64,000 bases of DNA from contig DAIDGV010000024.1 of assembly GCA_027452205.1 (NCBI GenBank), positions 218,750 through 282,749 on the forward strand, given 5' to 3'. Below, piece after piece: positions 1-64,000 of the stretch. Below the pieces are notes generated by a model. The model was not told where the DNA came from. It saw nothing but the letters and a program-made list of their open reading frames with translations, and searched no databases. Source of the stretch: a candidate division FCPU426 bacterium (GTDB lineage Bacteria > Oederibacteriota > Muellerivitia > Muellerivitales > Muellerivitaceae). The position numbers and the translations under genes were made by a program. Positions within the stretch are counted from its first letter, which is position 1, and each line of letters opens with the position of its first letter.

Positions 1-831
1 ATTACCCAGCTAGTGCAAGGCATGGACACCTCCGACGGCGCGGGGGTGAAGCTGAAACGCATCATCGCCGGACCCGAATTGAATCAACTGGACCCCTTTT
101 TGCTGCTGGACGAGTTCAAGAACGACGACTCCAAGGATTACGCCGCGGGTTTTCCCGAACATCCCCACCGGGGCTTTGAGACCATTACCTATATGATGTC
201 GGGCGCTTTTACCCACCGGGATTCCAAGGGCAACGTGGGCCATTTGACCTCTGGTTCGGTGCAATGGATAACCGCCGGCAAAGGTGTCATCCATAGTGAA
301 ATGCCCGAACAGACCGACGGTTTGGCCTGGGGTTACCAGCTTTGGCTGAACCTGCCGGGCAAGCTGAAGATGACCGAACCTAAATACCAGGACATCGGCG
401 CCCATTTGTTGCCGGTAGTCGAAAAAGAAGGGGCACGGGTAAAGGTCTTGGCGGGCGACTATCAAGGCACCAAAAGCCCTGCCCAGAGCTTCATCCCCTT
501 CGACTACTTCGACGTTTACCTGACCCCCGGGGCCAGCTTTACCCAACCCACCCCCGCCGACCGTAACGCCTTCCTTTACGTGATCGAAGGCAAGGCCAAA
601 ACGGGCACCGCTGAAGAACCAACTTATGTGAAACCCAATTACTTGGGCGTCTATGGGGCGGGCGACTCGGTCCGCATCCAAGCGGAGGGGGACAAACCGG
701 CCCACTTGCTCTTCGCCTCGGGACAAAAGATCAATGAACCGGTGGTACGGGGCGGGCCTTTCGTCATGAACACCATGGGTGAGTTGAAACAGGCCTTTTA
801 CGATTACCAAACGGGTAATTTCGGCAAATGA
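1..831 (+). CDS. Pirin family protein (5' end outside window)
   Basis: This is a bicupin pirin-family protein; members are metal-binding, and some have quercetinase activity. The frame is open to base 1 and reads ITQLVQGMDTSDGAGVKLKR. That matches the usual pirin N-terminus a few residues in, so the real start lies left of the window; GTG at 13 and ATG at 22 are unlikely starts. The metal-site motif FPEHPHRGFET and a second ligand region (GVIHSEMPE) are both present in the N-terminal cupin. The C-terminal cupin runs to about residue 250 and ends with the usual NEPVVRGGPFVMNT segment. It is followed by a strong terminator, so it ends its transcription unit. The substrate cannot be inferred. 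Confidence 0.93.
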   Translation: MTQLVQGMDTSDGAGVKLKRIIAGPELNQLDPFLLLDEFKNDDSKDYAAGFPEHPHRGFETITYMMSGAFTHRDSKGNVGHLTSGSVQWITAGKGVIHSEMPEQTDGLAWGYQLWLNLPGKLKMTEPKYQDIGAHLLPVVEKEGARVKVLAGDYQGTKSPAQSFIPFDYFDVYLTPGASFTQPTPADRNAFLYVIEGKAKTGTAEEPTYVKPNYLGVYGAGDSVRIQAEGDKPAHLLFASGQKINEPVVRGGPFVMNTMGELKQAFYDYQTGNFGK

Positions 832-901
832 CAGAGCTTGAGAATGTTTCTCAGCCCTTCTAACGCTTGAGTTACGCCAAAACAGTGCCTTAAGATGTCC
901 G

Positions 902-926
902 GGCCTTGGGAAACCAAGGCCTTTTT
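902..926 (+). terminator. Rho-independent terminator after the pirin gene
   Basis: A perfect 8-bp stem (GGCCTTGG/CCAAGGCC) with a GAAA tetraloop is followed directly by five T residues. It lies 70 bp after the pirin stop codon. Confidence 0.85.
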
Positions 927-965
927 ATTTAAGACTCTAAAGCAAGATCAAGGACAAACCTTTTT

Positions 966-1057
966 AACCGCCGATAAAGACGGACGGACTCGCCCGCGCC
1001 GATAACATTTTCATCAATAAGGACCTATCGGCGTCCATCCGGTGTGATCGGCGGTTT
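966..1057. repeat. Family A palindromic repeat, copy 1
   Basis: Two inverted arms start with AACCGCCGATAA and end with GATCGGCGGTT. Internal motifs CGCCGATAA and TATCGGCG face each other across a short spacer. The same arms occur at 6919, 16741, 18050, 23801, 27884 and in the arrays near 5.1 and 9.8 kb. This copy sits between the pirin terminator and the VIT1 gene. Confidence 0.85.
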
Positions 1058-1098
1058 CATTTAGGTTTTCATTGTTCAACTCAAACCCCGAGGCATTC

Positions 1099-1806
1099 AT
1101 GCCGATCCATATCCCCCATCATCATGATGAAAAGCATTCTTTTTCCATGGCCGCCATCCGTGATTTTGTGGTGGGCATGTCCGACGGGCTGACCGTTCCC
1201 TTCGCCCTGGCGGCGGGTCTGAGCGGCGCCGTGCATAACAACGTCATCATCATCACCGCTGGTATCGCCGAGATCATCGCCGGAACCATTTCCATGGGGC
1301 TGGGCGGTTATTTGGCGGGCAAGACCGAAGCCGAGCATTACGAAGGGGAGAAAAAGCGCGAAGAGCACGAGGTCAAGGTCATCCCCCAGGAAGAGCTGGA
1401 TGAGATCAAGAATATCCTCGAGACCTACGGCATCTCCGAAAAAACCCAGCAAGCGGTCGCCGACGACCTGGCGAAGGACCACAAAAAGTGGGTCGATTTC
1501 ATGATGCGCTTTGAATTGGGCCTGGAAGAACCCCATCCTCACCAAGCCTTTCTCAGCGCTTTCCGCATCGGCCTTTCCTACGCTGTCGGCGGTATGGTTC
1601 CCCTTTCCGCTTATTTCTTCGCCAGTGACCCGATCCATGGCCTGATGGCATCCTCGGCCATCACTATCCTTTGCTTGATGGTCTTTGGTTACTTCAAGGC
1701 CAAGATGACCCATCAGAATCCCATCAAGGGAGCCCTATCGGTCACGTTCACAGGCCTCGCCGCAGCGGGCGCGGCTTTCGCTATCGCCCGGTGGATCAAC
1801 GGGTGA
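1099..1806 (+). CDS. VIT1/CCC1-family metal (Fe/Mn) transporter
   Basis: This is a membrane protein of the vacuolar iron transporter family, which exports or sequesters Fe2+/Mn2+; 235 aa. The family signature DGLTVPFALAAGLSGA lies in TM1 (about residues 29-44). A second segment, AGTISMGLGGYLAGKTE, leads into a charged cytosolic helical region (about 75-145) rich in Glu and His, the expected metal-binding domain. Three more membrane segments follow. The ATG at 1099 has GAGG about 6 nt upstream and is preferred over a TTG at 1072. The stop overlaps the start of the MFS gene (GTGA), so the two are translationally coupled. The N-terminus carries His-rich HIPHHHD. Confidence 0.9.
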   Translation: MPIHIPHHHDEKHSFSMAAIRDFVVGMSDGLTVPFALAAGLSGAVHNNVIIITAGIAEIIAGTISMGLGGYLAGKTEAEHYEGEKKREEHEVKVIPQEELDEIKNILETYGISEKTQQAVADDLAKDHKKWVDFMMRFELGLEEPHPHQAFLSAFRIGLSYAVGGMVPLSAYFFASDPIHGLMASSAITILCLMVFGYFKAKMTHQNPIKGALSVTFTGLAAAGAAFAIARWING

Positions 1807-2975
1807 AATTCTTCTCTTCAATACCCCGGACCGTTTTCTTTTTAGGGGCCGCCAGTCTTTTCACCGACATCGCAAGTGAAGGCACCTATTCGATTCTGCC
1901 TTTGTTCCTGACCCAAGTCTTGGGCGCTAGCGCGCTTTCCCTGGGGATCATCGAAGGGGTGGCGGAATCCACCGCGTCGCTCTTGAAGGTCTTTTCCGGT
2001 GTTTGGACCGACCGCCTGAAGAAGCGGAAGCCCCTTATCCTCGGCGGTTATGGTTTGTCGGGCTTTTGCCGTCCCCTGATCGGCTTGGCCCAAACCTGGC
2101 CCGCGGTCCTCTTCTTCCGTTTCGTTGACCGGGTCGGTAAAGGCCTGCGGGCTTCTCCCCGGGATGCCATGATCGCCGATGTGACGACCACATCCAACCG
2201 GGGCGCTTCTTACGGTTTCCATAGCGCCATGGACAATGCTGGCGCGCTGGTCGGGCCTCTCCTGGCTTCGGCGCTATTAGCCCTTGGCTTGGGTCTTCGA
2301 TCCATCATTTTCTGGTCGGTCGTTCCAGGACTGTTGGCTCTTGTGTCCCTTTGGTTCATCCATGAAAGATCCGCTTCTTCTAAAAAAGAAAAGAAAGACC
2401 TTGGCTGGCTTAAAAGCTGGAATACGCTCGACGGCAACCTCAAGGCCATGTTCCTGGCCGTTCTGGTCTTTACTTTAGGGAACTCTACTGACGCCTTCCT
2501 GCTCATCCGCCTGGCCCAAGTGGGCGTCGCCGCCAAATACATCCCCCTCCTTTGGGGCCTTCATAGCGGCGTCCGGATGATCACCGCGCCTTATGGCGGA
2601 ACCTTTTCCGATAGCCTCGGCCGTAAACCGGTCATCGTTTCAGGTTGGTTCTATTACGCCTTTATTTACGCCCTCTTCGCTTGGGTCTCTTCCCCCGCGG
2701 CCCTGGTGGCGGTTTTTCTGGCCTATGGCGCCTTTTACGGCCTTTGTGAGCCGTCCGAAAAGGCCCTCGTCGCCGACCTGGCCCCCGTCAAACTCAAAGG
2801 TACCGCCTTTGGCTATTACAATTTGGTCATTGGCATCGGCGCCCTGCCGGCCAGCCTGCTTTTTGGTTTCATCGGCCAGCAATGGGGTTATCCCGCGGCT
2901 TTCCTCACGGGAGCGGGGCTGGCTTTCACCGCCTCCATCCTGCTGTTCTTCATTCGCGCCAAGGTAACTAAGTAA
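1803..2975 (+). CDS. MFS transporter
   Basis: This is a 390-aa major facilitator superfamily permease with about 12 membrane segments. Near the N-terminus it has FTDIASEGTYSILPLFL, then GIIEGVAESTASLLK and the loop RVGKGLRASPRDAMIAD. These are typical of a widespread MFS subgroup of unknown or drug-efflux-like substrate. The GTG start at 1803 overlaps the TGA of the VIT1 gene and gives a protein beginning directly before TM1; an upstream TTG at 1671 would lie inside the VIT1 gene. The coupling suggests a role linked to metal export, but no substrate can be assigned. Confidence 0.88.
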   Translation: MKFFSSIPRTVFFLGAASLFTDIASEGTYSILPLFLTQVLGASALSLGIIEGVAESTASLLKVFSGVWTDRLKKRKPLILGGYGLSGFCRPLIGLAQTWPAVLFFRFVDRVGKGLRASPRDAMIADVTTTSNRGASYGFHSAMDNAGALVGPLLASALLALGLGLRSIIFWSVVPGLLALVSLWFIHERSASSKKEKKDLGWLKSWNTLDGNLKAMFLAVLVFTLGNSTDAFLLIRLAQVGVAAKYIPLLWGLHSGVRMITAPYGGTFSDSLGRKPVIVSGWFYYAFIYALFAWVSSPAALVAVFLAYGAFYGLCEPSEKALVADLAPVKLKGTAFGYYNLVIGIGALPASLLFGFIGQQWGYPAAFLTGAGLAFTASILLFFIRAKVTK

Positions 2976-3069
2976 CCTCAAAATGAAGTAAAAATCCGTT
3001 CTGCCCCTTGCCTCACCCCAGGCCTTTTCCGACTATGGAATGTCTTTTAGACCCATCAAGGAGCGTGAA

Positions 3070-3933
3070 ATGATCTTCATCGTCGGTGGTACGGGAAGGA
3101 TCGGCCAGGAATTGCTCAAGCAATTGGCCGCGAAGAAGGTGAAAGCCAAGGTCTTGGTCCGCAGCGCGGAAAAGGTCGAAAGCGTCAAGAAGTTGGGTCA
3201 TGAACCTGTACAAGGGGATGTCTCGAACCCTTCCTCTTTCGCGGCGGCTCTAAGTGGAATGGATTCTCTCTTTCTTTTGACCGGCGCCGGCCCTTCACCG
3301 GAAGCTTGGGGCGCTTCCGAGATCGCGGTCATTGATGCCGCTCAAAAAGCGGGCGTCAAAAAAGTTGTCCAGTTGTCGGTGATCGGCGCCAGCCTCGAAT
3401 CACCCCTTCAAATTTCTCAACAGCACGCGAAGGTCGAGGAGCATCTAAAAAAGTCGGGCCTCGCTTACACCATCCTGCAGCCCAGCGGATTCATGCAGAA
3501 TCTTTTGGGCCAGGTCGCCTCCATCAAGCAAGGTGCTTATTACGGCAACTATAAAGAAGGCAAGATGGGCTACATTGATGTCCGGGACATCGCCGCGGTA
3601 GCGGTCGCGACCTTGACCGAACCGGGTCATGACGGTCAAAGCTATGTGTTGACCGGTGGTGAAGCCTTGAACGGATCGGAGATTGCCTCCAAGATCGGCA
3701 AGACCATCGGGAAGAGCGTGAATTATGTGGACGTTCCCACCGAGGCGGCGGTCCAAAACATGACCCGCATGGGTTTCCCCGAATGGCTGGCCAAGGACCT
3801 GGGTAAAATGGGCGAGTTCGTGGCCGCCGGTTATACGGGCCAAACCACGGATGTCGTGGAAAAGTTGCTCAAACGCAAACCCACGGCCATGGATCAGTTC
3901 ATCGCCGATCACGCGGTGGCCTTCAAAGGCTGA
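3070..3933 (+). CDS. NmrA-like / atypical SDR NAD(P)-binding protein
   Basis: This 287-aa Rossmann-fold protein has the glycine motif GGTGRIGQ at residues 6-13 and a basic stretch (LVRSAEK) after beta-2, suggesting NADP. The rest follows the NmrA/azoreductase-like pattern: VQGDVSN, LSVIGAS, a TILQPSGFMQN segment and IDVRDIAAVAVATLTEPGH. The ATG at 3070 is chosen because AAGGAG lies 7 nt upstream. A terminator follows. Some family members reduce quinones and others are redox-sensing regulators; the sequence does not tell which applies here. Confidence 0.88.
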   Translation: MIFIVGGTGRIGQELLKQLAAKKVKAKVLVRSAEKVESVKKLGHEPVQGDVSNPSSFAAALSGMDSLFLLTGAGPSPEAWGASEIAVIDAAQKAGVKKVVQLSVIGASLESPLQISQQHAKVEEHLKKSGLAYTILQPSGFMQNLLGQVASIKQGAYYGNYKEGKMGYIDVRDIAAVAVATLTEPGHDGQSYVLTGGEALNGSEIASKIGKTIGKSVNYVDVPTEAAVQNMTRMGFPEWLAKDLGKMGEFVAAGYTGQTTDVVEKLLKRKPTAMDQFIADHAVAFKG

Positions 3934-3973
3934 CCGCTGGATTTAACCGGACAACTTTCCTAGCTTCAACCCC

Positions 3974-3998
3974 GGCGGGCTTTCACAGCCCGCCTTTT
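3974..3998 (+). terminator. Rho-independent terminator after the NmrA-like gene
   Basis: A 7-bp GC stem (GGCGGGC/GCCCGCC) with loop TTTCACA is followed by TTTTCTTTA. It lies 20 bp before the HtrA-like start codon, so the protease gene must have its own promoter or be read by read-through. Confidence 0.8.
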
Positions 3999-4019
3999 CT
4001 TTATCCCAAGGAGGCGCCG

Positions 4020-5042
4020 ATGAACGCCTTACAGTTCTTATCCCAAGATCACGCCCTCAGCCGCGCCGCGGTGGACCGCGACCTATCCGTGACGGACGAA
4101 AAAAACCTGTTGGACGCCTATTCCAACGCCGTGACCCGGGCCTTTGACACCATCGGTCCTTCGGTGGTGAATATCGACGTTTTTAAGAGGAAAAACCCCT
4201 ATGGGGACCCGGAAAAAGCCGGCAGCGGCTCGGGCTTTTTCTTTACGCCCGACGGCTTCATCCTGACCAACAGCCACGTGGTCCAAGGCGCCCAGGAAAT
4301 GGAAGTGACCTTGACCGACGGCCAGACCCACCGGGCCCGGTTGATCGGCGAGGACCCGGACAGCGACCTGGCCGTCATTCGGGTGGACGAGGGGACTTTT
4401 CAACCGGCGGCCCTGGGCTCTTCCCAAGCCCTCAGGGTGGGCCAATTGGTCGTGGCGGTCGGCAATCCTTTGGGTTTTCAAGCCACCGTCACGGCGGGGG
4501 TCGTTTCGGCTTTGGGCCGCTCCCTGCGTTCCCGCTCGGGCCGTTTGATGGACAACATCATCCAGACCGACGCGGCCTTGAACCCGGGTAACTCGGGCGG
4601 GCCCTTGGTCAATTCCCGGGGAGAGGTCGTGGGCGTCAATACGGCCACCATTATGTCCGCCCAGGGTCTCTGTTTCGCCATTGCCATTGATACGGCGAAA
4701 CGGATCGCCAGCCAGATCCTATTGTTCGGCAAGGTAAAGCGCCGCTATATCGGCATCGGCGGGCAGAATATCGACCTGCCCCGGCATGTGGTGAGACATT
4801 TCGAGCTGCCGGGGAAACAAGGGATCTTGGTCGTGGGGGTCGAAGAAAAGGGCCCCGCCCATCAAGCGGGGTTAAAGGAAGGCGACGTGATCGTGGAGTT
4901 CGGCGAGAGGACCGTCGAGACCATGGACGACCTTCACCGCTTCTTGAGCGACGAGAAAATGGAATCCATCCCCCGCCTTTCAGTCATCCGGCGCTCGGAA
5001 AAACTGCATCTCCGGATCGCGCCGGAGGAATCCAAGCGCTAA
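4020..5042 (+). CDS. HtrA/DegP-like serine protease with one PDZ domain
   Basis: This is a 340-aa trypsin-fold protease. The catalytic triad is visible: His86 (ILTNSHVV), Asp116 (DPDSDLAVI) and Ser192 (NPGNSGGPLV). One PDZ domain follows at about 255-335, with GPAHQAGLKEGDVIVEF. AAGGAG lies 7 nt before the ATG. Unlike DegP/DegS, the N-terminus (MNALQFLSQDHALSRAAVDR) has neither a signal peptide nor a membrane anchor, and the frame offers no better upstream start because a terminator lies there. A cytoplasmic HtrA-like protease is therefore the simplest reading. It is monocistronic and followed by a repeat array. Confidence 0.92.
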   Translation: MNALQFLSQDHALSRAAVDRDLSVTDEKNLLDAYSNAVTRAFDTIGPSVVNIDVFKRKNPYGDPEKAGSGSGFFFTPDGFILTNSHVVQGAQEMEVTLTDGQTHRARLIGEDPDSDLAVIRVDEGTFQPAALGSSQALRVGQLVVAVGNPLGFQATVTAGVVSALGRSLRSRSGRLMDNIIQTDAALNPGNSGGPLVNSRGEVVGVNTATIMSAQGLCFAIAIDTAKRIASQILLFGKVKRRYIGIGGQNIDLPRHVVRHFELPGKQGILVVGVEEKGPAHQAGLKEGDVIVEFGERTVETMDDLHRFLSDEKMESIPRLSVIRRSEKLHLRIAPEESKR

Positions 5043-5105
5043 AAAATTTATGGCTGATCAGCATACAAAGGATTCATGGGTTAACCGATCAAGACAAAAT
5101 TATTT

Positions 5106-5480
5106 TAACCGCGATGAACACAGATTTACGCCGATAAAAATTCGGAAGTTAAAGCCTTATCAGCGCTCATTTGGGTCAATTTGCGGCCATAAATTTTAGG
5201 ATTTTCTTCCAAGTAAACAACGGCAAAAGGCACGCCGCAGATACACGCGGATGGACCAGATAAGGGATGAAGATAATTAGCATTTAACGGGGTTTATCCA
5301 CCTTGATCGGCGCTTGCTTTAAATCTTTTCGCTTCATCCCATGCATCCCCTGCATCTGTGGCTAAAAAATAATTTTTAATCTTTTCCTTTACCCAAAATC
5401 AAAACTTGTTTGGCCACAGATACAGGGGATTCAGGGGATAAACAACCAATGCAAAACCTTTTAGCCGCCAACACCCTGCC
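5106..5480. repeat. Mixed array of family A and family B palindromic repeats
   Basis: This array fills most of the gene-free stretch 5043-5572. It holds a decayed family A unit (5106-5190) and a second A-like unit (about 5232-5320). A complete family B unit follows, with arms at 5334-5369 (GCATCCCCTGCATCTGTGGC) and 5408-5445 (GGCCACAGATACAGGGGAT) around an AT-rich spacer. A third A left arm starts near 5460 and breaks off. No open reading frame of note lies in it. At 5534 there is a short palindrome, CAACAGCCTGTTG, just before the HxlR gene end. Confidence 0.8.
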
Positions 5481-5572
5481 TCGTGGGATATCGACGGTTG
5501 TTTCGCTTTGACAGGCTTTCGAAAAATACTTCTTCAACAGCCTGTTGTGGAGTTAAAAACACAATTCTAAAA

Positions 5573-5944
5573 TTAAGCACTTTTAATTTCGGGTTTGCGA
5601 GCGGCAACATACTTCTGGATCTCCTCACCCACTTCCTTGATCGCTTCCAAGGCCGGGCCTATCTTGCGGCCCACATCGGTCAGGGCATATTCCACCGTCG
5701 GGGGCGAGGTCGGCATCACTTTGCGGGTGATGATCCCCTTCTTTTCCATTTCCCGAAGCCGGGTGGTCAGCACCTTGGCGGAAACTTGGCCCAAGTCCCT
5801 TTTCAGGTCGCCGAAACGGCGCGGCTCGGTCTGAAGATACCAAACGATCTGCGGGGTCCAGGCTCCCGCCAAAAGTTTAAGGCTGAATTCCAAAGGACAT
5901 CCTTGCGGCGCGGGACCGGATTTGTTGGGCCTATGACGGATCAT
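5573..5944 (-). CDS. HxlR-family winged-helix transcriptional regulator
   Basis: This is a 123-aa HxlR-type regulator. A conserved Cys16 lies before the first helix, as in redox- or electrophile-sensing members such as YodB and HypR. The signature follows: GAWTPQIVWYL, RRFGDLKRDLGQVSAKVLTTRLREMEKKGII and a beta-wing ending in VEYALTDVGR. It is divergently transcribed from the YceI gene, with a dyad (6008-6025) in the shared spacer. It probably acts as a local repressor responding to oxidants or aldehydes; that is inference from Cys16 and context. Confidence 0.92.
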   Translation of the reverse strand: MIRHRPNKSGPAPQGCPLEFSLKLLAGAWTPQIVWYLQTEPRRFGDLKRDLGQVSAKVLTTRLREMEKKGIITRKVMPTSPPTVEYALTDVGRKIGPALEAIKEVGEEIQKYVAARKPEIKSA

Positions 5945-6007
5945 TTTTCTTCTCCTCAGGAAATTAAGAAACCTTTACCTCTGTGAATACAGCGGGGCGG
6001 CCACAAA

Positions 6008-6025
6008 AGTTACCAGAAGGTACCT
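6008..6025. promoter_or_regulatory. Candidate HxlR operator dyad
   Basis: An inverted repeat AGTTACC-AGAA-GGTACCT (6 of 7 positions pair) lies between the divergent HxlR and YceI starts. An AT-rich TATATATATT tract (6049-6058) downstream could provide the -10 for YceI. The assignment rests on position and symmetry only. Confidence 0.35.
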
Positions 6026-6164
6026 ACTTTCTTTTAGTAAGCACGGTCTATATATATTACTCGGTCGCCTGGAAATCAATCGGTCTTTGAGGCACTCGAT
6101 CGGATCTTAGGCGTCCAAATCATTGCTGATCCGTAGGAAAGTCATCACGAAAGGAAAAAAATCT

Positions 6165-6812
6165 ATGAAGAAGTTCTTTGCTTTGTTCGTTGCTTTGGGT
6201 TTTTTAGCCGCCGCTAACGTTCATGCCGAGGTTTATGGTTTCGATAAGGCCCACTCCCAGATCGGTTTCACGGTGAAACATATCCTGAATTTGGTCCATG
6301 GGGAGTTCAAGGAATACGATGGCACCATCAAGTTCGACGAAAAGAAGCCCGAGGCTTCCAAGATCGACGTGACCATCCAGACCGCCAGCATCAGCACCGA
6401 CAACGAAATGCGCGATCATCACCTGCAATCGCCGGATTTCTTCGACGCCGAAAAGAACCCCACCCTTACCTTCAAGAGCACCAAGGTGGAAAAAGCCGGA
6501 GACAACCAATACAAGGTCACGGGCAACCTGACCATGCACGGCGTCACCAAGCCCGTCGTGTTGAACGTCGATTATTTGGGCAAGGATAGCGCCATGGGCG
6601 CCGAGGTCTTGGGTTTCTCCGCCTCCGCCAAGATCGACCGCCGCGATTTCGGTTTGAGCTGGGGCCAGGATAAGCTGACCTCCGCCGGCAACCTGATGGT
6701 GGCCAACGATGTGAACATCCAATTGGACCTCTCCCTCATGTCCAAGAAGACCCTCGATGACATGAAGAAAAAAATGGCCGAAAAGGCCAAGGAAGCGCCG
6801 AAAGATAAGTAA
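6165..6812 (+). CDS. YceI-family periplasmic lipocalin-like protein
   Basis: This is a 215-aa secreted YceI protein; the family binds isoprenoid-like lipids in a beta-barrel. The Sec signal peptide is MKKFFALFVALGFLAAANVHA, with cleavage after VHA. The mature part starts YGFDKAHSQIGFTVKH and contains DHHLQSPDFFDAEKNPTLTF, TGNLTMHGVTKPV and RRDFGLSWG, all hallmarks of the family. The C-terminus carries a Lys/Glu-rich tail (KKKMAEKAKEAPKDK). The ATG at 6165 is preferred over an upstream in-frame start at 6123 because it opens the signal peptide and has AAAGGA upstream. It is divergent from the HxlR gene and followed by a strong terminator. Confidence 0.93.
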   Translation: MKKFFALFVALGFLAAANVHAEVYGFDKAHSQIGFTVKHILNLVHGEFKEYDGTIKFDEKKPEASKIDVTIQTASISTDNEMRDHHLQSPDFFDAEKNPTLTFKSTKVEKAGDNQYKVTGNLTMHGVTKPVVLNVDYLGKDSAMGAEVLGFSASAKIDRRDFGLSWGQDKLTSAGNLMVANDVNIQLDLSLMSKKTLDDMKKKMAEKAKEAPKDK

Positions 6813-6831
6813 ACCCGCGTTGTCCGAACGA

Positions 6832-6864
6832 AAGGCCGGAACCTCCTTGGTTTCGGCCTTTTTT
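6832..6864 (+). terminator. Rho-independent terminator after the YceI gene
   Basis: A 12-bp stem (AAGGCCGGAACC/GGTTTCGGCCTT, one G-T pair) with loop TCCTT runs into a T tract. It lies 19 bp after the stop codon. Confidence 0.88.
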
Positions 6865-6918
6865 AGGAATCACCTATTTACCTCCCTGAAAAAATAAACG
6901 GCCTAAAAAAGTTCTTTC

Positions 6919-7008
6919 AACCGCCGATAAACACTGATGGATGCCAATATGGAACAATGGTTATTAAGATTTATCGGCGTTTATCTGCCTTGATCGGCGG
7001 TTGCTTTG
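6919..7008. repeat. Family A palindromic repeat, isolated copy
   Basis: The left arm begins AACCGCCGATAAACACTGAT. The right arm (about 6970-7008) ends GATCGGCGGTTGCTTT. The spacer is about 18 bp. It lies between the YceI terminator and the FMN reductase operon and is among the better preserved isolated copies. Confidence 0.88.
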
Positions 7009-7088
7009 TCCAAAACGAATTTAAAGTATGTAAATCTCCTTTTTTTGATTAACCTGTTGTCGTTCAACGACCCTCGATAAGGAACTTT

Positions 7089-7646
7089 ATGAAGATATTG
7101 GCCTTCACCCCCGCGCTGCGTTCGGGTTCCACCAATAAAAAACTGATCGTCCGGGCCGCGGAGATCGCGAGCCAGAACGGCGCCCAGGTGGACCTGGCCG
7201 ACTTTCACGATTTCGACATGCCCAATTACGACGGGGACCTGCAAGAAAAGGGATTCCCTTCCGGCGTCCTCAAGTTCGCCAACCGCATCCAATCGGCCGA
7301 CGGCCTTTTGATCTCCACCCCGGAATATAATTTTTCCATCGCCGGCAATTTCAAGAACGCCATCGACTGGGTCTCCCGCATCAATCCTCAACCATTGAAC
7401 GGTAAAAGCGCCCTGCTCTTATCCGCGTCCATCAGTAGTGTGGGCGGTATCCGCGGGTTGTGGCAAACCCGTATCCCCTTGGAAGGATTGGGCGTTTATG
7501 TGAACCCTCACATGTACACCCTGGGCCGGTCCCACGACGCTTTTGACGCACAGGGTCAATTGGTCGATGAAAAAAACAAAATCACCTTGGAAAAGATGGT
7601 GAAGGACTATCTCAAATTCGGCAAGGCCGTCGCCGAAATGCGTTGA
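7089..7646 (+). CDS. NADPH-dependent FMN reductase family protein
   Basis: This is a 185-aa flavodoxin-like reductase. The FMN phosphate loop is RSGSTNKK (residues 11-18) after beta-1. The isoalloxazine-contacting motif is TPEYNFSIAGNFKNAIDW, and a glycine-rich SSVGGIRG loop follows. Family members use NAD(P)H to reduce FMN, quinones, azo dyes or chromate. The start has AAGGA 6 nt upstream. It is the first gene of a tight four-gene run (gaps of 11, 2 and 11 nt). Its substrate cannot be told from the sequence. Confidence 0.92.
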   Translation: MKILAFTPALRSGSTNKKLIVRAAEIASQNGAQVDLADFHDFDMPNYDGDLQEKGFPSGVLKFANRIQSADGLLISTPEYNFSIAGNFKNAIDWVSRINPQPLNGKSALLLSASISSVGGIRGLWQTRIPLEGLGVYVNPHMYTLGRSHDAFDAQGQLVDEKNKITLEKMVKDYLKFGKAVAEMR

Positions 7647-7657
7647 AAGGAGCCGTG

Positions 7658-8344
7658 ATGAAGAAAAGCCACTTCCAACCCTCGTTTTTCAAGTTCCTGC
7701 GGGACCTGAAAAAGAACAACAACCGCCTCTGGTTCCAGGCCAACAAGGAACGTTACGAGTTGGAAGTCCGCAATCCCCTCTTGGACTTCATCGGCGAGGT
7801 CGGTCCCCATTTGAGGAAGATCAGCAAGAACATCGTCGCGGACAACAGCCCCACCGGCGGGTCCATGTTCCGCATTTACCGGGATACCCGCTTTTCGAAG
7901 GACAAAACGCCCTATAAGACCGCCGCTTCGGCCCAGTTCCGCCACACCCAGGGCAAGGATGTCCACGCCCCCGGTTTTTACCTTCACTTGGAGCCCGGTG
8001 AGGTCTTTTCCGGCGCCGGTATCTGGCATCCCGAACCCCCAACTCTCGCCCAGATCCGCGATTCCATCTTTAGCCATCCCGCCAAATGGAAAGCGGTCCT
8101 ACAGGAAAAGAACTTCAAGAAAAATTTCGAGATGGAGGGTGAAAAACTGGTCCGCCCGCCCAAGGGTTATGACCCGGCCCATCCTTTCATCGAGGACCTG
8201 AAGCGGAAGGATTATTTTGTCGGCACCCAATTCAGCGAAAAAGAAGCTTGCTCCCCGGATTTCATGGAACGCTTCGTGGAATCCTGCCGGATCGCCAGCC
8301 CCTTGATGGAATTCCTGGTGTCCGCCTTGAACCTGCCCTGGTAA
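7658..8344 (+). CDS. DUF2461 family protein
   Basis: This is a 228-aa DUF2461 (TIGR02453) protein. Visible hallmarks are FFKFLRDLKKNNNRLWFQANKERYE near the N-terminus (seen in two overlapping parts), FRIYRDTRFSKDKTPYKT in the middle, FYLHLEPGEVFSGAGIW and a C-terminal RPPKGYDPAHPFIEDLKRKD. The biochemical role of the family is not known to me. The ATG at 7658 is chosen for the AAAGGAG 6 nt upstream. It is the second gene of the operon; the next start lies only 2 nt after its stop, so translation is probably coupled. Confidence 0.9.
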   Translation: MKKSHFQPSFFKFLRDLKKNNNRLWFQANKERYELEVRNPLLDFIGEVGPHLRKISKNIVADNSPTGGSMFRIYRDTRFSKDKTPYKTAASAQFRHTQGKDVHAPGFYLHLEPGEVFSGAGIWHPEPPTLAQIRDSIFSHPAKWKAVLQEKNFKKNFEMEGEKLVRPPKGYDPAHPFIEDLKRKDYFVGTQFSEKEACSPDFMERFVESCRIASPLMEFLVSALNLPW

Positions 8345-8346
8345 GC

Positions 8347-9327
8347 ATGGGAACCCGCCAGCTGCCCCAGGCTTTCGAGGCCAAACTCCGCCGCATCATC
8401 CCCCACAATCAATGGGACAAAGCCTATAAGACCTTCGCCGAAGAACGTCCCACGACCTTTCGGGTGAACACGCTTAAGACAACCCCCTTGGAAGTCCGCG
8501 AGAAACTGCAAAGCGACGGTTTCAAGCTCGAGAACGTCCTTTGGTCCAAAGAGGCTTTTGTCCTTCGCAAGGGCAAACAAAAGGACCTCGAAAAGACCGA
8601 TCTCTACCGGACCGGCGCTATCTATGTCCAAGGCCTCTCTAGCATGGTCCCTCCCTTGGTCTTGAACCCCCAACCCGGCGACAAGGTCTTGGACCTCACC
8701 GCCGCTCCCGGCAGCAAGACCACCCAACTCGCCGCCTTGATGGGCAACCAGGGGCAAGTAACCGCCAACGACAACAACGCCATCCGCGTGGAGAAATTGA
8801 AGGCCAACGTGGCCCTTCAAGGCGCTTCCATCGTGACCGTGCTGGAAGCGGGCGACGGTGGTTTGGTCTGGAAAGACCGGCACGAGAGTTTCGATAAAGT
8901 GCTTTTGGACGCGCCCTGCAGTTCGGAGGGCCGCTTTCAATTGGATGTGCCTTCAACCTACGGCTATTGGCGGGAAGACACCAACCGCAAGATGGCCAAG
9001 GACCAGCGGCGTTTGCTCAAATCCGCCGTCCTATCCGTCAAACCCGGCGGCAGCTTGGTCTATTCCACCTGCACCTTCGCTCCCGAAGAGAACGAGATGA
9101 TGGTCCAATGGGCGCTAGAGACCTATGGGGACGCCTTAGAGGTCGAGGAGATCACCCTTTCCCTGCCCGCCCATACCCGGGGCCTGGCCCAATGGGAAGG
9201 AGTTGTCTTTCATCCCTCCGTCACTCGTTCGGTCCGCGTTCTTCCAACCCCCGATGTGGAGGGTTTCTTTGTGGTGCGGTTCAAGAAGATCCGGTCCGTG
9301 CCGCCCCCTCCGTCTCTATACGATTGA
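8347..9327 (+). CDS. RsmB/RsmF-type RNA m5C methyltransferase
   Basis: This is a 326-aa SAM-dependent NOL1/NOP2/sun-family enzyme predicted to make 5-methylcytosine in rRNA or tRNA. The SAM motif is VLDLTAAPGSKTTQLA. The two catalytic cysteines lie in DAPCSSEGRF and YSTCTFAPEENE. The N-terminal RNA-binding part includes the TTFRVNTLK motif. The ATG at 8347 directly follows the DUF2461 stop and is preferred over an in-frame start at 8248 inside that gene. It lacks the C-terminal PUA-like extension of E. coli RsmF, so a shorter RsmF-like or Trm4-like enzyme is likely. Confidence 0.92.
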   Translation: MGTRQLPQAFEAKLRRIIPHNQWDKAYKTFAEERPTTFRVNTLKTTPLEVREKLQSDGFKLENVLWSKEAFVLRKGKQKDLEKTDLYRTGAIYVQGLSSMVPPLVLNPQPGDKVLDLTAAPGSKTTQLAALMGNQGQVTANDNNAIRVEKLKANVALQGASIVTVLEAGDGGLVWKDRHESFDKVLLDAPCSSEGRFQLDVPSTYGYWREDTNRKMAKDQRRLLKSAVLSVKPGGSLVYSTCTFAPEENEMMVQWALETYGDALEVEEITLSLPAHTRGLAQWEGVVFHPSVTRSVRVLPTPDVEGFFVVRFKKIRSVPPPPSLYD

Positions 9328-9338
9328 AAGGAAAATCC

Positions 9339-9791
9339 ATGCGCCGAGAATTACGATTCAAGACCCTGAACGACGCCCGCCGGGAACTGGAACTTCTGTC
9401 CCAAGGGTCCGTCCAAACCTTGGGGGAATGGTCTTATTTCCAGATTCTGACCCACCTCGCCAAAGCTACCGAAGGCTCTACCAAGGGCAAGACCTGGGAA
9501 ATGTCTTGGTGGAAGCGCCATGTCCAGGGACCTGTCTTTTATTTGGCATGCGCTTGGAGAGGGGCCGTACCCGCGGGCATCGGGAAAAAAACCGGCGTTC
9601 CCGTGGAGCGCGTCGAAGGGGATGAAAAGGCGGCCCTCACCCAACTGCTCAAAGTTTTGGACGATTTTGAGAAGTTCGAGGGCAAATTGTCCGAACATCC
9701 CCGCATGGGTCCCTTGAATAAGAAACAATGGACCCGCTTTCACGCCTGGCACCTAGCCAACCATTTGGGCAACGCCCAGCGGACACCCTAG
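9339..9791 (+). CDS. DUF1569 (DinB-like four-helix) protein
   Basis: This is a 150-aa protein of the DinB/YfiT-like superfamily, DUF1569 branch. It has the two His-bearing helices expected for a metal site: EWSYFQILTHLAKATE (about 29-44) and the C-terminal RFHAWHLANHLGNAQ, plus the DUF1569-typical HPRMGPLNKKQW. Function is unknown; related proteins include metal-dependent thiol transferases. AAAGG lies 8 nt before the ATG. It is the last gene of the four-gene operon and runs directly into the large repeat array. Confidence 0.82.
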   Translation: MRRELRFKTLNDARRELELLSQGSVQTLGEWSYFQILTHLAKATEGSTKGKTWEMSWWKRHVQGPVFYLACAWRGAVPAGIGKKTGVPVERVEGDEKAALTQLLKVLDDFEKFEGKLSEHPRMGPLNKKQWTRFHAWHLANHLGNAQRTP

Positions 9792-9795
9792 GTCA

Positions 9796-10612
9796 CAAAA
9801 AGGCACGCCGCAGATGCACGCAGATAAGGGATGAAGATAATTAGTTTTTTTCTGCGCGGGCAAGCCCGTCCTCCTTGATCCGCGGTTGCTTTTTATCTTT
9901 TTGCTTCATCCAAGAATGATTAGCCACAGATGCAGGAGATTCAGTGGATAAACAATCAAGACAAAATCATTTTAGCCGCCGATGAACGCAGATGGACGCA
10001 GATAAGGAATGAAGATCATTAGCATTTATCGGCGCGGGCAAGCCGTCCGCCTTGATCGGCGGTTGCTTTTTATCTTTTGCCTCATCCCCTGGATCCCCTG
10101 CATCTGTGGCTAAAAAATTAATTCTTAATCTTTGCCTTTACCCCAAAATCAAAATTTGTTTAGCCACAGTTAAAGGGAGTCCGGGGGATAAACAACCACC
10201 GCAAAACCTTTTTAGCCGCCGATGAACGCAGATGGACACAGATGGACGCCGATAAGGAATGAAGATCATTAGCATCTATCGGCGCGGACAAGCCGTCCGC
10301 CTTGATCGGCGGTTACTTTAAATCTTTACCTTCACCAAAGAATGGTTGGCCACAGATGCAGGAGATTCAGTGGATAAACAATCAAGACAAAATCATTTTA
10401 GCCGCCAATGAACGCAGATAAAGAATGAAGATCATTAGCCTTTATCGGCGGTTGCTTTAAATCTTTTTGCTTCATCCCATGCATCCCCTGCATCTGTGGC
10501 TAAAAAAATTTTAATCTTGGGATTAAAGCAGGGATAAACAACCAATGCAAAACCACTTTAGCTGCCGATGAAAAATTGCGGGTTAAGGTTTATTAGCTCT
10601 CATTCGCGGCCA
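9796..10612. repeat. Large alternating array of family A and family B palindromic repeats
   Basis: About 820 bp without a gene. Family A units lie near 9796-9890, 9972-10075, 10213-10317 and 10398-10460, with a decayed fifth at 10557-10610. Family B arms lie near 9920-9955, 10082-10195 (a full unit), 10348-10383 and 10470-10540. The joints are conserved: A units run out as TTGCTTTAAATCTTT and then CTTCATCCC opens B; B ends GGATAAACAA and then AGCCGCC opens A. A 58-nt stretch is identical at 9923-9980 and 10349-10406. Internal spacers differ in the A units but are largely conserved in the B units. Confidence 0.88.
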
Positions 10613-10636
10613 TGAATTTGGGGAGTTGAATATCCC

Positions 10637-12616
10637 TCACTTGCTATTGGGATGTCCCTCGAAAGGCACCCATTTTTCCTGGGGCAAGGCATGGCTCATC
10701 AGGTAAGCGATGAGCGTATTGCCATAGGCTAAAAAGTGGTGATGGCAGCACTCCTCGGTAATGGGAAAGAACCCGGTCTTCAGGTCGTCAAAATCCCTCG
10801 ATAGGTCCATCATCGGCACCTGGTCCTTCAGGGCGATCTCATTCCAGAAGGACTGGTATTCCTTCAAGGGCCGGGCCCCCTCGCTGGGCACGAAACAGAT
10901 CATGAATTTGGGCGCTTGTCCCCCGTTGTTCTTCATGCCATTCAAGGTACCCGCCAAAAGCTTCAAAGGTTTTCCGAACATCTCCAGAAGGTCCGCGCGG
11001 ATAGCCGGGTCATGGGACAAAAGAAGGTCCTGGAAGGTCTTCGTGAACTCCACCTGCCCCTTCGCGTTGATGTCGGCCCATTGTTTGTCCCGGGCCCGGG
11101 TGAAAAGGTCCCCAGGAGCGCCCTTGGGCATGCGCTCGGAGATGGGTTTCGTCAGGAACTCCGTATTGATGTCCCCCGTCGGGATGCCTTCGTCGGTCAA
11201 AGGCTCCTCATAGTAATAATGGAACTGTTCCTCCTGGTAAGGGGTGACAAAGTCGATGACCAGGTCCACATCGTACTTTTTCACCAGGTCCGGTATCTCC
11301 GCGTTGCCGTAATCCATCAGGGAACCGCTGGGATGTCCAATGTTCAAGACCTCGAAATGCTCGCCCACATTGGCCAGGGACCCTTCGGCGTTCAGGAAAA
11401 ATTCCAGTTGTTTGGACAGGGTTTGGCTCAGGAGCGAATTCTCGTCATGCACCGCGGCGTCTTTGTCCTCAAAGGCCGTCGGCGCGGTCACCAGCATCGA
11501 ATTTCCGGCGATCAGGATGCGGAAGGTATGGGGCGGTTTCTGCGCGGGATAATCGAAATCCGAAAGGTGCTTTTTGGAATCCGCCCGGCTCCGGGCACTC
11601 CAGGTGTCCTTGAAGTCATAGTCCTTCACGCTGACGATGGAATTGGTATTGGACACCCTTTCGGTGATGAAGAACTTACGGGGTTCTTTGGGCGAGGCGG
11701 TGAACCCAATGGGCCGGTTCGGGTCCACATTCAGGAAAGGCGCGTAAGCGGCGCTGTTGTTCTCCATCAGGAATCCCCAGGCGGTGGGCAACCGGACCGG
11801 TTTGACCTCCGGCAAGAGCCGCACCAGTGAGCTGTTCCCGGACTGGATGCCATAAAGCTGGTCATCGGACACCGTCATCGCGACGACCTCGGTCTTCTGG
11901 GTGATCTGTCGTAGGTCCACGCTCTTTACCTGGGCGCTGTCGTCCAAGCGGATGTCGAGCGCGCAGACCAACTGGGTGTTCCCGTCCGAAACATAGATCT
12001 CGTCGTGATAAACGCAGAGGGCCCGGGGCTGGGTCATCCGGGGGTCTTTATCAAAGATGGTGGTCAAAGCCTTGGTCTTGAGGTCCAACCGCAGGATGCG
12101 GCCCAAAGCCTGGTCCGAGATATAAAGATGCTTATCCTTGGGCCAATAGACCATGTTGTAACCGTCCACAACCCCGCCCGCCACCAGGGTGGTGACCTGC
12201 TTGCCGGGGATGTCGATGAGCCTCACCGCGCCGTCGGCGATGTCGAAGACCGCCAGTTGGTCGCCGGGTAGATAAGCTAAGGCCGTGGGCTGCTTGAATT
12301 GGGCGGTGGTCAGGGAACCATCCTGGTTGCCTTCCACGCCGCTTCCGGCCAGGGTCTCGACCCGCCCATTCTCGTAGGGATAGACGATCCGGATGCGGTG
12401 ATTATCCTCGTCGGCCACGAAAAGCCGGTTGCCCTCACTGTCAAAGACCAACCCTTGGGGATGGTTAAAATAGGCCTCATCAAAAGCGCCGTCCTGGAAA
12501 CCGCCATCGTCATGGCCTGCCACCAGGCTGTTGAAATATTCCATCGGGGTCGTAGCCCCCAAGGGAACGGCGAGGAGAAGAAGACAGACCATCAGGAAAA
12601 GCCGGGAAGATCGCAT
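10637..12616 (-). CDS. Secreted NHL-propeller / SGNH-like protein, paralogue 1
   Basis: This is a 659-aa exported protein. A signal peptide (MRSSRLFLMVCLLLLAVPLG) is followed by NHL repeats over about residues 25-320, with motifs such as NHPQGLVFDSEGNRLFVAD and NHRIRI. A second domain opens near residue 370 with RILIAGNSMLVTAP, which resembles SGNH block I. It ends with CCHHHFLAYGNTLIAYLM, which resembles the block V His. The ATG at 12616 has AAGGAAA upstream and is chosen over one at 12661. The adjacent gene at 12758 is a full-length paralogue, and both follow livH-livM in the same direction. The function is unknown; an extracellular esterase or acyl hydrolase on a propeller scaffold is an inference. 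Confidence 0.85.
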   Translation of the reverse strand: MRSSRLFLMVCLLLLAVPLGATTPMEYFNSLVAGHDDGGFQDGAFDEAYFNHPQGLVFDSEGNRLFVADEDNHRIRIVYPYENGRVETLAGSGVEGNQDGSLTTAQFKQPTALAYLPGDQLAVFDIADGAVRLIDIPGKQVTTLVAGGVVDGYNMVYWPKDKHLYISDQALGRILRLDLKTKALTTIFDKDPRMTQPRALCVYHDEIYVSDGNTQLVCALDIRLDDSAQVKSVDLRQITQKTEVVAMTVSDDQLYGIQSGNSSLVRLLPEVKPVRLPTAWGFLMENNSAAYAPFLNVDPNRPIGFTASPKEPRKFFITERVSNTNSIVSVKDYDFKDTWSARSRADSKKHLSDFDYPAQKPPHTFRILIAGNSMLVTAPTAFEDKDAAVHDENSLLSQTLSKQLEFFLNAEGSLANVGEHFEVLNIGHPSGSLMDYGNAEIPDLVKKYDVDLVIDFVTPYQEEQFHYYYEEPLTDEGIPTGDINTEFLTKPISERMPKGAPGDLFTRARDKQWADINAKGQVEFTKTFQDLLLSHDPAIRADLLEMFGKPLKLLAGTLNGMKNNGGQAPKFMICFVPSEGARPLKEYQSFWNEIALKDQVPMMDLSRDFDDLKTGFFPITEECCHHHFLAYGNTLIAYLMSHALPQEKWVPFEGHPNSK

Positions 12617-12667
12617 GGGTAAATTTCCTTTCCAGGATCGGCATCGATAAGGAACGAACAACCCGAA

Positions 12668-12706
12668 TTTATCGGCGTTTATCAGCCTTGATCGGCGGGT
12701 TGCTTT
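12668..12706. repeat. Family A half-repeat
   Basis: Only the right arm is well preserved: TTTATCGGCGTTTATCAGCC continuing to GATCGGCGGGTTGCTTT. The matching left arm is reduced to a degenerate ATCGGCATCGATAAGG near 12637-12652. It separates the two NHL/SGNH paralogues. Confidence 0.7.
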
Positions 12707-12757
12707 GTCTTTTAGTTGGTAATCCCGCTTATTTTATCGCAGATCAAGTGAAGACGG

Positions 12758-14743
12758 TCATTTAGAAGGGGCGCCGGGACCCAAAGGGATCCATCCCTTT
12801 TGCGGGAGGTAATGCAGCAAAAGCTGGGCGATCAATTCGTTCCCGTAGGCTGAAAAGTGCTGGTGGCAGCAGGCTTCAGTGGCGGGGTAATAGCTATATC
12901 TCAGGTCCTCATAGGGTTTGGACAGGTCCAGCAGGTCCAAATTGTTCTGCGTGCAAACATCCGACCAAAAAGACCGGTAATGAGCGACATAATCGCAGTC
13001 AGGATCTGGGACAAATAAGAACTTAAGCCGCGGCGCGTGCCCCGCGGGACTGACCCTAACTGTTCTCAACCGATGGTCCAGGACTTGTAAGGGTTTGCCC
13101 AGCATCGTGATCAGGTCGTTCCGGACCTCCGACCCGCCCCGGTTCAACAAATCCTGAAAAAAGACGAATTTTAAGCGCTGCGGATTCTCCTCATAGACCA
13201 AGTGAAGGTCGAAGCATTGCTTGAGAAAACTTGCGGGAACGCCGGAAGGGACCCGTTCTTTCCAGGGCTTGGCCAAGTATTCGGTATCCAGGGGGCCGGG
13301 GATACCTTCGGAGGTCAGGGGGCGAAGGAAATAATCCTCGAAAGCTTCCTCAAACGTCGGGGTCAGAAGACCCAACACCAGGTCCACGTCGTATTTTTCC
13401 ACCACCGGAGGCACCTGCTCGTTCACGAAAAAAGGCAGTTTTAATCCTGGCCGGCCCAACACCAGTACCTCAAAATGCTCGGAGACCCCTTCCAAAGCGG
13501 CTTCGGTATTCAACAATAGTTCCAACCGTTTGGCGAAGGTGTCCAACCGCAGAGAACGGAAATCCTGGTTGGTGACCGCCGCGTGTTTTTCCAACTCCTC
13601 ATCGCTCAAGACCCTCGGCGCGGTGACCACGCGGGAGGTCCCCACGATCAGGATGCGAAAGGTCTTGGGCGGTTTTTGCGTGGGATAATCGAAGTCCGTC
13701 AATTCCCGGTTGACTCCCGCGGGATCCCGGGCAGACCAATGCTCGGCGTAATGATCGTCCTTCACGCTGATGACACAGTTCAAATGGGCCCGGGGTTGGG
13801 CGATGAAAAAACGATCCTTCTCCCGGGGCGAGACCGCGAATCCCATCGCCGACCCTCCCGATGGCCCGATCAGGGGGAAATAGCTGGGGTTTTTGGCCGA
13901 GAGCAGGAAGCCGCCCATGGAAGGGATACCCACCGACCGGGGTTCGGGCCAAAGAACGACCATGGGATCCTCCCCGGCCTGCAATGCGTATAGCTGGTCT
14001 CCCGCGAAGGTCATCTCCTCAATGCCGTCGCCGGTGGCGATCTGGCTCATCACCGACGGCGCTGCCGACGGGTCCGTGCCCGCGGCACGGTCGATACGGT
14101 AGACCGCGGAATTTTTCATGTCGGAAACAAAAAGGATCCCCTCATGGATGCAGATCGCCGTGGGCGATGTCAGCACCGGATTGTTCTGGAGGGCGATGGT
14201 GACCTTGTCGGTCTTCAGGTCGAACCGGTCCAACCGGTTGTTCAGGGGGTCGGTCAGGTAAAGGGCGTTGTCTTCCGCCCGGTAAGCCATATTCCAGAGC
14301 GGTCCCACGTTCTTGGCCAGGACGTGGAAGGTCTTGGTGCCCAGATCGATCCATTTCAAGGACTGGTCGTTCACGCAATAGACCACCAAATGATCCCCAG
14401 GCAGATAAAGGATAAGCATGGGTCCGGACAGTGAAATACGGCCGAGGGGTCCTTCGTCTTTGTTATCCGGGCCTGAGCCAGCCAGGGTCTCGACCCGGTT
14501 ATCCTCGTCTAGATAGATCACCCGGATGCGGTTATTGCGGCTGTCCGCCACGAAAAGACGCTGGCCCTTGTCATCGAAAGCCAATCCGGTGGGTTGGTTG
14601 AAACGGGCGTCATCAAAAGCGCCATCCTCATAACCCGCGTCATCGTTTCCCGCCACCAAGTTGGTGTAATAATTCATCGGCGAGACAGCCCCCAGGGGGG
14701 CTGTGAGGATCAAAAGGAAAAGAACGCGTTTGAGGTATTTCAT
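12758..14743 (-). CDS. Secreted NHL-propeller / SGNH-like protein, paralogue 2
   Basis: This is a 661-aa paralogue of the gene at 10637, with the same architecture. A signal peptide (MKYLKRVLFLLILTAPLG) precedes the shared family motif NYYTNLVAGNDDAGYEDGAF. NHL repeats (FNQPTGLAFDDKGQRLFVAD, SRNNRIRVI) run to about residue 320. A second domain starts RILIVGTSRVVTAP and ends CCHQHFSAYGNELIAQLL. The block I motif is GTS here and GNS in paralogue 1, so the candidate catalytic Ser is kept in both. The start at 14743 is 26 bp after the livM stop, suggesting one transcript with livH-livM. An upstream in-frame start at 14803 would overlap livM. Confidence 0.85.
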   Translation of the reverse strand: MKYLKRVLFLLILTAPLGAVSPMNYYTNLVAGNDDAGYEDGAFDDARFNQPTGLAFDDKGQRLFVADSRNNRIRVIYLDEDNRVETLAGSGPDNKDEGPLGRISLSGPMLILYLPGDHLVVYCVNDQSLKWIDLGTKTFHVLAKNVGPLWNMAYRAEDNALYLTDPLNNRLDRFDLKTDKVTIALQNNPVLTSPTAICIHEGILFVSDMKNSAVYRIDRAAGTDPSAAPSVMSQIATGDGIEEMTFAGDQLYALQAGEDPMVVLWPEPRSVGIPSMGGFLLSAKNPSYFPLIGPSGGSAMGFAVSPREKDRFFIAQPRAHLNCVISVKDDHYAEHWSARDPAGVNRELTDFDYPTQKPPKTFRILIVGTSRVVTAPRVLSDEELEKHAAVTNQDFRSLRLDTFAKRLELLLNTEAALEGVSEHFEVLVLGRPGLKLPFFVNEQVPPVVEKYDVDLVLGLLTPTFEEAFEDYFLRPLTSEGIPGPLDTEYLAKPWKERVPSGVPASFLKQCFDLHLVYEENPQRLKFVFFQDLLNRGGSEVRNDLITMLGKPLQVLDHRLRTVRVSPAGHAPRLKFLFVPDPDCDYVAHYRSFWSDVCTQNNLDLLDLSKPYEDLRYSYYPATEACCHQHFSAYGNELIAQLLLHYLPQKGWIPLGPGAPSK

Positions 14744-14769
14744 GGGATCTCTTGGACCAACGGCCGGGT

Positions 14770-15735
14770 TTATTGGGGGGAACGGGGTTTGAACAGTTCC
14801 CAAATTTCACGCCGCCCCAGCATGCCCTGGGGCCGCACCAGCATCATCACGATCAGCAAGAAAGAGTATATGACCATTCGCAGGTCCACATGGGTCCAAT
14901 CCTGAAGGGGCCGCAAAGCCTCGGGTAAAAAAGTGAGGATAAAGGCCGCCAAGATGGCCCCCGAAACCGACCCCATGCCGCCCAAGACCACCATGATGAC
15001 GATCTCGACCGATTTCATGAAATCGAAGGAACTGGGGTTGATATAGGAAAGATAATGGGCGAAAAGCCCGCCGGCCACGCCCGCCACCGCTGAGGAGACC
15101 ACAAAAGCGCCTACTTTATAGGTGGTCGTGTCCACCCCCATGGCTTCCGCCGCGATCTCATTCTCGCGGATGGCCAACAAGGCCCGGCCTTGGGACGCCA
15201 TCACGAACCGGTGCGTCAAAAGCACGAAAGCGGATAAGAGAAAAACGACCAAAAAGGCGCTGGTGCTATTGGGGATGCTGATGAAACCCCGGGCCCCGCC
15301 TACCGCTTGGATATTGAGGATGATGACCCGGATGATCTCGCCAAAACCCAAGGTGACAATGGCCAAATAATCGCCCCGGAGGCGCAAGGTCGGCAGACCC
15401 ACCAAGTAACCCACGAAACCACTGGCGATGGCCGCCGCCAAAAGGGACAGAAGCAAAGCCGCCTGGTCTCCCAGGGGCGTTCCATGCAGAAAGCCCAGCC
15501 CGAAAACATTGAGTGAAGCCGCGGTATAGGCGCCCACCGCCATGAACCCCGCTTGGCCCAGGGAAAACTGGCCCGAAAGACCATTCACCAGATTGAGGGA
15601 CACTGCCAGGATGGCGTTGATGCAAGCGAGGATCAGAAGTTGGCCGAAATAAGGCGGAAGGACTTGGGTCAAACCTTGGGCGGCCAAAGCGATGACCGTT
15701 AGGATGACCAACCACTGAAGGTTCGCGCGCATCAC
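14770..15735 (-). CDS. livM: Branched-chain amino acid-type ABC transporter permease LivM
   Basis: This is a 321-aa inner-membrane permease of the HAAT family. Hallmarks are LAVSLNLVNGLSGQFSLGQAGFMAVGAY near the N-terminus (seen in two parts), LPTLRLRGDYLAIVTLGFGEIIR and IRENEIAAEAMGVDTTTYK, the EAA-type loop for ATPase contact. The C-terminal segment GGMGSVSGAILAAF is also typical. The start overlaps the livH stop by 4 nt (ATGA). The ATPase partners LivG and LivF are not in this window; the likely binding protein lies 3 kb away at 18840. Confidence 0.93.
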   Translation of the reverse strand: MMRANLQWLVILTVIALAAQGLTQVLPPYFGQLLILACINAILAVSLNLVNGLSGQFSLGQAGFMAVGAYTAASLNVFGLGFLHGTPLGDQAALLLSLLAAAIASGFVGYLVGLPTLRLRGDYLAIVTLGFGEIIRVIILNIQAVGGARGFISIPNSTSAFLVVFLLSAFVLLTHRFVMASQGRALLAIRENEIAAEAMGVDTTTYKVGAFVVSSAVAGVAGGLFAHYLSYINPSSFDFMKSVEIVIMVVLGGMGSVSGAILAAFILTFLPEALRPLQDWTHVDLRMVIYSFLLIVMMLVRPQGMLGRREIWELFKPRSPQ

Positions 15736-16634
15736 ACCTTCTCCGGTTGGTACTTGCCGAAAAGACCCGCAGGTTTGAAGAGAAGGATCAGGATAAGAAT
15801 GGCAAAGGCCAAAGCGTCCCGGTAGGTCGAGGACCCATACCCCACCACCATCGATTCGGCGATACCCATCAGGAACCCGCCCACCACCGCGCCCCGGATA
15901 GAGCCGATACCGCCCAAGACCGCCGCCACAAAAGCTTTTAAGCCGATCATGACCCCCATCAAGGGGTCTACTTTAGGATAAGAAATGCAGACCAGGATGC
16001 CCGCGGCGGCAGCCAGGGCGGACCCGACGGCGAAGGTGAAGGAGATGATCTTGTCCGTAGGGATGCCCACGAGAGAGGCGATCTCATGGGAATAGGATAC
16101 CGCCCGCATCGCCCGGCCCAGCTTGGTCTTGAGGACGATCCATTCCAGGACCACCATCAGGAAAAGGGATGTGCCGAAAACGGTCACTTGCTGGTTCGTG
16201 ATGGCGACCTGCCCGAACTGGAACCAGTTCATACTGGGCATGATGTCGGGAAAGACCCGGGGCGTGGCCCCAAAGACCACCTGGCCCAGGTTCTCCAGCA
16301 ATAAAGAGACCCCCACCGCGGTAATGAGCAGGTTCAGCCGGGGAAAATTCCGCAAAGGTCGGTAAGCGAAACGCTCGATGAACAGACCCAAAAGGGCCGA
16401 GACCGCCATGGCCGCCAAAAGGACGATGAAAAAGTGGAACAAATCCGGATGGGCTGGCCCGTTCACCGCCAGGGCGGTAAAAAGCCCCGCATAGGCGCCC
16501 ACCATGACGATGTCCCCATGGGCGAAATTGATCAGCCGTAGGATGCCATAGACCATCGTATAACCCAGGGCGATCAAGGCGTAGATGGACCCCAGGGCTG
16601 TGCCATTGAGCAAGAGCTGTAAAAAACCTTCCAT
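15732..16634 (-). CDS. livH: Branched-chain amino acid-type ABC transporter permease LivH
   Basis: This is a 300-aa HAAT-family permease. It opens LLNGTALGSIYALIALGYTM and continues VYGILRLINFAHGDIVMVGA, the classical LivH start. The ATPase-contact loop is RAMRAVSYSHEIASLVGIPTDKIIS (seen across residues about 190-215), and GGIGSIRGAVVGGFLMG lies near the C-terminus. The ATG at 16634 is preferred over one at 16709 because it begins at the family's usual residue. It is the first gene of livH-livM and probably of the NHL/SGNH pair behind them. Confidence 0.93.
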   Translation of the reverse strand: MEGFLQLLLNGTALGSIYALIALGYTMVYGILRLINFAHGDIVMVGAYAGLFTALAVNGPAHPDLFHFFIVLLAAMAVSALLGLFIERFAYRPLRNFPRLNLLITAVGVSLLLENLGQVVFGATPRVFPDIMPSMNWFQFGQVAITNQQVTVFGTSLFLMVVLEWIVLKTKLGRAMRAVSYSHEIASLVGIPTDKIISFTFAVGSALAAAAGILVCISYPKVDPLMGVMIGLKAFVAAVLGGIGSIRGAVVGGFLMGIAESMVVGYGSSTYRDALAFAILILILLFKPAGLFGKYQPEKV

Positions 16635-16740
16635 GGAACCGCCTATCTGTTGATGGAACCCCGAAATTTTACATGAACCCGGTGGAGACCCATAGAAAAA
16701 CCGGGACAAAAACCATACTTTCTACTTCAAAGAATTCTAT

Positions 16741-16834
16741 GAACCGCCGATAACACCCGATATACCCGGTAAAAACTATTTTTTGGTGCTATTTATCTTT
16801 ATCAGCGTCCATCGGACTTGATCGGCGGTTGCTT
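16741..16834. repeat. Family A palindromic repeat, isolated copy
   Basis: Arms GAACCGCCGATAACACCCGA and, at 16801-16834, ATCAGCGTCC continuing to GATCGGCGGTTGCTTT. It lies in the divergent spacer between livH and the metallophosphoesterase gene, so here it cannot simply be a terminator. Confidence 0.82.
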
Positions 16835-16869
16835 TAAAATGATCTTAATTACATTTCTTCGAGGAAACC

Positions 16870-18036
16870 TTGGCCACTAAACGAACCGTCCTGATCTTCA
16901 ACATGGTCTTCAGCATCTTTTTCCTGCTCAACGCCATCGCCATTATGGGAGGCTTAAGACTTTATCCTGGAAAATGGCATCTCTTATTGCTGGCCGCGGT
17001 TTTGGGCAACACGGTCTGGCTGCTCGTCCCCTACATTATCAAACGCCATTCGGGCCCCAAGATCCGTTTTGTCCGGGCTCTCTTGAACCCCTTCTGGGTC
17101 TCTTGGATCCTTTTCATCTTTCTCTACACTTTCTTTATGCTCGTCACCGGTCTACTTTGGCTTTTGACCGCGCGCTTCGCCGGCATTCCCTTTGCCCATT
17201 TCGCCATCATCCCCTCGAATACCTATTTGACCGTTCTTTCGGCCATGTATGTCATTGGATTTCTGCAGGCTCTCTTCTTGGTAAAACTGGAAAAGGTCAC
17301 CGTCCGGGTCAAAGGCCTTCCCGCCGAATTCGCCGGTTATAAGCTGGCCATGATCACCGACAATCACGTGGGTCTTTTCACACGGCTCAGCCGGTTGCGG
17401 CAATTTTCAAGGATGATGAACGACAGCAAGCCCGATCTGGTCGTGGTTTGCGGCGACATCACCGACGATGACGCCCATTACATCCCGAAGTTCCTAAAGG
17501 GATTGAGCCCTCTCGATCCCGCCATCCCGGTGGTAGGCGTCCTGGGCAACCATGACTTTTACGCCAATCCCATCAAGTCGTTGAATTACCTGAAGGACAG
17601 CCGTTTGCGGATCCTCTTGAACGAGGGGATGGAGATCAAAAAAGGCAGTTCGTCCCTTTGGCTGGCCGGGGTCAGTGATTATGCCGCGGGTCGTTTTGGG
17701 GAGTGGGCTTCCTTAGCGCCGGACTTCGGCAAGGCCTTGGCGGGCAAACCCTCGGGCGTGCCGACGGTCCTGATGTGTCACCAGCCCCACGGTTTCAAGG
17801 AATCCATCAAGCGGGGAGTGGAATTGACCTTGAGCGGCCATACCCACGGGGGGCAATTCGGCTTCAAGGCCTTGAAGTGGTCCCTGGCCAAGCCCTTTTT
17901 GAAATACGACATGGGATTATTTGAGGAAGGCGGCAGCCAACTTTACGTTTCCAGCGGCACGGGCTTTTGGGCCCTGCCGGTGCGTTTCGGTCTCAGCCCC
18001 GAGGTCAGCTTGATCGAGCTTCAACCTCAATCCTAA
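16870..18036 (+). CDS. Membrane-anchored metallophosphoesterase (YkuE-like)
   Basis: This is a 388-aa protein. Four predicted membrane segments fill residues 1-140. A calcineurin-like phosphoesterase domain follows with all metal motifs: DNH (164-166), GD (195-196), GNHD (226-229), MCHQPHG and SGHTHGGQ. The domain should face the side reached after TM4; YkuE-like enzymes act on lipid or phosphodiester substrates at the membrane. The start codon is TTG, with GAGG 5 nt upstream. It is monocistronic, with a family A repeat on either side. Confidence 0.9.
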   Translation: MATKRTVLIFNMVFSIFFLLNAIAIMGGLRLYPGKWHLLLLAAVLGNTVWLLVPYIIKRHSGPKIRFVRALLNPFWVSWILFIFLYTFFMLVTGLLWLLTARFAGIPFAHFAIIPSNTYLTVLSAMYVIGFLQALFLVKLEKVTVRVKGLPAEFAGYKLAMITDNHVGLFTRLSRLRQFSRMMNDSKPDLVVVCGDITDDDAHYIPKFLKGLSPLDPAIPVVGVLGNHDFYANPIKSLNYLKDSRLRILLNEGMEIKKGSSSLWLAGVSDYAAGRFGEWASLAPDFGKALAGKPSGVPTVLMCHQPHGFKESIKRGVELTLSGHTHGGQFGFKALKWSLAKPFLKYDMGLFEEGGSQLYVSSGTGFWALPVRFGLSPEVSLIELQPQS

Positions 18037-18049
18037 AATTAAAATTTGG

Positions 18050-18117
18050 AACCGCCGATCACACCGGATGGACACCGACAAGAATGGATAATTTAAGATT
18101 TATCGGCGGTTGCTTTG
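18050..18117. repeat. Family A palindromic repeat, shortened copy
   Basis: The left arm GGAACCGCCGATCACACCGG is intact. The right arm is shortened to ATTTATCGGCGGTTGCTTTG, having lost about 18 bp of its middle. It sits between two convergent genes. Confidence 0.78.
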
Positions 18118-18146
18118 GCTTGAAGAAATTAAATATCATTCGCCGT

Positions 18147-18719
18147 TCAAAAAGCTGTCCAGATCCCCGCGGTGATGGGGATGTCCTGAAGGCTTGAGCC
18201 CGAGGACAGGATGAAGTTGTATTTGCCTTCCACGAACGCATAAGTGCCCGGATTCACAGGGAATTCGACGCCCAAGCCGCCCAAAGCATCCACGTTGACC
18301 GAAACGTTATAGGAATTGGTCAGGTTCAAGTCCGAATAGACAACACCCCCGCCGGCCAATAGATAAGGTTGAGCGATCGGCGAATCGAAGGTGTATTTGA
18401 CCTCGACCAATCCCCGCAGGTTGTATTGCGAGATGATCTGGTTGGTATAGGTTCCCTCCACGATGAAGTTCTGCGCTTCCACTTGCAAAGCCAGGTTCTT
18501 GTCGAAACGATAGCCGCCGAAAACATCCCCGATGCCCCCTACCCCATAAGTGAGCGAGTTCGAATTCCAACTCGATCCGGTCACGTCCGCGCCCACGCCA
18601 AGACCGATATAACCGTTCTGGAAAGCGGTCACGGGTTTGTCGTGCGAGTCATCGTGGGCCAGGACAAGGGAAGAGAGACCGAAAAAAAGCGCTAATACCA
18701 AGAAGATGATCTGTTTCAT
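18147..18719 (-). CDS. Small outer-membrane beta-barrel protein
   Basis: This is a 190-aa secreted protein: signal peptide MKQIIFLVLALFFGLSSLVLA, then a His/Asp-rich HDDSHDK segment. Alternating amphipathic strands typical of an 8-stranded OmpA/OmpW-like barrel follow (GYIGLGVGADV, YGVGGIGDVFGGYRF, LQVEAQNFIVEG, VEVKYTFDS). It ends in an aromatic residue (AGIWTAF), as expected for insertion by BamA. The ATG at 18719 has GGAG upstream. It cannot be assigned to a named porin family; the ligand is unknown. It is transcribed on the minus strand ahead of the metallophosphoesterase 3' end. Confidence 0.78.
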   Translation of the reverse strand: MKQIIFLVLALFFGLSSLVLAHDDSHDKPVTAFQNGYIGLGVGADVTGSSWNSNSLTYGVGGIGDVFGGYRFDKNLALQVEAQNFIVEGTYTNQIISQYNLRGLVEVKYTFDSPIAQPYLLAGGGVVYSDLNLTNSYNVSVNVDALGGLGVEFPVNPGTYAFVEGKYNFILSSGSSLQDIPITAGIWTAF

Positions 18720-18794
18720 GGACCGCTCCATAGAAGGATGACAACCGAACTGATTTTACACTAGTCGTCCTGGCCGAAGAGGCTCGATAAAATA

Positions 18795-18822
18795 AAAAAG
18801 GCCCGGAAATCCGGGCCTTTTT
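18795..18822 (-). terminator. Terminator of livK (bidirectional shape)
   Basis: A perfect 12-bp stem (AAAAAGGCCCGG/CCGGGCCTTTTT) with an AAAT loop lies 18 bp after the livK stop. The outer A/T pairs give a U tract on either strand. Confidence 0.9.
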
Positions 18823-18839
18823 GACACCCTTAAAAGAAG

Positions 18840-19970
18840 TTAAGGATTCACGGTCGTAACGTAAGAAGCCTTGTTGCCTGAGATCTTCAGGACCACCGCG
18901 GGCTTCACCGCGTCGCGGTTCGCGTCCAGGCTGATATTGCCGGTCACGCCCGGATAATTCTTGGTCGCCGCCAGGGCATCGCGCACGTCCGCGCCGCTCA
19001 GGCTCTTGGCCGACTTCAAGGCCGCCGCCAAAACGCCCACCGAGTCGTAACCCAAGGTGGCCAAAGCGTCAGGCACTTGGCCGTACTTGGCTTGGTACCG
19101 CTTCACGAAGTCCTGCACCTTCGGGTCTTTGGATTCGGGTGAATAATGGCTGGAGAAATAACAGCCATCCAGGGCCGCGCCACCGATCTCATAAAGTTTG
19201 GAAGAATCCCAACCGTCGCCGCCCAAGAGAGGCGCCATGATGCCCAATTCACGCGCCTGCTTGGCGATCAAGCCGACCTCGGTGTAATAACCCGGCACGA
19301 AGATCACGTCCGGCTTTTGTTCGCGGATGGAGGTCAATTGCGACTTGAAGTCGATATCCCCCGCCACATAACTTTGGTCCAAAAGGATAGTGCCGCCCTT
19401 TTCCTTGAAACGCTTCACAAAGAAGTCCGCCAGACCCATGCTGTAGTCGCTCTTTTGGTCCCGCAGGATGACGGCGGTCTTGGCCTTGAGGTTGTTCATC
19501 GCGAAATCCGCCATGACCTGGCCCTGGAAGGGGTCGATGAAGCAGACACGGAAAATATAATCTCCCACCTGGGTCACCTTGGGGTTGGTGGAAGAAGGAG
19601 AGATCAGGGGAACCTTGTTCTGCTGGGCAATGGGCGCCGCCGCCAGGGAAAGTGAACTGGCAACCTCGCCCAAAATGAACTGGGCCTTGTCCTGGGTGAT
19701 GAGCTTGGTCACTACCACCGCCGCTTCTTCGGGTTTGCCCTCGTCGTCATAAGAGATCACCTTCAAGGTCTTGCCGTTGATGCCCCCCGCCGCGTTGATC
19801 TCGTCCACCGCCAGCTTGATACCGTTATCGGTCGAGATACCGAAGGTGGCCTGGGCGCCGGTCAGCGAGCCGAATTCGCCGATGCGGATCTGATTGGGAT
19901 CGATCTTGGCGCCGCAAGAGATGGCCGCTAAGGCCAGCAAGGATAGGACCCACCCAAAACGCTTTTGCAT
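18840..19970 (-). CDS. livK: Branched-chain amino acid-type ABC transporter substrate-binding lipoprotein
   Basis: This is a 376-aa periplasmic-binding protein of the Leu/Ile/Val (PBP1) family. The lipobox LAAISC places the lipidated Cys at residue 19, which indicates a membrane-anchored lipoprotein. Family landmarks: IRIGEFGSLTGAQATFG, GIKLAVDEINAAGGINGK, SSLSLAAAPIAQQNKVPLIS, SPSSTNPKVT and a C-terminal ALATLGYDSVGVLAAALKSA. AGAGG lies upstream of the ATG. It is separated from livHM by two unrelated genes and has its own terminator. Ligand class is inferred from family only; amides, urea or aromatic acids are also possible. Confidence 0.92.
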   Translation of the reverse strand: MQKRFGWVLSLLALAAISCGAKIDPNQIRIGEFGSLTGAQATFGISTDNGIKLAVDEINAAGGINGKTLKVISYDDEGKPEEAAVVVTKLITQDKAQFILGEVASSLSLAAAPIAQQNKVPLISPSSTNPKVTQVGDYIFRVCFIDPFQGQVMADFAMNNLKAKTAVILRDQKSDYSMGLADFFVKRFKEKGGTILLDQSYVAGDIDFKSQLTSIREQKPDVIFVPGYYTEVGLIAKQARELGIMAPLLGGDGWDSSKLYEIGGAALDGCYFSSHYSPESKDPKVQDFVKRYQAKYGQVPDALATLGYDSVGVLAAALKSAKSLSGADVRDALAATKNYPGVTGNISLDANRDAVKPAVVLKISGNKASYVTTVNP

Positions 19971-20062
19971 GAGAAACCTCTTTGAAACTTAGGATTTGGG
20001 AACGAAACGAGGCCCAGGATAAGTGGGTTCTGAAGGACCGTCAAGAAAGGCTGAGAACATAA

Positions 20063-20094
20063 AAAAGCCACACTTTCAAGAAAGAGTGGCTTTT
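20063..20094 (-). terminator. Terminator of the NHL lipoprotein gene
   Basis: The stem AAAAGCCAC/GTGGCTTTT extends through one mismatch into CTTTC/GAAAG around a short loop. It lies 22 bp after the stop codon at 20117. Confidence 0.85.
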
Positions 20095-20116
20095 GAACAG
20101 ACAGAACGACAAAAAA

Positions 20117-21340
20117 TTATTTGAATGAAACAATCTGCCTATTAAGTGAATCTCCGATCCAAATGTAACCATTTGCGTCAAAACCAATGCAACTAGGTGA
20201 AAAAGGCTGCGCCTCCCAAGCGGAATGAGGATCAGTGATCGTCAACAACAGATTACCCGTTTGGGAATAAACTTCGACCTGAGAATTTCCAGAATCCGCT
20301 ACATAAACATAATAATTCGGCGCCGGACCAACGGCCAACCCATGAATGGATCCACCAGAAACGGTCGTAAACCCGCCCGTAATCGTTGTTCCGCCCGACG
20401 AGAACCACTCAACAACAGGAGGGTTGTATCCATTATCCGCAACATATACGGTTGCCGGAGAGTTGCTATCGCAAGCCACTGCGTAAGGTTTATTAAAATT
20501 CACGCTTGTAAAAGGAATACCGCCAACATTAGGGAAAGAATAACCGCTATTGCCAGACCAAGAATGCAAAGGATATATCCCGCTAGGAAATGCACCATCA
20601 AACTGGTCAACAACACCATTGCCTGTATCTGCTACATAAAAATAGCCAGCGGTATCAGCCGACAAGCCTTTAGGACTGTTAAATCCACCCACAATATTAA
20701 ATCCAGAGGCTGTGTAAGGTTCCCAAGCAAAACCCAAGTTATAACTAGCTCCGCTCCAAGCGTTATAAGAATTTACTGGTGCAGGAAAAGTTGAGCTTCC
20801 GTAATATAAAGTCGCAGCGCTCCCGTTAGTATCCAAAACAGCGGAATATCCAGTGTTCCCTCCTGGATTTATGAAGCCTTGAGGTCCCTTAAAAAGCATT
20901 GTTGAAGGTGCCCAAGCGGGTGTCATTCCAGGAGTAGGAAAAGACTGATAGGCAATATTCGTTAGCGTTGCCGGGTAGTCGGCAGTTCCATTGTTCGCCA
21001 CATCGACTTGAAACCCTTCTACCATTGGCCCATCCGTCGAATCATACTCAGCCAGAGTAATCAAACTACCAGAAATAACCATCCCATTAGGAGAAGCCGT
21101 CGTTCCATAATTGTGCTGAGGAGTAGGTATGGCTAGCGCCGGTGTTGGAGAGGGCGTGGCAGTTGCAGCACCGGTCGGCGTTTTAGTGGGCGTATTAGTG
21201 AAAACAGTCCCAGTCGATGTCGCCGTAAAGGTCTTGGTCGCAGAAGCTGTAATCACCGTCGGGATATTATTCTGATTACCGCAAGCTAAGGGGATAACAA
21301 CCGCGGAAAAGAGTAAGAACAAGGCCAAGATATATCGCAT
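20117..21340 (-). CDS. NHL-repeat lipoprotein with Thr/Pro-rich linker
   Basis: This is a 407-aa exported protein. The signal sequence ends in a lipobox (VVIPLAC), giving a lipidated Cys at about residue 20. A Thr/Pro/Ala linker (about 28-72, TFTATSTGTVFTNTPTKT) resembles the linkers of the giant protein at 36439. An NHL-type propeller follows (about 180-407) with repeats such as NSPKGLSADTAGYFYVADTG and YVADSGNSQVEVYS. The ATG at 21340 has GAGGGGG 8 nt upstream; a TTG two codons earlier is less likely. The gene is more AT-rich than its neighbours. Function is unknown; surface binding or scaffold is inferred. Confidence 0.85.
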   Translation of the reverse strand: MRYILALFLLFSAVVIPLACGNQNNIPTVITASATKTFTATSTGTVFTNTPTKTPTGAATATPSPTPALAIPTPQHNYGTTASPNGMVISGSLITLAEYDSTDGPMVEGFQVDVANNGTADYPATLTNIAYQSFPTPGMTPAWAPSTMLFKGPQGFINPGGNTGYSAVLDTNGSAATLYYGSSTFPAPVNSYNAWSGASYNLGFAWEPYTASGFNIVGGFNSPKGLSADTAGYFYVADTGNGVVDQFDGAFPSGIYPLHSWSGNSGYSFPNVGGIPFTSVNFNKPYAVACDSNSPATVYVADNGYNPPVVEWFSSGGTTITGGFTTVSGGSIHGLAVGPAPNYYVYVADSGNSQVEVYSQTGNLLLTITDPHSAWEAQPFSPSCIGFDANGYIWIGDSLNRQIVSFK

Positions 21341-21458
21341 GATCAAATCCCCCTCAAGGTGTCGGTGTCGAAAAGCATTAAGCGCCTTGATTATACCCCA
21401 AAATTTTCAAGGGGGATAATCAACCCGGCAAACGAAAAAGGCGGGTTTTGGGCCGTTA

Positions 21459-21590
21459 ACGGGGTGGTGAAAAATAGCTTTTCAGCACCCCGTCAGCAGC
21501 CATGGGTTAAAACGAGCCACTAAAAATATGGTTTTCTTTATTGTGGCTCGTTCGCAAATAGGAAAAAGTCCCATTTTTGAGGACTTTTTC
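21459..21590. repeat. Three successive hairpins downstream of copA
   Basis: Hairpin 1: 21459-21473 with 21479-21493, a 15-bp stem with one mismatch and a 5-nt loop. Hairpin 2: AACGAGCCAC (21511-21520) with GTGGCTCGTT (21543-21552). Hairpin 3: GAAAAAGTCC (21562-21571) with GGACTTTTTC (21581-21590). Hairpin 3 lies closest to the copA stop at 21600, on the minus strand, and could terminate copA. The other two have no clear role. The tail CTTTTTCAACAACCTGCTAA recalls sequences often left at edges of mobile elements. Confidence 0.6.
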
Positions 21591-21599
21591 AACAACCTG

Positions 21600-23762
21600 C
21601 TAAAACCGCCGCCCAAAGAGCCGCAAGGTGTTGAGGACTACCATCAAAGAAGACAAGGCCATGGCGCCCGCCGCCAGGGAGGCCGGAATTTGTGTAAAAA
21701 TGGCCAGGGGCAAGGCCAAAAGGTTGTAACTAAAGGCCCAAAAGAGGTTCTGACGGATGATATTGAAGGTCGCCCGGGAGATCTGGATGGCCGAGATGAC
21801 CTTCGCCAGGTCCCCCTGTACAAGCACGATATCCCCCGCTTCTTTGGCCACATCTGTGCCGGATCCGATGGCAATGCCCAGGTCCGCCGCCATGAGGGCC
21901 GGGGCGTCGTTGTAACCGTCGCCCACCATGGCCACCTTGAGCCCCTTGGCTTGCAGTTCCCTTACGTATTCCACTTTACCCTCGGGGGTCGCTCCCGCCT
22001 TGACCGAGTCCGCGCCCACCCGGTCCGCTACCCGCTGGGCCACCACCGGCCCGTCGCCGGTCAAGAGATGCACCTTGATGCCCAAACCCCGCAATTGGGT
22101 CAGCACTTCTTTGGATTCGGCCCGAAGGGCGTCTTCCATGCCGAAGATACCCGCGACCTTGCCGTTGACCGCGATGAGGGAGACCGTCTGCCCACCCTGG
22201 CGGTAAGCTTCCACATTGGCGCGCACCTGGTCTGAGGCCACGACCCCTTCCAAGGCCTCGATATAAGTCTTAGTGCCGATGGCCACTGGACGTCCGTCCA
22301 CCCAGCCCTGGATGCCCGCTCCGGGCGTTTCCACGATCTTTTCCGCCTTCGGTAGGATCAGGTCCAGCACCATCACCTCCCGCATGATGGCGGAAGCCAG
22401 CGGATGATTGGTGCCCATCTCCAGGGCCCCGGCATAGCGCAACAGTTGTTCCTCGTTGAAACCCTCGACGATCATCACATCCATCAACCGGGGCTTGCCC
22501 TCGGTCAGGGTGCCGGTCTTGTCGAAAACGATCACGTCGATCTGTCGGGTCTTTTCCAGCACTTCCGCCCGGCGGATCAGGATGCTCTTTTGCGCGGCCA
22601 CGCCCACGCCCGCCATGACCGCGATGGGTGTCGCCAACCCCAATGCGCAAGGACAAGCGATGACCAGCACCGCCACCGCGTGGTGCAAAGCCTCCGCCCA
22701 GCCCACGCCTCCCCAATAGATCCAGCCAAAAACGGTCAGGATGGCCAACACCAGCACGAAGGGCACGAAGATCTCCGCCACTTGGTCCGCCATTTTTTGC
22801 ACCGGCGCCTTGGACCCTTGGGCCTCTTCCACCAGGCGGATCATCCGGGCCAAGGCGGTGTCTTCCCCCACGGACTCGGCCCGCATCAGCAGGGTGCTGG
22901 TTCCGTTCAAAGTCCCCGCGAAAAGATGGTTGCCCGGTCTTTTTTCCACGGGCATGGATTCCCCGGTCAACAGCGACTCATCCACGCGGCCTTTTCCTTC
23001 CATCACTTCGCCGTCCACGGGAAAAGCCTCGCCGGGTCGCACGGTGATATGGTCCCCCGGTCCCACCATTTCCACCGGCAGGTCCACCTCGTGCGTTTCC
23101 TTGATGACATGGGCCACCCGGGGATTGAGGTTGATGAGTTTTTCCAGGGCCCGGCTTACCCTTTGCTTCGAGCGGTTCTCCAGGAACCGCCCCAGGGTGA
23201 CGAAAAAGAGGATGAGCCCAGTGGCGTCAAAGTAAAGGCTCGCCGATTTTCCCAAAAGCACCGGCAAGGAAGCGAAGAAGGACACCGAGCTTCCCAGGGA
23301 GATCAGCGTATCCATGCTGGTCTGCCCTTTTCGAAGCAGCTTCAAGGTGGTTTCGTGGAAGGGCCAACCCACGATGAAATAAAGCGGGGCCGCGAAAAAG
23401 AACTGGGTCCAGGGTGAGAGGTGAAATATCTCGAACCCGGTCAAAAAGTGATGGGCAAGCAGGGGCAAAGCGAGGACCCCCCCTAACAAAAGCCGCCAGC
23501 CAAAACGTCTTTCATGGGTTTGATAGGCGTTTCGGGTGTATTGATAAGGCTGGTAAAGACGGGCCGAATACCCCGCCTGCTGGACCGCTTCCTCCAGGGG
23601 ATGGATGTCCGAATGGTCATCCTCGGTCTGCACATAGGCTTTTTGGGAAGCGAGGTTAACGAAGGCCTGCTGGACACCCGGGACGGTCTTGAGCTGTTTC
23701 TCGATACGCAAGGCACAAGAAGCGCAATGCATCCCTTCGATCGAGAGAATGGTATTGGTCAT
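21600..23762 (-). CDS. copA: Copper-translocating P1B-type ATPase
   Basis: This is a 720-aa Cu+-exporting ATPase. One N-terminal heavy-metal domain has GMHCASC (Cys13, Cys16). Eight membrane segments are expected. Motifs in order: TGESMPVEK (actuator), IACPCALGLATP (CPC in TM6), DKTGTLTEGK (phosphorylated Asp), TNHPLASAI (HP locus), LLTGDGPVVA, and MVGDGYNDAPALMAADLGIA. FSYNLLALP (TM7) and AGAMALSSLMVVLNTLRL (TM8, Met and Ser) complete the Cu+ pattern. The ATG at 23762 is chosen over one at 23792 because it begins at the heavy-metal domain. The GxxExxY element lies directly upstream, so its end may shape the copA promoter region. Confidence 0.96.
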   Translation of the reverse strand: MTNTILSIEGMHCASCALRIEKQLKTVPGVQQAFVNLASQKAYVQTEDDHSDIHPLEEAVQQAGYSARLYQPYQYTRNAYQTHERRFGWRLLLGGVLALPLLAHHFLTGFEIFHLSPWTQFFFAAPLYFIVGWPFHETTLKLLRKGQTSMDTLISLGSSVSFFASLPVLLGKSASLYFDATGLILFFVTLGRFLENRSKQRVSRALEKLINLNPRVAHVIKETHEVDLPVEMVGPGDHITVRPGEAFPVDGEVMEGKGRVDESLLTGESMPVEKRPGNHLFAGTLNGTSTLLMRAESVGEDTALARMIRLVEEAQGSKAPVQKMADQVAEIFVPFVLVLAILTVFGWIYWGGVGWAEALHHAVAVLVIACPCALGLATPIAVMAGVGVAAQKSILIRRAEVLEKTRQIDVIVFDKTGTLTEGKPRLMDVMIVEGFNEEQLLRYAGALEMGTNHPLASAIMREVMVLDLILPKAEKIVETPGAGIQGWVDGRPVAIGTKTYIEALEGVVASDQVRANVEAYRQGGQTVSLIAVNGKVAGIFGMEDALRAESKEVLTQLRGLGIKVHLLTGDGPVVAQRVADRVGADSVKAGATPEGKVEYVRELQAKGLKVAMVGDGYNDAPALMAADLGIAIGSGTDVAKEAGDIVLVQGDLAKVISAIQISRATFNIIRQNLFWAFSYNLLALPLAIFTQIPASLAAGAMALSSLMVVLNTLRLFGRRF

Positions 23763-23800
23763 CCGAAACACCTCAATCCTTGAAAGACCCAACGTTCTTT

Positions 23801-24270
23801 GCCGCCGATCAAATCGGATAAACGCCGATAAACCTTAAAAATGATCGACTATTCTTCGAAACTCGACTTTTTTCTTACCAAAATTGATGAGCAAACAAAC
23901 TTTGAATCCTGTCGCCTTCAAATAGTTCAAGCATTAAGCGACATGAGCCGAATTCAAGGACTGAACCGATTTCAGCTCCACAACCACATTGTCTTCTACC
24001 AAAAGATCATAGGTAAAATCGCCGACAATGACGTTCTCATATTTCACTTGTATTGGGACCTGAGGCTGAACCTTTAACCCCGCTTTCCGAAGTTCATAAA
24101 CCAAAGCGTTTTCATAAACCTTTTCCAAAAAGCCAACACCTAGTTTGTTCCCCACATTAAACGAACACCCAATGATCTTCTCGGTAATTTGGTCCATTTC
24201 AATTTGAGTTACAGACATAGAAATATTTTTGTCCCATCATTATCGGCGTTTATCCGCCTTGATCGGCGGC
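23801..24270. mobile_element. Family A repeat split by a GxxExxY gene (31-bp inverted ends)
   Basis: The left end (23801-23831) and the right end (24240-24270) are inverted copies over 31 bp with only two mismatches. They are the same arms found facing each other over short spacers in the solitary family A repeats. Here the 408-bp interior is almost entirely a GxxExxY reading frame. Its last codon ends 4 bp inside the left end, and its start lies 21 bp from the right end. The layout is that of a gene-carrying element with gene-less derivatives elsewhere. No clear target-site duplication was seen, and mobility is inference. Confidence 0.6.
23835..24218 (-). pseudogene. GxxExxY family gene with one in-frame stop
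   Basis: The first 94 residues contain the name-giving motif KLGVGFLEKVYENAL and a PD-(D/E)xK-like core (DFTYDLLVEDNVVVELKS). After AHVA the frame meets TAA at codon 95, where a CAA (Gln) would restore it. The same frame then continues CLNYLKATGFKVCLLINFGK and KKVEFRRIVDHF to a second stop at 23835-23837, which is the normal C-terminus of the family. Full length would be 127 codons. The single nonsense change makes this a recent pseudogene or a gene needing readthrough. Family members are small nuclease-fold proteins of unproven function. Confidence 0.85.
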
Positions 24271-24412
24271 GGTCGTTAAAAGATTTAATCTAGTTTTAAG
24301 ATAAAGAGGCTGTTTTTAAATGAAAAGCTGTATTTGAAAATTAATGCGTTACCAGCGGGGGCCCGGTTGGCAAAAAAGGGCCGATTTATGGGCAATTCCA
24401 CTAGTTAAAGGG

Positions 24413-24441
24413 TTGAATTGACCCCACCCCAGAACCATAAT
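24413..24441 (+). promoter_or_regulatory. Candidate sigma-70-type promoter of aconitase
   Basis: TTGAAT (24413-24418) and CATAAT (24436-24441) are separated by 17 bp, 57 bp before the chosen start codon. Both hexamers differ from consensus at one or two positions. Confidence 0.5.
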
Positions 24442-24497
24442 AGGCCCCTCTCTTATATAGAGGTTCGTCCTACCTTAAATCGATTATGGAGGAAGTA

Positions 24498-26483
24498 ATG
24501 GCTGCCAATACGAAACGTTTGAACATGGTTCAAAAGATCATCAATGCCCATCTGGTCTCGGGCATTCCTGAAGCGGGCCAAGAAGTGGGTATCCGCATCG
24601 ATCAAACCCTCACCCAAGACGCCACCGGCACCATGGCTTACCTGCAGTTCGAGGCCATCGGCGTGCCCCAAGTAAAGACCAAGCTCTCGGTCTCTTATGT
24701 GGACCACAATATGCTGCAAACCGGCTTTGAGAACGCCGACGACCATCGTTATCTTCAATCGGTTGCCGCCAAGCACGGCATTTACTTCTCCCGCCCGGGC
24801 AACGGCATCTGCCACCAAGTACATCTGGAACGCTTCGCCATCCCGGGCCAGACCCTTTTAGGATCTGACTCCCACACCCCCACCTGCGGCGGCTTGGGCG
24901 AATTGTCCATCGGCGCCGGCGGTTTGGATATCGCGGTCGCCATGGGCGGCGGGCCTTTCTACATGACCATGCCGAAAGTCTTGCGTGTGGAATTGAAGGG
25001 CAAGCTGCAACCCTGGGTCACCGCCAAGGACGTGATCCTGGAAGTCCTGCGGAAGCTGACCGTTAAGGGAGGCGTGGGCCGCATCTTGGAATATACGGGC
25101 CCGGGCGTGAAGAGCCTCTCGGCCACCGCCCGCGCGACCATCACCAACATGGGCGCCGAATTGGGCGCGACGACCTCGATCTTCCCGTCGGACGAGCACA
25201 CCCGCGAATATATGAAGGCCCAAGGCCGCGGTAAGGACTGGACTCCTTTGGCCGCCGATCCGGGGGCCACTTATGATGAGGAACTCATCATCGACCTGAA
25301 CAAACTCCAAGCCCTCATTGCCCAGCCCCACAGCCCGGACAACGTCATTGAGGTGTCGAAGCTGAAGAACATCGACGTGCAGCAAGTCTGCGTGGGCTCT
25401 TGCACCAACAGCTCCTATACGGACCTGATGATGGTCGCCAAGATGCTCAAGGGTAAACATGTGCATCCCAGTGTTTCGATGACCGTCACCCCCGGTTCCA
25501 AGCAAGTGTTCGAGATGATCGCGAAGAACGGCGCTTTGGCCGATATCATCGCTTCCGGCGCCCGTATCATCGAATCCGCTTGCGGGCCTTGCATCGGCAT
25601 GGGCCAAGCCCCCTCGTCGGGAGCCGTCTCCATCCGCAGCTTCAACCGTAATTTTGAGGGCCGTTCGGGCACCCGCGACGCCAAGGTCTATTTGGCCTCG
25701 CCGGAAACCTGCGTGGCTTGCGCCTTGACCGGCAAGATCACCGACCCGGCCACCTTGGGCAAAGCCCCGAAGATCGAGATCCCCGAGAAGTTCGTCTGGG
25801 ACGACAACGGCATCATCCCGCCCGCCAAGGACCCCAAAAAGGTCGAGGTCGTGCGCGGCCCGAACATCAAGCCCCTGCCGATCAACCAACCCCTGGCCGA
25901 CCGTTTGGAAGGCCCGGTATTGTTGAAGGTCGTCGATAACATCACCACGGACCACATCATGCCCGCCGGTTCGAAAGTGCTTCCTTTGCGCTCGAACATC
26001 CCGGCCATTTCCGAGTTCGTGTTCAACATCATCGACCCCACTTTCCCGAAGCGCGCTAAAGAAGCGGGCGGCGGGTTCGTGGTGGGCGGCGAGAACTATG
26101 GACAAGGCTCTTCCCGCGAGCACGCGGCTTTGGCCCCCATGTACCTGGGTCTGAAGGCGGTCTTGGTGAAAAGCTTCGCCCGTATCCACCGCGCGAACCT
26201 GATCAACTTCGGCATCCTGCCCCTGACCTTCGTGCAGGCCTCGGATTACGACACCATCTCACAAGGCGACAAGTTGGAGATCCCCGACCTGGCCCAGGTG
26301 ATGAAGGTCGATCATCCTTTCCCGGTGAAGAATCTCACCACCGGCAAGTCGATCCAAGTGGTCCACAACCTGACGCCGCGCCAACAGGAGATCATCCTGG
26401 CCGGCGGTCTCTTGAACTGGACCAAGCAGCAAGGCGGCGTGCCTTCGTCGGCCCCCAAGGCCAAGGCTAAAGCCAAGAAGTAA
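24498..26483 (+). CDS. acn: Aconitate hydratase (Aquifex-type)
   Basis: This is a 661-aa [4Fe-4S] aconitase that interconverts citrate and isocitrate. Cluster ligands are visible in VCVGSCTNSSYTD (one Cys) and SACGPCIGMGQAP (two Cys). Substrate and family motifs are LLGSDSHTPTCGGLGELSIG, NYGQGSSREHAAL and the swivel-domain AVLVKSFARIHRANLINFG. The length fits the short monomeric type and is shorter than AcnA/AcnB. The start at 24498 has GGAGGA 5 nt upstream; an ATG at 24486 sits before that RBS. A Lys/Ala-rich tail (PKAKAKAKK) ends the protein. It is a single-gene unit with a strong terminator. Isocitrate and malate dehydrogenase genes are also in the window. Confidence 0.95.
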   Translation: MAANTKRLNMVQKIINAHLVSGIPEAGQEVGIRIDQTLTQDATGTMAYLQFEAIGVPQVKTKLSVSYVDHNMLQTGFENADDHRYLQSVAAKHGIYFSRPGNGICHQVHLERFAIPGQTLLGSDSHTPTCGGLGELSIGAGGLDIAVAMGGGPFYMTMPKVLRVELKGKLQPWVTAKDVILEVLRKLTVKGGVGRILEYTGPGVKSLSATARATITNMGAELGATTSIFPSDEHTREYMKAQGRGKDWTPLAADPGATYDEELIIDLNKLQALIAQPHSPDNVIEVSKLKNIDVQQVCVGSCTNSSYTDLMMVAKMLKGKHVHPSVSMTVTPGSKQVFEMIAKNGALADIIASGARIIESACGPCIGMGQAPSSGAVSIRSFNRNFEGRSGTRDAKVYLASPETCVACALTGKITDPATLGKAPKIEIPEKFVWDDNGIIPPAKDPKKVEVVRGPNIKPLPINQPLADRLEGPVLLKVVDNITTDHIMPAGSKVLPLRSNIPAISEFVFNIIDPTFPKRAKEAGGGFVVGGENYGQGSSREHAALAPMYLGLKAVLVKSFARIHRANLINFGILPLTFVQASDYDTISQGDKLEIPDLAQVMKVDHPFPVKNLTTGKSIQVVHNLTPRQQEIILAGGLLNWTKQQGGVPSSAPKAKAKAKK

Positions 26484-26500
26484 ATTCGAAACAGCAGGAC

Positions 26501-26537
26501 AAAGCCTCACCCTTCGCCGGGTGGGGCTTTCTTTTTT
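26501..26537 (+). terminator. Rho-independent terminator after acn
   Basis: A 12-bp stem (AAAGCCTCACCC/GGGTGGGGCTTT, one G-T pair) with loop TTCGCC is followed by CTTTTTT. Confidence 0.9.
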
Positions 26538-26553
26538 CTAGACCGAGGAAAAT

Positions 26554-26793
26554 TTGGAAACCTTACCATCTGGAACACCTCTGGACCCAAAAGCCAACCC
26601 AGCCGCTGGCGCGGGCCATAAGATGAACATCGACATTTCCGCCCGCAAACCCGGCGAGAACCTTCTTTATACCGGACCCCACCTTTGCGTCACCTGTGCC
26701 GCGGAGAATCGCATCGTCAGCGTCTTTCTGAAAGCGGGCGAGAAAGCCCCTGAATGCCAACATTGTGGCACTCGGGCCCTTTGGGAACCCTAA
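26554..26793 (+). CDS. Small zinc-ribbon-like protein
   Basis: This is a 79-aa protein starting at TTG with GAGG 5 nt upstream. The N-terminal 30 residues are Pro/Ala-rich and probably disordered. The C-terminal part has two Cys pairs, LCVTC and CQHCG, 25-30 residues apart, in a layout suited to one Zn2+ (zinc ribbon). No family name is recognised. It starts 16 bp after the acn terminator. An internal ATG (MNIDIS) would give 56 aa but lacks an RBS. A nucleic-acid or protein-binding adaptor is a guess only. Confidence 0.55.
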   Translation: METLPSGTPLDPKANPAAGAGHKMNIDISARKPGENLLYTGPHLCVTCAAENRIVSVFLKAGEKAPECQHCGTRALWEP

Positions 26794-26935
26794 GCGTTTC
26801 CCAATGTCCTACCACCGCTAGGGGTCTAGGAAAGCCCCCGGCACCCTTTCCCTCCCCTTTCCTTTTGCAAATAAGCCGTTTTTTGGAATAATAACAAATT
26901 ATTAACACACCACTCTGACGCTGAGGGGGCTTTCC

Positions 26936-27865
26936 ATGGCTCACGACTTCACCATCACCTTCAAAGGTGTCCGGGGCAGCATCCCGGTTCCGGGCCCCAC
27001 CACATTACGCGTCGGTGGCAACTCTTCCTGCGTCCAAGTCAATGTCCTGGATCATACGGTCTTCCTCGACGCCGGCACCGGCATCGTCAACGCGGGCAAG
27101 GACCTGGTGAAGAATTTCTTCGCCAACAAGGAAAAGCTCAAACAGATCCGCGCCACCATCCTGATCTCCCACACTCACCACGATCACGTGATGGGTCTTC
27201 CCTTTTTCGCGCCGCTTTTCATGTCCGATGCCGCCTTGTCCATCTTCGGGCCTTCCTGCTACGCCCCCATCGGCCAGCCCAACGACATGAAGTACATCCT
27301 GCAAATGATGATGGACCAGATGTTCTTCCCCGTGGATTTCGATGAGACCGGCTCCATCAAGCGCATCGGCACCTTACAGACGAACGACCAAGTTTGGCTG
27401 GCCGAAGGCCAGGATGCCGAGCATGTCCGGGGCCAGGCCACTAAGACCACCGCCAAGGACAAGGTCATCGTCACCCAATACCGCGCCTATAACCACCCGA
27501 AGAACGGGTCGGTCGTCTATAAATTGCAATACGCGGGTAAGTCGATCGTTTACGCGACGGATATCGAGGGCTATGCTGAAGGCGATCGCCGCTTGATCAA
27601 CTTCGCCAAGGGCGCGGACCTGCTCATCCATGACGCCCAATACACCGAGGAACAATACACAGGCCCCATGACCACCCAGGGTTACGGTCACTCCACCCCG
27701 GAAATGGCCTGCAAGGTCGCCCAGGAAGCGGGCGTAAAACAGTTAGTTCTTTATCACCATGATCCCAACCATGACGACGACATGATCGCGAAGAAGGAAG
27801 AGGGCGCCAAAAAACTCTTCGCCAATACGGTCACCGCCGTTGAGGGCCTGACCCTCACTATCTAG
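26936..27865 (+). CDS. MBL-fold metal-dependent hydrolase
   Basis: This is a 309-aa metallo-beta-lactamase-fold enzyme. It opens with GVRGSIPVPGPTTLRVGGNS, typical of the phosphodiesterase/phosphonate-lyase-like (PhnP, RNase Z side) branch. The metal motif HTHHDH lies in ISHTHHDHVMGLPFF. Later metal ligands are in YATDIEG, IHDAQYTEEQY, GHSTPEMA and LYHHDPNHDDD. The interior insert (about 115-180) is longer than in the shortest members. GAGGGGG lies 7 nt before the ATG. It is monocistronic and ends at a family A repeat. A cyclic-nucleotide or phosphodiester substrate is possible but unproven. Confidence 0.9.
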   Translation: MAHDFTITFKGVRGSIPVPGPTTLRVGGNSSCVQVNVLDHTVFLDAGTGIVNAGKDLVKNFFANKEKLKQIRATILISHTHHDHVMGLPFFAPLFMSDAALSIFGPSCYAPIGQPNDMKYILQMMMDQMFFPVDFDETGSIKRIGTLQTNDQVWLAEGQDAEHVRGQATKTTAKDKVIVTQYRAYNHPKNGSVVYKLQYAGKSIVYATDIEGYAEGDRRLINFAKGADLLIHDAQYTEEQYTGPMTTQGYGHSTPEMACKVAQEAGVKQLVLYHHDPNHDDDMIAKKEEGAKKLFANTVTAVEGLTLTI

Positions 27866-27883
27866 TCCATATTCAACAAAATT

Positions 27884-27973
27884 TAACCGCCGATAAAACG
27901 GATGGACGCCGATATTTCTTGGTTTCCACATGGTCTTGATATCGGCGTTCATCGGACATGATCGGCGGTTGCT
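27884..27973. repeat. Family A palindromic repeat between convergent genes
   Basis: Arms AACCGCCGATAAAACGGATG and, at about 27938-27973, ATATCGGCGTTCATCGGACA continuing to GATCGGCGGTTGCT enclose about 23 bp. It fills the gap between the MBL gene and the oppositely directed gene at 27985. No other terminator is seen here. Confidence 0.87.
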
Positions 27974-27984
27974 GTTGGATTTTT

Positions 27985-28665
27985 TTAGTTGTTTCTGAAC
28001 TTTTGGATCTTCTGCTGCAGGTCCTTCAATTCAGCCTCGGTGGGCTCCACCGTGACCGCTTCTAATTCAGAGACCTGATTGAATACATCGAACAGGATGG
28101 ACCACAGCTCTTCGGTGGAGAACTTGTGCTTAGCCATGAAATATTGCAGGAAGAGCTGGAAACGGATGGAGCTTTCGTAAAGTTCCACGCCCTCCACCCC
28201 GGTCAGGTCCTGGCTAACTAAAGAGAAGGACTGCAGGATCACCTCGACCTCATCGATGATCTTCTTCAAAAGCGACCGTAATTCCACGTTCTGGATCGCG
28301 TCGTAATAAACGGTGTCGAATTCGTCCTGGGTCAATTTGTCCCGGGTCGCGGCGTCGAACTTCTTGAAGACGTCCTTATAAAGATGGGCTGCCCGTTGTA
28401 AGGCGTGCACCCGGCCCACGAAATGGGCTACTTGGGGCAACAGGTTCTTCTTGTCCAATTCCTTGGTGGTCGCCAGATCATGGATGTTCTGGATGTAATC
28501 ATAAGTGCTTTGGGCACAATCTTGAAAAGCCTGGGCGAACTCAGGGACCAGTGCCTCGGATAGATGCACCGCTCTCAGGTGCTTTTCCATCTTCTCGCGG
28601 AAGTTGGCTGGGGGTTGCCAGCTCCGGGCATTCTCTAGGAATTGATCGGGGGTGATCGGATCCAT
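27985..28665 (-). CDS. Helical protein of unknown function
   Basis: This is a 226-aa, Cys-poor, soluble protein with no family I recognise. It looks all-helical, with amphipathic stretches such as LQRAAHLYKDVFKKFDAATRD and SLLKKIIDEVEVILQSFSLV (each quoted in part). It has an acidic C-terminal coiled segment (TEAELKDLQQKIQKF). The ATG at 28665 shares one base with the TGA of the PHP gene (TGATG), so the two are translationally coupled and probably functionally linked. An upstream start at 28713 would lie inside the PHP gene. Confidence 0.75.
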   Translation of the reverse strand: MDPITPDQFLENARSWQPPANFREKMEKHLRAVHLSEALVPEFAQAFQDCAQSTYDYIQNIHDLATTKELDKKNLLPQVAHFVGRVHALQRAAHLYKDVFKKFDAATRDKLTQDEFDTVYYDAIQNVELRSLLKKIIDEVEVILQSFSLVSQDLTGVEGVELYESSIRFQLFLQYFMAKHKFSTEELWSILFDVFNQVSELEAVTVEPTEAELKDLQQKIQKFRNN

Positions 28666-29510
28666 CAGTTGGAGCCTCCCCTTTGGCTGAGCCGTTCCTT
28701 GAGCTTTTGCCAAAAAGCGTAAGGCGGATGGCCCTGACCCAACTGGATGCCCGGCTTATGGGCGCCGTGAAAGTCACTGCCGCCGGTGGGTAGAAGGCCG
28801 AATTCTTCCGCCAGGGTCATGAAAAGCTTTTGATCTTCGGGCTTATGGTCCGGATGGATGACCTCGATGCCGTCCATGCCCATGTCGGCCAATTCCTTGA
28901 TCTTCTCCCGAAGGGCCATGCCTTGTAGTTTCATTTGGACCGGATGGGCGATGACCGCCACCCCGCCGGACTCGTGGATCAGGTCGATACATTCTTGGGC
29001 CGTCCAACCCGCCTTGCTGATATAAGCGGGGCCGCCCTTGGTCAGGTATTTATCGAAAGCTTCTTCATAGGTCGCATAACCTTTGACCTCTAAAGCCTTG
29101 GCAATATGGGGCCGACCGACCTGTCCCTTGGCGCCGGAAAGGGTCTTCACTTCTTCCAGCGTCAGTGGCATTCCCAATTCGCTCAGCTTGGCCAGGATGC
29201 GGGGATTACGCTCCGCTCGGGCCCTTTGAAAATCCTGCAGCTTTTGGGCGATGGGACCCTGGGGATCGAATCCATAACCCAGGATGTGCAAAGTACCAGG
29301 CGCGAATTGGGCGGAGAGTTCCACGCCCGCGATGGCCTCAATGCCCAGCTTGTTCACTTCTGCCACCAGCTCCGCCAACCCCGTCACGGTATCGTGATCC
29401 GTCAGAGCCACCGCGTCCAAACCCTGGGCTTTGGCCAGACGGGCCAATTCCACCGGGTTGAGGGTGCCGTCCGAATGATTGGTGTGCATGTGCAGGTCAG
29501 CGGTTTTCAT
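28665..29510 (-). CDS. PHP-domain phosphoesterase (RNase AM/YciV-like)
   Basis: This is a 281-aa polymerase-and-histidinol-phosphatase-domain protein. Metal-binding motifs: HMHTNHSDG (His7, His9), LTDHDTV, AGVELSAQ (Glu), RPHIAKAL, VIAHPVQ and the terminal GGSDFHGAHKPG. This set matches the YciV/TrpH group, members of which act on 3',5'-nucleoside bisphosphates or trim 5' ends of RNA. The ATG at 29510 opens directly with the PHP motif; a start at 29804 would overlap the yfhO gene. It is third in the cysC-yfhO-PHP series. A 3',5'-bisphosphatase would suit a neighbour that makes PAPS; that link is inference. Confidence 0.9.
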   Translation of the reverse strand: MKTADLHMHTNHSDGTLNPVELARLAKAQGLDAVALTDHDTVTGLAELVAEVNKLGIEAIAGVELSAQFAPGTLHILGYGFDPQGPIAQKLQDFQRARAERNPRILAKLSELGMPLTLEEVKTLSGAKGQVGRPHIAKALEVKGYATYEEAFDKYLTKGGPAYISKAGWTAQECIDLIHESGGVAVIAHPVQMKLQGMALREKIKELADMGMDGIEVIHPDHKPEDQKLFMTLAEEFGLLPTGGSDFHGAHKPGIQLGQGHPPYAFWQKLKERLSQRGGSN

Positions 29511-29592
29511 GAGAACTTTCTGGGGAAGAATGACAACAGGGCCATTATAGCTGTTCCCGGCCTTTGACTTCACTGGAAGCCCAAAAAGTATT

Positions 29593-31848
29593 TCAGCGGG
29601 AATGGCCTTTTCGGCGGCCCGACAGGGGAACGGTCGCGAAAAGACAGGCGAAGAAAAGGAACCAGGAAAACCAGGAGATCCAACAGCCGAGCATGAAATG
29701 CGGCGGCTGGTATTGAAGCAGGAAATGATGCTCACCTGCCTGGAGGGGGATGGCCCTTTGGAACCCATTGGCCGGCAGGACCCGATAGCCCCATTGATCG
29801 TCACCGGGCAGGGGCAAAGCCCGCCAGCCCTTGCTGTAATTGTCGGTCATCACCAGGATCGCCGGTTTGGAAAGGGATGCCTTGATTTCGATCCGGTCCG
29901 AATCCAAGTCTTGGACCTGGACCTTGCCTTTGAGTTTTCCAGGCTCCTCTTTCACCTCGGGGGCCGATTCCAACAGTACCTTTTGGGTCGCCTTGAACCC
30001 ATTACGGGTCGTTCGGTCCAAAATGGAAGGGTAATCCAACACTTCCCATTTGTCGGTCAAAAAAGTTCGGGGCGCTTCCTTAAGACCGCTCTTTTCGACC
30101 GTCCAGTTGTCCGAATGGGTCTGAACGATATATCGGAGCCGCAGTAAGCCCAAGGCCGGGACCCGGTAGCGGAAAAAATCGTGGCTAAGGATATCATTGT
30201 TCACGTCGTCATTCTGGGTTCGGCAGGCAAAGTCGCAATAGCGGGAAGGCATCATGGGGTCCTCGCCCCAAATATCGAACCCCGAAGTGCCCAGGGTGTA
30301 ATCGCCCCAGGTGGCCCAAACCCGGTAATCACCCGGGTCTTTATCGTAAAGGTTCTGGATGGTCGCGCATTTGGCTTGGAGCTGGGTCAGGTCGAATGAG
30401 GTCAGGTTCGACCGGGCAAACAAGAACAACTCCCCGAAGGCCACGATCAAGAACAGCCATCGCAGGACCCGATGCCGATAGCTGAAATAAGCCACAAGAG
30501 CCAAACCCGCCAGGAAGAGCCCCGCTTGCGCGATGGACCAAGCCATCCCATCGGCATGGGCCAGGTATTCTTTGAAAAGTCGGGCGCCTCCCACCCGGGG
30601 CGTGATGAAAAAGACCAAGGCCAGGACCAAAAATATCCCGCTCCCGTTGCGGAGGGTTTTCATGAATTTTTTCAGCACTTCCGGCGACCGGAAGATCTCA
30701 TCCAGCCCCATGGCCGCCAGGACCACCAAACAAAGATCGACCAGAACGTTCAAGCGCCCGATCCCCCGGAAGCGTCCGAACAAAGGCACGGTCTTACAGA
30801 GGAACAAGAAAAGGGGTGTCCGGTCCCCCCACATCAGTACATTCATAAATAAGGCGGACCCAGCGAAGAATTTTTTACCCGGACTTTTCGAGACACCTAG
30901 CGCGAAAAGGGCCAGCAAGATACCCGTGACCCCCACAAAAGGGTTCCCTTCGTCATAGAACCCTCCGCCCCAGTAATCTTTCCATCCGCCGAAAAAGTCC
31001 GGCATAAAAAGCCCGCAAAGGCGCTCCGGGTTCACTTCCAGCATGGTCAGTATCCCCGGCGAAAGGTTGTGGTTGCGCACGCTCTCGGCGGTCGCGTCCC
31101 ACCCCGCCAATAATTGCACTGCGGACAACAAGGCGCCGAGAAGGTACATGGACAGGAATCCGCCCAAGAACACAGCCTTCTTCTGGGTTTGAAAAAGGGA
31201 AAAGACGACATAAACCGCGCCAAAAAGTGCCGTGTAATAAACATACTGGATATGGCCCGCGAAGATCTGGAAGGCCACCGCCATCGCTCCCAAGGCGACC
31301 CATTTGAATTTGGCCTCCGACCGGAAACCGTCTATCGCTAAAAAGATCAGCGGGATCCAGGTCATCGTGCAAAGGTTGGAGATCTGCCCTTCCAGGATGC
31401 GGACAAAATAAGCGCCACTGAACATGAACATCCAGGCGCCTAAAAGGCTGGAAGCCCAATGGGACCCACGCTTTTGAAGCCAGAGGAAAGTGAAGAACCC
31501 CGCCAGGAAAACATGCAGCGCCATGATCAGGTTCATGCAAAAGGCCAGGGGCAAGGCCATAAAGAGCCAATTAGGGGGATAGAGCAGGGCCGATTGGAAG
31601 CCGCCGAAAAAGGGCGCGCCACAAAAAAGATGGGGGTCCCAGAGGGCTAAGTGTCCTTTTTTGAGTTCCTCAAAACCGAAAGACCGCCACCAGATGAATT
31701 GCTGGCTCAGGTCCCGCGGCAGGGAGATCACTTGATGGGTCGAGGGGGAAAGATAACCGGCAAAAAGGGCTAAGGTGGCGGCCAGGAGAATGCCCACCGC
31801 CAAAGGCGTCGAGAGCCAAGCAGGCGTCCGGTCCTGGGACAGGGTCAT
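29593..31848 (-). CDS. YfhO-like multi-spanning membrane protein
   Basis: This is a 751-aa membrane protein of the YfhO (GT-C-like) family. About 12 hydrophobic segments fill residues 15-500. A periplasmic beta-rich domain follows, with a last TM pair (about 720-745). Family features include the early loop LPRDLSQQFIWWRSFGFEELK, LALWDPHLFCGAPFFGGFQS and GHIQYVYYTALFGAVY. In Firmicutes YfhO glycosylates lipoteichoic acid; here some transfer of sugars to an envelope polymer is likely. Its ATG directly abuts the cysC stop codon, so the two are coupled. Confidence 0.87.
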   Translation of the reverse strand: MTLSQDRTPAWLSTPLAVGILLAATLALFAGYLSPSTHQVISLPRDLSQQFIWWRSFGFEELKKGHLALWDPHLFCGAPFFGGFQSALLYPPNWLFMALPLAFCMNLIMALHVFLAGFFTFLWLQKRGSHWASSLLGAWMFMFSGAYFVRILEGQISNLCTMTWIPLIFLAIDGFRSEAKFKWVALGAMAVAFQIFAGHIQYVYYTALFGAVYVVFSLFQTQKKAVFLGGFLSMYLLGALLSAVQLLAGWDATAESVRNHNLSPGILTMLEVNPERLCGLFMPDFFGGWKDYWGGGFYDEGNPFVGVTGILLALFALGVSKSPGKKFFAGSALFMNVLMWGDRTPLFLFLCKTVPLFGRFRGIGRLNVLVDLCLVVLAAMGLDEIFRSPEVLKKFMKTLRNGSGIFLVLALVFFITPRVGGARLFKEYLAHADGMAWSIAQAGLFLAGLALVAYFSYRHRVLRWLFLIVAFGELFLFARSNLTSFDLTQLQAKCATIQNLYDKDPGDYRVWATWGDYTLGTSGFDIWGEDPMMPSRYCDFACRTQNDDVNNDILSHDFFRYRVPALGLLRLRYIVQTHSDNWTVEKSGLKEAPRTFLTDKWEVLDYPSILDRTTRNGFKATQKVLLESAPEVKEEPGKLKGKVQVQDLDSDRIEIKASLSKPAILVMTDNYSKGWRALPLPGDDQWGYRVLPANGFQRAIPLQAGEHHFLLQYQPPHFMLGCWISWFSWFLFFACLFATVPLSGRRKGHSR

Positions 31849-32379
31849 TTAACCGACATAACCCATGGTCTGGAGTTTCTGCAGGACCTTCTCCACGCAC
31901 TCATCGATGGACTCTTTGTCCGTGTGGCAGGTCACTTCAGGGTTCAAAGGTTCTTCATAGGGGTCATCGACCCCGGTGAAACCCTTGATCTCCCCCGCTT
32001 GGGCTTTCTTATAGAGGCCCTTCACATCCCGTTGGGCGCAGATCTCCACCGGGCAAGAAACGTAGACCTCGACGAAGTCTTTGATCTTCTGGCGGTTATA
32101 GTCCCGGGCCGCGCGGTAAGGGGAGATGACCGAGGCGATATTGGGCACGCCGTTACGGGTCAAAAGCTGGCAAACGAACCCCACCCGTTTGATGTTCTCG
32201 TCCCGGTCCTCCCGGGAAAAACCCAGTCCCTTGGACAGGTGCGTGCGGACGATATCGCCGTCCAACACTTCCACCGGAATGCCCGACTTTTGAAGGCGGT
32301 GCGCCACCCTTTCGGAAATGGTCGATTTGCCCGATCCCGAAAGTCCCGTGAACCAAAGTGTGAAACCCTTATGCGCCAT
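31849..32379 (-). CDS. cysC: Adenylylsulfate (APS) kinase
   Basis: This is a 176-aa single-domain APS kinase producing PAPS from APS and ATP. The P-loop is GLSGSGKS (residues 12-19). Other family motifs are VLDGDIVRTHLSKGLGFS, RDENIKRVGFVC, SVISPYRAARD and VYVSCPVEICAQRDVKGLY. No ATP sulfurylase or PAPS reductase gene lies in the window. With yfhO directly downstream, the PAPS could serve sulfation of an envelope glycan instead of assimilation. It is divergent from mdh across a 209-bp spacer. Confidence 0.95.
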   Translation of the reverse strand: MAHKGFTLWFTGLSGSGKSTISERVAHRLQKSGIPVEVLDGDIVRTHLSKGLGFSREDRDENIKRVGFVCQLLTRNGVPNIASVISPYRAARDYNRQKIKDFVEVYVSCPVEICAQRDVKGLYKKAQAGEIKGFTGVDDPYEEPLNPEVTCHTDKESIDECVEKVLQKLQTMGYVG

Positions 32380-32588
32380 GAGCCTGCCCTTGTGAATAGA
32401 GTCCCCTCAAGATAAGCACCGGGGCTCAAAAAGCCATCAAAAAAAGCGCCCCGGGGGTCCATTAAAAGCGGGGAGGTTCGCTTGATTCCAGTCCCCCTCG
32501 ATGACAGCCCTCATGGACTTTGAATAGGGCTTTGAGTAGACTACCTTTCGCTTTCGCAGGACTTACCCCACTTTTTTCAGGAGGATCT

Positions 32589-33521
32589 ATGTCTCAGCGT
32601 CCCAAAATCACCATAGTCGGAGCCGGTAACGTCGGTGCTTCTTGCGCCGCATGGATCGCCGAAAGGGACCTGGGCAACGTGGTCTTGTTGGATATCCCCG
32701 CTGCCAAGGACATGCCCAAGGGCAAGGCCCTGGACCTGCTGCAAGTGGGCCCCATTTCGAACTACAACACCCAATTGATCGGCACCACGGATTATGCCGA
32801 TACCGCCAACTCGGACATCTGCGTCATCACCGCCGGCATGCCCCGGAAGCCCGGCATGAGCCGCGAGGACCTGGTGGCCATCAACCAGAGCATCGTCTCC
32901 GACGTGACCAAGAACCTGGTCAAATTGTCGCCCAATACCATCCTCATCGTCGTTACCAACCCCTTGGATACCATGTGCTATGTGGCTTATAAGGCCTCGG
33001 GCCTGCCGAAGCACCGGGTCATTGGTCAAGCCGGCGTTTTGGATAGCGCCCGGATGCGTACTTTCCTGGCCCAAACCACCCAAGTGGCGGTCGAGAACGT
33101 GCATGCCGCCGTCATCGGTGGTCATGGCGACGAAATGGTCCCCCTGGTCCGCTACTCGACCATCGCGGGCATCCCCATCTCGAACATCCTCAAGGCCGAC
33201 CAGGTCGACGCCATTGTCGAACGCACCCGCAAGGGCGGCGGCGAATTGGTGAACCTCATCGGTGTTTCCGCTTGGTACGCCCCCGGCGCCGCGGCCGGTT
33301 CCATGGTGGAAGCCATCTTGAAGGACAAGAACTTCATCGTTCCCTGCTCCGCTTATCTGGAAGGCGAATATGGCTTGAAGGACATGTACTTCGGTGTTTA
33401 TTGCAAGCTCAGCCGCAAGGGGTTGGAGAACATCATCGAGATCCCCTTGAATAACGATGAGCGCGCCATGGTCGAGAAGTCCGCGGCCTTGATCCGCGAC
33501 ACCATGAAAGCTTTGAAGTAA
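32589..33521 (+). CDS. mdh: Malate dehydrogenase (NAD-dependent, LDH-like type)
   Basis: This is a 310-aa enzyme oxidising malate to oxaloacetate. The NAD-binding loop is GAGNVG (11-16), with Asp35 after beta-2 indicating NAD. The active-site arginines of MDH lie in MPRKPGMSREDL. VTNPLDTMCYVAYK, GQAGVLDSARMRTFLA and the catalytic His in GGHGDEMVPL follow. AGGAGG lies 4 nt before the ATG at 32589; an upstream in-frame start at 32520 is not supported. It is a single-gene unit with a strong terminator. Confidence 0.96.
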   Translation: MSQRPKITIVGAGNVGASCAAWIAERDLGNVVLLDIPAAKDMPKGKALDLLQVGPISNYNTQLIGTTDYADTANSDICVITAGMPRKPGMSREDLVAINQSIVSDVTKNLVKLSPNTILIVVTNPLDTMCYVAYKASGLPKHRVIGQAGVLDSARMRTFLAQTTQVAVENVHAAVIGGHGDEMVPLVRYSTIAGIPISNILKADQVDAIVERTRKGGGELVNLIGVSAWYAPGAAAGSMVEAILKDKNFIVPCSAYLEGEYGLKDMYFGVYCKLSRKGLENIIEIPLNNDERAMVEKSAALIRDTMKALK

Positions 33522-33533
33522 CTGAACGGTTCA

Positions 33534-33567
33534 AAAGGCCCGCTTCCTTCGGGAGGCGGGCCTTTTT
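33534..33567 (+). terminator. Rho-independent terminator after mdh
   Basis: A 14-bp stem (AAAGGCCCGCTTCC/GGAGGCGGGCCTTT, one G-T pair) with a TTCG tetraloop is followed by TTT. The A/T outer pairs could also serve the opposite strand gene ending at 33571. Confidence 0.92.
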
Positions 33568-33570
33568 TGT

Positions 33571-34785
33571 TTATTGGGCCTGGAAAGTCGTCCCGTAATC
33601 GCCTAAGGGATCGCCGTGATTGACGTGGATATAGAGCAGGAAAAAGACCGACAGTAGTAATTCAGCGCCCCAGAGAATGGCCAAAGAGCGGTTTCCCCCT
33701 TTATCCCGCCGGGCCATACGGGAGAGCCAGACCCATTCCAAGGGGAAGGTGATCACCAAATAATGCCGGAAAAGTTGGACCCGGCTGAGGGTCAGCAGGA
33801 TCCCCATGATCCAAAGCACCGAGGTCAGGGCCAATCCAGTCTCGGTCTTCCCCGCTTCGGCAACCCGCAATTTTTTCTGTTTCCATAAGGAATAGCCCAG
33901 GGAAAAAGCCACCCAAAGGATGACCCCATGGCAAAGACCCACTAAAAAAGTAGGGAAACCTCCGATCAAGGGATAGCGCAAAAAGTCGAGGAAGTGGAGG
34001 GTTTTCAAACTATAGGTCAGACCGATCCCCAAGGGGTCGGCCACCCAATAGACCCAAAATTTCGGATAGAGGCACCAGAGCAGGCTGGACCATTGGAAAG
34101 GCTGTCCCTTGTGACCAAGCATGAATTGAAGCCAGGGATAAAGCGGGATCGCGCCCAAGACGGAACCGGCAAACCAATAGGGCCACTTGGCCGAAAGACG
34201 GTCATAAAGCAGGGTTCCCAGAAAAACCGCCGCCGCGAAGAAGAACCCGGATAGATGGACTTGCCCCAAACAAGCCCCGATCAGGCCCCAAAAGAAGGCT
34301 CCTAAGGGCTTTCGGCGGTAATGCCAGGCGATCCAAAAGAGGACCAGGAAGAACGGCAGGGTGCATTGGGCCCATATTTTCCGTTCGAAAAGGACCGCGA
34401 AGGGATTGACCGCCACCAGGGCCGCGGCCCAACACCAATTCAACCGTTCCTTTTCCTCGACCCATTTCCAAGCAAAGACCATCAAAAGGGCCAAAGCCAG
34501 GATATTCAGTATTTGCACTGCTCGGGCCAAGTCCGGTGGGGTTGTGATAGGAAAGATCCGGGCCAGGGTCAGGAAGACCCAAACGCTCATTCCCGGATTG
34601 GGGATCTGGACCCCCGAGGTCATCCCCAGGGTCGGCCAGGGATCATGGGGCCCGACGGCGCGGACCGCGTTGAACATGTACTGTTCGTCGTATTTGTATT
34701 CAATATCCCCAGGGAAAGAAAGCCGCAGCAGGATGCCCGCTACCAGGGAAACCAACAGAAAGATCATCCATTGGGAACGTTTCAT
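33571..34785 (-). CDS. GT-C-type membrane glycosyltransferase-like protein
   Basis: This is a 404-aa polytopic protein (10-11 TM). The first periplasmic loop has EYKYDEQYMFNAVRAVGPHD, with the acidic pair (DE) typical of ArnT/PMT-like GT-C enzymes that use lipid-linked sugars. The ends NPFAVLFERKIWAQ and FRHYLVITFPLEW also fit the group. It is the last gene of the minus-strand set HAD-EamA-GT-C (74-bp gap to the EamA gene). The acceptor is unknown. Confidence 0.78.
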   Translation of the reverse strand: MKRSQWMIFLLVSLVAGILLRLSFPGDIEYKYDEQYMFNAVRAVGPHDPWPTLGMTSGVQIPNPGMSVWVFLTLARIFPITTPPDLARAVQILNILALALLMVFAWKWVEEKERLNWCWAAALVAVNPFAVLFERKIWAQCTLPFFLVLFWIAWHYRRKPLGAFFWGLIGACLGQVHLSGFFFAAAVFLGTLLYDRLSAKWPYWFAGSVLGAIPLYPWLQFMLGHKGQPFQWSSLLWCLYPKFWVYWVADPLGIGLTYSLKTLHFLDFLRYPLIGGFPTFLVGLCHGVILWVAFSLGYSLWKQKKLRVAEAGKTETGLALTSVLWIMGILLTLSRVQLFRHYLVITFPLEWVWLSRMARRDKGGNRSLAILWGAELLLSVFFLLYIHVNHGDPLGDYGTTFQAQ

Positions 34786-34858
34786 GCTCGGATCGCTCCT
34801 TGGAAATAGCCGGGATCAAGGCATCACTATAAAGCTTCAATGGAACAGCGGCAACGCC

Positions 34859-35737
34859 TTAGGAAGCGGTCCTGTTTTCCTGCCAAAGGATGAAACTACA
34901 GGCAGCCAGCACCAGAACGAGGCCTGAACCGAAATAAGGGGTAAGAGGTTCTCCCAAGAAAAAAAGACCGAAGATCGCCGCCAGGACAGGCACCGAAAGC
35001 GTCAGGAAAGACCCCAGGGCCAAACTGGTCCAACCCAGCGCCTCACTGAACAAAACTTGGGCCGCCATCGAGACCAATCCGATCATGGCCAGAAGAGCCC
35101 AACCTCCCGGATCCGGTGCCGTCCATGTGGACAGAAGGCCTATCCACCTAGGGCCTGCCACAAGGGCCGCGACGGAAAAAATGAAACTGAAAACAGAAAA
35201 ACTACCGAAGACCGTCAAGGCCGTATCCGTTTCGCGGCACCGCTTGATGGCCAGCACCGCCGCGCCGCCGGTCAAACCCGAGAAAATTCCAGCCATCTCG
35301 CCTATACCCAAATGATCCAACCGCGTGTTTAGGACCAAACAAACCCCCGCGGCGGCTACCACAAGTGAAACAAAAAAGAACCGGGGAGGTCTTTGGCCGA
35401 AGAAGACTACGGCGAATACATTGGCCCAGAGGATATAGGTGTAATTAAGTAGGGTGCCCACCCCCGCGGAGGTCGTTTGGAGGGCGATGAAATAACCGAT
35501 GACCGAAACGGCACCCAGGATACCCCGGGCCAGGACCCAGGGACGGTTCACCACCCGGAGGGATTGCCATCCAAAGACCCCCAAAAGGGCTGTTCCTAAA
35601 AGGCCGACGGCGAAACGGCAAAAGGTTTCCTGCATGGCCGAGTAACCCGCCCGGCTCGCCATTTTGACCAACACCGGCAAGACACCGAAAAAGACATTGG
35701 AAACGATCAAGAGAACGACCGCGTTATCCTTTTTCAT
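34859..35737 (-). CDS. EamA/DMT-family transporter
   Basis: This is a 292-aa permease with ten membrane segments arranged as two EamA repeats. Examples are LLIVSNVFFGVLPVLVKMAS at the start, TTSAGVGTLLNYTYILWANV at the end of repeat 1, and FLTLSVPVLAAIFGLFFLGE at the end of repeat 2. The family exports metabolites, amino acids or nucleotide-sugars. The start overlaps the stop of the HAD gene by 4 nt. Substrate unknown. Confidence 0.88.
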   Translation of the reverse strand: MKKDNAVVLLIVSNVFFGVLPVLVKMASRAGYSAMQETFCRFAVGLLGTALLGVFGWQSLRVVNRPWVLARGILGAVSVIGYFIALQTTSAGVGTLLNYTYILWANVFAVVFFGQRPPRFFFVSLVVAAAGVCLVLNTRLDHLGIGEMAGIFSGLTGGAAVLAIKRCRETDTALTVFGSFSVFSFIFSVAALVAGPRWIGLLSTWTAPDPGGWALLAMIGLVSMAAQVLFSEALGWTSLALGSFLTLSVPVLAAIFGLFFLGEPLTPYFGSGLVLVLAACSFILWQENRTAS

Positions 35738-36363
35738 AGATGCTTGAGGACCTTCGAAAGATCCCTGCCCTTTACATCGAAATGGGCCAGACCTTTCAGG
35801 AAACCGTCCTGATTGATGGCCACCCGTCTGCCGGCGATCTTAAAGACCTCCCGGTCCGAGCGGCTGTCCCCCACCGCGGCGGTCTGCGAAAGAGGGATCC
35901 GGTACTTTTTCGCCAACCGCTTCAGGAAGAGCGCCTTTTCATGTTCCTCAAAGATGCGCATCTTCTTGCCGGTGATGACACCCTTTTTGACCTCCAGGGT
36001 GGTGCCGCGCACTTCATCGAACCCATAACGTTTTTGGAAATAGCGGGCGGACAGCTCATACCCTAAAGTGGCCAGGGCCACGTAATAGCCCTTTTGGTGG
36101 AGGAACTTCACGGTCTTGCCGATATTCCGCATCTTGGGGATCAGGTGGAGGGTCCGTTCTATATCCCGGGTCTTCCAACCTGTCATGCGCTGGGTAACTT
36201 GCTTAGCCAGGGTCGGATGGTCCATCCGGTCCTTGAGCCATTCCTGCTCCAAATGATGGAAAAAAACTTCGTCCCCCGCCCGGCGGAAGAGGAACTTGGT
36301 GCTGGAAACGCCGTAGGTCAGCGTGCCATCTAGGTCGAAAAGAACGATCTTATTAAGTTTCAA
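35734..36363 (-). CDS. HAD-superfamily IB phosphatase (SerB-like)
   Basis: This is a 209-aa HAD hydrolase of subfamily IB. Motif I is DLDGTLTYG (nucleophile and acid Asp), motif II is the ATLGYEL region (the second residue Thr replaces the more usual Ser), and motif III/IV is AAVGDSRSDREVF with Lys upstream. The cap is the short helical type of phosphoserine phosphatase-like proteins. Substrate is not certain; phosphoserine or a lipid/glycan phosphate are options. It is coupled by a 4-nt overlap to the EamA transporter. Confidence 0.87.
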   Translation of the reverse strand: MKLNKIVLFDLDGTLTYGVSSTKFLFRRAGDEVFFHHLEQEWLKDRMDHPTLAKQVTQRMTGWKTRDIERTLHLIPKMRNIGKTVKFLHQKGYYVALATLGYELSARYFQKRYGFDEVRGTTLEVKKGVITGKKMRIFEEHEKALFLKRLAKKYRIPLSQTAAVGDSRSDREVFKIAGRRVAINQDGFLKGLAHFDVKGRDLSKVLKHL

Positions 36364-36365
36364 AA

Positions 36366-36397
36366 GAAAAAGCCTTCCAAAGGAATTAAGGAAGACT
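36366..36397 (-). terminator. Terminator of the giant propeller gene
   Basis: On the minus strand the stem AGTCTTCC/GGAAGGCT (one G-T pair) is followed by TTTTTCTTTT. It lies 42 bp after the stop at 36439 and just before the HAD start codon. Confidence 0.7.
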
Positions 36398-36438
36398 TAC
36401 TTAAGGGTATTCGAAGGTTTTTTTCAACAAAAAGTTCG

Positions 36439-39400
36439 TTAGTGGAATATGGCGACTTTGCCCGTCTTGATCCGGCTTTCCGATCCATCGTTCACCTGGA
36501 TAGCGAACACGTAGAGGCCCGAGGCCACACGAGCCCCGACCGTATTCCGGATCGACCAAGGAATGGTATTCATCCCCGTTTGACCTTCAATGGTTTTCGA
36601 ATAAACCTGTTGGCCCATCAAATCGTAGAGGCTCAGTTTAACGGTAGCGGGCGAGCCCAATTGCACCATGAAATCGATCGGTTCCCCATTGCGGGAGATA
36701 TTCGGCCAAGCCGCGGCGGTCTGCAACAACCCGGCAACGGTCGGCGTGGCGGTAACGGTCGGGGTCGAGCTGGCGGTCGGCGTCGAGCTTGGCTTGACCA
36801 GGCTGCTCGCGTTGGTCACGGAAGTATTCGACCGAATTGCCGCCGCTCGGGCCATCGCCATGGACGGCGTCAGGCCCGTACAGTTGGGACAATACTGAAT
36901 GACCACGGTATAGGTGTATTCCAGGACTGGATTGGTCGGATTCGTATTGCCCGGCCAACTGACCTGGATTGCAAGGTCATTATTGGCGCCCAACTGCAAT
37001 TCGGTGGCTCCATACATTTCTGCGCTGAAGGTGTTGCCGCTATTCGATTCCTCCACCCCATTCAACCAGACGCTGACGGTGGGCTGGACTAACCGTGCCC
37101 CGCTTCCCTTGCCAGAAACGTTGATCACGACCGAGGAAGCGCACAAAGGAACATTAAAGTTGGCCAAAGCCAGCAAGGAGTCCTTACCCGTAGAAGTAGC
37201 GGACGAATTGTACGAATCATAATAAGCGCCCGGATAGCCATAGATCGAAGCGACCGGAGGTGTCACTTGGACCGCGTTTGCCCAGCCGCTCGTGGCAAAC
37301 CCGGGGTTATACCAACCCGTCGGTGTGGGTGTACCTGTACCTTGATACAAGACAACATCCGAAGAGCTATCAGAAATATAGATGGAGGTCTCCTGACAAG
37401 TGGCCGTATTGGTCACGGTCGGGGTCTGGCTATTGGTTTGGGTGGGGGTAGTCGTTTCGGTCGGCGTCGTGGTGCTGGTCAAAGTGTTGGTCGGGCTATT
37501 GGTAACGGTTTGAGTGGCGGTATTAAGCGGCGTATTTGTGCTGGTTGAAGTGCTCGTCGGGCTATTGGTAGCCGTCGAAGTGGCCGTATTGGTCTGTGTA
37601 TTGGTAACCGTGGCCGTGGCCGTGTTCAAGGAAGTATTGGTTGGGGTGTTGGTTTGAGTATTAGTCACGGTTGAGGTACAGGTCATTGTAGCCGTAGCCG
37701 TTGAGGTGTTCGTAGCGCTCGAAGTTGTGGTATTCAAAGCAGTGTTGGTCGGGGTATTCGTGACCGTATTGGTCGTGCTGTTCGTAGTAGTCGAAGTATT
37801 GGTGGCGGTTGAAGTAGACGTATTAATAGGCGTGTTGGTCGGTGTATCGGTAACCGTATTGCTCGAGGTGTTCGTAACAGTTAAAGTCGCGGTATCAGTC
37901 GCCGTCGAGGTCGACGTATCCGTGGCGGTATTGGTCGAAGTGTTCGTTGTGGTCAAAGTCGCCGTGTTCGAAACGGTACTGGTTGTCGTATTGGTAGCGG
38001 TATCGGTCGCAGTATTGGTAGCGGTCGAAGTAAACGTATTAACAGAAGTGTCGGTCGGCGTATTGGTAGCTGTGTTGCTCGAGGTATTCGTAGCGGTTGA
38101 AGTCGCGGTATCGGTGGTCGTCGAGGTCGACGAATCCGTAGCGGTATCGGTCAAAGTGTTCGTCGCGGTCGAAGTCGCTGTATTCGAAACGGTGCTGGTA
38201 GCAGTATTGGTGGCCGTATTAGTTGAAGTATTGGTTGAAGTCAAAGTAGCCGTATTCAAAGACGTGTTGGTCGGTGTATCGGTAACCGTGTTGCTCAAGG
38301 TATTCGTCGCGGTTGAAGTCGCGGTATCAGTCGCCGTCGAGGTCGACGAATCCGTAGCGGTATCGGTCGAAGTGTTCGTGGCGGTCGAAGTAGACGTATT
38401 CAAAGATGTATCAGTCGGCGTCTGAGTAACCGTATTGGTCATAATACTCGTAGCCGTCAACATGGGAGTCAAGGTAGCGGTCATGACCTGGGTATCGGTC
38501 AGCGTAGACGAAGGCGTAGTAGTCACCGTCGGCGTCGATGAATTAACAGGGGTTGTCGTAGCCGTTGAGGTCGCCGCGGAACCGCAAGGACCCAGGTCTT
38601 TCCAAAGCGCCGGTACGGCGGGCGGGTCCCAACCGGTTATAGAAGTATGTCCTTGGATACATTGATAAAGCTCGCCGTTATAAACAACCTCTGTACCGAC
38701 CGTATAAGCGACCCCAATAGCCCATTGAGGAATATTGGCGCAGTTCAATAGGACCGGCGTGGAAGTGGCCCCCACGCAAGGCCCCACGTCACTCCATAAA
38801 GTGGCCGTGACCGGAGGCTCCCAATTGGGCAGCGAATTGTGGGCTTGGATACAAATGTAGATCTCGGTGCCATAAACGACCTTTTGTCCCACGGTATAAG
38901 AAACCCCATTCCCCGACCAATCAGGGTAATTGGCGCAATTGTTCGGGTTCGGCGTCATCGTGGACGTGGTAGTAGGCGTTTGGGTGGCCGTAGCGGTCGA
39001 AGTCATCGTCGCAGTTGCCGTGCTGGTCATACTGGCCGTATTGGTGGCGATCGAGGTGTTGGTAGAAGTGAAGGTCATGGTCCCGCTCGGCGAGACCGTT
39101 ACCGTATTGGTTATCGTCGAGGTGGGAGTGGCGGTGGTGGTCGAACCACAATTGAATTCAAGTACCCGGTTATTGGAATCATCGGCCACGAACAAGGAAC
39201 CGTTTACCGCTTGGATCTGATTCGATCCATTCCAGGTAAATAAGGTGTTCTGCTGGGCCGTACCACCGTTATTAGGTTGATTGGTGAAGAATCCAGGTTG
39301 CCCGATCACATGATTCGCCGGCGGATTGGCGGTCCCCGTCGGGATATTGTTATAGATCAAGACCCGGTTGGCGTGGTCTTCAACGAACAACTGACCGTTG

Positions 39401-42400
39401 GAGGCCGAAACATACTCGGCTCCGCTGAACACATTGTTACCCAAACCGCCCGCGTTGGTAGTAAAGGAAGATTGACCGACCACCGCGTCCGCAGGCGGAT
39501 CATTGGTCAACAAACTATCGATATTGTTATAGATCAATACACGGCTGTTGCTGTTATCGGCCACGAAAAGCGCGCCGTTATAGACATAGATCCCACCGGG
39601 TGAGGCCAAACTTTGAGCGGACAGCCCCCCCTGATTGATCCCGCTCGTGTTCATGAAAGGTTGACCGATAACCTCATCCGCGGGAACCCCATTGCCCATC
39701 GGCAACTGGTTATAAACCAAAACGCGGTTGTTACCCGAGTCACTGATGAACAGGCGGGTACCGTCATAAAAGACGCTGGTCGGTTGAAACAAGCTGGAAG
39801 AATTCGGTGGATTCGGGGATGCGAGACCGGCCATGGTGCTTTGGCCCACCACCCAAGTGGCGCTGCCTCCCATTGCGGGCATGCCCCCAATATTGTTATA
39901 GATCAGCACGCGGCTGTTCCCCATATCGGCCACGATCAATATCGAACCATCGGTCCAGACCCCACCCGGATTGGCCAAAGTGTTCGACGCGGGGATGGGA
40001 TAGGTCGAATTCGTGGCAAAATTGGGCTGCCCAAAGACTTGGACCGCCGAAGCTCCGTTCAGCGTTGGGGCGGGGTTATAGATCAAAATCCGGCCATTTC
40101 CGCTATCGGTAACGGCCAATTTGCCGCCACCCTCAAATACACCCCGCGGATTGGACAAAGAATTGGGGCCCAAAGGCGTGGTCGCGGTCGTGGTGAACAA
40201 GTTTTGCCCAACCACCAAATTAGCGGACGCAAAATCGGCAAAGGTGCAAGAGGTGGCCGGCGTGACCGTAGCCGTGAGGGTATTGGTCGGCGTCAAAGTA
40301 TTGGTCAAGGTAGGCGTCAGGGTCGGCGTATCGGTCGAGGAGATCGTATAAGTCGCGGTCAGGGTCGAAGTGGCCGTCGGGGTACCACAAAGCACCGAAC
40401 TCCAAACATCGGAGAGCAGCGGGTTTGTGAAATAACCATCCAGCAAGCCCGTGGTACCGATAGGACCGGTTACCACCCAAGGCATTCCACCGATGATCCA
40501 CATGCGACCATCAAAGACTGTCGCAGCCTGGAAACCCCTGGGCGGGAAACCGCCATTCTGCGTGGCCGAATACCAATTAACACCATCGCAGGTGTACCAG
40601 ACGTCACTGCCCGTTCCATAATTGCCGCTCATCAACCACATCTTGCCGTCATAATTCAGAACCGATTGGTTGGCCTTGTTGCCGTAAGCGGGCGCAGGGG
40701 TAGCTAAAATCCAATGGACACCGTCGCTAGACTTATAGATATAAGATGAAGGGCCACCTCCCGCATTCTCCCCGCCGATTAACCAGACACTACCGTTATA
40801 GACATTGATCGAATAAGCCGAGAAGAAGGCAGACTCGGGAATTGCGGGAAGATTGGAGGCTGTCACCAGGCTCCAGGTAGCCCCGGCATTGGTAGACTCA
40901 TATTCGGTGGTCAGCGAACTGGCATTGCCACCGACTGCGTACAACGTCCCCCCCAGATCAAACAATTGATTAGCGCTGAACCCGATTGGGAAGTTGGAAG
41001 AGGCCCATGTCGTACCGTTGCTTGTTTGCTCCAGGACTGCGCCCGAACTGGTATTGAGGACAACATATAAGGTCCCGTTTGATCCGCCAATATTTGGGTC
41101 CACATAGGCCGAAATAACCGTGTCACCGGTCGGGAAGCTAAAGCTGTTGTGGTTCCAGTTCACGCCGTCATTGGATGTCCAAATGTCGTCATAGGTTACG
41201 CCGGTCCCCTCTCCACCGATCAACCACATTTGATTCATAAAGGTGACCAAAGCAGCATTGTTTCTTCCGCCAAATGGGCCCGAGGAAAGATTTCGGCTCC
41301 AAACCGCTCCCTCGTTGACACAACTCAGATTGCAAATAGCCGGTGTAATGGTGGCGGTATTGGTCAACGTAGCCGTCGAGGTATTGACAATCATTGGTGT
41401 TGTGGTCTGGGTAGAAGTAGGCGTGAACGTTAGGGTATTAGTCATGGTCTGGGTCGGGGTGGCCGTTGCCAATGTATGCGGACAGGTCTCAAAGACCTCG
41501 ACCCGGCCATTGATGGCATCGGCCACATAAATGAAATTCCCGCTGACCGTGATCGCATCAGGTTGATTGAACTGGCCGTAACCGGCGCCCATCGTTCCCC
41601 ACGAAACCAACAAACTGCCTGAGGGGTTGAACTCTTCGATCCGGTTATTCCCCGCGTCCGCGACATAAAGGTCATTCATGGCATCGACTGTAATACCGGA
41701 CGTTTGCGAGGTCGAAGGCCCGACCGCACTGGTGATCTGGCGGATGAACGCGCCCGCGGCAGAATATTCTTGTACGCCCGTTTGATAGCTCACATAGACA
41801 TCACCCAGAGAATCGATGGCCAACCGCTGGATAGGATAGGACGCGGGCACATTGGAAGCGGTGAAAGAACCTAATGGTGAACCCATAACGCTATACCAAT
41901 TCACCACATTGCCCGTGGCAATGAAGATCTTGTCAGTTGGATCGCTGGCAATGGAGCTGAGCGTACCCGAGACCGGCACCGTGGGCCAGCAACTGGTCGG
42001 CGAACCGCCCGCGGGGCTATAACGGCAAACACTGTTGGGGGAAGCGGAATAGACCAAAAGATCCCCGTTCGACAAACTGGTCATTCCATAATTGCCGCCA
42101 TAAGGGACCATGGAATTCAGATAAGAACCCGAGTCGGTGAACCGTTGGATCCCGTTGGGCCCATTCGTCGAGGACGCGACATAAACATCCCCGTTGGTGC
42201 CAGCCGCGATATATTCCGGGTAATCCGCGTAAAACTGCCCGGGATTGGTACCCGGAGAGCCCCAAGCGGAAATGAAGACCGGCGTAATGCAAGGTGTGGT
42301 CGTGAAATTCAGCGTATTGGTGGGGATCGGAGTTTGGGTCGCTACATCGCAAGGTTGGAACTTGACCACGTTCCCATTGCCTTGATCGGTCACATAAACG

Positions 42401-45400
42401 GCGCCAATGGAATCCACCGTGACTCCAAAAGGCGAGCTGAATTGCTGCCCCGGAGCCGTGATCGGACCCAAGGTCGCCACTGAGGACCCACTGGGATTGA
42501 ACACGTCCACTTCTTTGTTCGCCGAATCGACCACATAAATGAACCCGCTCGGATCCACCGACAACCCTTGTAAGACCGCACCCGGCGTCGTGACCGTGAT
42601 CGGCGGCAGGTAAGTCGCGAAGCTGCTTCCTGTGATCGTGTAAGAAACGATCTGATTCCCTTCGGCCAAATACACATGGCCCGAATTATCCACGGCGATG
42701 AACCCATTGGAACCAGAAGTAGGAATGGACACATCCGGTGTCACAACCGTGCCATTACTATTGAAACGACGAATACCCTGGCTGGTGATCACATAGACTG
42801 TCCCGGCGTTATCCACGGCAATGAAGGGCGCCGCGCTGAAACCGACTGGATCGCCGACTTGCTGGATCGGGAAGGAGATCGGCGACCCGCCCGAATTAGA
42901 GAAGCGCTGAATCCGAAGGCCGGTCGCATTGTGATCGGTCACGAAGATATAACCCGCGCCCGCGCCGGTTCCCAAGGGAGCGGTAAATTGGCCAAGAGCG
43001 GTACCCGATGACCCGAACAGACTGAAAAGGGAACCCGAGGGGTTGAATTGTTGGACTCGGCTATTGCCCGTATCGATCACGTCGACCAACCCGCTAGTGT
43101 CGACCGCGATCCCCAAGGGACCCCTGAATTGGCCTGGCTGGGCGCCCGGTGTACCGAAGGTAGTGCTATAAGCCAAGCAAATGGTCGCGTTCTGGGTCGC
43201 TGTAGTGGTCATAGTTGAGGTGGCAGTTTGTGTAGGCGTAAGGGTTGGAGTTTGGGTCAATGTGGGTGTCATGGTTGGGGTATTGTTATCGCAATTAAAG
43301 ACGAGAACACGGCTGTTACCCGAATCGGCCACATAGACAACCCCATTGACCGCTTGGATCTGTTCGGGCCAATAAAGGGTATAGGCTTGCGGCGTGCTCA
43401 AGCCTTGGTTGATCTGGTTGCCCGAAAAGGTTTGTTGGCCTAAAACAAAATTGGCCGCGGGATTGGCCGTTCCGGTAGGGATCGAGTTGTAAACCAGAAC
43501 ACGGTTGTTATAAAGGTCTGAAACGTAAAGACGCCCATTGTCGGCCGAGACGCTGGAAGGATGGAACATACCATTGTTTGAAGTACCCGAAGCGCTGCTG
43601 GTGTAATTACCCTGTCCGATCACCATGTCTGCCGCCAAGTTCGTCGTGCCCGGCGTGATCGAATCGATCCCCAACCCGCCGTTGTTGAAACCCAGCACAC
43701 GGTTATTCTGGGAATCGGCCACAAATAGGGTTCCGTTATAGACCCACAAACCGCGGGGATCGTCCAAGGTATTAGCCCCGACAGTGCCTCCCTGATTAGG
43801 ACTGCCGCTGGTAAAGTTGCTTTGACCGATGACCTCATCGGCACTCGCATTATTCGACGTCGGCAAAGAGTTATAGATCAATACCCGGTTGTTCACCCGA
43901 TCCGCGACGAACAATCTTTGACCATCAAAATAAACACCAAAAGGATCCGACAAAGTGTTGGCGCCAATGGCGCCGCCTTGATTGGGAGCGCCTGTTGTCA
44001 TCAAGGATTGTCCGATGACAACGCTAGCAAAACCGCCGACGACCGGCAAAGCCCCGACATTGTTGTAAATAAGGACACGGCTGTTCAAATGATCGGCGAC
44101 CACCAAGCGGATCCCGTCGGTCCAAAGGTCGGCGATCTGCCCCAATCCATCACCCGTTACGTTGTTAAAAGTGTAGGATTCGACCGTACCAGTGGTGAAA
44201 TTCGGCTGACCGATCACCTTGTTGGCCGACGGACCGTTGGTGGTGGGGTTCGGCGTATAGATCAAGACCCGATATTGGTCATCCACGAACAACGAATTTC
44301 CCGTTTGGAAAACACCCACAGGCCCCAGCAGCAAAGAACTGTTAACGGGGACCGAGGAGTTATTCGCGGACGTGAAATCCGGCTCACCCACGACCAGCGA
44401 AGCATATTGATCCATTGTTTGCACACAATTGGTCGAAATCGGCGCGGGTGTGTTGGTCGTCGTAAAGCTGGCTGTTAGGGTCGCGGTAGTCGTTGAAGTC
44501 GAGACCGGCGTATTGGTAGTCGTCGTTGTCGAGCTAGGCGTGGACGTCGGCGTAAAGATCACAACTTGGTTGCAAGCCACCTCGCGGACACGGTTATTCC
44601 CCTGGTCAGCGATGAATAGATTACCGCTAGGGTCAACCGCGACCGCGTAAGCCGGGCCTAATTTGGCGCTGGTAGCGGGAATCCCGTCGCCGTTATAACC
44701 CGCCCCGCCAGCCGTGCCGGCGACGGTAGTGATGATATCACTCGCTGGATTGATCTTGAACACACGGTTGTTGGCATTATCGGCCACAAGAATATTGCCC
44801 GAACCATCAACCCCCACACCCACCGGTTGAAGACCCGAGCTTGTCGCGATCGACCCGTCCCCCGAATATGCGGTGGACCCATTGCCGGCCACAGTGGTGA
44901 TCAAGCCGGAAACCAAATTGACCCGGCGAACCCGGTCGTTTACCAGGTCGGAAATATACAGGTTATTTGAGCCGTCGACCGCAACACCCGTCGGGAAATT
45001 CAATTCGGCGCTGGTAGCGGGAATTCCGTCGCCGTTATAACCCGCCGTCCCAGTTCCGGCGATCGTCGAGATCATACCCGTGCCCACATTGACCTTGCGG
45101 ATGCGGTGGTTGCCGAAATCGGCTAGGTAAAGATTCCCGGCCGCGTCCACCGCCACCGCCATGGTTTGGATCTCCGCGCTGGTGGCGGGAATTCCATCGC
45201 CGTTATAGCCTGCCGACCCATTCCCCGCCACGATCGATATCGTCCCCGCCGGATAGGTCACCTTAAGCACATACTCTAAAGAGGCCAGATAAAGGTTATT
45301 CGAGCTATCGACCGCTACCCCGACGGGGCGACCCACATTCGCGCTGGTCGCGGGCCCAGGAATGCCCGCAAATCCACCCACACCGGTACCTGCGGCGGTG

Positions 45401-48400
45401 GTGACGATGCCCGAGACCAAATTGACCTTTCGAACCTGTAATTCATCACTCCAATAAACATTACCCAAGGCATCCGCGGCCACACCCGAGGGATAGTAGA
45501 TCTCGGCGGCCGTCGCCGGGCCTCCATTTCCAGTCGACCCGGCGATGCCGTTCCCGGCGACCGTAAAGATATTGGGCGTACAGCTGACCGTCGCGGTCGT
45601 TGAATAAGTGCTCGTGAAAGAGGCCGTTGCCGTATCTCCCGACGTGATGGTCGAAGTCGGGGAAGGTGTTTGGGTCACGGTCTGGCTAAAGGTCGATGTG
45701 GCCGTTGCGGTGGGGGTCGGGCTGCCGGAAGCGGGGCCGCAGTTAAAGGCTAGGATACGGTTGTCGTTCTGGTCGATCGCGTAGATCGTACCGTTATAAA
45801 CCTTCACATCACCGGTTAAGCTGATCGTGTTTGTGGTCGGCGGGATTTCCAGGCGACTGTTGAAATTGGCCTGGCCCAACACCGCCGACGCGGGCGTATT
45901 GGAAGTTCCAGTGGGAATGTTGTCATAGACCACAACACGGCTGTTTCCCCAATCCGAGACGAACAACTGACCATTACTGATGCTCAATCCTTGGGGTTCA
46001 AAGAAACTCGTGTTGTTCGGCACGGAACTATTAGCGCCGTTGTAAGTATTCGAAGTGAAACTGCTTTGCCCGATGACCGAAATGGCGGCCGGATCGTATC
46101 CAGTGAATGTGTCCGCGTTGGGATAGACCAGGATCCGATTGTTACTCGTATCGCTGACATAAAGGTTGCCGTTATCTACCCAAAGACCCACAGGCCCATT
46201 CAAGGTGAATTGGGTCGGCGAGCTGATAGGATAGGTCGGGCCTTGGTTAGGGCCGTTGCTGGTAAAATTGGGCTGACCGATCACCTCATCCGCTGGAGCG
46301 CCAAAATAGGTTGGGATGGAGTTATAGACCAACACACGGTTGTTCCCCGTATCCGAAATGAATAAACGATGGCCGTCGTAGAACACACCTTCCGGACCAC
46401 CCAAAGTATTGTTATTGACGGGCAAAGCCGTGCTACTGGTCATATTGAGCTGGCCGATCACCATGCTAGCTGTTCCATTGACCGCAGGTAATGACCCGAT
46501 GTTGTTATAAATAAGGACTCGGTTATTGGCTAGGTCCGAGACGATCATCATTGTCCCGTCAGTCCAGATCCCCATCGGTAGATCGAGTGTGTTGTTGTTC
46601 ACCGCGCCGCCCTGATTTGCCGAGCCGGTCGCGAAACTAGTCTGACCAAGGACCTGTACCGCCGGGGGATCATTGCTGGTCGGGGCCGGGGAATAGATCA
46701 AGATCCGATTGTTTTGAGTGTCCGATACGACCATCTTATTTCCAGCCAAGAAAAGCCCTCTGGGATCCGATAAAGTCTTGGCCGAAATGGGCGAAGTGTT
46801 AGCGGTTACAAAATCAGGTTCGCCGACCTCGAACGAGGCGGATTCTCCCGTGGTCAGGGTACAGGTGGCATTGGGGCTGTTGGTCGTAGTCGCGGTATTG
46901 GTGGTCGTTGAGGTATTCGATATTGTCGGGGTCGATGTTGAGGTGCCGGAAGAGCAAGGATCGTAGATAAGCACACGGCTGTTGTTGCCGTCGCTAACCA
47001 ATAAGTAAAGATCGCCCGCGTTATCCACGGTGAAATCGGCCAGGCTGCCTGAACCAATCGTGGGTGTGTATTGGCACAGGTAGTTACCGTTATCGTCATA
47101 GACATAAACGGTCGTGCCGTCGAAGGCATAGACACGGTTCGCGCTATCCGTCTCCAACTCGCTTACGCTGCCAGGCGTATTCACGGACCAGGCAGTCAGG
47201 ATCAATCCATCATTCCTGTATTTAGCGATCTTAGTGCCGTTGGTGGTGAAATAGTTGCCGTTGCTGTCCACGGTCACATTGATATAAAAACCCGGGTCAT
47301 CGGTCCATTGGCCGATGGAACCACCGGTCAATGTCGACCTGGTTAAAATGAGGCCCGCGCTGGAGATCCCTGTGGTAAAGACATACCCGTTGACCCGATC
47401 GATACCGATGCCCATCGGATCATAAACTCCCGTCGAAACAGGGGTCCAAGAAGTAACAAAGCTACCAGTCGCGCTGAATTTATAAACCTCTTTGCTGTTG
47501 TAATCGAAGGCGTAGATGTTGTCGCTGTTATCCGTTTCTGTATCTTCGATCAAGCTGCTCGAGCTGCCCGCGACCGGCGCTATGGATAAATTCAAGCTAC
47601 CGCTCACATATTTTTCGATCTTTGATTCGTTTCCATTGTCAGTCACCCAGACAGCACCCGTACTGTTATCCACTGAGATATGAGCTGGGAAACCATATGT
47701 CGCGCTCGGTGTTGAAACCGTGAACTGGCTAGCCAAATTGTAGCAGCAAGGGACTGGAGTAAAAGAAGAGCCTGGGGTCGGATCGATCGTGGTGGTGACG
47801 GTTTGGGTGCTTGAGCTTGTAGCGGTAGCTGTTGCGGTATTGTTGGTAGTATTGGTCGACGTCTGAGAAGGTGTTTCGGTCAAAGTCGTGGTCAAGGTAG
47901 GGCTTTGTGTCTTTGTTTCAGTACTGGTCGCCGTAGCAGTAGGGGTAGAAGTATAGGTATTGTCCGCCGTCGGGGTCATCGTTCTGGTTTGAGTTGCCGT
48001 TGTCGTTGAAGTAGATGTATTCGTATTTGTCAAAATAGGCGTTAACTGTCCACAAACACACCAGCGATGGATATCAACTTGAGGTTCGCTGGGATTACTG
48101 TAATCGGCTTCGTTAATTAAAAAACAACCATAATCAGCGGTAAGGCTCGTAGTAGCCGGTATCTTCGGATTAAGGGCCACCGCTCTAATGAAATTCCCGT
48201 TGGGATCAAAAATATCGACATTACTTTGATCGAGTATATAAACATCGCCGTTTGTTTGGTCCACAGACATATAAAATGATTTGAAAGAAGAAAGAACACC
48301 TGCTTGATTCAAAAGGTTTAGATTATTTCCATAAGTCATCAGATTTTTTATAAACACACCACTAGGCGAATACTCATCGGAGCCGAAATAAAAATTACCA

Positions 48401-51400
48401 CTTTGATCAATAGCAACATCGATGTCGAGGCCAGCACGATTGGCTAACGTAAAAGTTTGTTGATAACCACTTGGAATACTATCGTTATAAACCACAACAT
48501 TAAGGGCAGTTGTGTTGGTGTTGATATAAGTAATATAAATATTATCGTTCACTGGATTGATGGCAAATCTTTCAATTGAGTACGCATTTGAGGTCGAAGG
48601 GATTTGCGTTGTACTTAAAAGTACCCCTGTTGAACTATAAGCCAATAGAAAGCGGCCCAACAAAGTGTTGGGTGAACTATAAACATTAAGCAGAACATAC
48701 ACTTGACCCAACTTATCAACTGCGATCTCCGGAATGATACCAACTGTGTTAGGCGGCGTAATAAAGGGCGCAATCGAAGGTATGACTGGCCATTGGCGGA
48801 TCAAACTACCCGTGGAATTGAATTCATAGATAGCCTTGGCGTCCTTGTAAAGTGTAAATACATTTCCCGAGGAATCGACGGTTGATACACTGTTTTCTCC
48901 TCCTCCTCCAAAAACAGAAGGCGGCAGTACTGCAAACAACTCGCTTTGATAACCATTGATACAAGTTGAGTTGGCGGTGACTGAAACAGTCGCCGTCAAG
49001 GTATGCGTTGCGATCTCTGTATAGGTATTCGTTGCCGTGGCCGTATTGCGGGGTGTCGCGCTATCCGAGGGTGTACTGGTCGCAGTACGAGTGTTTGTCA
49101 CAGTCCGGGTCTCGGTAACCGTATGGGTGGATGTTGAAGTATGAGTATTGGCGGCTGTCGGGGTCATCGTTCGGGTTTGGGTCGACGTGGACGTTCCGGT
49201 GGAAGTGCGCGTGTTTGTCACGGTGGCCGTATTGCGGGGAGTAGAAGTGTCTGTGGCCGTGCTGGTTGAAGTGCGAGTATTCGTTACGGTTCGAGTTTCT
49301 GTGACGGTATGGGTATTGGTCACTGTTCGTGTGTGGGTAAGGGTTTGAGTATGGGTCACTGTCTGTGAATTCGTAACGGTAGCGGTGTGGGTTGAAGTAG
49401 AAGTCGCCGTTTGGGTGCGGGTATGGGTGATGGTATTGGTTTCAGTGGGAGTATGGGTAACGGTAGCAGTATGGGTTTCCGTGGAGGTATGTGTTTCCGT
49501 GTGGCTCGGGGTTTGTGTATTCGTCATCGTCCGGGTGTTCGTTCTGGTGAACGTATGAGTGACGGTAGCGGTTTGGGTTGAAGTAGAGGTGGCGGTTTGG
49601 GTCCGGGTATGGGTGATGGTATTGGTTTCAGTGGCCGTGTCAGTAACGGTTTTGGTGTTGGTCACCGTATTCGTGGAAGTACGGGTCGAGGTAGGCGTAA
49701 CTGTGTTGGTCGGGGACGGTGTGCCGCTGGAAGTGGAGGTAGAGCTATTGGTGCCGGTAGCCGTGGAAGTATTCGTGGCCGACATACTGACGGTGGCAGT
49801 GGCCGTAACAGTGGCCGTATTGGAGAAAGTAGCGGTAGGTGTGCTGGTACCGGTATCGGTTGGGCTGATCGTCGAACTATTGGTGCCGGTGGCGGTAGCG
49901 GAATTAGTGACGGATTCGGTCACGGTTTCCGTTCCCGTATTGGTGGCCGAATAAGTCACCGTAGCGGTCTGAGTGAATGTTTCCGTAGGGGTCACCGTAC
50001 CGGTCCAAGTGGAACTCGGGGTACTGGTAGCGGTCATGGTAACTGTTTCGGTGTTCGTGCTCGTATTCGTAGCCGTATTGCTGGCCGTTTCGGTGGAGGT
50101 TTGAGTGGGGGTAAAGCTAGGACAGGTCTTGAAACAAGATGGCTCTTGGCCCGAATTAGGGTCTATGGTCGTCGGGGACAACCACTCTTGAACAGGGACA
50201 CCTTGGTAATAAAGAACGAAGTAGGGATCATCAACATACCCATAAGTAGGCGGTGAGGTATTGGTATCCGAGCAAACCCCGCCTTGTGCGGCCGGCATTT
50301 GGGTGTAATCGGTCGAGGGATTCAGGGTAGGCCACCCCGCCCCATTAAGTGAGAATTCTGTACCACCCCAAATTCCGCCCGGCGGGATAGCGATGGTCGT
50401 GGAAGGAGAATTTATGACCACCTTCTGATTTGCCATACGGTTCGATGGGCTGGCACAAAGTGGCAAGTTATAGACCGATATGGCATCGACTGGAGTTCCA
50501 AGCCCAGGAAGCGTTCCAGGAACCGAACCTGCAGTCACGACCGATCCATTCCAATAGATCGTCCCAATCAAGGGCACTTCGTCGTACCACGCCGCTACCG
50601 CCAGATCAGAAACATTGATCGGGACAGAAGAATTGTTGATGACCTCGAACCGATACTGATAGTTGTTCGGTTGACAAATGATTTGTCTGACCTTTAGATC
50701 TAACTTAGGTGTGTTGCCGCACAATTGATAATTGGGAGTGGAAGTAAACGTAGGTGTGTTCGTAACGGTAAAGGTATTGGTTGGCGTGAAGGTCGGCGCA
50801 ACACCATAGTCGCAAACTCGGACGATCTCCGATCCTGAGTTGTCATTGCAAAAATAGCTGTTAACGTCATTCGCGTTTAAGTAAAGATAGTTCTGAGTAG
50901 CTGTAAACGGAGCCGTCGAATTATAAGGCGGCGTTGAACCAGCAGTTTGAGCGCTAGGACAGTCGATAAATATATCCCCCGCGGCAATACCGGCAGTTAA
51001 ATTACCATGTGCGGGGCTGCTAGCCCATTCCGAATAACTGCCCTGACCCACATAAAAAGGCGCCGACAGTCCGGTGCCGATCGTATCGCTGGCTTGATGT
51101 AGGATGATCCGGGTGCCGTCGAGATTAACTCCCTGTCCGTTGTAAGTGTCACCTCCATAACTGATACAACCGCTGACATAACTCACTTGATATAGATTCC
51201 CCGGGATCAACGGAACTTGTACCGCATAGGCAGCATATCCGGAAGCGGAGCCGCTATCTTTTTGATCACAATTTTGGAGACCTTGGACCGTATAGGTCTC
51301 GCAAGAAATCGGAGCCGGCAAAGAAACAGCGGGTATATTGGATACGAGCAAAGGCACGGCCGCATTGGCGCTTGCTGCTTCGGGTTGTATCGATTGGGGT

Positions 51401-51564
51401 CTAGGTGTGGGTGTAGGAACTTGCGCAAAACCATTGGAAGAGAACCCTAAAAGGAACATGACGTTGATTAGAGCCGTTAAACTCAAAACAACTTTTATCC
51501 GTTCGAATAAAATTTTCGAACCGGCAAAAAGCGCCCAATTGGTTATCGACTTAAATAGATACAA
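36439..51564 (-). CDS. Giant secreted multi-propeller protein (about 5,040 aa)
   Basis: One uninterrupted 15-kb frame. A signal peptide with a long N-region ends FSSNGFAQ. By position the modules are: N-terminal beta domains (to 50131, one CBM3-like), a Thr-rich linker (50130-48965), and NHL-type propellers at 48963-48040, 47748-46953, 46863-45739, 45582-44569, 44427-43291, 43179-42349 and 42291-41482. A kelch-like domain (41334-40386) and an eighth propeller (40248-39148) follow. Two CBM5/12-like domains come next (38942-38776, 38745-38584), then a second Thr-rich linker (38583-37400), a beta domain and a FlgD-like C-terminus (about 36700-36442). Nearly every module starts and ends with Cys. 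TTG at 51564 has GAGGA 6 nt upstream and is preferred over GTG at 51588, which lacks an RBS. An adhesin or matrix protein is inferred. Confidence 0.93.
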   Translation of the reverse strand: MYLFKSITNWALFAGSKILFERIKVVLSLTALINVMFLLGFSSNGFAQVPTPTPRPQSIQPEAASANAAVPLLVSNIPAVSLPAPISCETYTVQGLQNCDQKDSGSASGYAAYAVQVPLIPGNLYQVSYVSGCISYGGDTYNGQGVNLDGTRIILHQASDTIGTGLSAPFYVGQGSYSEWASSPAHGNLTAGIAAGDIFIDCPSAQTAGSTPPYNSTAPFTATQNYLYLNANDVNSYFCNDNSGSEIVRVCDYGVAPTFTPTNTFTVTNTPTFTSTPNYQLCGNTPKLDLKVRQIICQPNNYQYRFEVINNSSVPINVSDLAVAAWYDEVPLIGTIYWNGSVVTAGSVPGTLPGLGTPVDAISVYNLPLCASPSNRMANQKVVINSPSTTIAIPPGGIWGGTEFSLNGAGWPTLNPSTDYTQMPAAQGGVCSDTNTSPPTYGYVDDPYFVLYYQGVPVQEWLSPTTIDPNSGQEPSCFKTCPSFTPTQTSTETASNTATNTSTNTETVTMTATSTPSSTWTGTVTPTETFTQTATVTYSATNTGTETVTESVTNSATATGTNSSTISPTDTGTSTPTATFSNTATVTATATVSMSATNTSTATGTNSSTSTSSGTPSPTNTVTPTSTRTSTNTVTNTKTVTDTATETNTITHTRTQTATSTSTQTATVTHTFTRTNTRTMTNTQTPSHTETHTSTETHTATVTHTPTETNTITHTRTQTATSTSTHTATVTNSQTVTHTQTLTHTRTVTNTHTVTETRTVTNTRTSTSTATDTSTPRNTATVTNTRTSTGTSTSTQTRTMTPTAANTHTSTSTHTVTETRTVTNTRTATSTPSDSATPRNTATATNTYTEIATHTLTATVSVTANSTCINGYQSELFAVLPPSVFGGGGENSVSTVDSSGNVFTLYKDAKAIYEFNSTGSLIRQWPVIPSIAPFITPPNTVGIIPEIAVDKLGQVYVLLNVYSSPNTLLGRFLLAYSSTGVLLSTTQIPSTSNAYSIERFAINPVNDNIYITYINTNTTALNVVVYNDSIPSGYQQTFTLANRAGLDIDVAIDQSGNFYFGSDEYSPSGVFIKNLMTYGNNLNLLNQAGVLSSFKSFYMSVDQTNGDVYILDQSNVDIFDPNGNFIRAVALNPKIPATTSLTADYGCFLINEADYSNPSEPQVDIHRWCVCGQLTPILTNTNTSTSTTTATQTRTMTPTADNTYTSTPTATATSTETKTQSPTLTTTLTETPSQTSTNTTNNTATATATSSSTQTVTTTIDPTPGSSFTPVPCCYNLASQFTVSTPSATYGFPAHISVDNSTGAVWVTDNGNESKIEKYVSGSLNLSIAPVAGSSSSLIEDTETDNSDNIYAFDYNSKEVYKFSATGSFVTSWTPVSTGVYDPMGIGIDRVNGYVFTTGISSAGLILTRSTLTGGSIGQWTDDPGFYINVTVDSNGNYFTTNGTKIAKYRNDGLILTAWSVNTPGSVSELETDSANRVYAFDGTTVYVYDDNGNYLCQYTPTIGSGSLADFTVDNAGDLYLLVSDGNNSRVLIYDPCSSGTSTSTPTISNTSTTTNTATTTNSPNATCTLTTGESASFEVGEPDFVTANTSPISAKTLSDPRGLFLAGNKMVVSDTQNNRILIYSPAPTSNDPPAVQVLGQTSFATGSANQGGAVNNNTLDLPMGIWTDGTMMIVSDLANNRVLIYNNIGSLPAVNGTASMVIGQLNMTSSTALPVNNNTLGGPEGVFYDGHRLFISDTGNNRVLVYNSIPTYFGAPADEVIGQPNFTSNGPNQGPTYPISSPTQFTLNGPVGLWVDNGNLYVSDTSNNRILVYPNADTFTGYDPAAISVIGQSSFTSNTYNGANSSVPNNTSFFEPQGLSISNGQLFVSDWGNSRVVVYDNIPTGTSNTPASAVLGQANFNSRLEIPPTTNTISLTGDVKVYNGTIYAIDQNDNRILAFNCGPASGSPTPTATATSTFSQTVTQTPSPTSTITSGDTATASFTSTYSTTATVSCTPNIFTVAGNGIAGSTGNGGPATAAEIYYPSGVAADALGNVYWSDELQVRKVNLVSGIVTTAAGTGVGGFAGIPGPATSANVGRPVGVAVDSSNNLYLASLEYVLKVTYPAGTISIVAGNGSAGYNGDGIPATSAEIQTMAVAVDAAGNLYLADFGNHRIRKVNVGTGMISTIAGTGTAGYNGDGIPATSAELNFPTGVAVDGSNNLYISDLVNDRVRRVNLVSGLITTVAGNGSTAYSGDGSIATSSGLQPVGVGVDGSGNILVADNANNRVFKINPASDIITTVAGTAGGAGYNGDGIPATSAKLGPAYAVAVDPSGNLFIADQGNNRVREVACNQVVIFTPTSTPSSTTTTTNTPVSTSTTTATLTASFTTTNTPAPISTNCVQTMDQYASLVVGEPDFTSANNSSVPVNSSLLLGPVGVFQTGNSLFVDDQYRVLIYTPNPTTNGPSANKVIGQPNFTTGTVESYTFNNVTGDGLGQIADLWTDGIRLVVADHLNSRVLIYNNVGALPVVGGFASVVIGQSLMTTGAPNQGGAIGANTLSDPFGVYFDGQRLFVADRVNNRVLIYNSLPTSNNASADEVIGQSNFTSGSPNQGGTVGANTLDDPRGLWVYNGTLFVADSQNNRVLGFNNGGLGIDSITPGTTNLAADMVIGQGNYTSSASGTSNNGMFHPSSVSADNGRLYVSDLYNNRVLVYNSIPTGTANPAANFVLGQQTFSGNQINQGLSTPQAYTLYWPEQIQAVNGVVYVADSGNSRVLVFNCDNNTPTMTPTLTQTPTLTPTQTATSTMTTTATQNATICLAYSTTFGTPGAQPGQFRGPLGIAVDTSGLVDVIDTGNSRVQQFNPSGSLFSLFGSSGTALGQFTAPLGTGAGAGYIFVTDHNATGLRIQRFSNSGGSPISFPIQQVGDPVGFSAAPFIAVDNAGTVYVITSQGIRRFNSNGTVVTPDVSIPTSGSNGFIAVDNSGHVYLAEGNQIVSYTITGSSFATYLPPITVTTPGAVLQGLSVDPSGFIYVVDSANKEVDVFNPSGSSVATLGPITAPGQQFSSPFGVTVDSIGAVYVTDQGNGNVVKFQPCDVATQTPIPTNTLNFTTTPCITPVFISAWGSPGTNPGQFYADYPEYIAAGTNGDVYVASSTNGPNGIQRFTDSGSYLNSMVPYGGNYGMTSLSNGDLLVYSASPNSVCRYSPAGGSPTSCWPTVPVSGTLSSIASDPTDKIFIATGNVVNWYSVMGSPLGSFTASNVPASYPIQRLAIDSLGDVYVSYQTGVQEYSAAGAFIRQITSAVGPSTSQTSGITVDAMNDLYVADAGNNRIEEFNPSGSLLVSWGTMGAGYGQFNQPDAITVSGNFIYVADAINGRVEVFETCPHTLATATPTQTMTNTLTFTPTSTQTTTPMIVNTSTATLTNTATITPAICNLSCVNEGAVWSRNLSSGPFGGRNNAALVTFMNQMWLIGGEGTGVTYDDIWTSNDGVNWNHNSFSFPTGDTVISAYVDPNIGGSNGTLYVVLNTSSGAVLEQTSNGTTWASSNFPIGFSANQLFDLGGTLYAVGGNASSLTTEYESTNAGATWSLVTASNLPAIPESAFFSAYSINVYNGSVWLIGGENAGGGPSSYIYKSSDGVHWILATPAPAYGNKANQSVLNYDGKMWLMSGNYGTGSDVWYTCDGVNWYSATQNGGFPPRGFQAATVFDGRMWIIGGMPWVVTGPIGTTGLLDGYFTNPLLSDVWSSVLCGTPTATSTLTATYTISSTDTPTLTPTLTNTLTPTNTLTATVTPATSCTFADFASANLVVGQNLFTTTATTPLGPNSLSNPRGVFEGGGKLAVTDSGNGRILIYNPAPTLNGASAVQVFGQPNFATNSTYPIPASNTLANPGGVWTDGSILIVADMGNSRVLIYNNIGGMPAMGGSATWVVGQSTMAGLASPNPPNSSSLFQPTSVFYDGTRLFISDSGNNRVLVYNQLPMGNGVPADEVIGQPFMNTSGINQGGLSAQSLASPGGIYVYNGALFVADNSNSRVLIYNNIDSLLTNDPPADAVVGQSSFTTNAGGLGNNVFSGAEYVSASNGQLFVEDHANRVLIYNNIPTGTANPPANHVIGQPGFFTNQPNNGGTAQQNTLFTWNGSNQIQAVNGSLFVADDSNNRVLEFNCGSTTTATPTSTITNTVTVSPSGTMTFTSTNTSIATNTASMTSTATATMTSTATATQTPTTTSTMTPNPNNCANYPDWSGNGVSYTVGQKVVYGTEIYICIQAHNSLPNWEPPVTATLWSDVGPCVGATSTPVLLNCANIPQWAIGVAYTVGTEVVYNGELYQCIQGHTSITGWDPPAVPALWKDLGPCGSAATSTATTTPVNSSTPTVTTTPSSTLTDTQVMTATLTPMLTATSIMTNTVTQTPTDTSLNTSTSTATNTSTDTATDSSTSTATDTATSTATNTLSNTVTDTPTNTSLNTATLTSTNTSTNTATNTATSTVSNTATSTATNTLTDTATDSSTSTTTDTATSTATNTSSNTATNTPTDTSVNTFTSTATNTATDTATNTTTSTVSNTATLTTTNTSTNTATDTSTSTATDTATLTVTNTSSNTVTDTPTNTPINTSTSTATNTSTTTNSTTNTVTNTPTNTALNTTTSSATNTSTATATMTCTSTVTNTQTNTPTNTSLNTATATVTNTQTNTATSTATNSPTSTSTSTNTPLNTATQTVTNSPTNTLTSTTTPTETTTPTQTNSQTPTVTNTATCQETSIYISDSSSDVVLYQGTGTPTPTGWYNPGFATSGWANAVQVTPPVASIYGYPGAYYDSYNSSATSTGKDSLLALANFNVPLCASSVVINVSGKGSGARLVQPTVSVWLNGVEESNSGNTFSAEMYGATELQLGANNDLAIQVSWPGNTNPTNPVLEYTYTVVIQYCPNCTGLTPSMAMARAAAIRSNTSVTNASSLVKPSSTPTASSTPTVTATPTVAGLLQTAAAWPNISRNGEPIDFMVQLGSPATVKLSLYDLMGQQVYSKTIEGQTGMNTIPWSIRNTVGARVASGLYVFAIQVNDGSESRIKTGKVAIFH
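37858..38430. repeat. 216-bp (72-codon) tandem repeat in the second Thr-rich linker
   Basis: The stretch beginning GTCGACG occurs at 37910, 38126 and 38342, exactly 216 bp apart. The flanking sequence (GCTCGAGGT before, CCGTAGCGGTAT after) repeats with it. About 2.6 units are present; the last is shortened near 38425. The encoded repeat is 72 residues of TDTATDSSTS-like sequence. Confidence 0.85.
49377..49636. repeat. 186-bp-spaced direct repeat in the first Thr-rich linker
   Basis: A stretch of about 74 bp recurs at 49377-49450 and 49563-49636 (186 bp, 62 codons apart), including GTATGGGTGATGGTATTGGT at 49421 and 49607. It encodes TETNTITHTRTQTATSTST in both copies. Confidence 0.8.
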
Positions 51565-51878
51565 TTTTTTCCTCAACTGCAGGAACACGCTTGATAAATA
51601 AAATTCAAATAGTTTTTTGATTTAAAAGACGAGGGATTCTATATTTTTTTTGAAAAGTTGCATCTGATCATTGATGTAAAACGATAGGAAAATTTTTTGG
51701 AACAAAACGAAGACAAAAATTAAAAACGTTTTTGTGGACATAATTGAACCAGGGCATCGTTTACCAAAAATATACTGATACTGTTTTAAAAATTTAATTA
51801 AACGGCTGAAAAATAAGGGGAAAAAACAAAAAAGGGAAGGCCCGTTTGGACCTTCCCTTTGAACATACGACCTACTTT
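51565..51878. other. AT-rich spacer before the giant gene
   Basis: About 310 bp between icd and the giant gene, clearly more AT-rich than the surroundings. It must carry the giant gene's promoter on the minus strand, but no convincing -35/-10 pair could be singled out from the many A/T runs. Its right part contains the icd terminator. No reading frame is supported. Confidence 0.5.
51821..51860 (-). terminator. Terminator of icd
   Basis: On the minus strand the stem AAAGGGAAGG/CCTTCCCTTT with a 10-nt loop is followed by TTTTTGTTTTTT. It lies 19 bp after the icd stop. Confidence 0.87.
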
Positions 51879-53129
51879 TTAAGCCATGTTGTTGATGATG
51901 GCCGTTCCGAACTCGGAGCACTTTACTTCCTTCGCGCCTTCCATCAAACGGGCGAAGTCGTAAGTGACCACTTTTTGCGAAATGGTCTTCTCCAAGGCTT
52001 TCACGATCATATCGGCCGCTTCTTGCCAGCCCAAGTGCTCGAGCATCATGACCCCCGAGAGGATCACGGATCCCGGATTCACCTTGTCCAGGTTGGCGTA
52101 TTTGGGCGCCGTACCGTGGGTGGCTTCGAAGATGGCATGGCCGGTCACGTAGTTGATGTTACCGCCCGGGGCGATACCAATACCGCCGACTTGGGCCGCC
52201 AAAGCGTCCGACAGGTAGTCCCCGTTCAGGTTCAAGGTCGCAATGACCTCGAAATCCTCAGGACGGGTCAGGACTTGCTGGAGGGTGATGTCGGCGATAG
52301 CGTCCTTAGCCAAGACTTGGCCTTCGGGCGGCTTGCCGTTGCAATCGTCCCAGCCGATGGCCCGGCCCTTGAATTCCTTCTTCACCAGTTCATAACCCCA
52401 GTCGCGGAAAGCGCCTTCGGTGAACTTCATGATGTTGCCCTTATGCACGAAGGTCACGCTCTTACGCTTGTGCTTGATGGCGTATTCGATCGCGGCGCGC
52501 ACCAGACGTTCGGTCCCTTCCTGGGAAACCGGTTTGATACCGATACCCGAGGTCTTCGGGAAACGGATATTCTTCACGCCCATTTCCTTTTGCAGGAAGT
52601 CGATGATCTTCTTCACTTCCGGGGTGCCTTCTTGCCATTCGATACCGGCGTAGATGTCTTCGGTGTTCTCGCGGAAGATGACCATGTTCACTTTTTCGGG
52701 ATGCTTCACGGGAGAGGGAACACCGGTGAAATATTGGACAGGACGCAAGCACACATAGAGGTCCAACATTTGGCGGAGCGCCACATTGAGGGAACGGATA
52801 CCCTTGCCCACCGGGGTGGTCAAAGGACCCTTGATACCGACCAGATATTCGCGGAAAGCTTCCACGGTATCGTCCGGCAGCCAGTTTTGGAACTTATCGA
52901 ACGCCGTTTGGCCGGCATAGACTTCAAACCAGGAGATCTTCTTTTTGCCTTTATAGGCCTTTTCCACTGCCGCGTCCAACACGCGTACCGAGGCGCGCCA
53001 AATGTCCGGGCCGGTGCCATCACCTTCGATGAAGGGAATGACCGGATTGTCAGGGACGTTCAACACACCGTCCTTGATGCTGATCTTGCCGCCCTGGGGC
53101 GCTTTCACGTTCTGATAGGTATATGCCAT
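51879..53129 (-). CDS. icd: NADP-dependent isocitrate dehydrogenase
   Basis: This is a 416-aa homodimeric-type enzyme converting isocitrate to 2-oxoglutarate. Substrate residues lie in [19 protein letters not shown], where the Ser is the one phosphorylated in E. coli. Other motifs are [36 protein letters not shown] and [35 protein letters not shown], with Lys-Tyr after Pro, indicates NADP rather than NAD. It is a single-gene unit ending in a terminator, and the third TCA-cycle enzyme in the window. Confidence 0.96.
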
Positions 53130-53264
53130 TAGAGATCCTCTCTATCCGACAAATTTTTAAACTATCCCGCTAGAAAGCCCAAGGCCCTCAACCGGAACAA
53201 AGAATTCGTTCAACCACTACGAAGGGAAAGGCAGTTTAGTACCGCGAAAGGCCCAACTCAAGCG

Positions 53265-54542
53265 CTAGTTAGCGTTGGGCTTGTTGTCCGTCGGGAAAAG
53301 TTTGAAGTCCTCGGCCTTCAGGTTGTACTTCTTCATCTTGCGCTGCAGGGTCTTTGAGGTCAGGCCGGACTGCTTGGCCGTTTCGGCCAGTTTGCCGCCG
53401 GTCTTGCTGAGTGCGTCGACCAAATATGCCTTCTCGGTGGTCTCTAAGAGCTCATCCAATTTTTGGTCCTCAGCGCTGGGGGCGGAAATGGAAAGATCCA
53501 ATCGCTCGATGCTGGGCCCGCTAGCCAATAAACAGGCCCTTTCGATCTGGTTTTCCAATTCCCGGATATTGCCCGGCCAGGTATAGGTCATCAACTGGCA
53601 CATGGCTTCCGTGCCCAATTTCTCGGCGGGAGAGCCCGTAATGACCTTATAGGTCTCGATGAAATGCTGGGCCAGAAAGGGGAGGTCCTGTTTGCGTTCC
53701 CGCAAGGGGGGTAAGCGAAGTACGCGCGAAGCAAAGCGGTTATAGAGTTCGGGGCGGATGACTCCCTGCTCGACCAATCCAGAGATATCTCCCGGGGTCG
53801 CCGCGATGACCCGGGGTGATTGCCAATCCGCGGGTTTGGCGATCTTTTCGGCCAGCATCTTCTGGCTGGATTCGCCCAAATGACAAACACCATCCAGGTA
53901 AAGGGTGCCGCCCTTGGACTTTTCCCAGGCGCCATCCGGGCCAAAGAGACCGTCGCTGCAATCGCCTTCGGAATTATCAACGCAATGAAAGACACGGAAG
54001 GGCCGGTCCGACCGGGCGCTGCGCTGATGCAACGCGCGCGAGAAGGACTTCTTCCCAGTTCCCTTTTCGCCCTGCACCAATACCGCTTGGTCGTCATCCG
54101 CCCATTGGGCCATGGTATCGAACACAGTGGTGAAGTTCTTGTCGCGGCTGGCGATCTTGCCCGCGATCTGGGGCAAAGCATTGCCCTTGGAGACGGGCGT
54201 GATGTCCTTCACGATCTCCACGGCGTAATGCACCTTGTTGCCGTCGGTGTTCAGGGGAAAAACGGAAACTTCATAGTCCCGGTTCACGCCGTTGACCATG
54301 GTAGTGAAATAACCGATAGAAGGTTCGGCCTTTTCGAAGACCTTGCCCATATTGCAGAAAAAACATTTTTCCGCGAAACCATAGAAGGCCTGGTGACAGG
54401 CCCTTCCCCGTAATTCGTTCAGATCTTGTTTTAAATTGTTCTCGGAAGTTTTATTGACGTAAACCAACCGGTACTTGTCGTCGATGATCTTGACCGACTC
54501 AGGCATTCCATCGAGGACAGAACGGAGGAAAGGGGACTTCAT
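53265..54542 (-). CDS. PAS + degenerate NtrC-like AAA+ + Fis-type HTH regulator
   Basis: This is a 425-aa regulator. An N-terminal PAS domain (1-115) has three Cys (Cys49, Cys60, Cys63, as in CHQ and CFFC). The AAA+ domain (about 130-350) keeps Walker A (GEKGTGKK, 158-165), the arginine region FASRVLRLPPLRERKQDL and the sensor II motif WPGNIRELENQIERA. It lacks GAFTGA: DGLFGPDGAWEKSKGG joins straight through. Walker B is LYLDGV, with Gly218 where the catalytic Glu belongs. A Fis-type HTH closes the protein (AETAKQSGLTSKTLQRKM). It is therefore unlikely to activate sigma-54 holoenzyme; a DNA-binding repressor or sigma-70 regulator is more likely. The ATG at 54542 begins at the PAS domain; another at 54578 lies inside a hairpin. 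Confidence 0.88.
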   Translation of the reverse strand: MKSPFLRSVLDGMPESVKIIDDKYRLVYVNKTSENNLKQDLNELRGRACHQAFYGFAEKCFFCNMGKVFEKAEPSIGYFTTMVNGVNRDYEVSVFPLNTDGNKVHYAVEIVKDITPVSKGNALPQIAGKIASRDKNFTTVFDTMAQWADDDQAVLVQGEKGTGKKSFSRALHQRSARSDRPFRVFHCVDNSEGDCSDGLFGPDGAWEKSKGGTLYLDGVCHLGESSQKMLAEKIAKPADWQSPRVIAATPGDISGLVEQGVIRPELYNRFASRVLRLPPLRERKQDLPFLAQHFIETYKVITGSPAEKLGTEAMCQLMTYTWPGNIRELENQIERACLLASGPSIERLDLSISAPSAEDQKLDELLETTEKAYLVDALSKTGGKLAETAKQSGLTSKTLQRKMKKYNLKAEDFKLFPTDNKPNAN

Positions 54543-54544
54543 GT

Positions 54545-54597
54545 AAAGAGCGGGTGGGCGAAATCGCCGGGGGCTCATGAGCCCACACCCGCTCTTT
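54545..54597. promoter_or_regulatory. Leader hairpin directly before the PAS/AAA+ regulator
   Basis: AAAGAGCGGGTGGGC (54545-54559) pairs with GCCCACACCCGCTCTTT (54581-54597), leaving a 2-nt bulge. On the minus strand its foot is 2 nt from the start codon at 54542. It can act as a terminator for the gene at 54632 or as a leader structure controlling the regulator. Confidence 0.6.
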
Positions 54598-54631
54598 TTT
54601 CGTGAAGAAGCTTCATCACTTCAGTGTCTTC

Positions 54632-55300
54632 TTAGCTTTTGACTAAAGGGGTCGCCGGCGCCACAGCAACCGGGGCCTCGACCTTTTCGACGCGACGCGG
54701 CGCGATGTGCTTCATACGCTTCTTGGACTCCAACAATTCTTTGCGGATGACCGCCAGTTTGTCGGCCAGCTCTTGTTCCTCACCGAAGACCTCAATGGCT
54801 TTTTCCAAATGCTTCAAGGTCTCTTGTTGGTAGGCCGCTTCTTTTTGAAGGACCATGTTCAGGTCATGGGAGGCCACTTCCACGGCGCCGGTCAAGTTCA
54901 ACGACACCGGGATTCCCGTCAGGTCGTGCAAAGTTTTCACCAAGACCTGATAGTGGGTCTGGGCCTGGGCCATCAACTGCCAGACCACCTTCACCGAGTT
55001 CTCATCGTCCTGGCCGAAATTGGCGGTGGCGGCAGCCAAGTGCGTCATCCGGCGGTAGGAGACTTCCAGGATCTGGAAGAGCAAGGCCGCTTTGCGCAGG
55101 GTGATCTTGCTGATGTGGGTCTTATTGTTGAGTAGATTCTTCACTTCGCGCATCTTGACGTCGCATTGATCCAAGAGCTCGCGGTTAGCGCGGGCGTCGC
55201 GGGGGCTGATACGCAGGGCGCGTCCGGCCAAATGCTCCACGTCGTGTTGGAGTCTTTCAACGGTCTCGATCAGTTGGAAAAGGGAGAAGTAGAAATTCAT
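54632..55300 (-). CDS. Helical coiled-coil protein of unknown function
   Basis: This is a 222-aa soluble protein with no family I recognise. It looks all-helical, with heptad-like stretches (QLIETVERLQHDVEHLAGR, LDQCDVKMREVKNLLNNK, HLEKAIEVFGEEQELADKL). A basic segment (ESKKRMKHIAPRRVEK) and an Ala/Pro/Val tail follow (APVAVAPATPLVKS). AAGGAG lies 7 nt before the ATG. It lies 90 bp upstream of the PAS/AAA+ regulator on the same strand with a hairpin between, so the two may share a transcript. Confidence 0.78.
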   Translation of the reverse strand: MNFYFSLFQLIETVERLQHDVEHLAGRALRISPRDARANRELLDQCDVKMREVKNLLNNKTHISKITLRKAALLFQILEVSYRRMTHLAAATANFGQDDENSVKVVWQLMAQAQTHYQVLVKTLHDLTGIPVSLNLTGAVEVASHDLNMVLQKEAAYQQETLKHLEKAIEVFGEEQELADKLAVIRKELLESKKRMKHIAPRRVEKVEAPVAVAPATPLVKS

Positions 55301-55652
55301 GGTGCGTCTCCTTGCAGGGAACTAGCTACGGTTACTAGTGATTATTAATAGGATGAGCGACGAGTTTTGAGTATACCTCTTGTACCTCCTTTCAGCGGGG
55401 TAATTTCGCTGTAAATCTTAAAAATGGCTAAAAATAAGGGTTTTGTTAAAAATCGCCCAAAACAGCGTTTAACTTGAGACGTTAACCACAGGACAAAAGT
55501 GTCTTATTTAAACTTCGATCATGTTAATTTTTTAACGTTTTTATCCAAAAAAACGAAAAACACCCCTCCAAACCAGGGGAATCTTGCCTTTCTTCTGAGT
55601 ACCCTCCACAATCCCTTTTGCCGATAAACCACCCATCAAACCGAGGGAAACC
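55301..55652. other. Divergent regulatory spacer without a gene
   Basis: About 350 bp between two divergent genes, AT-rich in its middle. It contains a palindrome GTTAATTTTTTAAC (55523-55536), a related GTTAAC a little upstream, and a weak hairpin CCCCT/AGGGG (55563-55579). It probably holds both promoters; no pair of hexamers stands out, and no RNA gene is recognised. Confidence 0.4.
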
Positions 55653-56105
55653 ATGATCAAAGAAGGCCAAAAAGCACCGGACTTTAAGTTAGACGACCAG
55701 GATGGCAAGCCTGTGTCTCTGAAGGACTTTAAAGGTAAAACCGTGGTCCTCTATTTTTATCCCAAGGACATGACGCCCGGCTGCACCACCGAAGCTTGTG
55801 ACTTTCGCGACAATTGGATGGCCGTGAAGAAAAAGGGCGCGGTGGTCATCGGTGTCAGCGCCGACCCGGTGAAACGTCATGTGGCCTTCCGCGAAAAGTA
55901 TGAACTACCCTTCACGCTTCTGTCCGACGAGAAGAAGGACATGTTGAAAGATTACGGTGTGTGGAAAAAGAAAAAATTCATGGGCCGGGAGTTCATGGGC
56001 ATCGTGCGGACCACCCTGATCATCGACGGCACGGGAAAGATCAAGAAGATCTGGTCCCCTGTCAGCGTAAAGGATCACGTGAAAGAAGTTTTGGAAAATT
56101 TATAA
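55653..56105 (+). CDS. bcp: Thiol peroxidase Bcp/PrxQ
   Basis: This is a 150-aa atypical 2-Cys peroxiredoxin reducing peroxides via thioredoxin. Peroxidatic Cys44 and resolving Cys49 lie in TPGCTTEACDFRD, the PrxQ spacing. The Arg partner is in the GIVRTTLIIDG strand. KAPDFKLDDQDGKPVSLKDF opens the fold. GAGGG lies 6 nt before the ATG. It is monocistronic and convergent with the HNH gene, with 11 bp between stops. Confidence 0.95.
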   Translation: MIKEGQKAPDFKLDDQDGKPVSLKDFKGKTVVLYFYPKDMTPGCTTEACDFRDNWMAVKKKGAVVIGVSADPVKRHVAFREKYELPFTLLSDEKKDMLKDYGVWKKKKFMGREFMGIVRTTLIIDGTGKIKKIWSPVSVKDHVKEVLENL

Positions 56106-56116
56106 ATCAAAATACC

Positions 56117-56743
56117 CTATTTTCGGCTTGCATTACAAAATCGACATGCAAGCCGAAGATTCTTCGGCCAATTGCTACCACCAGCAGATACTCTTTTTAT
56201 GTGATCAACCTCGAATAAACTTCTAACATAATTTTTACCAAACTTTTTTTGGCAGTAATAACACCTCCCCTTTTGTTGCTTCCAAAGAAATCTTAAATCA
56301 CTATCCGAATGATGTCCCTGTATGTTTTTTAAACGTTCTTGCCTAATTTGATTTCGTTTTCTCTGTGCTTCTGTCTGAGGTCTGTATTTTGAACAAAGCG
56401 CTTTGCAAATATCCCAAACTTCTAATGGCGCAATATATAAACCCATTTCCAAAACATCCGGCGACTTACAACGACAAATCTCAAACTCCGGTTTTAAATT
56501 CCGACCACAATCAACACACTTGAAATACTTTTTGAAAAAATTTTTTACTTCATCAGGTGTATATTGAAGAAATATTGGGTGATTTTTTAAAAGATTTGTT
56601 TTCAAAAAATCAAAATCATAATAAACACCGTTTTTTCTCAGCTCAAAAAACCCACCCAAAAGTCCCGGAACTTTTCTACGCCATTTATTTGGAGGTGCAT
56701 AAGCCTCATATTCTAAAAAATTTTGTTGAATAGACTTTCGCAT
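56117..56743 (-). CDS. HNH endonuclease domain protein, AT-rich
   Basis: This is a 208-aa protein. Its C-terminal HNH domain has GRCYYCQKKFG, the catalytic FEVDHIKRVSAGG, PKNLRLACRFCN and ends just past it (ASRK). An additional Cys cluster (KCVDCGRN, ICRC) in the middle looks like a separate zinc site. The N-terminal 70 residues match nothing I recognise. Base composition is much more A/T than the neighbours, which suggests transfer. It follows the AttH-like gene by 25 bp but probably is not part of that operon. Free-standing HNH proteins may be defence or mobile-element nucleases. Confidence 0.82.
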   Translation of the reverse strand: MRKSIQQNFLEYEAYAPPNKWRRKVPGLLGGFFELRKNGVYYDFDFLKTNLLKNHPIFLQYTPDEVKNFFKKYFKCVDCGRNLKPEFEICRCKSPDVLEMGLYIAPLEVWDICKALCSKYRPQTEAQRKRNQIRQERLKNIQGHHSDSDLRFLWKQQKGRCYYCQKKFGKNYVRSLFEVDHIKRVSAGGSNWPKNLRLACRFCNASRK

Positions 56744-56768
56744 TAATTTTTCTCTACTTAATTAAAAA

Positions 56769-57956
56769 TCAATTCTTTGGTAGTGAAAAAGCTTTGTCGT
56801 AACCGGTGAGCTCCATATATCCCTCGCCGGTAATGTCCTTTCCCGCTTTGGTACCGGTGATATCCACCGCGCCTTCCCAATAGACCACCTGGGTGCTCTT
56901 GGTCGTATCCAGCTCCTGGTCATCCAAGGAAGCCTTCACATCCAGCTTCAAGCGCTGGGAAGGAACCACGATCTCCCAATGAATAGGATAGGTCGCTCCG
57001 GTCTTAGGGCTTTTCCAAGTCTCCAGCACTTTCGTGTGGATATCCGCCAGATAGATGTGGGTCGCTTTGCCCGCTTTATTGATGAAGGTTCCCGATGAGG
57101 CCGGATGGAAGCTGCCGTCCTTTTGGCGCATCAAATAGATCATCAGCTCCGTATCATCGGACAATTGCAGACCGAACCAGTTCCAACCTAGTTCGTTGGG
57201 GTCCATATCACCCGAAAAGAACTCATGGTCCATCCAGGTCTTGCCGCTGACATATTTCACGTCCGATCCCACCCGCAACTTGCCATTGGCGATGAACCAG
57301 GGGAAAGAATAGTAAAGCGAGGCGTTCTTCGGGTCCGACCCCTTGCGGCTATAGCCATGCTGGCCTTCGAGTGTGGCCGGGATGGGCGATTGCACGATCA
57401 GGTCCAACCCGTAAATATCCCCGTCCGCTTTCAAATGATGACCCGGGCCCTCACGCCAAGCCTGCCAATTCTCGTTCCAAATGTTCATGCGCCCCTCGGA
57501 CGCGCCCGCCAATCCCGGGCCCGTGCGGTTCATCTTCTCGGCGTACCAGAACTTTTTCGCGCTTAGGTCGCTGACGGCGAAGTGGCTAAAATAAAGATCC
57601 CGGGGCGTAAAGCTGGAAGGGTTTTCCGTCTTGCGGTTCAAGCCCACCCGGAAGAACGAAAGCTCGAAACCGTAGCGTTTGCCCTTGGGATCCTTCAAAT
57701 GGCCGACGTAATACCACCATTCGGTCTTGTAGTTGGGATGGGAACCATGATCCGTGGGAAAAGCCCATTTATAGTTGGGTTTGGCGATGGTGTAATCGTC
57801 CGCCCAAGCCGAAGAAAAAACGGCTGTAACCACCAAGACACCAAGGACACTAAGGAAGATGAACAACGATTTAGAGTTTTGAATGATAAATAAATGACCT
57901 GTTTTCTTGGTGCCCTTGGTGTCTTGGTGTTTCAAATGACGTTGATCGTTTCTCAT
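56769..57956 (-). CDS. AttH/CrtC-like lipocalin-domain secreted protein
   Basis: This is a 395-aa protein. The N-terminal 50 residues end in a signal sequence (LFIFLSVLGVLVVTAVFSSA, then WA). The mature part begins with the AttH/CrtC signature DHGSHPNYKTEWWYYVGHLK. FELSFFRVGL, YFSHFAVSDL, WMDHEFFSGDMDPNELGWNW and LMIYLMRQKDG follow, as in the double-lipocalin AttH fold. The start at 57956 overlaps the FtsX stop by 4 nt (ATGA). The region 57828-57931, covering residues about 9-43, is a palindromic CACCAAG repeat, so the signal peptide is partly repeat-derived. The role is as the secreted partner of the adjacent ABC system. Confidence 0.88.
   Translation of the reverse strand: MRNDQRHLKHQDTKGTKKTGHLFIIQNSKSLFIFLSVLGVLVVTAVFSSAWADDYTIAKPNYKWAFPTDHGSHPNYKTEWWYYVGHLKDPKGKRYGFELSFFRVGLNRKTENPSSFTPRDLYFSHFAVSDLSAKKFWYAEKMNRTGPGLAGASEGRMNIWNENWQAWREGPGHHLKADGDIYGLDLIVQSPIPATLEGQHGYSRKGSDPKNASLYYSFPWFIANGKLRVGSDVKYVSGKTWMDHEFFSGDMDPNELGWNWFGLQLSDDTELMIYLMRQKDGSFHPASSGTFINKAGKATHIYLADIHTKVLETWKSPKTGATYPIHWEIVVPSQRLKLDVKASLDDQELDTTKSTQVVYWEGAVDITGTKAGKDITGEGYMELTGYDKAFSLPKN
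57828..57931. repeat. Family C palindromic repeat inside the AttH-like gene
   Basis: Arm 57828-57857 (AACCACCAAGACACCAAGGA...) faces arm 57902-57931 (...CCCTTGGTGTCTTGGTGTT), about 44 bp apart. Short CACCAAGG-type units recur within each arm. The repeat is translated, in frame, as the N-terminus of the AttH-like protein. Confidence 0.85.
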
Positions 57957-60553
57957 TCTTGGGTCACTTCCCGCATGGTGGGCAGGTTGTTCGCCACCTG
58001 GGCCGGATAGAAACCCGCCGCCAGGGTCGCCAAAAAGACCAAACCCAAGGCCCAAGCCAAAAAACCCCAGGGCGCGTGCCATTGGATGGTCCAGCCGAAG
58101 GACTGCACATTGATAACATTGATAAGAAGCAGCGCCAGCACCATTCCCGCCGCCAAGCCCATCAGGTTCCCTAAGAGACCGATCCAACCCGCTTCCCACA
58201 GGATCATGCGGGTCACTTTGGCCCTTTCCGCCCCGATATAGCGAAGCAGGATGATCTCCTGCCGTCTTTCCAGGATCAGCGAGGTCAGCGTGGTCAGGAT
58301 ACCCAGTACCGCCACCAAAAGAGCAATGGCTTCCATGCCATAGGTAATAGCGAAGGTTTGGTCGAATACTTTCAGCGCCCCCGACTTGAGCCCGCCGTTG
58401 GATTGAATGAGGACCTTGGTGCCTTCCGGCAACCGCTTGAGGATGTCTTGCGTCACCGCATCGGCGGTGAAACCCGGTTGCAGGTAAAGGGCCGTGCCAT
58501 TGATGGCGTCATCTTTAAAGAGACTGGCATAAACCGCCCGGTCCATCATCAAGGTGCCACGGTCGTTGGAATAATCGTAATAGATATCCTTCACCCGCAG
58601 AGACACCGGCCCCGAAGGGGAGGAAAGCACTATCCAGTTCCCCGGTTTGACGCCATGTTTCAAGGCCAGGGGTTCGGAAGCCAGCACCATCGGTTGGCCT
58701 GCCATGGAAGCGAGTGTGATCGAAGGGTCCGCGCCTGATTTGAGCAACACCCGGCCCGGTATACTCGTGCCGTTCATATCGATGGCCACGATTGAAAGGT
58801 CCGTCCCGTTCCAAGGCATGGTCAAAGTGCGCAGTTTTTCCATGGCCTTCACCCCGGGGATCTGACTGAAGGCCTTCAAGGTTTGAGGGTCCAACCGGGA
58901 AGACATCGCGCCATCCAGGTCCGTCGCCGGGCGAATGTACAGGTCCGCCCGCAGGGTTTGGTCCAGCCAAGTCACCACCGTCTGGCGAAAGCTGCCGACC
59001 ATGACCGCCACGCTCACCAACAGGGCTACCGCCATCACCAAAGCGCCCAGGGAAACACTGGACCGGCTCAGGTCCGAAAGCAAATTGCGGAAAGCCAGAT
59101 AACCTTCCGAAGGCAGCAGGTTCTTTAAAAGGACACGGAACAGACCATAAATGCGCAGCAAGGAAAAAGGCGCCAATAGCACCAACCCGATGAGCAGGAA
59201 AAAAGCTGAGGCGAACCCGAACAACGGCAAACCCGCTACCGCCGGCAGGGTGCTGAAGATCGCCGCGAGGACCCAGGCGAGGAAACCGGTCAAAGTGAAC
59301 TGACTGATCTTGCGGTCGAACACCACCACCGTATAGCCCTTGCGCACCGCCAAACCCGGTTCGATATGGGCGGTCGACAAGGCCGGTGGGATGGTAGCCG
59401 CCAGGATCAGCAGGACACCCAGAAGGATCCAAAGGCCCGCGTGGGCCAGGCTGGGGATGCGCTGTTCCAGGGGCACCGGCAGGTAAAGATTATGGATGGT
59501 CTGGCCGATCACCTTGAGCACGTCATAAGCCATCACCTTGCCCAGGAAGACCCCCAACACCACCCCCGCCAGGGCCAGCAGGAAAGATTCGGCCATCATG
59601 AACCGCACCACTTCTTTTTGGGTCAGCCCCAGGGTGCGCAGGATGCCGATCTCCTCCACCCGCCGCACCACCGCGATGGACATGGAGTTATAAACGAGGA
59701 AAGCGCCCACCAAGATGGAGACCAGGGACAGGGCCAGCAGGTTGGCCCGGAAGGCTGAGAGCATCTTTTCGATCTGTTCGCTGCGCCGGGAAGGGCGTTC
59801 AACCCGGTAACCCGGATAGAGTTTTTGCAGCTGGGCTTGCAGGGTTTCCCGGTCCGCGGGCGAGTCGATGATCCACTCTAAACAGTCCAGTTGGCCGATC
59901 TTGTTGAAGGTCTTTTGCGCCGCGGCGATATCCATCACCGCCAAGGTGCCGTCCAGGGCTTCCCCCACGCCTTTATTGTCCAGCACACCCGCCAGGTTCA
60001 GGTTTTGCACATGGTCGTTCACTAAAAAGGGGATCGTCTGTCCCACTTTATAGCCTTTGGAGTCGGCGTATTTCTTGGAAAGGAATAGGGCGTCCGGACG
60101 GGGCAAAAGCTGGAGCATTTCGTTGGAGGTCAGGGGTTTCCCCTGGATTCCCAGCACTTGAATGTCCCGAGCTTGGTTATCTTTAAGAAGGTCCACTCCC
60201 AGGACGGTCAGGAAAGCTTTGGGTGAATCCTGCGGGGCCATTTTGCCTTCGACCATCGGCAACATCTCCCCCTGCTTACGGGTCTCGGAGAGGTCCTTCA
60301 ATAAATTCTCGGAAAAGGGCGCGCCTACGGCCGACATGGAAAGGTTGGCCCGGCCTGCCATCAGGTCTACCGAGTCGTGGAAGGAAACCATGGCCGCGCC
60401 GTTGGCCAGGCGGATAGCCACCATCAACGCGATACCCAGGGCGATGCCCAAAAGGGTCAACACGAAACGGGCGGGCTCTTCTTGGATGTGCCGGAAGAAC
60501 AAACGCCAGAATAGGGCCCGGGGGGCGTTATTTGCGGACGGGATAGATGCCAT
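57953..60553 (-). CDS. FtsX-family ABC transporter permease (two fused units)
   Basis: This is an 866-aa membrane protein with two FtsX modules fused in tandem. TM1 is at about 28-48, a large periplasmic MacB-like domain follows (50-260), then three TMs to about 380. A further group lies at about 420-500, a second periplasmic domain (530-730) and a last three-TM set, ending RQEIILLRYIGAERAKVTRM and the family-typical tail. The motif RRVEEIGILRTLGLTQKEV marks the ATPase contact of module 1. The gene overlaps the ABC ATPase by 26 nt. It probably works mechanically on the envelope rather than moving small molecules, as for LolCDE or AttFG. Confidence 0.93.
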   Translation of the reverse strand: MASIPSANNAPRALFWRLFFRHIQEEPARFVLTLLGIALGIALMVAIRLANGAAMVSFHDSVDLMAGRANLSMSAVGAPFSENLLKDLSETRKQGEMLPMVEGKMAPQDSPKAFLTVLGVDLLKDNQARDIQVLGIQGKPLTSNEMLQLLPRPDALFLSKKYADSKGYKVGQTIPFLVNDHVQNLNLAGVLDNKGVGEALDGTLAVMDIAAAQKTFNKIGQLDCLEWIIDSPADRETLQAQLQKLYPGYRVERPSRRSEQIEKMLSAFRANLLALSLVSILVGAFLVYNSMSIAVVRRVEEIGILRTLGLTQKEVVRFMMAESFLLALAGVVLGVFLGKVMAYDVLKVIGQTIHNLYLPVPLEQRIPSLAHAGLWILLGVLLILAATIPPALSTAHIEPGLAVRKGYTVVVFDRKISQFTLTGFLAWVLAAIFSTLPAVAGLPLFGFASAFFLLIGLVLLAPFSLLRIYGLFRVLLKNLLPSEGYLAFRNLLSDLSRSSVSLGALVMAVALLVSVAVMVGSFRQTVVTWLDQTLRADLYIRPATDLDGAMSSRLDPQTLKAFSQIPGVKAMEKLRTLTMPWNGTDLSIVAIDMNGTSIPGRVLLKSGADPSITLASMAGQPMVLASEPLALKHGVKPGNWIVLSSPSGPVSLRVKDIYYDYSNDRGTLMMDRAVYASLFKDDAINGTALYLQPGFTADAVTQDILKRLPEGTKVLIQSNGGLKSGALKVFDQTFAITYGMEAIALLVAVLGILTTLTSLILERRQEIILLRYIGAERAKVTRMILWEAGWIGLLGNLMGLAAGMVLALLLINVINVQSFGWTIQWHAPWGFLAWALGLVFLATLAAGFYPAQVANNLPTMREVTQE

Positions 60554-61220
60554 TCACTTGTCCGTCCCGCATCATGATGACCATATCGCCCCACTCCGCC
60601 GCCTCGCGGCTATGGGTGGCCATGACCACCGCGCAGCCTTGTTGTTGGGAAACCTTGCGGATCAGGTCGAGGATCGATTTGCCCGTGGCCATGTCCAAAT
60701 TGCCGGTCGGCTCGTCCGCCAGAAGGATCTTGGGGTTGTGAACCAGGGCCCGGGCGATGGCGACGCGCTGTTGTTCCCCGCCCGAAAGCTGGGAAGGCCG
60801 ACGGTGGGCCTTGCCGTCCAATCCCACTTGGTCTAATAGGTCCTTCGCCCGGCGGCGGGCCTTTCCAGGGTTCTCGCCCGTGATGAGAAGGGGCAGTTCG
60901 ATGTTCTCCACCGCGTCGAAATGGGGTAAGAGGTGGAAGAATTGGAAAACGAAGCCCACAATTTTCTGTCGGTACTGGCTCAGTTCCTCATCGGTCTGGT
61001 TCTGCAGGGGCTTGCCCGAAAGCCATATCTCGCCCGAGGTGGGCTTTTGCATACCGCCTAATAAATGAAGCAAGGTGCTTTTGCCACAACCCGAGGGACC
61101 CATGAGGGAAGTGAATTGGCCTTCTTCCACATGGAAGTGGACATTGCGTACCGCTTGCACGTTCTCGCTGCCCGCGGGATAGGTCTTTGAGAGGTTTTTT
61201 ACGTCCAGTAAGATCGCCAT
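60528..61220 (-). CDS. LolD/AttE-like ABC transporter ATP-binding protein
   Basis: This is a 230-aa ABC ATPase. Walker A is GPSGCGKST (41-49), the Q-loop is in VGFVFQFFHLLPHFDAVEN, the signature is LSGGEQQRVAIARAL, Walker B is ILLADEPTGNLD, and the H-loop is in VMATHSREAAEW. This is the MacB/LolD class that pairs with FtsX-type permeases. It is followed by the permease gene with a 26-nt overlap and preceded by the PfpI gene (22-bp gap). Confidence 0.94.
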   Translation of the reverse strand: MAILLDVKNLSKTYPAGSENVQAVRNVHFHVEEGQFTSLMGPSGCGKSTLLHLLGGMQKPTSGEIWLSGKPLQNQTDEELSQYRQKIVGFVFQFFHLLPHFDAVENIELPLLITGENPGKARRRAKDLLDQVGLDGKAHRRPSQLSGGEQQRVAIARALVHNPKILLADEPTGNLDMATGKSILDLIRKVSQQQGCAVVMATHSREAAEWGDMVIMMRDGQVNGIYPVRK

Positions 61221-61242
61221 GGGTTCCTAATGTATCAAAAAA

Positions 61243-61761
61243 TCAACGACCCAACAGTTCCAACGTCTCCCGCATGAAAGCCGGCAGGTCATCCGGGCGG
61301 CGGCTGGTGACCAAGCGGCCGTCCACGACCACTTCGGCGTCCACCCAACGGGCACCCGCGTTGATCAAGTCGTCCTTCAAAGCCGGGGTGGAGGTGGTCT
61401 TCTTACCCTTAACCACCTGGGCGGAAATAAGGATCCAAGGTCCGTGGCAGATGGAGGCCATTACCCCGCCTTGGGCGTCGATATCGGCCACCAGCTTGAG
61501 CACCTTGGGATTGCGGCGCAAGCGGTCCGGTGCCCAGCCGCCTGGGGCTATCAATCCGGCATAGTCCTTGGCCTTGGCTTTGGATATCTCCAGGGTCGAG
61601 GCGATAGGATAACCATTCTTCCCTTTATAGACCGTCCCCGCCTTGTCCTCGCCAATGACATCCACCTGGAACCCGGCTTCGATCAGCCGGTAATAGGGAT
61701 ACATCACTTCCATGTCCTCAAAATCCTTGCTGACCAGCAGGGCAATACGCATGGTTTTCAT
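61243..61761 (-). CDS. DJ-1/PfpI-family protein
   Basis: This is a 172-aa class I glutamine amidotransferase-like protein. The nucleophile elbow is SICHGPW (Cys105, His106) and the acidic partner Glu15 is in KDFEDMEV. The AGLIAPGGWAPDRLRRNPKV loop is typical of PfpI/YhbO proteins, known for deglycase or stress-protease activity. Two starts compete: ATG at 61767 overlaps the ferredoxin stop (ATGA), while ATG at 61761 has AGAGGA at a better distance. The second is used here. Confidence 0.9.
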   Translation of the reverse strand: MKTMRIALLVSKDFEDMEVMYPYYRLIEAGFQVDVIGEDKAGTVYKGKNGYPIASTLEISKAKAKDYAGLIAPGGWAPDRLRRNPKVLKLVADIDAQGGVMASICHGPWILISAQVVKGKKTTSTPALKDDLINAGARWVDAEVVVDGRLVTSRRPDDLPAFMRETLELLGR

Positions 61762-61763
61762 GG

Positions 61764-62108
61764 TCATTCCTCTCTTTTGCGGCGCGGGTCCGTAATGGGC
61801 ACGTAATCCAGTTTCACGTCCCCCATCACCGATACTTGGCAAGCCAACCGCCAATTCGGCTGGGCCTTGATGGCGGCCAGGGTCTGTTGTTCGCGGGGTT
61901 CGATCGGCGAAAGGTTTTCCTGCCCCTCGATCACCTCGACCAGACAGGTGGTGCAGACCGCCCTTTCACAGCGATAGCGGATGGGCAATTCGTAGCGGAA
62001 AGTGGCGTCGACCAAGGTGTCGTCATAATCCACTTCGCAGGTTTGATCGGCCAGGGGGAATTCGATCTTCACGGTCTTCGGATGGTCGGACAAGGGAAAC
62101 CCTTCCAA
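61764..62108 (-). CDS. [2Fe-2S] ferredoxin
   Basis: This is a 114-aa adrenodoxin/plant-type ferredoxin. Cluster ligands are Cys47, Cys52, Cys55 and Cys90 (RCERAVCTTC and RLACQ). The start is TTG with GAGG about 8 nt upstream; no ATG suits. It is the first gene of the operon ferredoxin-PfpI-ABC-FtsX-AttH. Its redox partner is not visible in the window. Confidence 0.9.
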   Translation of the reverse strand: MEGFPLSDHPKTVKIEFPLADQTCEVDYDDTLVDATFRYELPIRYRCERAVCTTCLVEVIEGQENLSPIEPREQQTLAAIKAQPNWRLACQVSVMGDVKLDYVPITDPRRKREE

Positions 62109-62200
62109 GAAAGTGCCTCATTATAGCGGTTTATCATGGGCGCTCATTGAAAAGAAAGAGCCGCTCTTCATAGAATGCCTCATCCCCTTCGGAGGCATCC

Positions 62201-62683
62201 ATGGCCATTCTGCGTTTTGTGAATTTTTTCACCTTCATCTTCTGGTACGGCACCCTGCTTTATTTCACCTTCATCCAGGCCCCGGTCCTTTTCAAAAGCC
62301 TCCCCCGGGAACTCTTCGGCCAGGTCCAGAGTTACCTCTTCCCCGCTTATTATTGGATCGCCTATATCTGCGGCACCCTCTTGGTGGTGACCTATCACCT
62401 TCTTCATCCTTTGAAGGATTACCTGCCCCAGGACTGCGTGAAGATCACCGCCCTTTGCTTGATGCTGCTTTTTTCCTTGGGCCAGGGCCTTTGGATCGGC
62501 CCCAAGGTGGCTGAACTGCGGATCGAGCGGCAAACGGCTGAGGCTGCCAAGGACCAACTTAAAGTGGATGAATTAAGCAAGGAATTCGGCAAGGCCCACG
62601 GCATTTCCAGCCTTTTCAACTTGGTGGTCGTCATTGCGGGGACCGTCTATTTGGTCTATCTTTTTAGGGAGATCAATCCCTAG
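62201..62683 (+). CDS. DUF4149 (TMEM205-like) membrane protein
   Basis: This is a 160-aa protein with four membrane segments. The conserved start FWYGTLLYFTFIQAPVLFKS and YLFPAYYWIAYICGTLLVV fit DUF4149. A charged loop (ELRIERQTAEAAKDQLKVDE) separates TM3 from TM4. Function is unknown. GGAGG lies 6 nt before the ATG. It lies 14 bp ahead of the acyltransferase gene. Confidence 0.85.
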   Translation: MAILRFVNFFTFIFWYGTLLYFTFIQAPVLFKSLPRELFGQVQSYLFPAYYWIAYICGTLLVVTYHLLHPLKDYLPQDCVKITALCLMLLFSLGQGLWIGPKVAELRIERQTAEAAKDQLKVDELSKEFGKAHGISSLFNLVVVIAGTVYLVYLFREINP

Positions 62684-62697
62684 TCCCGAAGGTTCCT

Positions 62698-63837
62698 TTG
62701 CCCCACCCCGACCGCCGTTCCGAAGAAATCCTGGTTGTCGATCTTGTCCGTGGTTTTTCAATTCTGGCCGTTTTGGCTTTTCACATCAGCCTTAACTGCG
62801 GTCCCACGCCTTGGCCCTGGCTTTCCAACCTTTGGGTCAATTTTGCCCTGCGGGGCATGTACGGCGTAACCGTCTTTTTCCTCATTTCGGGTTTTCTCAT
62901 AACCCGAACCATCGCCCTTCAAAAAGAGGGATTACTGAACCCCAGTTTGCGAGAATTTTATGCGCGTCGGGCAGGTCGGATCTTCCCCCTACTTTTTGCG
63001 ATTCTTCTCCTGGGTGCCTTTCTTTTTTGGGGACCGCTTTCGCGGCCGATTTATTTCGGTTCCTTCTTTCACAACTCATCCTTACCCCTGGATTGGACTT
63101 TTTGGGGGTCCATTCTCACCTTCTGTTTCAATTGGAACATGATCCTGCACGAAAAGGTTGCCCCCAATGGGTATGGTCTTTTCTGGGGTGTGCTTTGGTC
63201 CCTTTCGGTCGAGGAACAATTCTATGTGCTATACCCCTTGCTCTTAAAACGCCTCAAAACACGCTCATCGTTGACGGCTCTTTTGTTCCTTCTCATCCTA
63301 ACGGGCCCATTGGTGCGTTTTTGGGCCTATCAAACCGATCCTTCTCGTTATTTTTTGTGCTTCATGAATTCCTTCGGTTGTTTCGACCTGATGGCCATGG
63401 GCATCCTGCTTTATTTATGTCAAGAACGTTGGGGAACCCTCTTGCGAGACCGCGAAAAACTTAGTTGGATGTTAACTATTTCGGGTTTGGCCTTGGCCAT
63501 GACAGCCTACTTCAATACCATACCCCAAAGTACTGGCCGGATCCTCGGCCCTTCTTTGATTGGGATCGGCGTCTTCTTTTTTTTATTGGGTGGTATGAAC
63601 ATTGATCTCTTCAAAACGCGACCCTTCCTCTGGCTGGGATTCCCAGGCAAGCTCAGTTATGGCCTCTATCTGCTGCACGTGGGGATCATTTATGTCCTAT
63701 GGCCTTGGTTGCCCCACATGGACACCCTTTTAGCCTACTTGTTACTTTGTTCCGTTTCTTTTCTGACAGCTTATCTTTCTTACCGTTTTTTCGAAGTCCC
63801 CGCCAATCGATGGGTCCGCCAAAAGTTCGGCGGATAA
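62698..63837 (+). CDS. Acyltransferase-3 family membrane protein (OafA/YrhL-like)
   Basis: This is a 379-aa polytopic acyltransferase with about ten TMs, transferring acyl (often acetyl) groups to envelope glycans. Family motifs: VDLVRGFSILAVLAFHI (the His of motif R-X10-H), GVTVFFLISGFLITR, REFYARRAGRIFPL and LWSLSVEEQFYVLYPLLL. The start codon is TTG with AAGG upstream. It has no C-terminal SGNH domain. A second member of the same family follows at 63862. Confidence 0.92.
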   Translation: MPHPDRRSEEILVVDLVRGFSILAVLAFHISLNCGPTPWPWLSNLWVNFALRGMYGVTVFFLISGFLITRTIALQKEGLLNPSLREFYARRAGRIFPLLFAILLLGAFLFWGPLSRPIYFGSFFHNSSLPLDWTFWGSILTFCFNWNMILHEKVAPNGYGLFWGVLWSLSVEEQFYVLYPLLLKRLKTRSSLTALLFLLILTGPLVRFWAYQTDPSRYFLCFMNSFGCFDLMAMGILLYLCQERWGTLLRDREKLSWMLTISGLALAMTAYFNTIPQSTGRILGPSLIGIGVFFFLLGGMNIDLFKTRPFLWLGFPGKLSYGLYLLHVGIIYVLWPWLPHMDTLLAYLLLCSVSFLTAYLSYRFFEVPANRWVRQKFGG

Positions 63838-63861
63838 GGGTCCTTCCCCTATACTGGACCC

Positions 63862-64000
63862 ATGAAAAAGATCCCTCTCATCGACCTGGTGCGAAGCTTT
63901 TCCATCCTGGCGGTCCTGGCCCATCACCTCGGTCTGGCACGGATCACCGCCGGCAGTTCTTGGTCCCCCTTGGCCATTCTCTGGTTCAAGATCTGGGCCA
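63862..64000 (+). CDS. Acyltransferase-3 family protein, N-terminus only
   Basis: 46 codons are visible before the window ends. The motif IDLVRSFSILAVLAHHLGLA repeats the N-terminal R-X10-H motif of the upstream gene, so this is a tandem paralogue. The ATG at 63862 follows the upstream stop by 24 bp. Confidence 0.8.
   Translation, partial: MKKIPLIDLVRSFSILAVLAHHLGLARITAGSSWSPLAILWFKIWA

Follow-up and report, generated by a model that had tools for sequence, protein, structure and literature searches.

The window analysed here (64,000 nt from an uncultured bacterium of soil type) contains a gene of 15 kb, complement(36439..51564), which encodes a protein of 5,041 aa built from a signal-like start, two kinds of carbohydrate-binding module, about eight propellers, one kelch-like domain, two long Thr-rich linkers and a C-terminal sorting domain resembling those of the type IX secretion system (T9SS). 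The chain of eight propellers, the carbohydrate-binding modules (CBMs), the T9SS tag and a gene for an SprA-type translocon in the same genome make it probable that this giant protein is exported by Sec, sorted by a T9SS and used as an adhesin or scaffold for polysaccharide surfaces, a role that we propose from sequence comparisons. Among the relatives examined there was no protein with the same domain set, and the literature searched gave no description of such a protein. Its style of protein is common in the lineage, and the giant, as the largest example seen and the one assembled from the most varied parts, is an extreme case and not a new kind of system.

Reading frame and domain architecture

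The longest version of the frame, complement(36439..51588), starts with GTG and codes for 5049 aa, and residues are numbered here from that GTG at 51588. The best-looking start is nevertheless the in-frame TTG at 51564, which is preceded by a Shine-Dalgarno-like GAGG and six A. The sequence-only reading had described a single open frame of 15 kb without assigning a strand; the frame is indeed uninterrupted, lies on the minus strand, as do all the parts listed below, and its end at 51564 is this TTG. A plus-strand translation is full of stops. A frame of such length with this order of domains is not a chance frame. The neighbouring genes code for HAD and EamA proteins and for an isocitrate dehydrogenase, unrelated to the giant, and deduction of its function from operon context was therefore dropped.

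By eye and by hydropathy, the start of the protein is signal-like, with the hydrophobic stretch VVLSLTALINVMFLL in residues 9–56 (51421..51564) and a likely cleavage near GFA/Q. The domain that follows (residues 57–265; 50794..51420) had no match in Pfam, in the PDB or in the fetched loci of relatives; a resemblance by eye to PA-IL-type lectins was rejected, there being no Pfam or PDB match. Residues 288–491 (50116..50727) probably form a remote CBM3 domain, below the Pfam cut-off by itself (E = 0.14), with homologues in the same genome and in the family. A profile of eight homologues, A3, matched 13 distinct PDB sequences (best E = 1e-6), all of CBM3 type and named as scaffoldin, cellulose-binding or glycosidase chains. 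The first Thr-rich linker (48979..50115; 379 aa, 44 % Thr) adjoins this domain and leads to P1 (48046..48978).

About eight propellers were recognised (P1 to P8), P2 to P8 being well supported and P1 less so; in the Pfam scan, 16 NHL stretches individually exceeded the threshold, and TEN_NHL was matched with E = 6e-23. The propellers are of three types. The long 'VIGQ' type comprises P3 (residues 1584–1958; 45715..46839), P5 (2386–2768; 43285..44433) and P8 (3792–4146; 39151..40215), with mutual identities of 44–49 % (47 % between P3 and P8). Their similarity to one another far exceeds that to any other sequence fetched, which makes these three most likely intragenic duplicates. P4 (2008–2342; 44563..45567) is a teneurin-type NHL propeller, carrying the TEN_NHL match and aligning with a teneurin-like protein of the PDB (9ifo, E = 3e-95). 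The short type comprises P1 (871–1181), P2 (1273–1547; 46948..47772), P6 (2810–3086; 42331..43161) and P7 (3102–3369; 41482..42285). P2 matches P6 by BLAST (E = 5e-12) and falls slightly below the NHL cut-off (18.4 bits against 20). The divergent P1 had no significant NHL match in Pfam (E = 0.35), and hhalign aligned it with a profile of P2, P6, P7 and one relative with a probability of 86 % over 54 columns. Both the GC content (0.41) and the GC3 of P1 (0.36, against 0.57–0.69 from P2 onward) are far below those of the remainder of the gene, and a separate origin of this segment is possible.

The fold was modelled for P3 only. With three input sequences, AlphaFold returned a propeller with six blades and 24 strands (pLDDT 70.5, pTM 0.78), and a Foldseek search with this model retrieved the NHL domain of TRIM71 (E = 1e-15). 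Between P7 and P8 there is a kelch-like domain (residues 3413–3732; 40393..41352) with one marginal Kelch_1 match in Pfam (20.3 bits, cut-off 20.1); its identity with a relative rich in clear kelch repeats is 30 % (E = 1e-25).

Downstream of P8, Pfam identifies two CBM_5_12 stretches (PF02839; 89.6 bits against a cut-off of 26.2, E = 1e-25), at residues 4224–4266 (38791..38919) and 4289–4330 (38599..38724). The second aligns with the chitin-binding domain of chitinase A1 from Bacillus circulans (PDB 1ed7, E = 3.7e-13), and both keep the equivalents of Gln679 and Trp687, residues of ChiA1 that reference 45 of PMC8449059 links to chitin binding in its title. The PDB match and the kept residues point to chitin specifically as the ligand of the pair. 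The second Thr-rich linker (37396..38568; 391 aa, 46 % Thr) contains degenerate 216-bp units, the sole long tandem DNA repeats of the gene.

A beta-rich domain follows (residues 4732–4932; 36793..37395), with a homologue in L095/L026, and modelling suggests that it is probably a sugar-binding jelly roll. For the last 318 residues AlphaFold, supplied with two sequences, gave a low-confidence model (pLDDT 52), whose Foldseek matches to GH2 enzymes have TM-scores of ca. 0.2, a lead at most; a PDB sequence search with these residues gave no match. The protein ends in a tail of 98 aa (residues 4952–5049; 36442..36735) that passes TIGR04183, the NCBIfam model for T9SS type A sorting domains (30.8 bits; cut-off 23), as well as Pfam FlgD_ig (28.3 bits; cut-off 27), and stays below the threshold of Pfam Por_Secre_tail (PF18962; 15.7 against 27). 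A type B sorting domain was not detected: CHU_C (PF13585) scored 19.4 bits, below its cut-off of 27, and TIGR04131 had no listed match.

The sequence-only reading had named an N-terminal CBM3-like domain, eight NHL-type propellers, a kelch-like module, two CBM5/12-like domains, two Thr-rich linkers of about 390 residues and a FlgD-like C-terminal domain, of a kind that often ends secreted proteins with sorting signals. All these modules were recovered, P1 having the weaker case among the propellers, and the structure prediction that it proposed as a check gave, for P3, the expected NHL propeller. Two parts had escaped it, the N-terminal domain at residues 57–265 and the beta-rich domain.

Secretion genes and chitin-directed proteins of the genome

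The genome (2.89 Mb in 28 contigs, 99.4 % complete) was compared with seven further genomes from its family and with another 44 from its phylum. It codes for a protein of 2028 aa that passes the SprA equivalog model TIGR04189 (203.3 bits, cut-off 200), a T9SS translocon of SprA/Sov type (L099:4086-10169, at ca. 209–215 kb of contig C3). SprA-like matches appeared in 40 of the 45 genomes of the phylum in a six-frame search, and only three genomes exceeded the cut-off of the model, so that most SprA-like proteins of the phylum are divergent. A PorV-like protein, also from the genome of the giant, scored 82.9 bits with the PorV family model, just under the cut-off of 90. No C25 sortase (PorU) was found in this genome or in the seven family relatives, and the same search gave matches in four of the 44 other genomes of the phylum. 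The GldM model matched nowhere, the controls included, and is hence uninformative. In Bacteroidota, the C25 sortase anchors type A substrates; as neither this genome nor the family gave a match to it, the giant might be released into the medium or anchored by another route.

The phylum lies outside Bacteroidota, the group to which T9SS sorting domains were described as restricted in a 2023 review (PMC10202324). In the literature searched, T9SS and Goldbacteria co-occur only through a mention of T9SS in a reference list. The presence of SprA-type translocons and T9SS-like tails across this phylum bears on the distribution of the T9SS, and the phylum-wide signal, with C25 matches in few of the genomes, could be a more interesting lead than the giant.

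The CBM5/12 domain occurs in 13 copies over nine open reading frames of the genome and in none of the seven family relatives, which belong to the FCPU426/Goldbacteria group. Besides the giant, the nine comprise one GH16 protein, two GH18 proteins, one with both GH16 and GH18, two with pro-kumamolisin, one with a sortilin-type propeller and one without another assignment; sorting-like tails occur in this group on proteins with GH18, GH16 or pro-kumamolisin domains. Between the giant and the GH16 protein, the CBM5/12 sequences share 64 % identity. This distribution suggests a set of exported, chitin-directed proteins that is particular to the bacterium and whose mark the giant shares. Within the family, propellers were seen combined with CBM5/12 only in this genome. 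A second such combination is an exported protein of 1132 aa that pairs a CBM5/12 with a propeller of sortilin/BNR type, encoded ca. 8 kb to the left of the window (L080:2994-6389, contig C24). Elsewhere (L076:1490-16013, contig C21), three neighbouring CBM5/12 proteins carry GH16 or GH18 plus malectin domains and, from these assignments, are likely a degradation cluster for chitin or beta-glucan.

Proposed role and alternatives

As an adhesin or scaffold, the giant would be delivered to the periplasm by its signal peptide through Sec, and its type A-like C-terminal domain would direct it through the SprA-type channel of the outer membrane, as the sequences of both suggest. Towards the N terminus, the CBM3-like domain could then bind cellulose-like surfaces, and towards the C terminus the CBM5/12 pair could bind chitin-like ones. 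The Thr-rich linkers would act as long spacers, probably glycosylated, and the NHL and kelch-like propellers, set in a row, would present numerous faces to which glycans or proteins could bind. The outcome would be that the cell, or an enzyme, is kept together with its substrate. In the sequence-only reading, the protein was a cell-surface or matrix fibre presenting many propellers; a secreted protein with many propellers, directed to the surface or matrix, fits all the evidence, the sorting tail and the SprA gene included, whereas its fibrous nature and its anchoring to the cell surface found no support, the C25 sortase being missing from the matches in this genome and its family.

Precisely because the usual sortase is missing, the chief rival is a component of the matrix or biofilm that is exported by the T9SS, freed and bound through its CBMs to chitin or cellulose, the propellers recruiting other secreted proteins. 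Its export in the same style as the CBM5/12 enzymes of the genome speaks for this reading too; against it, the giant might be anchored by a route other than C25, and we hold release to be a possible, rather doubtful explanation. An enzymatic role, in which at least one propeller would be catalytic and hydrolyse or cleave its substrate, like some six-bladed propellers of SGL, Vgb or PAL type, with the CBMs for targeting, appears quite improbable, since Pfam placed no enzyme family above its cut-off in any scanned module. In its favour, NHL propellers may also be enzymes, CBMs usually go with enzymes, and there were weak SGL and DUF5128 matches as well as a PAL structure among the fold matches.

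The least credible alternative, and a very improbable one, is an assembly artefact that fused several genes into one frame, a concern already raised in the sequence-only reading. The source is a draft genome of 28 contigs, and the N-terminal third of the gene is AT-richer, as P1 shows, which suggests from composition either a separate origin of that segment or a join. However, exact repeats within the gene all stay below 40 bp, so that a misassembly driven by internal repeats is unlikely and a short-read assembler would have had little reason for joining genes. The frame is moreover continuous over 15 kb with linkers in an ordered arrangement, one relative (L095) has the identical order of linker, C-terminal domain and tail, and another (L073) codes for a protein of comparable style in one long frame.

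Returning to the adhesin or scaffold, its most specific version is a giant propeller-based glycan adhesin, exported by a T9SS that operates without a C25 sortase outside Bacteroidota and serving as a docking scaffold for the chitin-degrading enzymes marked by CBM5/12; we advance this version tentatively and consider it unlikely as a whole. If the adhesin or scaffold reading is right, it would show how an uncultured lineage of low abundance keeps hold of chitin and cellulose, with a shared binding domain tying a giant adhesin to a set of enzymes. The size, the eight propellers and the link to a chitin-degrading set are notable, and would be of little surprise to a specialist in uncultured phyla.

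Known systems and large relatives

The closest functional parallels are SprB and RemA of Flavobacterium johnsoniae, adhesins exported by the T9SS as proposed here, SprB being also very large. We know of no string of propellers and CBMs in SprB. The giant further differs from both in coming from a phylum outside Bacteroidota and in the lack of C25 matches in its genome (the GldM search being uninformative). RemA has a type A tail and uses PorV, and SprB has a type B tail (PMC10202324), unlike the type A-like tail of the giant. With ChiA1 the giant shares the domain aligned with 1ed7 through its second CBM5/12, including Gln679 and Trp687; in ChiA1, however, this domain serves a chitinase, whereas the giant has no recognised catalytic domain. 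Its propellers have the fold and repeat of the NHL propellers of TRIM71, the Pizza designs and teneurin-like proteins, although here about eight separate propellers are placed, with linkers, on one exported chain. The probable remote CBM3 and the notion of an extended scaffold with many domains recall scaffoldins (CipA) and cellulosome scaffolds, from which the giant departs in having neither cohesin nor dockerin in the Pfam scan.

FCPU426 groups with Goldbacteria, a group of the rare biosphere, of which one member was captured on cellulose and has CBM3 among its CBMs (PMC7031533). Among the relatives compared are isolate palsa_1180 (PLZG01), a bacterium of candidate division FCPU426, and bacterium isolate LS_FP_2_bin.106. 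In the family, the tail of the giant commonly recurs on large proteins, in open frames of up to 3196 aa, and their overlapping parts identify the giant as an extreme member of a local style. The longest, L073 (3196 aa, FCPU426 group), combines kelch and NHL propellers with a CBM3-like domain and the same tail; in L095, from the same group (at least 1339 aa, ending at a contig edge), NHL propellers and Thr-rich linkers are joined by the jelly-roll-like domain and the tail. Unlike the giant, both are shorter and, as in all seven family relatives, CBM5/12 is absent.

Other proteins of related style are encoded by the same genome. A frame of 3383 aa with NHL, malectin and RHS repeats, a giant of the same style, is cut by the end of contig C3 (L074:5846-15994), and two adjoining NHL proteins of 674 and 681 aa are encoded on the minus strand of the window at 10637-14803, ca. 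22 kb from the giant.
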